Part shown: positions 1 to 23,743 of the stretch, piece after piece
Numbering within the stretch: position 1 is the stretch's first letter
Layout of the letters: each line of letters begins with the position of its first letter
Origin: Amoebophrya sp. AT5.2
Taxonomy: Eukaryota; Sar; Dinophyceae; Syndiniales; Amoebophryaceae
Direction of reading: 5' to 3'
DNA length: 23,743 bases
NCBI GenBank assembly: GCA_005223375.1
Contig: RXOD01004342.1
Location: 1-23,743 of the forward strand
Notes under the pieces: model-generated
The model's database searches: none
Told to the model about the DNA's origin: nothing
Seen by the model: the letters and a program-made list of their open reading frames with translations, nothing else
Program-made: the position numbers and the translations under genes

Positions 1-136
1 GCCCGGGTGTTTCACACCCGAGCGGTCCAGAGCGCCTTAATATTGCAGTCGCCACCTAGTGCAATCCGCCACCCAAGGGGACCCATCACGAAGCACTTAC
101 CATTTACCCACTTACCAGCTGGTCCGGTCATAAGGC
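1..136 (+). other. Probable 3' end of an intron at the window edge
   Basis: No convincing coding sequence is seen before about 137. The stretch ends in a pyrimidine-rich segment and an AG (…gtcataag) just before a PDZ-like exon. Positions about 93-122 (ttaccatttacccacttacc and on to ctggtcc) closely resemble 21234-21264, the 3' end of the intron at 20990-21285. They may therefore belong to the same repeated intron family. The 5' end of this intron and the upstream exons lie outside the window. Confidence 0.45.
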
Positions 137-3100
137 ACGTGATCCTGGACTACAAGATACCGAACGTGGTGACGAGGTGGAACCGACTGCAGACGGAAAG
201 AAGAACGCCGTATTTGGAGGTAAGAGTGGGGGACCGGCTGCTGTCGGTGAACGCGAAAACAAACATCTACGCCATGGACGAGCAATTCGCGAAAGCGCGG
301 GAATTGCGCTGCGAGTTCTGCCGGACGGGCGACGCGCGGCGGGCGCTGCCGGACAGGAAGCACAAGGACGACGCGAACGAAAAACTCATGGCCGCAGCGC
401 AGTTCGACAAGGACGTCAACGTATTTATTTTTCAATTTTTTTCATCTACGAATGTGGACTAGAGACTTCGATGTTCACTGTCTCGCTTAGTACCGTACTA
501 CACTGAGTGCAAGGTTGTGGGTGTCGTTATGTGATCTAAAGGCATGATCCCGGTGAGCTGCGCACCGCGTATACCTTAGACCTAATGCCTCATCTATGAC
601 TGTATGTAGTTCGTCCAGCTGAGATATGATCCATTGCCCGGCCTTGGCGATATATTCTGAAAAGACAGACCGTCAACAGCCTTGCTCAAAAAACAGACCT
701 TCAACTCCGAGGCGATGCGCGAGCCTCACCGCGTGATGTTCAAGTCGCACGAGCCTTTGGGTTTTGCCATCGACTGGCGGTCTGGGTTTCCTCTCAAGGT
801 GAAGTACGTGGCGAAGGGAAGTTTGGCCCTGAAACTGGGCGTGCAGGAGAACGACATCATCTTCGCGATCAACGGCCAGGAGGTGCTGAAGCGACACTTT
901 TCGCAAGGCGCGGACCTGTGCAGAAAAATGGTGGAACCGGCGCTGCGGGAACGACCACTGGAAATGGTGTTCCATCGAGGTAGAGTCTGGCATTCTACTT
1001 TTTAGGGATAATTATCTTCGATTGTGAATGTGATTGTGTAGAAAAGAAATAAGAAGTTCAGTTGTGCCGCCGGCGGTTCGCACAGTTCTGCATCGTTATT
1101 CAATGGAAGGATGGTTGCTCTTCCTGCCACTGCCATCGATTATTTCACATCTGCACCAATCCGATACATATTCGACACGCAGATGAACGTCGGTGACGAG
1201 CCACAGACTGGCTAGGAACATCTTCAGAAACTTCAAGATCATCGAAGGAGTCAAAGAAATCATTTCGCAAAAAGTAAGTAAAAGTAAAGCTCCATCTTCG
1301 CCAATTTGAAGAATCGATTCGCTTCAGCCATTCGTTTCGAGATCCTGAAGCACTACCCGCCCCGCGCCAAGCAGCAGATCCGGATGCTGGTGCCCGAGGG
1401 AATAAGACTAGGCTTCACCTTCGACGTGGACCAGATGCCGCCGCCGGTGCGGCACGTGAAACCGTTCTCGAGGGCGATGAAGACCCACGTGCACATCGCG
1501 GACGCGCTGGTCGCAGTAAACATAGGAAGGGTGAAAACAGCTGGTATAGGTGAGATCTGTACCTGGCAAATGGTCTTTTTCTATACCACGCTCGATGGGG
1601 CTACTGTACAGGACCGAGAGTTTTGAGATTGTGGGGTTTATTTCTATTTTAACCTGCGACCACAGGTTGTAGGAGATTGTCTGGCGCTGGTCGTATACGC
1701 TGCAGGCTGGATGTGCGCTATCCGGCCTTCATTTGATTTCTTTTAGGACGAGAGAAGTCGCGAGCAATGGCTTCTCTCGTCCTCCTAGGTCAAACTCAAA
1801 TCATATAGCCTCTATAAAAATGACCAAAAATTTGGCTATTAAATCAATCTGCTCTCCTAGCCAGCTGCAATCGATCCCGCTTCATAGAGCAACCAAAAAG
1901 TGGCCTCGTACATGCTCGAGTCGTACACGGGTTTGACCGGCGGGGGGCACACCATCCTCGACCAGCTGCTGGCCGAGCGGCCTTTGGAGTTGCTGTTCGA
2001 ACGGGGGCACTACGAGCCGCCGTACCCGGAGCACTTCTTGATCACGGACTGCGGCTTCGCTTACGACCCGGACCTGGTGGTGAGCTTCGTGCTGCAGGGG
2101 CTGGTGCCAGAAAGCTTCAGATACGAGTACAACCCGATCAAAGACATCCTGCCGAGCCTGATGAACCCACTGCCGAAATTTTTGGAGCGGAAAGGTAGAG
2201 TTCTTTATATGTGTCCACGTACTTGTAACGGGGTGGTTTTTGTTGTTTGCTATGTCATAGATACAATCCGAGCATAGCAGGCTATAGCCGTCTGTCTTGG
2301 TGGCGATGATCGAAAGCGAAGAAGCGAAAGTCTATAGCTTGAAACCGCTCTCCCCAAATGACCGCACTACAGGTCTTTCCGTCGGCGACTACATCCTCGG
2401 CGTCGACGACAAGTTGTTTTACGACTTCGACGACCACGAGCACGACTTTCCGCAGACTCTGTATTCCCCTGAGTCCAAGAAGATAAAATTCCTCCTCCGC
2501 GACGAGGGTACCCTGCTCAAGATTGGCGCGCTGAAGCTGCAGACGCAGTGGCGCGGACACAACGTGCGGAAAAACGTGTTCGCAGACCTGAAGGCGAAGG
2601 CCATCGAGGAAAAATTCACGAAGATGATGATGAGCAAGATCGCCAACGTGGTCCGGACGGAGGAGGACGAGCAAGCGCTCAAGGAAAGACTCGTGGTCAG
2701 GATCCAAAAAGCGTGGAGGAGAAGGAAAATGATCGCGGACGCCAAGCAAAAAGCGTATTTGATTTTTTACAAATACTCTTGTTGGGTTAACTGTTTTGTG
2801 GCGAAGTACTTTACTCATAGCCGAGATATCTGATTCCTCCGCCAGGCCGATGCTGCTGAAAGGAAAAGTGCAATTTATTAATCGATTCCCCCCGCCATCA
2901 CAACAGCCGGGTGCGCGAGCTGGAGAAGTCGATTGCTGGGAACGCTGGGCTCATGGTCGACGAGTTTGGCGAGTTGGTGCCCGTCCCCGTTTCTCCAACC
3001 ACCAAGAACGTGTTCAAGAAGAAGGGGTTCAGCCAGAAGCCCACCGTGGAGAAGCTGCCGAGTGAGGGGTTTTCGACCTCGGGGACCTCCGACGGCGACA

Positions 3101-4006
3101 GCAACCACATCGTGCCCTTCGGCAGCGTGCCCGCGGCCGGCTTACAAAACGCGAAAGGGTCGACGGTGTTTGCCAGCTACTTTGTGCAGACAAGCAGAGC
3201 GGAAGGACAGAAGTGGGGCATCGCGTTCGACATCGACCGGGGAGTGTTGATCAACGTGGTGGCCGGCGGGGCGTTCAGCGAGTGGAAAGAGAACAAGGTG
3301 AGCGTGGGTGACGTCATCTACAGTGTGAACGGAGTGTTCGAACCGAGGAAATTCTACGAAATCCTCGCGGCGGCAAGAGACGTGCGGGTATAGCGGGTGG
3401 TTTTGTTTAAAAATGTTTATACATGCTGGTCGTATTACAACAAGTATCAGTATGTTTATTCGCTTTCGCTCTCAGCCCTGTTCCCTAGATGGTTAAGCGA
3501 GATATCATTTTCGTCTGATACAGCAAACAGCAGAGCTATTTGCACAGAAACGGGCCAAGAAGTAGAAGTGCGAGGAAAGTTGGATGGGGGCCAACGCCTT
3601 AGTAGCGCGAAAAATCTCGATTTCGCAAATCAACGTAAAAAATCTCTCAATAACCCCCCAAAAGGTCGAGTTCCGGCGTCTGCGTTCCGAGGACAACCGC
3701 GCGCCGTTCGAGGCTTTAATCACAAAGAAGATCGAGAACGAGAAGTGGGGCATTGTGCTGGACATGGGCACTGGCGACATTGCGAAGATCAACTCTGTTG
3801 GCCCATGCGAGCGGTACAACGCCGAAGTGCGGAGAGTGACGGGCACGAACCTGGCCACCCTCCAACCCGGGGACAAGGTGCTGGCCGTGAACCGAGTGCC
3901 GTTGGGAGGCAGCGACGAATCCATCTTCGACGGTATGGAGATGATCCTCTTCGTGCTGCCGAGAGGCTTCGACCGCCTGCTGCCAAGCAGAAGCCTGGCC
4001 TTGTGA
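137..4006 (+). CDS. Multi-PDZ scaffold protein with IQ-like motifs (5' partial, 7 exons)
   Basis: Proposed exons are ~137-420, 697-979, 1328-1543, 1901-2194, 2322-2754, 2907-3387 and 3665-4006, ending at TGA. All junctions are GT-AG with matching phase, and exons 2-7 total 2049 nt. The protein holds about six PDZ-like units. Each has a G(F/I/V) strand and a later GD-ll-vN loop, for example GFAIDWRSG with NDIIFAINGQEV in exon 2, IRLGFTFD with DALVAVN in exons 3-4, WGIAFDIDRG with VGDVIYSVNGV in exon 6, and WGIVLDMG with PGDKVLAVN in exon 7. Exon 5 carries two IQ-like helices, LQTQWRGHNVRKNVF and VRIQKAWRRRKM, which could bind calmodulin-like proteins. PDZ and IQ domains usually act as scaffolds. 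The partner and location are unknown, and I see no membrane segment. The start lies upstream. The acceptor of exon 5 (…gcgaag|aagcg) is the weakest junction. An extra small exon near 1214-1274 (FKIIEGVKEIISQK, then gtaagt) is possible. Confidence 0.8.
421..696 (+). other. Intron 1 of PDZ gene (GT-AG)
   Basis: The donor follows gac gtc aac and begins gtatttattt; the acceptor is ctcaaaaaacag. The phase is 0 on both sides, and the intron joins the end of the first PDZ unit to the next exon. A direct repeat gtcaac flanks the donor and recurs about 20 nt before the acceptor, but using it as the splice limit would break the frame. Confidence 0.65.
980..1327 (+). other. Intron 2 of PDZ gene (GT-AG)
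   Basis: The donor is g|gtagag after cat cga and the acceptor is cgcttcag|cc. The phase is 1 on both sides. An alternative model splits it into two introns around a mini-exon ending at caaaaa|gtaagt near 1274, with a 38-nt second intron. I prefer the single intron. Confidence 0.6.
1544..1900 (+). other. Intron 3 of PDZ gene, with internal 12-bp hairpin
   Basis: The donor is gctg|gtatag and the acceptor is accaaaaag|tg, both phase 1. Splicing rebuilds one continuous PDZ unit. A perfect 12-bp inverted repeat lies inside: ggacgagagaag at 1746-1757 and cttctctcgtcc at 1771-1782. Confidence 0.65.
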
Positions 4007-5242
4007 TGAGATGTATAGATTTACAGCTGCTGTGTTTTGTATTATTTGTGTCCCGATGATTGAAGAAATGCAAATGCTAGAGTTTGGTGTCTGAAATGAA
4101 TCCAATTCCCTGAGTGAGTGTCCACTGAATGCCGATATTTTGGTCCTCCAATCCCTAACATGGAAGAAAAGTCCGATGGTCCCCTCGGTGCCGACGCAAA
4201 ACATCGGGGCCGATGGCCATTATTCTGTTGCTTGCCCGACTGTCATCTACTATACCCATAGACTCTTCCCATGATGGAATAGAAAGCTGGATTTTGCGAA
4301 GCCCGCTTTCCACTCGCATCGCGAACATGGGCTTGGGTCACGACTGAATAATTATTTATCATTTTGCGGCTATTCCAGCAATAGATACACACGATAGCAT
4401 CGACTACCTAGGACTTCTACTGACTGTATTTCAACAGCGAAAGACCCGGCGATCGAGGAGCCTCCAGCTATAGCAGATTAGCAGATTCCGTATCAGATCA
4501 GAAAAATCGATGGAGTATTTGTGATTCCGTATCATGCAGCCAGGCGATCATGATCAGCCTTGCCCGAAGTCGACCAATTGTATGCTAAGGTACGTAGAAG
4601 AAGTGCTGGTTGGAGTTTGAAACCAAAGCCAAACACTTGTCCATTTGTTCATTTGTTCATAGTATGTGTCGGCTGCTGTCAGCGTTCTCTGTTGTTGCCG
4701 GATTCCTTCGTGAGTGATGTCGAGGTGCATGTGTACGCATCCGAAAGTCAGAGTCAATCCTCATGGAGTCAACCCTCCTGCTCATGGATGAACGTGTGGT
4801 GTGCTTTCTCCTGGAGTCAATTCCTCCTGCCGAACAACTTCAAAAAAGCCAATCCATCACGACCACAGCAGCCGATTACAACTAGCGGTTGCCGTCCTGA
4901 TACCCGCGAAATACGACTGGTCCATCGCAGATAAAACAAAAGTTGCTTGTCATCCTCTCGCCCCTTGGAGTCACACACTTTCTTCTGGCGCATCTTATGT
5001 ATCGCTTCCGCCATAGTCTTAGTCGCAGTATCCGTATCGCATCCTTATTCGCAAGAGGCAATATGACTCCTGTAAATTCCTCGGAAGAAAGATTTTGGCT
5101 CTCGAAGGTTTCGCAGTGAGACGCATTTTAATTGACAAAGCCCCGCCGATCTCGACCGATCTATCTCGAAGATGGCTGTACGAAGATAGACAACTTCGTG
5201 CAATGGCGGCCCCCTCTGGTTTAAATAAATCGATTCGGATGG
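4007..5242. other. Intergenic region, no gene recognised
   Basis: This 1.2-kb gap separates the PDZ gene from the LRR-PAQR gene. Open frames here (for example 4560-4934 +) lack recognisable domains or exon-like composition. At about 4753-4832 there are degenerate copies of a tggagtcaa…cctcctg motif. The region must hold the end of the first transcript and the start of the next, but I can point to no promoter, polyadenylation signal or trans-splice acceptor. Confidence 0.5.
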
Positions 5243-8200
5243 ATGGAACGCAAGCAGCGTTTTTTTGGGTTGTTTGCCTGTAACTGCGGACTGGAGCACG
5301 ATCTGGACGACCCTCTGCTGGAGTGTCCCGAAATCGACTTTGGGGACAATTTCGGCAACGAGGCGCGATTCGACGCCGGCGCCAAGGAGCGCGGCGGGGG
5401 GAGGAGCCAGAACTCTTACACAGGAACATCGGCTGGTCTACCGCTCGACCTGGACCTGGACGAGTTTGGGTTTTCACCGGACCCGGTGTTTCGCAGCGTC
5501 GGGCCCTTGCAGATTGGGCGCAGCCGACGCAGGGAGGAGGCTGCTTATTCCCCGGACGTGAAGGCGGCGGGCGAAAGCGGAGACAACTTCGATCGGTCCG
5601 GGGACAACTTCGAAAGACAATCAGATCTACTGCCACAAAAACTGCAACTCCGTTCGGAGCACGCGATTCGGATCCGCCCGCCGACGTTTGGGGTTCCGAT
5701 GCTCTCAAGCTCGGGCGCGCCTGCGCGGCCGCTCGGCTCGGAGGACTGCAATCAAGTGGAGGATCAAGTAGAGGACTGCCACCTCAGCTCCCGCGACAGC
5801 AGTCCGCATGTCGGGCCCGTTCACGGCGGCGATGGTCCGATGCCGAACAAGGGAGCAGACGTCTATTCCGACCATTCGGTAAACGATGGTCGTCAGGGGA
5901 GAACAGCGGCTCAGGCGGGAGCTACTCGTGAAATCCTCGGAAATGATCGCGCGAAAACGCCGGAGACCTCTGACGTCGTGCCATCATCAAGAGACGGTGG
6001 TCGCAGTGTGCAAAATAAGCTATCGCGGCAGGAAAACCCGCCGTCTTCGCCGGAGTCGAACGGGAGCAGTGTTGTAGGAACGGGGGGGTCGGGTGGTTCG
6101 TCGAAAGAAACGGGGGTGGGAGGCTCGTCCAAAGAGAGCCACTTCAAGCAGCTGTACAAGTGGGCCGCGGAACATTAAGAAGAGGTGGATGAACCCCTGT
6201 AGTAATCGCGGCATCCTCCTGCGACGGTGGTGGTCTTGTATGTAAGTAGTTGGTTCCTCTGGTAGCTGCTGTGGTCTGTGGTATGATCGATTTGTCGTGT
6301 GTGGGGCGATGGAGACTGTCGATTGTCCTGTATCGGTGTTTGGTCTGTGATATTTTGTCTGGTATTTCAATTGCTCAAATGCTGGGTCGCTGTCAGCGAG
6401 AGAACTAGCAAAGCGGTAGCAACAGGATGCAGCAAGAACCGACGGCGCCCAGAATCTTGATTGGTCTCGCATTTTGTCCTGTATTTCGTCGCCGATATAA
6501 TTCGGTTGTCGGCACTAGGCGAATCGTGTACCTGCAAGGAATGCAATGCCGCCGAGAATGGGTTCTTTTTCCTCACCCTTCTAAGAACGGTTGTCCGACG
6601 ATGAGGTCACCGGCAGTCCGAAGCCCGACCCTGTTCACGGCAGAGACCGCGACGAGCTGCTGGGACAGGTTGCCGATGTACTTCTGGACCCGGCGGGACC
6701 GAGTCCCATTGCGGGACCGAGTCCCATCCCGCGAACATCATCTGACCGCATGAAGCCGAGTGCGTCGAGTCCGCAGCATATGAATCAAATACTTGTTGAA
6801 CAAAGCGCAGGGAGGCAGCGCTCAACGTTGTCAACCTCCTCCGATTTCCCCCAGGCGTTGCCGCCGTTTCGGACGGGGTCGTCGCCTCCGCACAGCGTCG
6901 ACCCTGCAGGACCAGCCGCGGGTCCGACCGTCGGAGGAGAGCAGCAGACGGGAGAGCAGCTACAATACTATCCGGGGTCGCCGATTACATCAATTGTAGA
7001 GCAGCAAGAACAGGCTTTGAACAGCGGTCTGACGGGGATCACGCCTTATCGGCGCAGCGGAACGAACGCGGTCTCGAGGCGCCAGTCCATCCCGGTCGGG
7101 CGGACGCAGCCAATCTCCGGAAAGGTGTTTATTCGTCGCAAGAACTACTTCCACCAGGACGACAACAGTTTTAACAGGGGTGTGAGATGAGACCCATTTG
7201 TTGTTCCTAGAAACCTTAAGATCTGCAGGAGTGGGCGGGGAGCTATGCAGGCCGCCGCCGGTAGAAGTTGTGTTTGGGTGCTGTAGGGATCATTGGGCTG
7301 TCCGTGTCCGCGTCCGCCGCTTGTGTGGTCTTCTATTTGGCTCGTATTTGTTGACAAGAATTGGCCGGGTAGTTGGCCGATGTTGTATTTTGGAGGGCGA
7401 ATAGCTGTACAGGAAAGCAGCAGCGAGGCGCTTCGCTTTCCGGGTTGCATGATCTACCAGGAATGGATGCAGCGATTTGGGTCGTGAAGCCAGGAGCTGC
7501 AGCCTCCTTAAGGTAGTTAGTTGCAGCGCCGGGAGAACTACTACTTAACTCCCATGATCGATCGGAAATGGGTTTTTTCTCCCTCCCTCCAACCCTCGGG
7601 TGTCCGAGTACTTAGAAAATTGCAACACCTACCACATCAAGATCGACCCGGGTGTGGTGTCGTGTCTCCAGACGGAGGGGCAGGACTTGTATATCTCCTG
7701 CGACGGGCTGCTCGCCGTGGCCTCGATTCTGTGCAACCCGAAGAACCCGTGCGTGACGCGGTTGCACGTGCAGGCCCGGTACGAGACGCGCTCGAACCAG
7801 TACGTGTGCCTGATCCTGGAACAGATCCTGCACGCCAACCGCACGCTGTTAAGGGTTGAAAAAATTCAGGAGATGCTGGACCTCTTCGACGTTCAGGTCC
7901 AGGTCGAGGCTTGCCGTGTCTGGTTGTGGCTATCACAAGTGAATAGAGCACCTCTTTGCCACTTGTGGAAGATTTTTGCCACAGTGCAGAGGGAGGAGGT
8001 CTTAGGAGGTTTAGTAGGATTAGACTCCATAGCTGGTACGCCCCCATCGGGCCCATCGGAGAGGGCTGCGGCGTTCCACCTGATGATGGCGGTGTTGGCT
8101 CCCATCGCTGAGCATAGATTGCATGGTCATAGAAAGCTGTCTTCTCAGTCGGGTGCTGGACCTCTTCATTTTTTCAGGAGGTCGAAGAGGGCCAGCACCC

Positions 8201-10579
8201 TGCAATCGGTCGAAGAGGTCCAGCACCCTGCTGATAGCCTGAATTTTTTCATAGCCTCTAACGCTGGAGGTGCTGGACCTCTTCGACGTCGGGATCAACT
8301 GCGACGGGATGAACTACCTCAAGAACGGGCTGCAGTACCACCCCTCGGTGCGGCAGCTGTTGCTCGCGAGGAACGACCTGGGCCCGAAGGGCGCGAAGGT
8401 TCTGATCCGTGTGTGTGTGACCATGCCGCTGCTGGAAAAAGTGGACGTGCGGTTCTGCGAGGTCGGGGCCACGTACAGCTACGTCCTGCACCAGCTGAGC
8501 GCGAAGCACCCGAAAAACCCTGAAATCTTCACCGAAGGAAACACAGACACAGAAGAAATCTGGGGAGCAATCACGCACGGGTACTTAAAAATAATGATGC
8601 GAAAAAGCTACGACTGGGACGATTTATTCGGCTATGAGATTGCTGGATTGGCTCTACACGTTTCTTTGCGGTGTGGGGTTTCATTTATCGGACGAAGATA
8701 GTTTTCTCTACTCCGAAAAAATATATTACAGGCTGGGTCTGCTTTGGGCTCTCGTTTCCAGTATCTACATGACGGTCCGCGTTCGGCACAACCCTTCCCA
8801 CCAAGTCCTCGGCTGTCTCATCTACAGTTGTTGCTTGGTGCTTTTGTTCCTCTTCTCCACGCTGTTTCACTCCTTCTACCTGAAGGTCCGCACCGCCAAT
8901 TAGCGATCTGAGTTTAATGCATTTACTCAACTGGTGTTCCAAATAAGAACCGGACCGCGGCGGCATCTTTCCGCGGCCTCGGACCCGATTGCTTATGCTA
9001 GGCCTAGGCGCCGATGTGCCTATAAGGGAATAGGCTTATAGGCTACAGCTAGATAGCCAGAAGAGAGTCAGACCCCCATCCCTAAGCTTGCCCATTTCTT
9101 CTGGGTGCGGACTTCGTCTCCCCGATAGAGCCACTGTCGCGGCTGGCTCGTCTGACAGGTATGTCCTTTTCCACCTCCAGAAGATCTCATATCCAGAGCA
9201 GCGGATGTGATAATGTCCCTTAGCAAATGGCTAGAATCTTCCCGGAAGATGATCCGTGAATGGGGAACTGTTGAACATCGCTAGAAAATGCATTAAGCCC
9301 AATCGTTTCTAAGCCATTGTGTTCCAGATCCTGGACCACTGCGGGATCTTCCTCTTCATCGCGGCGTCGTACACGCCGGTGGTGATGTTGTCCGAGCTTT
9401 CGAAGGGCGACGCGATCTTCATGATGGTGGCGCAGTGGTGTTTGGCGCTGTTCGGCATGGTCGCGTTCATCATTGCGTTCTACTTCGAGACCTTCAAGCA
9501 GTACTACTCGCTGATAGAGCCCTTCGTGTGTTTGATGATGGGGTGGATGATCTAGGTCTGGGGGGCAGTGAAATTATAGAAGTTTGCCAATTGGCTGCTA
9601 ACGGTGGCAGTGATAGGATTTATAGGTGTAGAGGTAGACTGATATGATTCATAAGCATAAAGCGCGAGGCGATTTATGGGGTTTATTCCATAGCGGCGGT
9701 TTATTGGGGTACTTTCAATACGGTGGTAGTGCGCTGTGGCCGCCCGGCGCGAAGGGGTTCGGGGGCATTGCCGGAGAGACGCCCGCTACGGTGGCAGTAG
9801 GAGATGACAGCGAGATCGGACCTGTACCACTACTAGCATCCGACAGCCGTAGACTACTAGAAGTGATGACTGCCAATGGACCGTTAGCATAGCCATGGTC
9901 CTTTCATAGAATCGTGTGGCGCTACGAGTACACGGTGGGCTCCATGCCCGAGGACGTGGCGAGGCTGATCATGACGGGAGGGGGTTTGTATACCGCCGGC
10001 GTACCCTTCTTCCTCCTCGGCGACAAACGCTTCCCAATCCTGCACGTGGTCTGGCACCTATTCGTGCTGGCGGCGTCGGTACCTATTTATTAGTCCATCT
10101 TGTATATGTTGATTTTAATATTTGTGTCTAGAGTTTTGTACTTTCCAATGCAATGGCGATGGTTGCTTTTTTGACAGATCTGCCACTGGTTTGCGATAAT
10201 TTCGTATGCGGACTATGGGAAGCGGAAGTGGGAGCGGGACCACGGACCGGACCAGGACTACCAGGCCGAGCTGCTTGTCCAGCACTACTCGGAGCATTTC
10301 GATCGCCTCAAAGAATCCATCACCCTCCTCGTCACGGGGGTCGCCGGGCGGTCCATGTGGAACATGGCGATCGCTTCGTCGGCGAATGGTGCCGGAACTT
10401 CTGTGGTCCATGGACGTGCGAATACGAGTGCAAAGGCTTTGCCTTTCGGTTCTACTTCTACTTCCTCTGTTGATCACGAATCCGAGGACGAGATTCAAAT
10501 TCCGCCCGCGGCTGTTGTACCGGAGGTGAATGGGATTGGGAACGACCCGGTTCTCGGCGATCGCGGAGGAGAGCTGTAG
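5243..10579 (+). CDS. LRR protein fused to a PAQR/HlyIII seven-helix domain (8 exons)
   Basis: Proposed exons are 5243-6173, 6589-7181, 7609-7848, 8267-8580, 8732-8897, 9316-9552, 9914-10078 and 10178-10579. They total 3048 nt, or 1015 aa. Residues 1-508 are Ser/Gly/Pro-rich and probably disordered. Residues ~509-670 resemble ribonuclease-inhibitor-type LRRs (LEVLDLFDVGINCDG, VRQLLLARNDLGPKGAKVL). From ~683 a PAQR/HlyIII domain begins with an EEIWGAITHG start. It then shows S735-x3-H739, D755-H756 and the C-terminal pair H871-x3-H875, followed by H885. These match the family's membrane zinc site. PAQR proteins are integral membrane receptors or lipid hydrolases (ceramidase-like in the adiponectin receptors), but the substrate here is unknown. 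The ATG at 5243 is the first good start; upstream exons cannot be excluded. The joins at 6173/6589 and 7181/7609 are the least certain. The LRR exon has no Met, so it must continue from upstream. Confidence 0.75.
6174..6588 (+). mobile_element. Introner-type intron IE-1 (non-GT-AG)
   Basis: The intron is 415 nt. It is flanked by gaac on both sides (gcg-gaac at the left, gaac-gg at the right). The ends TTAAGAAGAGGTGGATGAA and the complement of the right end, TTAGAAGGGTGAGGAA, form an imperfect terminal inverted repeat. Removing the element and one target copy turns an in-frame stop (cat taa) into GCG GAA CGG TTG TCC and joins two open frames. No GT-AG register fits. In one register the ends read AT…AC, which is probably coincidental. 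Confidence 0.7.
7182..7608 (+). other. Intron of LRR-PAQR gene, GT-AG with weak inverted ends
   Basis: The donor is ggt|gtgagatg and the acceptor gtccgag|tac, phase 0, preceded by a strong pyrimidine tract (ttttttctccctccctcc). The ends share an inverted cccattt / aaatggg, and gggtg occurs at both edges, so it may be a canonicalised relative of the introners. Splicing at the gggtg repeat would shift the LRR frame, so I use GT-AG. An acceptor eight bases later (tacttag|aa) also fits, with a phase-1 donor. Confidence 0.5.
7849..8266 (+). mobile_element. Introner-type intron IE-2 (non-GT-AG), copy of IE-4
   Basis: The intron is 418 nt and flanked by a perfect 5-nt repeat, cgctg. Its ends are TTAAGGGTTGAAAAAATTCA and, at the right, …TTTTTTCATAGCCTCTAA. 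These form a terminal inverted repeat, with GAAAAAATTCAGG shared by both ends. Removal of the element plus one cgctg rejoins NRTL with EVLDLFDV in the LRR. It aligns along much of its length with 19897-20281, for example acaagtgaatag and ttgccac near 7934-7962 and 19952-19984. No register over the repeat gives GT-AG. Confidence 0.85.
8581..8731 (+). other. Intron of LRR-PAQR gene (GT-AG)
   Basis: The donor is cacgg|gtacttaaaa and the acceptor atatattacag|g, phase 2. Splicing rebuilds the PAQR N-terminal motif ITHG followed by the first helix LGLLWALVSSIYM. This junction is the main evidence that the LRR and PAQR regions form one protein. Confidence 0.7.
8898..9315 (+). mobile_element. Introner-type intron IE-3 (non-GT-AG)
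   Basis: The intron is 418 nt with a flanking repeat gcca(a/t). The left end is TTAGCGATCTGAGTTTAATG and the complement of the right end is TTAGAAACGATTGGGCTTAA. Both continue into TAATGCATTT, which gives a terminal inverted repeat of about 25 bp with small gaps. Removal gives VRTA-IVFQILDH. A GT-AG alternative (aag|gtccgc … ttccag|atc) is also in phase but drops eight residues, leaving the S-x3-H to Asp spacing of PAQR proteins too short. Confidence 0.8.
9553..9913 (+). mobile_element. Probable introner-type intron (non-GT-AG)
   Basis: The intron is 361 nt between ATG ATC and GTG TGG. Removal gives GWMI-VWRYEYTVG and keeps the family spacing between the GW and GGG-Y motifs. No phase-compatible GT-AG pair keeps these residues. 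The flanks tgatc and gaatc match at only three of five bases. Internal inverted segments are clear: gctaacggt at 9596-9604 pairs with accgttagc near 9880-9888. The exact ends are inferred. Confidence 0.55.
10079..10177 (+). other. Intron of LRR-PAQR gene (GT-AG)
   Basis: This 99-nt intron has donor gcgtcg|gtacct and acceptor ttttttgacag|atc, phase 0. It joins WHLFVLAAS to ICHWF, the last helix of the PAQR domain. Confidence 0.8.
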
Positions 10580-11151
10580 AGTGTAGACCGGATCATGCGC
10601 CGAAAAAAGGAGGCTACCCATATATACGAATTTTTTCAACCGACGACTCGGACCGATGGCTCTTTCAAGAAGCAGACTAACTAATATTCCGCGTTGGATC
10701 TATCAGATAGCTCCCTCCGTCGATGAAGACTATTCATCGGAAGAGGAGATGAGGTGAAGGAGAAACAAGGTCGTGATTCACTCGTCGGTCGTGGCCGGTC
10801 CCTGACGTTGTGTCCGCTCATCCGATAGCCGTGAAAATGAATGCTAATGCAACACTGTTTTTTTCTCCGTCGTCCACTGATCAATAGGATCCGTGAGGAA
10901 GAGGCAGAGGGCTGTCGATAAAGACTTAAAGCGCCGATGGTTTCTCTTCCGCATTTTACCAGAATTGGCAGCAAGAAAGTGTGAGCTATAAATATACTCA
11001 TCCTGTTTATCCGGCGCTTACGAACACTGGACGTCGATATCCTATCAGGTATAGTACTGTGAGTTCGCATTTTCTTCTAAACGCATCGAACAATTACAAG
11101 CGACAGCGCATATAGTCGCCGATGGTTTTTGATTTCGCGCATTAAAATCAA
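10580..11151. other. Intergenic region, no gene recognised
   Basis: The region lies between the PAQR stop and the next ATG. It is AT-richer than the neighbouring exons. A cgccgatggttt motif occurs twice, near 10931 and 11116. I found no supportable coding, RNA or promoter element. Confidence 0.4.
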
Positions 11152-14100
11152 ATGGCCTCGATTGAGGATTTTCTGGAGTCGTTGCGGTTCGATCTGCGGC
11201 GGGACATTGACCAGCAACACTGCCAGATCTTCGACTCTCGCGGCAAGAAATTTTGCACGCGGCCCGATGACTGGAACCCAGAGTTGTGGCAGGTGCTCGC
11301 CGAGCCCTGCCTGTACGAAAGCCGCTGGAATGCCGCCTGGGAACAGCAGGTGCCGTACTGCGTTAGTTGCGAAAAGCAGGCGGGGAGCGACCACCTGATG
11401 TCGGGGGGGCACCGGAGAAAGGTCGCGTTTTATCGCGAACAATTGCGGCAGGAGTATCTGCAGGCGATCACCACCAACCGCATCCCGCCACCCACGGACG
11501 GCCTCAACTGGCGCGATTGCTGCGGCTGTGTCGTCCCGCCCGACGACCCGCGGGGTACTTATTTACTGGCTTTTTCATCTCGCGAGCAAAGTTTATACTA
11601 ATACTCGCCGAGTATGTTTGTACTCGACTTACAAAAGTTTCGTCATCTTCGAATATACTGGTGCCATGAACTCGGGAAGTAGGCAAGTAGAAGCAGCGAT
11701 AGTTTTAGCTATTTGGTACTGGCCTGATGAAAATGAAAGGTATGCCGCCGCACGCGCCGGATCCGAATTTCGTGGCGGCATCCGACAGTTCGGGGCGCGC
11801 GGCGGGAAGGCAGGCCGACGGATCCGACAGACCCGGCAACGGCCCGACAGACGACGACATCGACCAAATGCCGGAGGCGCAGCTGAGGCAGTTGCGGCCG
11901 ATCGATTGCCACGGGCGCGAGGTCCCGCGGGAGCACTACGAGTGGAAGGGGGTGCTGGACTGCGGCTACGTGCGAGAGCTGTACCGCAACCCCCAGTACT
12001 ACGAAGTGTTCGAGTGCGACGGCTGGGCCGCGCTGCGCTGCCGTTTGTGCACCAGCGCGCGGATGATCGACACCACCCACACTCCGGAAAGCAGGAAGCA
12101 CGTGAATAGGACCGGAGGCAGTAGTACGTTTAACACGTTTCCCAGCGCTGGTGGCGGTGGTCAGCAGCTAAGAAAGCACGTATGCTATGAGGAATATGCT
12201 ATGATAGTTTATGGGGGCAGGCGCGGGCGCATTCATGGGGGCCTGTAGTTTTGAGACTAGTCACTAGTGCAGCGGGGCTAGAAAATTGAAAACACCGGCA
12301 GAGGATCAATCCGGCGCGGACTTGGACAAGACGAGCTTTTTTCAAGTCCGCGTCGAATTGGTCACCCGCCCGGGCAGCTAGACGCTGGGGCACGAAGAAA
12401 ATCGCGGGTCTGCCGCGTAGCTCACTGTATTACCCCAGTTAAGTTGGTGACCGAAGCAGTACAACGAGTTCGCGACTGAAAGGCCACAATAACGGACACA
12501 CGAACGAGGGGGACAAACGACACACCTGAATCTGGAAAAAGCCGCAAGGTCTGGCACGCCCTTCAGGGGCCGTGCCGTGCAGTCTTGTCCTTGTGTCGTG
12601 TCATGCTGTGCGTACCCGAAGAAAAAAGTCCTACAGTGAGCTACGCGGCAGACCCGCGTCGAATTGTTCCCCCGCCGGGGCTAGAGGCTGGGGCACGAAG
12701 AAAATCGCGGGTCTGCCGCGTAGGTCACTGTATTACCCCAGTTAAGTTGGTGACCGAAGCAGTACAACGAGTTCGCGACTGAAAGGCCACAATAACGGAC
12801 ACACGAACGAGGGGGACAAACGACACACCTGAATCTGGAAAAAGCCGCAAGGTCTGGCACGCCCTTCAGGGGCCGTGCCGTGCAGTCTTGTCCTTGTGTC
12901 GTGTCATGCTGTGCGTACCCGAAGAAAAAAGTCCTACAGTGAGCTACGCGGCAGACCCGCGTCGAATTGTTCCCCCGCCGGGGCTAGAGGCTGGGGCACG
13001 AAGAAAATCGCGGGTCTGCCGCGTAGGTCACTGTAGTAGTTCGGTGTAGTAGCAGTAGCTGTCCACTGTCGGTGATTTTTCCATACTGAAAGCGGTGTCG
13101 CAAACGGTGCCCGGCGAATGGCAGCTCGAGCAACTCGACCAAGTCAGCATCGATACGGCGAAAAAGTCGCTGCCGCGCCCGTTGCTCCCAGGGCAGATAC
13201 GAGAGGGCGTGCACGTGCCGAAGGGTTTTCAGTACTGGGGCAACATGGAGCGGCAAAGCCACGAAACCGGGGAAAACAACGACTCTACCTTCCCCCTTGC
13301 AGTAGACCCGTCAGAGGTGCGTGGGGGTGAGCGTTGGGGCAGGGCTGCAGTTTCGTCGTCGAGCTCTTCTTCTAGCTCTTCAAGAGGTCCTCGTTCTCGA
13401 GTGGGAGGGCCGACACTGCTGGAACAAGCTACTTCGGGAGAAAATTATGCCGCACAAGAAAGCACCGGCGCGCCGCCCTTCCCAGGCTATGCGTACATAG
13501 GTGGTGGGCCATGCACTGCGTCGGCAAGACTGCCGACGTCCCCAGCGCCCAGACCTCTCGACGCCCGCACGATGCCGCCTCCCGATATCCACATGCCGAC
13601 AGCTGCCGCCAGATTACCGGGCGGCGTCTGCCCGCCAGCTACAGCTCGCGAAAGTGCCTCAGCTACAGCTACAGCTCCCGATAAAAGGCTACAGGACGCG
13701 GCGTGTTACCTAGTGCAACTTCAAAAAGAGATGGCGAAGCTGCGCGAGGAGCTAGGCCAAGCGTATACGGAGCTGGATGAAAACGACATGCAGCTGTACG
13801 AAAAAGACAAATTGCTGGAACAAAAGGACAGACTGCTGGAAGAAAAGGACAAGCAGCTGTACGAAACAGACAAATTGCTGGAAGGAAAGGACAAATTGCT
13901 GGAAGGAAAGGACATACTGCTGGAAGAAAAGAGCTACCGCCTGGAGCAGTGTCAGAGGCTCCTGTCTGCCACACGAGGCGAAGCGCGTCGGCCTGAGGAA
14001 GCTTATCCCAGCCCAGATCGGCGGACCGCTCTGACGGCAGGCGGCAGCGGCAGCGGCTCCTCGTGGCCCCCTGGAGGCGGTCCGTCGTCTTGCGCAGCAG

Positions 14101-14159
14101 CCGGCAGGGCGAATCTTCGGAATGAATCCGCGCGGGGAGTAGAATCCACCTGGGAGTAG
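11152..14159 (+). CDS. Cys/His-module protein with C-terminal coiled coil (3 exons)
   Basis: Exons are 11152-11554, 11740-12120 and 13093-14159, all GT-AG and in phase, giving 616 aa. It starts at ATG in MASIEDFLESLRFDLRRD. Two copies of a ~65-70-residue module are visible, one per exon. Each has an Asp-x-x-Gly start, Trp/Tyr-rich middle, CxxC and two spaced His: YCVSCEKQAGSDHLMSGGH in exon 1, and LRCRLCTSARMIDTTH followed by SRKH in exon 2. This suggests zinc binding, but the CxxC-to-His spacing is shorter than in standard C2H2 fingers. Exon 3 is low-complexity (poly-Ser), then has a heptad-like LLEEKDK/LYEKDK repeat at ~13780-13940, a strong predicted coiled coil. The role is unknown; dimerisation through the coil is an inference. 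Confidence 0.7.
12121..13092 (+). other. Long GT-AG intron hosting a tandem repeat array
   Basis: This 972-nt intron is the longest of the confident introns. The donor is ggca|gtagtacg and the acceptor is tactgaaag|cg, phase 1, giving RTGGTVSQTVPGE. Most of it is the tandem array described separately. Confidence 0.6.
12349..13034. repeat. ~2.3-copy tandem repeat (period 303 bp) of a TIR-bounded element
   Basis: The unit repeats with a period of 303 bp; for example taccccagtt occurs at 12431 and 12734. Within it, a 25-bp arm beginning cgcgggtctgccgcgtag (12403-12427, 12706-12730, 13009-13033) pairs with its inverse (12634-12658, 12937-12961). The segments 12403-12658 and 12706-12961 therefore look like 256-bp elements with 25-bp terminal inverted repeats, the first perfect and the second with one mismatch. 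They are separated by a 47-bp spacer. Confidence 0.85.
13780..13940 (+). repeat. 21-nt coding repeat specifying coiled-coil heptads
   Basis: Imperfect 21-nt units (ctgctggaagaaaaggacaa type) encode seven-residue LLEEKDK, LYETDK and LLEGKDK repeats inside exon 3. Unit number is likely to vary by slippage. Confidence 0.75.
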
Positions 14160-14865
14160 ATTCAAAAATCGTTTTTCCGGAAATCGGCTGGAAGTTCTTG
14201 GTGGATAGCATCACTTTATATCAGAACAATCAGATGGTGAGCACACTGATAGAAGCGCGGCTCCCTTCTGCCAGCGAATGTAAGATGGCCGCGCACCCAC
14301 TTTGAATGACTATGGGAAGAGCGCGGGCCGGAGTAAAAAAAGCATGCTTGAGGAGTATTGATAGTGAGACACTTTTCCCGAGTAAGTACCTCACAGGAAG
14401 GAAAAGGGCGTATACCGCCGCACGATTAACGTCATCTAGTACCTCGATTATCAAAAATCTTATGGACGTCAAGACTTCCCAGGGCAGTGGTGAACTGCGC
14501 GTGTTCGTGTTCATCATGATAGCCACGGAACAATCTCGGTTGATCGTGGAGTCTCAGATCGTGATAAGTAGTCACAGGCCCGTGTACTAGTCACACGCCC
14601 GTGTACTAATCACAGACCCTGACGAAGATCCTTCCCCGCTTCGGGGTCTCTACCTATTGCCTCCAGTGCCGCCTCGTGGTTGCGGATCGCCAGTCTATTA
14701 GTAGACAAGAAGCATAGCTGGAAGTACTCTTGTATCTACAGCTGTAGGAGGACATCCGTCGAGAGAAAGCTGCTGCTTCTCGACAGCTTTCAGATACTTT
14801 TTATAGCTACCCGAGGGGCTGTTTCGCGACTGACCGATCGATTGTTCCTGCACTCCGCGAGAAGA
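14160..14865. other. Intergenic region with short tandem repeat
   Basis: Near 14571-14619 a 19-bp unit (gtcac-a/c-ggcccgtgtacta type) occurs twice, plus a partial third copy. An ATG-started 94-aa frame at 14306-14590 has no recognisable domain and I do not call it. The frame of the next gene is open upstream to 14680, so its start could be earlier than 14866. Confidence 0.4.
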
Positions 14866-16631
14866 ATGGCGGAAGCTCCGACGGCGTCTTTGTTTCTCGC
14901 GCAACGCGTTGCCGCAGCGATGAACGAGCGGGTGGATCCGAAGACGGCTTTTCTGAATGGCTCGTCGGTTTTTGGACGCATCAACGTGGTTGGGATGCTG
15001 ATTTGCGCGGTGACCATTTTCTCCTACCGCATCGCGGTGCGACTTTTCCCGAAGAAACGTCTCAACCTGCTCCTCTTCGTCAAGTGCTGCATCGGGTTCG
15101 CGATCGGAAACTTGTTTTTGCACGGCGTCTCGGAACAATCGGCGGCCATGATGAACTCCGGAACGAACGAATCGCCGTCGGACAAAGAGGCGTGGATCTT
15201 TTTGGGGAACTTGTTCTTTTTGGTGCTGGCGGGCGGCCCCGACTGCGTGGTGATCACACTGGCCTACGCCTGGCTCGCGGGATCCTGCTCCTTCCTCCTG
15301 CTCTCCGGCGTCCCCGAAAGCCTCCTCTACCTGAACCCGGACGCGCACGCGCCCTGGGTGCGACACCTGGCCGTGTTTACTCAGACATTCTATTCACTCC
15401 CAGAGCGATGGGGCAGCGACGCGAGAGCTCAGAGCGATCGATATATAAATAGAACAAAGAGCTATAATAGCAGCGACATGCCGCATAGGATAGTAGCTGC
15501 GTCTCTAACGGTGGGCATATATATGTCGGGCGTTTTTGAGGCGCAGCGGCGTGTTTTCTCCACAACCTCCTCACTTGGCTCCGATGGATACGGGCTCCTG
15601 GCTTCTGGCTCGCTCCAGCGATAGTCGCATCTGGGCTCGCTTTTCGCTCTCTCTGAGTCATCAGGACCATCGACATATCATGGGCTCCTGCATGGGCTAC
15701 TAACTACGATCGAAAAATAAGTTAGTACTTTTGAAGGTAAGCAGCTCTCGTGCGGTGGCCTCGGTGATAGTGCTCGGGTTGGCGTTCGTGCTGACGCTGG
15801 TATTCATCGGGGTGCGGGGGTGTTTCTCCAACTGGGAACTGGTCACGTTGCCCCCGCTGGCCGCCACCGCCCTGCTCGCGAGCGTTGCGGACGCGCCCGC
15901 TTTCGTCGTCGCAGGTAAGTGATTCGGACGATTTTCGTTTACTTATTCATTGTTTGGTGTTGATGTTGAATTGATGTCGCTGCAGCACGGTGCGATCGGA
16001 TCGATGCGGATTCCTAGCCAGCAGATTCGTGCTGATCAACCAGGAGTTTGATCTCCTGTCTCCACAACTGTGCTAAACAGGAGACCCAACTGTTGACGAT
16101 CAAAACAAAAAATCATTGAACAGGAGATCCGGTCTCGGGCTCGCTGGACGTGTGGCCGGTGGCGAGCGTCCCGCTGCTCTGGTCCGGGGTCTACGTCTGC
16201 GGCGTGCTGCTCCACTGCCTCTCGCAATCCAAGACCACCCAGCGACGCATTAACGTGGACGATCCCTACGGTATTTAAAATTGTATCCAGCTTTTTTGAT
16301 TCCCCACCAGTATCTCCGATTGGTGTTGGTCATATCCATGCTCCTGCCAGGATCATCTTCCTCGAGTTCCGGATTTACTAGAGTCACCAGTTTAAGATTG
16401 AGGCCGTTGCTTTTCATCGCTTTTGATCGCACGCAGGATCGATAGATACCCCATGAATCCCGGATCGAGAGAGAAGCGGACATACTTTTTCCCCATCGAT
16501 CAGGTGGGCAGAACGACTTGATGCGTCGGTTATTGACCGACACCGACGTGACGCGCAACGACATGTTCGAGTCGCGGTTTCCGATTGTGCAGGGCATGGG
16601 AAAGGGCCAGGCGGACCCTGCCGATCCTTAA
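14866..16631 (+). CDS. Polytopic membrane protein of unknown family (4 exons)
   Basis: Exons are 14866-15372, 15737-15914, 16124-16270 and 16504-16631. All are GT-AG and in phase, and the total is 960 nt, or 319 aa. The start MAEAPTASLF was chosen as the ATG nearest the first hydrophobic helix. Hydrophobic segments include INVVGMLICAVTIFSY, LNLLLFVKCCIGFAIGNLF, IFLGNLFFLVLAGGP with VVITLAYAWLAGSCSFLLL, AVASVIVLGLAFVLTLVFI, and VASVPLLWSGVYVCGVLL, so about six to seven spans. The C-terminal tail (TQRRINVDDPYGGGQNDLMRR…) is polar. I do not recognise the family. Exon 2 has a textbook donor, gcag|gtaagt. The exon 3 acceptor could be either aacag|ga or three bases later; both keep the frame. Confidence 0.65.
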
Positions 16632-16897
16632 GGCTTGGATTCATTCATATCTGCTGGCTACGTGATCCGATCCAAAAAAACCCCTGCGGCATCGATTGGA
16701 GCCTGCTTTTTCCTTTCCTAAATGAATCTCGTCGGTTGATCCGATGTCCACTGCTTTTCCTGCTGCCTGGGGCCTCGCGTCCTAAAAAGCTGCTGCTTCT
16801 CATCCTGCTCCTGTCCCTCCGCTTTCTAATCGCTGCGATCATCTAAGTCAGATATAAATAGAGCCATAGCTTCTTCTAACTTCCCTTCCGCGCCGCG

Positions 16898-17059
16898 ATG
16901 AACCAGCCGCCGCAACCCTCGGCGAGTGGCGGCATCCTGGAGCGTGCCGAGCGCGAGACCAACGGCGTGCTCACGGAGAACGAGCAGAAGATCCTCGACA
17001 TCTGCAGGCACGACGAGGAGCAGCGAAACCGCATCCTATTCGGCGGCGGACTGTGGTGA
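16898..17059 (+). CDS. Small ORF or first exon of a larger gene
   Basis: MNQPPQPSASGGILERAERE opens a 53-aa frame with the GC-rich codon use of the other exons. It is preceded by a pyrimidine tract (cttcttctaacttcccttcc). It ends either at TGA (17057-17059) or at a strong donor, ctgtg|gtgagt, at 17055/17056. With the donor, an acceptor at gcaatgag|c near 17957 would be in phase with the exon that follows, but that site lacks a good pyrimidine tract. The sequence contains a charged helix (LTENEQKILDICRHDEEQRN). No family recognised. Confidence 0.4.
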   Translation: MNQPPQPSASGGILERAERETNGVLTENEQKILDICRHDEEQRNRILFGGGLW

Positions 17060-17949
17060 GTTGTAGAGACGTTCGCACTTACTAACTTCTTGCCGAACGT
17101 CTTTGAAGAGCAACGGCGTGCTCACGGAGAACGGTATCTTCAAGCGATGAGATTGATGACAAGTAATACTTTCTTCGACACAAGAACAAGATCTGCAGGT
17201 AAATAAATAATAGTTCTACGACACAAGAAGACATGCAGTGAGCTGCGTTTGGCTTTGGACTGCCTTGCATGGCCAGGCCATTCCGTCAAAGGAGGCTACG
17301 CATACCAGTATCCATAACAGCATCGGGAGACGATAGCTAGAAGCAAGTAGTAAGAAAGTACTTGCTATTAGACCGTGGACAGAATCCTTGCTCAATCGAT
17401 AGCGGTCGACCCAGAAGACCCATCGGAAAAACGTCCTTCGGGCCACTGCGGAGTGATCAATGGATGTGAAGAAATTTTTCGAGAATAAAACCATAGCGAC
17501 GGAATCAATCCCCCACGCGACGGAATCAATCCCACAGCGGTGTACCCCTGTGCGTCATAGCGCTCCGCGTCAAGGCTTCTACATGTCTTCGAACTATTCG
17601 TAGTATTCGTGTCCGTCGGATCCTTAGAGTTCGAATTTGATTGCGCCGCTTTTTTTTTGCAAGCTCTCGTGCATGATAGCCCATTGTGCTTGTTCTTTGC
17701 ACTCCGATGATCATTTCGTGCTGTCCTGATCTTCGCGTGAGTCGATCAAGGTTCTCGCGTGGCTACTGACCAGAGGCGCAGGCGTAGGATCGATAGTACG
17801 TGCTAGATAACGTTGAAGGGTCCCAACTACCCAGAAGCTGATGAGCAGTTGGTTGCAGTTGATCATTCTGTGATAAAGGGCTGATCGGTAGTGGTCGTTG
17901 TGTCTCCTATTTATCAAGACTCGGTTTTTTCACTCCGGACACGCGCGCA
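17060..17949. other. Gap or intron with decayed copies of the upstream exon
   Basis: At 17111-17133 a caacggcgtgctcacggaga block repeats exon sequence from 16963. Pieces resembling the exon's agatc…atctgcagg follow near 17190 and 17225. A 9-bp inverted repeat (agacgttcg / cgaacgtct) lies at 17066-17103. A ~20-bp direct repeat with core gcgacggaatcaatccc occurs at 17496 and 17517. No complete gene is seen. Confidence 0.5.
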
Positions 17950-18660
17950 ATGAGCCTCGTGAAGGAGATAAAGCAGCGCGCCTCGGGTTCGGGGCGGGGC
18001 GGCGGGAGGCACAGGCAGCAACATCGGAACGCGCCGCAAACGACAACCAAGGCTGCGGAGGGAGAACTGGCTGCACCTGCTTCGCCTGCGGAACGAACGG
18101 CGGCCAACGGCGGCGATTATAACACCGATCGGACCAGTTCTGCGAACGGCCATGCAGCTGTGCCAAACGGTGCCAAGAGTAACAGCAGCGCAATTGTTCC
18201 GCCTGCGTTAGTACCTGGACACGAGCCTGTGTTTCAAACCAGCAAGGACAGCAGTGTGGGGGATGCCGATGCGGGGGGCCGCGACGAAAGCGAGGAAGAA
18301 GGGGTGGTGTCGCTTTCTTCACCGCCGGGGCGAGGTGGAGGTGACCATGTACTAGGTGACCATGGCCTCGGGCGAGGTGACCATGGACGATCCGATCGCC
18401 GAGGCCACCTAGTACATCATCAAAAGCGCGCGGCGCCGGAACGAGAGGGTTCGTGCTCGAAGAGCCGCGTGATCGGGTCCAGTTGTGAGCGGAGTACGGT
18501 TTCCAGTCCCTCCACCGCCGATTCGCTGGTGAAAACTTTGAAAAAGCAGGTGTTCACAAGTCTGATCTTACAGCGATTCGATGAAAATAATCTCTTTCGC
18601 CTCCTTCGCATAGTAGGGGGGGCGCAGCGCCCTGATCACGACAGTAGGGTAGATCCATGA
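17950..18660 (+). CDS. Disordered N-terminal exon, perhaps of the downstream carrier gene
   Basis: The frame starts MSLVKEIKQRASGSGRGGGR and is rich in Gly, Ala, Ser, Asn and acidic stretches (DESEEEGV) to about 18340. Past that, composition changes and an inverted repeat at 18346-18418 suggests an intron begins, so the real exon probably ends near 18340-18350. A donor at gaccat|gtactagg is phase 0 and would fit an acceptor at gaatag|atg before 18834. That would make this the N-terminus of the carrier, but the junction is not proven. Alternatively it is a separate small gene. No domain is recognised. Confidence 0.4.
   Translation: MSLVKEIKQRASGSGRGGGRHRQQHRNAPQTTTKAAEGELAAPASPAERTAANGGDYNTDRTSSANGHAAVPNGAKSNSSAIVPPALVPGHEPVFQTSKDSSVGDADAGGRDESEEEGVVSLSSPPGRGGGDHVLGDHGLGRGDHGRSDRRGHLVHHQKRAAPEREGSCSKSRVIGSSCERSTVSSPSTADSLVKTLKKQVFTSLILQRFDENNLFRLLRIVGGAQRPDHDSRVDP
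18346..18418. repeat. Inverted repeat (hairpin) in probable intron
   Basis: atgtactaggtg…ggcctcgg on the left pairs with ccgaggcc…acctagtacat on the right. A further ggtgaccatgg repeat lies in between. The hairpin falls inside an open frame but interrupts its composition, so I read it as the start of an intron. Confidence 0.6.
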
Positions 18661-18833
18661 GGTAAAATCGCAGGAGTTTTGTTGAACCTGTAGGATCGGT
18701 TCAAAAAAACGGGGGCAGTCAGTTGTACCCGCAGGCTTTATTTCGCCGCAGGTCTTTTTAGAGGCAGCTGATCTGAAAGCGGACGCAGACCCCCTCAGAA
18801 AGGAAAAAAGCCGGGCGAAGTAGGTGCGAATAG

Positions 18834-20627
18834 ATGATTCATTCCACTTTTCTAAACTGCGGGGTGGTTGTGGCGGAGGTGGCGACGTATCCGCTGGAGA
18901 CGATCAAGCTTATGCAGCAGGTTCGCGGCGGCTCTGCGTTGAGCATTTTCATCCAGATTTTGAAAACGCACGGCGTGCGCGGCTTCCTGCACGGCGCCAC
19001 GGCGAGGATCACGCAAACGGTCGCGACCAACGTGGGCTTCTTCATCTGGCAGGCGATCTTGTCGCAGGAGGACGGGTCGTGGGTGAGGAAGCTAATGCTG
19101 AACATGCTCGCACAACAAATCAACCGCATCCTAACCATGCCTAGGAGCCCACAGATTTGGATTTTTCCAGCCGTTGAATAATCGACGATGATCTTCTTCA
19201 CCTACTGCGAAGCGAAGCTATCGGCATCCTGGAAATAGTATAGCTAGCTATTGTCAGGATCGCGGAAGGAGACAGACCTGCACCGAGGTCTGAGACCCGC
19301 AAAGCCTATCGCCCTACTAGGGCGACTGCGCATCGATTTAGTCCATGATATTAGCCCAGCTAGATTGGGGAGGATCTGCAATCCGGTATTCGAAAAACGG
19401 CTTTTTTCTCCCAATCCTTCCTCATTCTCGCTGGGCTTTTGTTCTGCTTGTGTCTTCGCCTTCGGAAATAGAGGTACAACTGTGCATAAAATTCTCGCAC
19501 CATAACCGCAGTTCATATGTACAGTCGAGGCTGGAGGTCTTCCCCGCTCCTCTCAATCATTGCGCTGGAGGTTGTGGCGAACATCAACCAGGCGAATCCG
19601 GACAGTGGCGGCGCGCTGCAGGTCATTCACACCATCTTACAGAACGAGGGGCTTGGGGGCTTCTGGAAGGGCCTGGGAATCTCGCTGATTCTGTCGTTGA
19701 ATCCCGCGCTGATGTTCACGTTGGTGGACAAAATCACTGCGATTTGTAAGGCGGTGATGAAGAAGTCCGCCATCTCTGCCGGCGAAATGTTCCAGATATC
19801 CGCCTTCGCGAAAATGATCGCCACGCTGCTCACCTACCCCCTGATCCGCACGAAAACGATCATGCAGACACAGTCCACTACTTCTCTTGCCTCGGGTTAA
19901 GGGTTGAAAGAAGTCAGGTTCTGGCCCAGGTGTAGGTTTGCCGTGTCTACTGGGTCACAAGTGAATAGAACACCTCCTTGCCACGGCTCGCGGGAGATTG
20001 ATTGCCCACCTCCCTGCAGGGACGAGATCTAGGATCGGCAGTAGGATGCGACTCCGATTGTTACGCCCCCACGGCCCACGAAAAGGCTGCGTCGCTCCAT
20101 GATCTGTGACGTGTTGGCTCCTGCCTGAGCAAATTGCAGCCATAGGAAGCTGCCGGCTACCCTTCTTAGTCGGGTATCGCTGCGTGATGACCATCACTGA
20201 TCGGAAGACGACAGATGGGACTTGCCAAGGGCTAAGCCTAAACCTGAAGCACGACCTGGGTTTTTTCAACCTCTAATCGGGGGTGTTCGGCGTTTTGATT
20301 CAGCTTTACCGGAACGAGGGTGTAAGAGGGATGTACCAGGGCGTGTGGGTGCTGAGCTACAAGACCGTGCTGTTCAACGCGCTGATGATGGCGGTGAAAG
20401 AGCGCATGACAAGGGTGTACATGGACTACCTGGTGGACAGTCGCCGCACCGCCTATTTGTCAGGAGAAACGCGAACCGAGCCGCAGTATGGTAGTACCTC
20501 GCAAGGAGGTGATGACGCGCGAACCGATCTTTTGAACCGGTCCCGCGATTCCCGGAACCAACACGAGCTGCCCTTCGAAGTCACCTCGCCAGCCGCAAAC
20601 CCGCAAGACGAAGGCACGCAGAGCCAG
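18834..20627 (+). CDS. Mitochondrial carrier family (SLC25-type) transporter (3 exons)
   Basis: Exons are 18834-19141, 19564-19896 and 20282-20627, totalling 987 nt. Three carrier repeats are present. Repeat 1 has Y-P20-LETIK25, the classic P-x-[DE]-x-x-[KR] signature. Repeat 2 is P103-LEVVA, created only by the proposed splice, with the basic residue lost. Repeat 3 is P195-LIRTK200, with the acidic residue lost. The pattern PL-x-VV in repeat 2 recalls peroxisomal nucleotide/CoA carriers (PMP34/PXN type), but that is a loose resemblance. Carriers exchange small metabolites across mitochondrial or peroxisomal membranes. The tail after residue ~270 is polar. Both introns are non-canonical. The ATG at 18834 leaves a short N-terminus; upstream coding from 17950 is possible. 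Exon 3 ends at a good donor, agccag|gtacga, in phase with the next gene. Confidence 0.8.
19142..19563 (+). mobile_element. Probable introner-type intron (non-GT-AG)
   Basis: The intron is 422 nt, the same size class as IE-1 to IE-3. The exon ends ATG CC and the next begins G CTG GAG, rebuilding the conserved proline of carrier repeat 2 (TMPLEVV). GGAGC near the left end pairs with GCTCC near the right end, followed inward by ccagcc / ggctgg. The flanks catgcc and cattgc resemble a diverged target repeat. Exact limits are uncertain by a few bases. Confidence 0.55.
19897..20281 (+). mobile_element. Introner-type intron IE-4 (non-GT-AG), copy of IE-2
   Basis: The intron is 385 nt with a perfect 5-nt flanking repeat, tcggg. 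The ends TTAAGGGTTGAAAGAA and …GGGTTTTTTCAACCTCTAA form a terminal inverted repeat with ggttgaaa in both. Removing the element and one target copy gives GCC TCG GGG GTG TTC, so carrier repeat 3 continues as ASGVFGVLIQLYRNEG. It shares extended similarity with IE-2, including gttaagggttgaaa, ttgccgtgtct, acaagtgaatag, tacgccccca and gtgttggctcc. Confidence 0.88.
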
Positions 20628-20740
20628 GTACGATGGCTACTTGTGCTATACGTCGTTTGCTATATTGTCTAAATTTTAGTGCATGTAGTGCAGCAGCAGC
20701 AGACCCAGATCTACCGATTTATCGCACGCGATCACATCAG
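20628..20740 (+). other. GT-AG intron linking carrier and cytidylyltransferase frames
   Basis: The donor is agccag|gtacga and the acceptor cacatcag|gtg, phase 0 on both sides, 113 nt. If real, it fuses the carrier tail (…EGTQSQ) to VEALLGEYPWE. If the second gene instead starts at ATG 20633, this stretch is its N-terminal coding sequence. Confidence 0.5.
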
Positions 20741-23593
20741 GTGGAAGCGCTTCTCGGCGAGTATCCGTGGGAGGCGGCCGCGGCGGGCCGCAGCGTGGTG
20801 TACGTCGCGGGCGCCTGGGCTTTCCTGCACCCGAGCCACCAGCATTTGCTTTACCAAGCGCGGGAAAAGGGCGACCACATCTGCGTGGGCGTGCACGACG
20901 GCAAAACGCGCATCGGAAACTACGCGAAAGCCCCCGAGGAGAAGTACGAGGTCCGCCTCGAACGCATCCGGATTATGAAGCGATACCAGGTGGTGGTGGT
21001 AACGGTAAGTAAGGTAGTAGCCAACTACGGACTGGTCATGAACATGATTTAAGTACTTCGAGGTAATGTTGGGTCCCCGCCACAACTTCTCGATGGCGGC
21101 TATAAGGCGGCCGGAAGATTGGTATCTGGGGCGCGACGAGGGGGTCGGGGGCGGTTTTAGAGATGCCGGATTGATCGGTGCGGAGTAGAGGCAGGCGGCA
21201 GTGGGGGTGTGCGTTGGAGTAGAGGGAGCATGTCAATTACCACTATACCCACTCACCACCTGGTCCCACCATACCCGCCGTGAAGGGCGTCCACAGCATG
21301 GTCAAGCGCGCGCCCTGGAAAATCGACGAAGAGTTCATACACAAACTGGGCATATCCAAGGTGCTTATCCACTGATTTTTGGCTCCTGTCGAACGAATAG
21401 TCTTCGGCCGTTCCTTGAATATCCTGTCGAACTCGAATGAATAGTTGCTCGTAAATTTTTTTTTCAGAAAGCCAACTCTCAAACTCTCAAACCAATCTTT
21501 GAAAAGGTGTTCGCGGGTCGTCGGTGTTCTGCGGACACACGCGACCCGTACTACATCGCGGAGAAGTTGGGAATCTTCGAGTTCGTGGAAGACCCGTACG
21601 CAGGGCTGTGGCGCCGCATGATCAAGGTCATGTTTTCCAACGTCGACGCCTCCAACGAGATGCCCGTCATATCTTCTCCCAAGGTATTGGTATGAGTCTT
21701 CAAGGAGTTTGAGTCTGAGTCTGCTTTCATCGACCGGTACTAAAGAGGTACTTTGCTTATGCTTACTAAAAAAAGTATGCCAATAGAATAACTTTTGGAA
21801 ACCGATGTCGCAGGCGAAGTCGCGGAACGCGCGCAACCTGCCGCTGTTTCGCCGCGATTCGAGAGGTGACCTGCGTATCTCCGGGGAGCACAAGGGCAAG
21901 CTGCGTAAAGGCAGCTGGTACTTTCTCTACTTAAGCCGAGAAGCTACGAGAGTGAGAACAGGCGATCGAAACTCAGAAAGCTACGTACGAGAAGGAACAT
22001 TAGGCGGAAAGCTACAAAGCTACGAACAAATTTGTTTCTGTACATGTTGTAGGTATACGTACAGCATGTAGCACATAGGAAAACGCTGCGAGAGAAAGCT
22101 CGGGAACAGCGACGGATATAATTGGTCGCTGTTGTTCGTGTTCCCGGGCTTCCTCTCGCAGCTTCTTCCTATGTACTCCCGGGCTTCCTCTCATAGCTTC
22201 GTCGCTCGTAGGCTACCGCTGAATAGCTTCGTAGCTCGTAGCCGCTAGGGGACAGAGGGCTCGATCAATCTTCGGTCTCGATCAATCTTGTCCCTCGATC
22301 AGGACCGATAAAAACGAGTGCTGCTCTGGATCGATAAAAACGAGTGTCCACATAGCTGCACTCTCTCCCTAGCTGTTTTTCGCTTGATAGGCTGTACTGT
22401 TGTTGAACAACGTACACGTGTCCTCGCGTTGGGTCGTGAAGCAAGACTTGAGTAATAATACTTTCTTGACGGATCACGATCATGTTTCTCACTCTGTCTG
22501 CTGTCTGTAAACTCCGAGTCCGAGAAGGGCGAGCGGCCGGACGAAAACACGAAGCGGGCATATGGCGAGCTTTGCGACTTAAATTTCGCGGATGCCTGTC
22601 TACTTGGTCCTTTTACTACAGACCTATGCCTCCCAGGAGGCTTAGAAGATGGCTCCCCGGTTGTCGGACCCCCTCCCCACCAAGCCATTTAGACCTCTCT
22701 GGGATCGAAATCGATCCTTCCAGCCGTTTGTTATAACCTTTACTGAGTCCGAGAAGGGCGAGCGGCCGGATTTTTTTAAGTCGCAAAGCTCTCGCCATAA
22801 GGCACGCCACCTACGTCAGGCCGAGAACCGCCGGGACCGGAACTGGAGCAAGGACAACTCCCCGAACGGAAACCACGTGTCGCCCGAGTTTCTGTTCCGC
22901 GAGCTCGATTCGGGGAACCAGTTCGGCGAGATGACAGCAGCAGGGGGATTTATTCCGGGAAGTTCCACCGGGACCGAGCTGCGCAGAAACCTTATGGACC
23001 TCGATAGTAAATGGGGGTGATTGAATGATTCTTCAGCTGCTAATACTTAGTTTAACTACTGCGGAGGTAGCCGATTCATTGGAGGCCAACCAAGAGCGGA
23101 GCGAGTGTTTTTGAGTCATGGGACCGCTCGGAAGAGGCGATAGTTTAGGCAGAACAAGCCGACCAGACGGCCCGCCAGGTAGGAAAGTGTAAGGAGAGCC
23201 ACTATGATCGGCAGGCCGATTGCGAGAGGCATCGGATTATGCACCGGCTCCGGGGCCGAGTAGCGAGAGTCGCACCACTCGATAAAATCACATAGTGTGC
23301 TGTAGCAGCTGGAGCTCCTAGTGGCCCTCGCCGCCTCGATAAAGCTGCGGCCGCCGGCGCTAGAGCAGCAGCCGACGTCGAGTACGAAGGAGGAAAACCG
23401 AAGCTCCTGCGACAGCAGTGGCACCGACGAGAACGAAGCAAGCGGGAGCCACACGCTCAACCTGAGCGGCGGGCTGTCGCTGGACAAGAAGAGCCAGCAG
23501 GTCTTCAACAAGTTGGCGTCGGGCACAGACCGCACCCACTCCGTGCCCGTCGACCTCGTCAGCTCGCCAAAGAACTACGGGAAAAAAAACTGA
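20741..23593 (+). CDS. Divergent CTP:phosphoethanolamine cytidylyltransferase-like protein
   Basis: Confident exons are 20741-20989, 21286-21360, 21507-21683 and 21814-~21917. Probable later exons are ~22789-23006 (at most from 22745) and 23322-23593. A cytidylyltransferase fold is visible: VVYVAGAWAFLHPSHQHLL, then the AREKGDHICVGVHDGK strand-helix, RLERIRIMKRY, RAPWKIDEEFIHKLGI, and DPYYIAEKLGIFEF. In ECT/PCYT2 such enzymes make CDP-ethanolamine for phosphatidylethanolamine. Oddities: the HxGH signature is HPSH, and no RTEGIST-like motif is seen before GLWRRMIK, so catalysis is doubtful. Only one domain is seen, where ECT normally has two. There is no certain start: an ATG at 20633 is in frame, or the gene is joined to the carrier through the GT-AG intron 20628-20740. 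The 21917/22789 junction is unresolved. The last exon joins in phase (A|TG) but could be a separate gene. Confidence 0.6.
20990..21285 (+). mobile_element. Repeated intron with CCAGGTGGTG inverted ends (GT-AG)
   Basis: The donor is taccag|gtggtgg and the acceptor gccgtgaag|ggc, phase 0. Splicing joins MKRYQ to GVHSMVKRAPW, as the cytidylyltransferase fold requires. The left edge reads CCAGGTGGTGGTGG. Near the right edge (about 21254-21263) is CACCACCTGG, a perfect 10-bp inverse. The right end also resembles the sequence just before the first exon of this window. Confidence 0.65.
21361..21506 (+). other. Intron of cytidylyltransferase-like gene (GT-AG)
   Basis: The donor is tccaag|gtgctt. Two in-phase acceptors exist: tttttttttcag near 21467, with an excellent pyrimidine tract, and gaaaag at 21506. 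The first adds 13 residues (KANSQTLKPIFEK). The second gives the family-like LGISKVFAGRR and is preferred. Confidence 0.55.
21684..21813 (+). other. Intron of cytidylyltransferase-like gene (GT-AG)
   Basis: This 130-nt intron has donor cccaag|gtattgg and acceptor cgatgtcgcag|gcg, phase 0. It joins VISSPK to AKSRNARN. Confidence 0.7.
22073..22174. repeat. Long imperfect hairpin
   Basis: Left arm: acataggaaaacgctgcgag followed by agaaagctcgggaaca. Right arm: the inverse of nearly the same sequence (tgttcccgggcttcc, then tctcgcagcttcttcctatgt region). Arms are about 40 nt with a few mismatches. Part of the right arm (cccgggcttcctctc) repeats again at 22178-22192. Confidence 0.75.
22518..22770. 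repeat. 26-bp direct repeat with adjoining inverted segments
   Basis: The block gagtccgagaagggcgagcg plus gccgga occurs at 22518-22543 and 22745-22770. Just inside the first copy, catatggcgagctttgcgac (about 22559-22578) is the near-inverse of gtcgcaaagctctcgccata after the second copy (22780-22799). Confidence 0.75.
23007..23321 (+). other. Probable intron before the last exon
   Basis: The donor is gata|gtaaatg and the acceptor ctcctag|tg, phase 1, joining LMDLD to MALAASIKLR. The support is phase only. If it is wrong, 23322-23593 belongs to another gene. After the stop at 23593 the remaining 150 nt show nothing I can annotate. Confidence 0.4.
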
Positions 23594-23743
23594 CCAATCG
23601 CAATGGCTCGTTTGACTTTTTGATCAGGGTGTTGAGTATCGGTTTGAGGATTCAAGCGATGGACGTAGAGACCGCTGCTTTTTGCTTCTAATCGATCGAG
23701 TTTTCGGGGAACCAGCGACTGATTTTCCGAATTTTTGAACTGG

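Follow-up and report, generated by a model that had tools for sequence, protein, structure and literature searches.

The closest described systems are the introners of Amoebophrya A25 and A120. According to the available sections of the report on these genomes (PMC7789003), they are repeated introns without GT-AG borders, with inverted repeats of 8-20 nt at both ends, direct repeats of 3-5 nt at the borders and no internal transposase. In A25, these repeats begin with TTA followed by two purines, and the loss of U1 has been reported for both A25 and A120 in the accessible text. Across eukaryotes, introners carry DNA-transposon-like repeats and duplications, and the mRNA length is unchanged in most families (Gozashti et al. 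2022, PMC9860276, in the parts available). Their splice sites are either carried or recruited, GC and GA being rare 5' sites. The non-canonical introns of diplonemids and tunicates, as presented in the accessible parts of PMC12621601 and PMC13326754, resemble the elements described below in breaking the GT-AG rule.

The window analyzed here is a stretch of 23,743 nt from Amoebophrya sp. AT5.2 (contig RXOD01004342.1). The original prediction placed two homologous non-GT-AG introns in it, A and B, in unrelated genes and with terminal inverted repeats and perfect 5-nt target duplications, and all of this holds. Element A (413 nt, positions 7849-8261 of the forward strand, sense to its gene) starts with the repeat TTAAGGGTTGAAAAAATTCAGG (7849-7870) and ends with CCTGAATTTTTTCATAGCCTCTAA (8238-8261). 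Its two arms pair, element positions 9-22 with 390-403, and the duplication cgctg is found at 7844-7848 and, identically, at 8262-8266. Element B (380 nt, 19897-20276, forward strand) interrupts a mitochondrial-carrier gene; its arms lie at 19897-19918 and 20255-20276, the latter reading CCTGGGTTTTTTCAACCTCTAA, between exact copies of tcggg at 19892-19896 and 20277-20281. The two elements, both family-1 introners, have both ends and a core in common. Their local alignment scores 142, against a mean of 19.1 (sd 2.2, maximum 28) in 500 dinucleotide shuffles and 43 for the best match to A among the window stretches outside B. No register of A or B permits GT-AG.

Taken from one window, the pattern is weak; certainty comes from the copies across the genome. 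When the window is scanned de novo for exact 5-nt duplications with inverted repeats, B is recovered and A, with an indel in its 3' arm, is missed. With 14-nt arms, the window gives one match and five shuffles give 2, 2, 0, 1 and 2; with 20-nt arms, it gives two, and the shuffles 1, 0, 0, 1 and 0. In the 50.7-Mb assembly of the window, at least 42 stretches match the family of A and B. Searched with at most one mismatch, the end pattern TTAAGGGTTGAAA occurs 206 times, against 22 for the reversed pattern. A scan anchored on an exact 5-nt duplication, TTAAGGG and CCTCTAA yields 61 matches, in loci of which most had been retrieved for their 5' end, against 0, 0, 0 and 0 for four control pattern pairs.

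The resolved set comprises 89 candidate copies with lengths of about 270-465 nt. The duplication matches at 5/5 bases in 57 copies, 4/5 in 22, 3/5 in five and 2/5 in five, thus at four or five bases in 79 of the 89, the choice of ends favoring a match. Some of the ten rows below 4/5 are doubtful (L032, with 900 nt, L038 plus and L059 minus); L060, with a duplication of 3/5, belongs to the corrected set, and L068 gives rise to two rows of family 2 and a further row of uncertain assignment. The members are homologous and repeated across many unrelated genes, with a median pairwise identity of 73% (53 aligned copies of 340-420 nt without exon pieces). Instead of the single mobile family active in this window that had been suggested, the family is genome-wide, and A and B are distant relatives within it.

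Terminal inverted repeats, a duplication of fixed length and the lack of an internal transposase are found together here, as in a non-autonomous transposon of the MITE type. A transposase inside the elements is ruled out, as lengths of 271-465 nt leave no room for one. As for an autonomous partner with the same ends, searches covering MULE and DDE_Tnp_4 transposases gave 0 matches each. The border repeats, non-GT-AG ends, inverted repeats and repetition of an Amoebophrya-type introner are all present. The predicted likeness to Amoebophrya introners is supported, and the features common with A25 and A120 (PMC7789003, available sections) are the repeats, the non-GT-AG borders, the border duplication, the absence of an internal transposase and, for A25, the TTA-purine start (TTAAG and TTAGA here). 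The present family differs in coming from another genome and in its 5-nt duplication and measured arm asymmetry. It belongs to a known class, and what is new is the copies of exon sequence inside its members, of which the sections of PMC7789003 consulted make no mention.

The host is a dinoflagellate, as indicated by 50 spliced-leader matches, 18 of them exact (control 0). The nearest named protein match is from Amphidinium, and none of the matches listed is named Amoebophrya. The U6 snRNA was found; U1 and U2 were both missed by the screen, so the lack of a U1 match carries no weight and implies no likeness to the U1 loss of A25 and A120. The 22-nt end pattern has no match in viral contigs, and an 18-nt core word (L117) matches there by chance, with no surrounding element.

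Coding-confident flanks are present in 42 of the 78 testable copies, and all 42 elements are sense to their gene. Removal of the element and one duplication copy keeps the frame in 41 of them, L050 being the exception. The 36 copies that are not confident include seven that are sense but out of frame, nine mixed and one antisense on both sides. Among the ten rows with a duplication below 4/5, four are coding-confident, three in frame and one shifted. In eight of nine joined proteins, picked by eye from 37 rows, a Pfam match spans the junction. The joined ribosomal S15 protein aligns 80 residues on 80 profile positions, with no gap at the junction. The junction of MCCB, also gapless, interrupts the codon for K in VANDATVKGG, a segment that is invariant in the query and eight homologs chosen from 120 listed. 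For the joined Vps53 piece, no homologs were found at E 0.001.

In the window itself, the restored frame is backed by codon bias in both genes (L001 for A, L042 for B). The predicted restoration of a domain stands for B, where a Mito_carr match in the joined flanks contains the junction, but not for A, where the sole Pfam match of the joined piece, LRR_6, lies 3' of it. The PAQR-type (HlyIII) match in a later exon of the gene proposed as LRR-PAQR reaches 20 bits, under the curated cut-off of 26.2 bits. If A were retained, the frame of the exon would meet no stop (from stop to stop, it spans 321 aa), but the 418 nt would shift the downstream frame.

Ten of the 89 copies, A included, contain duplicates, 16-40 nt long, of the exon next to them, counted as at least 16 nt of exon sequence taken from within 100 nt. 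Such pieces occur in 1 of 7812 control pairs, a number that grows to 96 when the threshold is loosened to 12 nt. At an alignment score of at least 16, in 84 copies, seven pieces are direct from the right exon, three inverted right, one direct left and one inverted left, each class being found in 0 of 2073 controls. Pieces of the downstream exon lie mostly just within the upstream inverted repeat: six of the seven direct right-exon pieces are at element positions 22-78, as computed before the set was corrected to 89 rows, and the seventh is near 63-92.

B has no exon piece. In A, four pieces match the downstream exon (source at 8267-8289): a direct 19-nt exact copy of 8271-8289 just inside the 5' repeat (7874-7892), a direct 16-nt exact copy (8152-8167) and, on the minus strand, an inverted copy with at most two mismatches in 19 (8180-8198) and an inverted 19-nt exact copy (8209-8227). 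The original prediction was silent on these pieces. A common LRR word was considered as their source and dismissed, as the 19-mer (at most two mismatches) is restricted in the window to the adjacent exon and the interior of A. A shorter 12-mer of this word, with at most two mismatches, is present elsewhere too. In L034, an inverted piece extends across the 3' tip of the element itself and across the duplication. In L033, where three exon copies were spotted by eye and which is outside the ten of 89, exon, duplication and 5' tip are repeated. Both include an element tip and the duplication, so the template that was copied still had the element at its site. No description of exon pieces inside introners was found in the literature covered, mostly without subscription journals and preprints and partly in excerpt.

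We consider it likely that A and B are MITE-like introner elements that are precisely removed and that the exon copies are scars of templated repair. The elements would be short non-autonomous DNA transposons, inserted by a transposase supplied in trans with duplication of 5 nt of target. The transcript would lose the element and one duplication copy, leaving the protein unchanged, with removal guided by the strand-specific ends TTAAGGG...CCTCTAA and the pairing of these ends as a possible aid. The exon copies, present in roughly one in nine of the resolved elements, would be templated insertions: the element is cut at its site, repair starts copying it back from an intact sister, and the nascent strand switches onto the opposite broken flank. 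This could proceed either as abortive gap repair or by theta-type end joining, and both repeats and intron function would remain intact. Abortive gap repair was reportedly the subject of work by Rubin and Levy in 1997. Repair by polymerase theta duplicates brief stretches of DNA close to the break, and the exon pieces are alike in this. Templated insertions by polymerase theta are the subject of PMC5068794 and PMC2895639. In Ac/Ds and PIF/Harbinger, as described in the available text of PMC2213677, the ends are kept and the interior is deleted or rearranged after interrupted repair of the excision gap; here, in contrast, introns are involved, and the filling sequence derives from the neighboring exon, usually that of the far flank.

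More tentatively, and with less than even confidence, these introns may be still-active cut-and-paste transposons, cut at the DNA level. The host gene would then withstand the cutting, as interrupted repair restores an intact-ended intron and fills in pieces of the neighboring exon. The interiors would thus be constantly overwritten with exon sequence from nearby, and the spliceosome, or another activity ignoring GT-AG, would read only the two ends, on one strand. The exon pieces could also have arisen when replication forks switched templates at the hairpin-forming repeats, without any cutting by a transposase, an origin that we find possible but rather doubtful. Switching at replication would leave similar pieces, and most of them originate beyond the base of the hairpin, in sequence that a polymerase skipping the hairpin would also copy. 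However, four of the ten scarred copies are short (284, 284, 320 and 330 nt), as interrupted gap repair predicts; the other six measure 374-446 nt.

None of the 57 copies with an exact duplication permits GT-AG by its sequence alone, while one permits GC-AG and two AT-AC. This bears out the earlier claim that no GT-AG register exists and differs from the introners of PMC9860276, as far as its accessible parts describe them. GT-AG at or near the ends, as in a canonical U2-type introner, was not found. Conventional GT-AG splicing from displaced sites, such as from a GT at element position 7 (TTAAGG/GTTGAA) to a downstream AG, with the duplication irrelevant to splicing, is very unlikely. G7 is present in 80 of 81 rows and T8 in 76 of 81, the 5' end being part of the search pattern, and a T-run at the 3' end resembles a pyrimidine tract. 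However, with GT at 7 or 8 and the first AG past the T-run, 18 of 40 copies stay in frame and 22 are shifted, and a stop follows within about 30 nt in 19 of the 40. No AG occupies a fixed position at the 3' end, and the conserved junctions are gapless when the element and one duplication are removed.

The arms are asymmetric in a fixed manner, TTAAGGG versus TTAGAGG. Arm composition was taken from 81 rows, of which L060 and L082 were wrongly bounded, and the 5' arm had served to find the copies. Arms pair slightly better with their own partner than when swapped (18.36/22 vs. 17.84/22; 0 of 2000 permutations, relatedness not controlled). The suggestion that splicing recognizes the paired ends is, thus, only partly upheld: a hairpin is nearly strand-symmetric, yet the 42 confident copies are all sense and the arms asymmetric, so the end sequences themselves are probably read, and pairing would be at most a help.

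The family, its ends, the duplication, the sense placement, the frame continuity, the gapless junctions and the lack of GT-AG are read directly from genomic DNA; removal would occur at the RNA level. Excision at the DNA level from an expressed genome copy, as for ciliate IESs, leaving one duplication, is very unlikely. It would fit the inverted repeats and duplications, the precision of removal and the indications of on-site cutting, but the elements are still present in the assembly, and dinoflagellates are not known to keep a germline nucleus apart from a somatic one. RNA-seq-supported introns of the same build, given in the available sections of Farhat 2021 (PMC7789003), also argue against it.

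A function of the exon copies, maintained by selection because they pair with the exon and aid splicing, is highly improbable. The inverted copies in A are able to pair with it, and the fold of A is far superior to those of its shuffles (z -5.66, a level reached by 0 of 100). However, most pieces are direct and thus incapable of pairing with the exon, 79 of the 89 elements have none at 16 nt, and B, without any, folds close to the level of its shuffles (z -1.16, with 15 of 100 equally good). That the elements are simple MITE insertions which have turned genes into pseudogenes is scarcely credible: with the element retained, 56 of 61 rows have no reading frame that exceeds 28 codons both before and after the upstream border, but the coding signal continues in one frame past the removed element in 41 of the 42 confident copies, and some of the interrupted proteins are conserved (MCCB, S15).

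These findings bear on the bulk origin of introns and on the recognition of non-GT-AG introns, for which this genome offers a clean natural data set, with dozens of copies, defined borders, one orientation and some junctions in conserved proteins. If true, the scars with exon copies would show directly, at the sequence level, that introners undergo cutting at their sites in addition to being copied in, and would offer a way to seek such cutting in Amoebophrya and other lineages.

Elements A (7849-8261) and B (19897-20276), both on the forward strand, are flanked by exact 5-nt repeats, cgctg and tcggg respectively. Both open with TTAAGGGTTGAAA and close with CCTCTAA. Their homology, an original prediction, is borne out by local alignment, with a score of 142 against at most 28 in 500 shuffles. 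As was also predicted, neither element has GT-AG at its ends in any register. Elsewhere in the window, inverted repeats of 27-33 nt cluster at 12403-13041, and one of 39 nt, with arms 30 nt apart, lies at 22070-22177.

The assembly holding the window comprises 50.7 Mb in 2759 contigs. A DNA search of this genome with A gave 44 candidates, of which 40 were scored, and at least 42 matching stretches, in which at least two copies are split into two listed pieces. The 13-nt 5' end, with at most one mismatch, occurs at 206 places vs. 22 for the reversed pattern. Loci L001-L090 and L097-L116 yielded 90 candidate rows, of which 89 remained after one boundary was corrected and one row dropped. The flanking duplication matches at 5/5 bases in 57 rows, 4/5 in 22, 3/5 in five and 2/5 in five, counts that are biased upward because ends were chosen in favour of matching duplications. 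A scan run over every locus plus the window, anchored on an exact 5-nt repeat with TTAAGGG and CCTCTAA (each with at most one mismatch), is therefore the cleaner test. It gave 61 matches vs. none in each of four control pattern pairs. As most loci had been fetched by their 5' end, the scan says less about that end than about the duplication and the 3' end.

Family 1, that of A and B, accounts for 55 of these matches, family 2 for three (L060 and L068 twice) and a third family for two (L059, L074); L112 looks like a family-1 variant. All six matches outside the family-1 count carry the same outer ends within one mismatch, plus a 5-nt duplication. Among 53 aligned copies, the median pairwise identity is 73% and the top pair reaches 95%. 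The family-2 end (TTAAGGGGAGGATCAACCCATTTT, at most three mismatches) occurs at 136 genome places (control, 0), and since 18 of these are exact, family 2 looks younger. Many of the 136 places, judged by eye, are near contig ends, as would be expected if the assembly had broken at recent, almost identical copies. Locus L068 holds three introners of two families within ~1.6 kb (715-1060, 1349-1776 and 1950-2312), with a possible fourth at 235-633.

The host is a dinoflagellate, as indicated by matches to the dinoflagellate spliced-leader sequence (at most two mismatches; 50 genome places, 18 exact; control, 0) and by the B protein, whose best and sole named relative among eight is from Amphidinium carterae. 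The type of intron suggests that the host is related to Amoebophrya. The leader matches are dispersed over the genome and could be either leader genes or remnants of mRNA reinsertion. Two U6 snRNA matches are present (L091, L092).

Codon bias, trained with the tested locus left out and requiring sufficient flank length, was scored for 78 of the 79 copies with at least 4/5 duplication bases. Both flanks are confidently coding in 42, in every case on the element's own strand, and removal of the element and one duplication keeps the frame in 41 of them, L050 being the exception. The 36 weak cases divide into 26 with sense coding on both sides (19 in frame, seven out), nine mixed and one antisense on both sides. 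Phase is uneven in the 41 in-frame copies (20, 16 and 5), and a C stands two bases 5' of the duplication in 61% of the 57 exact-duplication copies. For nine joined proteins, picked by eye as conserved-looking among 37 rows, Pfam matches span the junction in eight; the L040 match is far under the cut-off, and L034 has no Pfam match. The joined mitochondrial carrier of B provides a ninth such match. In the ribosomal S15 gene (L011), the match covers 80 residues on 80 profile positions, and in the MCCB gene (L021), the junction lies within the K codon of VANDATVKGG, a stretch that is identical in the query and in eight homologs picked by us among 120 listed.

In the 57 exact-duplication copies, GT-AG is possible in none, GC-AG in one and AT-AC in two. 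Splicing at shifted sites, with the donor at a GT around position 7 and the acceptor at whichever AG comes first past the T-run, is unlikely: over 40 copies, it keeps the frame in 18 and breaks it in 22. The original prediction that the paired ends may be what is recognized needs amending. The arms (terminal inverted repeats) do pair, scoring slightly higher as native pairs than as swapped ones, and the ends are paired in folds of both A and B. However, pairing is near-symmetric, whereas placement is one-directional; Micromonas and fungal introner-type elements likewise lie only along transcription, according to a passage in a review (PMC3443670). The arms also show a fixed difference at positions 4-5, where the 5' arm has A in 80/81 and G in 81/81 rows and the complement of the 3' arm has G in 75/81 and A in 78/81; the search pattern included the 5' arm, and two of the 81 rows were wrongly bounded. 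From these asymmetries, we infer that the ends are probably read as sequence.

Element A contains four full or partial copies of the downstream-exon word GTGCTGGACCTCTTCGACG, two direct and two inverted; a 19-mer of this word occurs in the window only inside A and in the exon. Exact matches of at least 16 nt to exon within 100 nt, a threshold chosen post hoc on inspected data, were found in 10/89 copies (A, L015, L020, L034, L043, L046, L052, L055, L060 and L116) vs. 1/7812 control pairings of an element with the flanks of another locus. At 14 and 12 nt, the copies remain 10/89, vs. 17/7812 and 96/7812 controls. B has no exon piece of at least 16 nt. Pieces in L055 and L043 carry a few base differences relative to the exon, so these are not fresh assembly errors.

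A mismatch-tolerant test (84 copies, 70 nt of flank, the element's outermost 20 nt excluded) recovered seven direct and three inverted right-exon pieces and one direct and one inverted left-exon piece (controls, 0/2073 each). All seven direct right-exon pieces are on the 5'-repeat side, six at element positions 22-78 and the seventh (L060, boundary corrected) near 63-92, and of the two left-exon pieces, one is 20 nt and the other 30 nt from the 3' end. The pieces thus come mostly from the far flank, A's later pieces being exceptions. In L034, the inverted piece continues without a break into the 3' tip of that element and its duplication; in L033, outside the ten, the left exon, duplication and 5' tip are repeated within the element. 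From about 1501, L033 shows a partial core duplication, with the left exon three times, once inverted.

In the favoured reading of these pieces, the element would be cut and partially copied back from an intact sister, and the nascent strand would switch onto the resected opposite end; such cutting, copying and switching would account for the position of the pieces, their mostly direct orientation and their far-flank source. Fork template switching at the hairpin is a live rival explanation. Abortive gap repair is described for other DNA transposons (PMC2213677, in part); no report for introners was found in the literature searched.

According to sections of Farhat et al. 2021 (PMC7789003), Amoebophrya A25 and A120 have RNA-seq-supported introns without GT-AG, with inverted repeats, those of A25 starting with TTA and two purines, and with 3-5-nt direct repeats. 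In another Amoebophrya, introns are mostly GT-AG, as stated in part of PMC12005148, so the non-GT-AG trait is patchy. The elements described here share with the A25 and A120 introners every feature open to a sequence test; they are therefore of an already known introner type, and the exon copies inside them are the one new observation.
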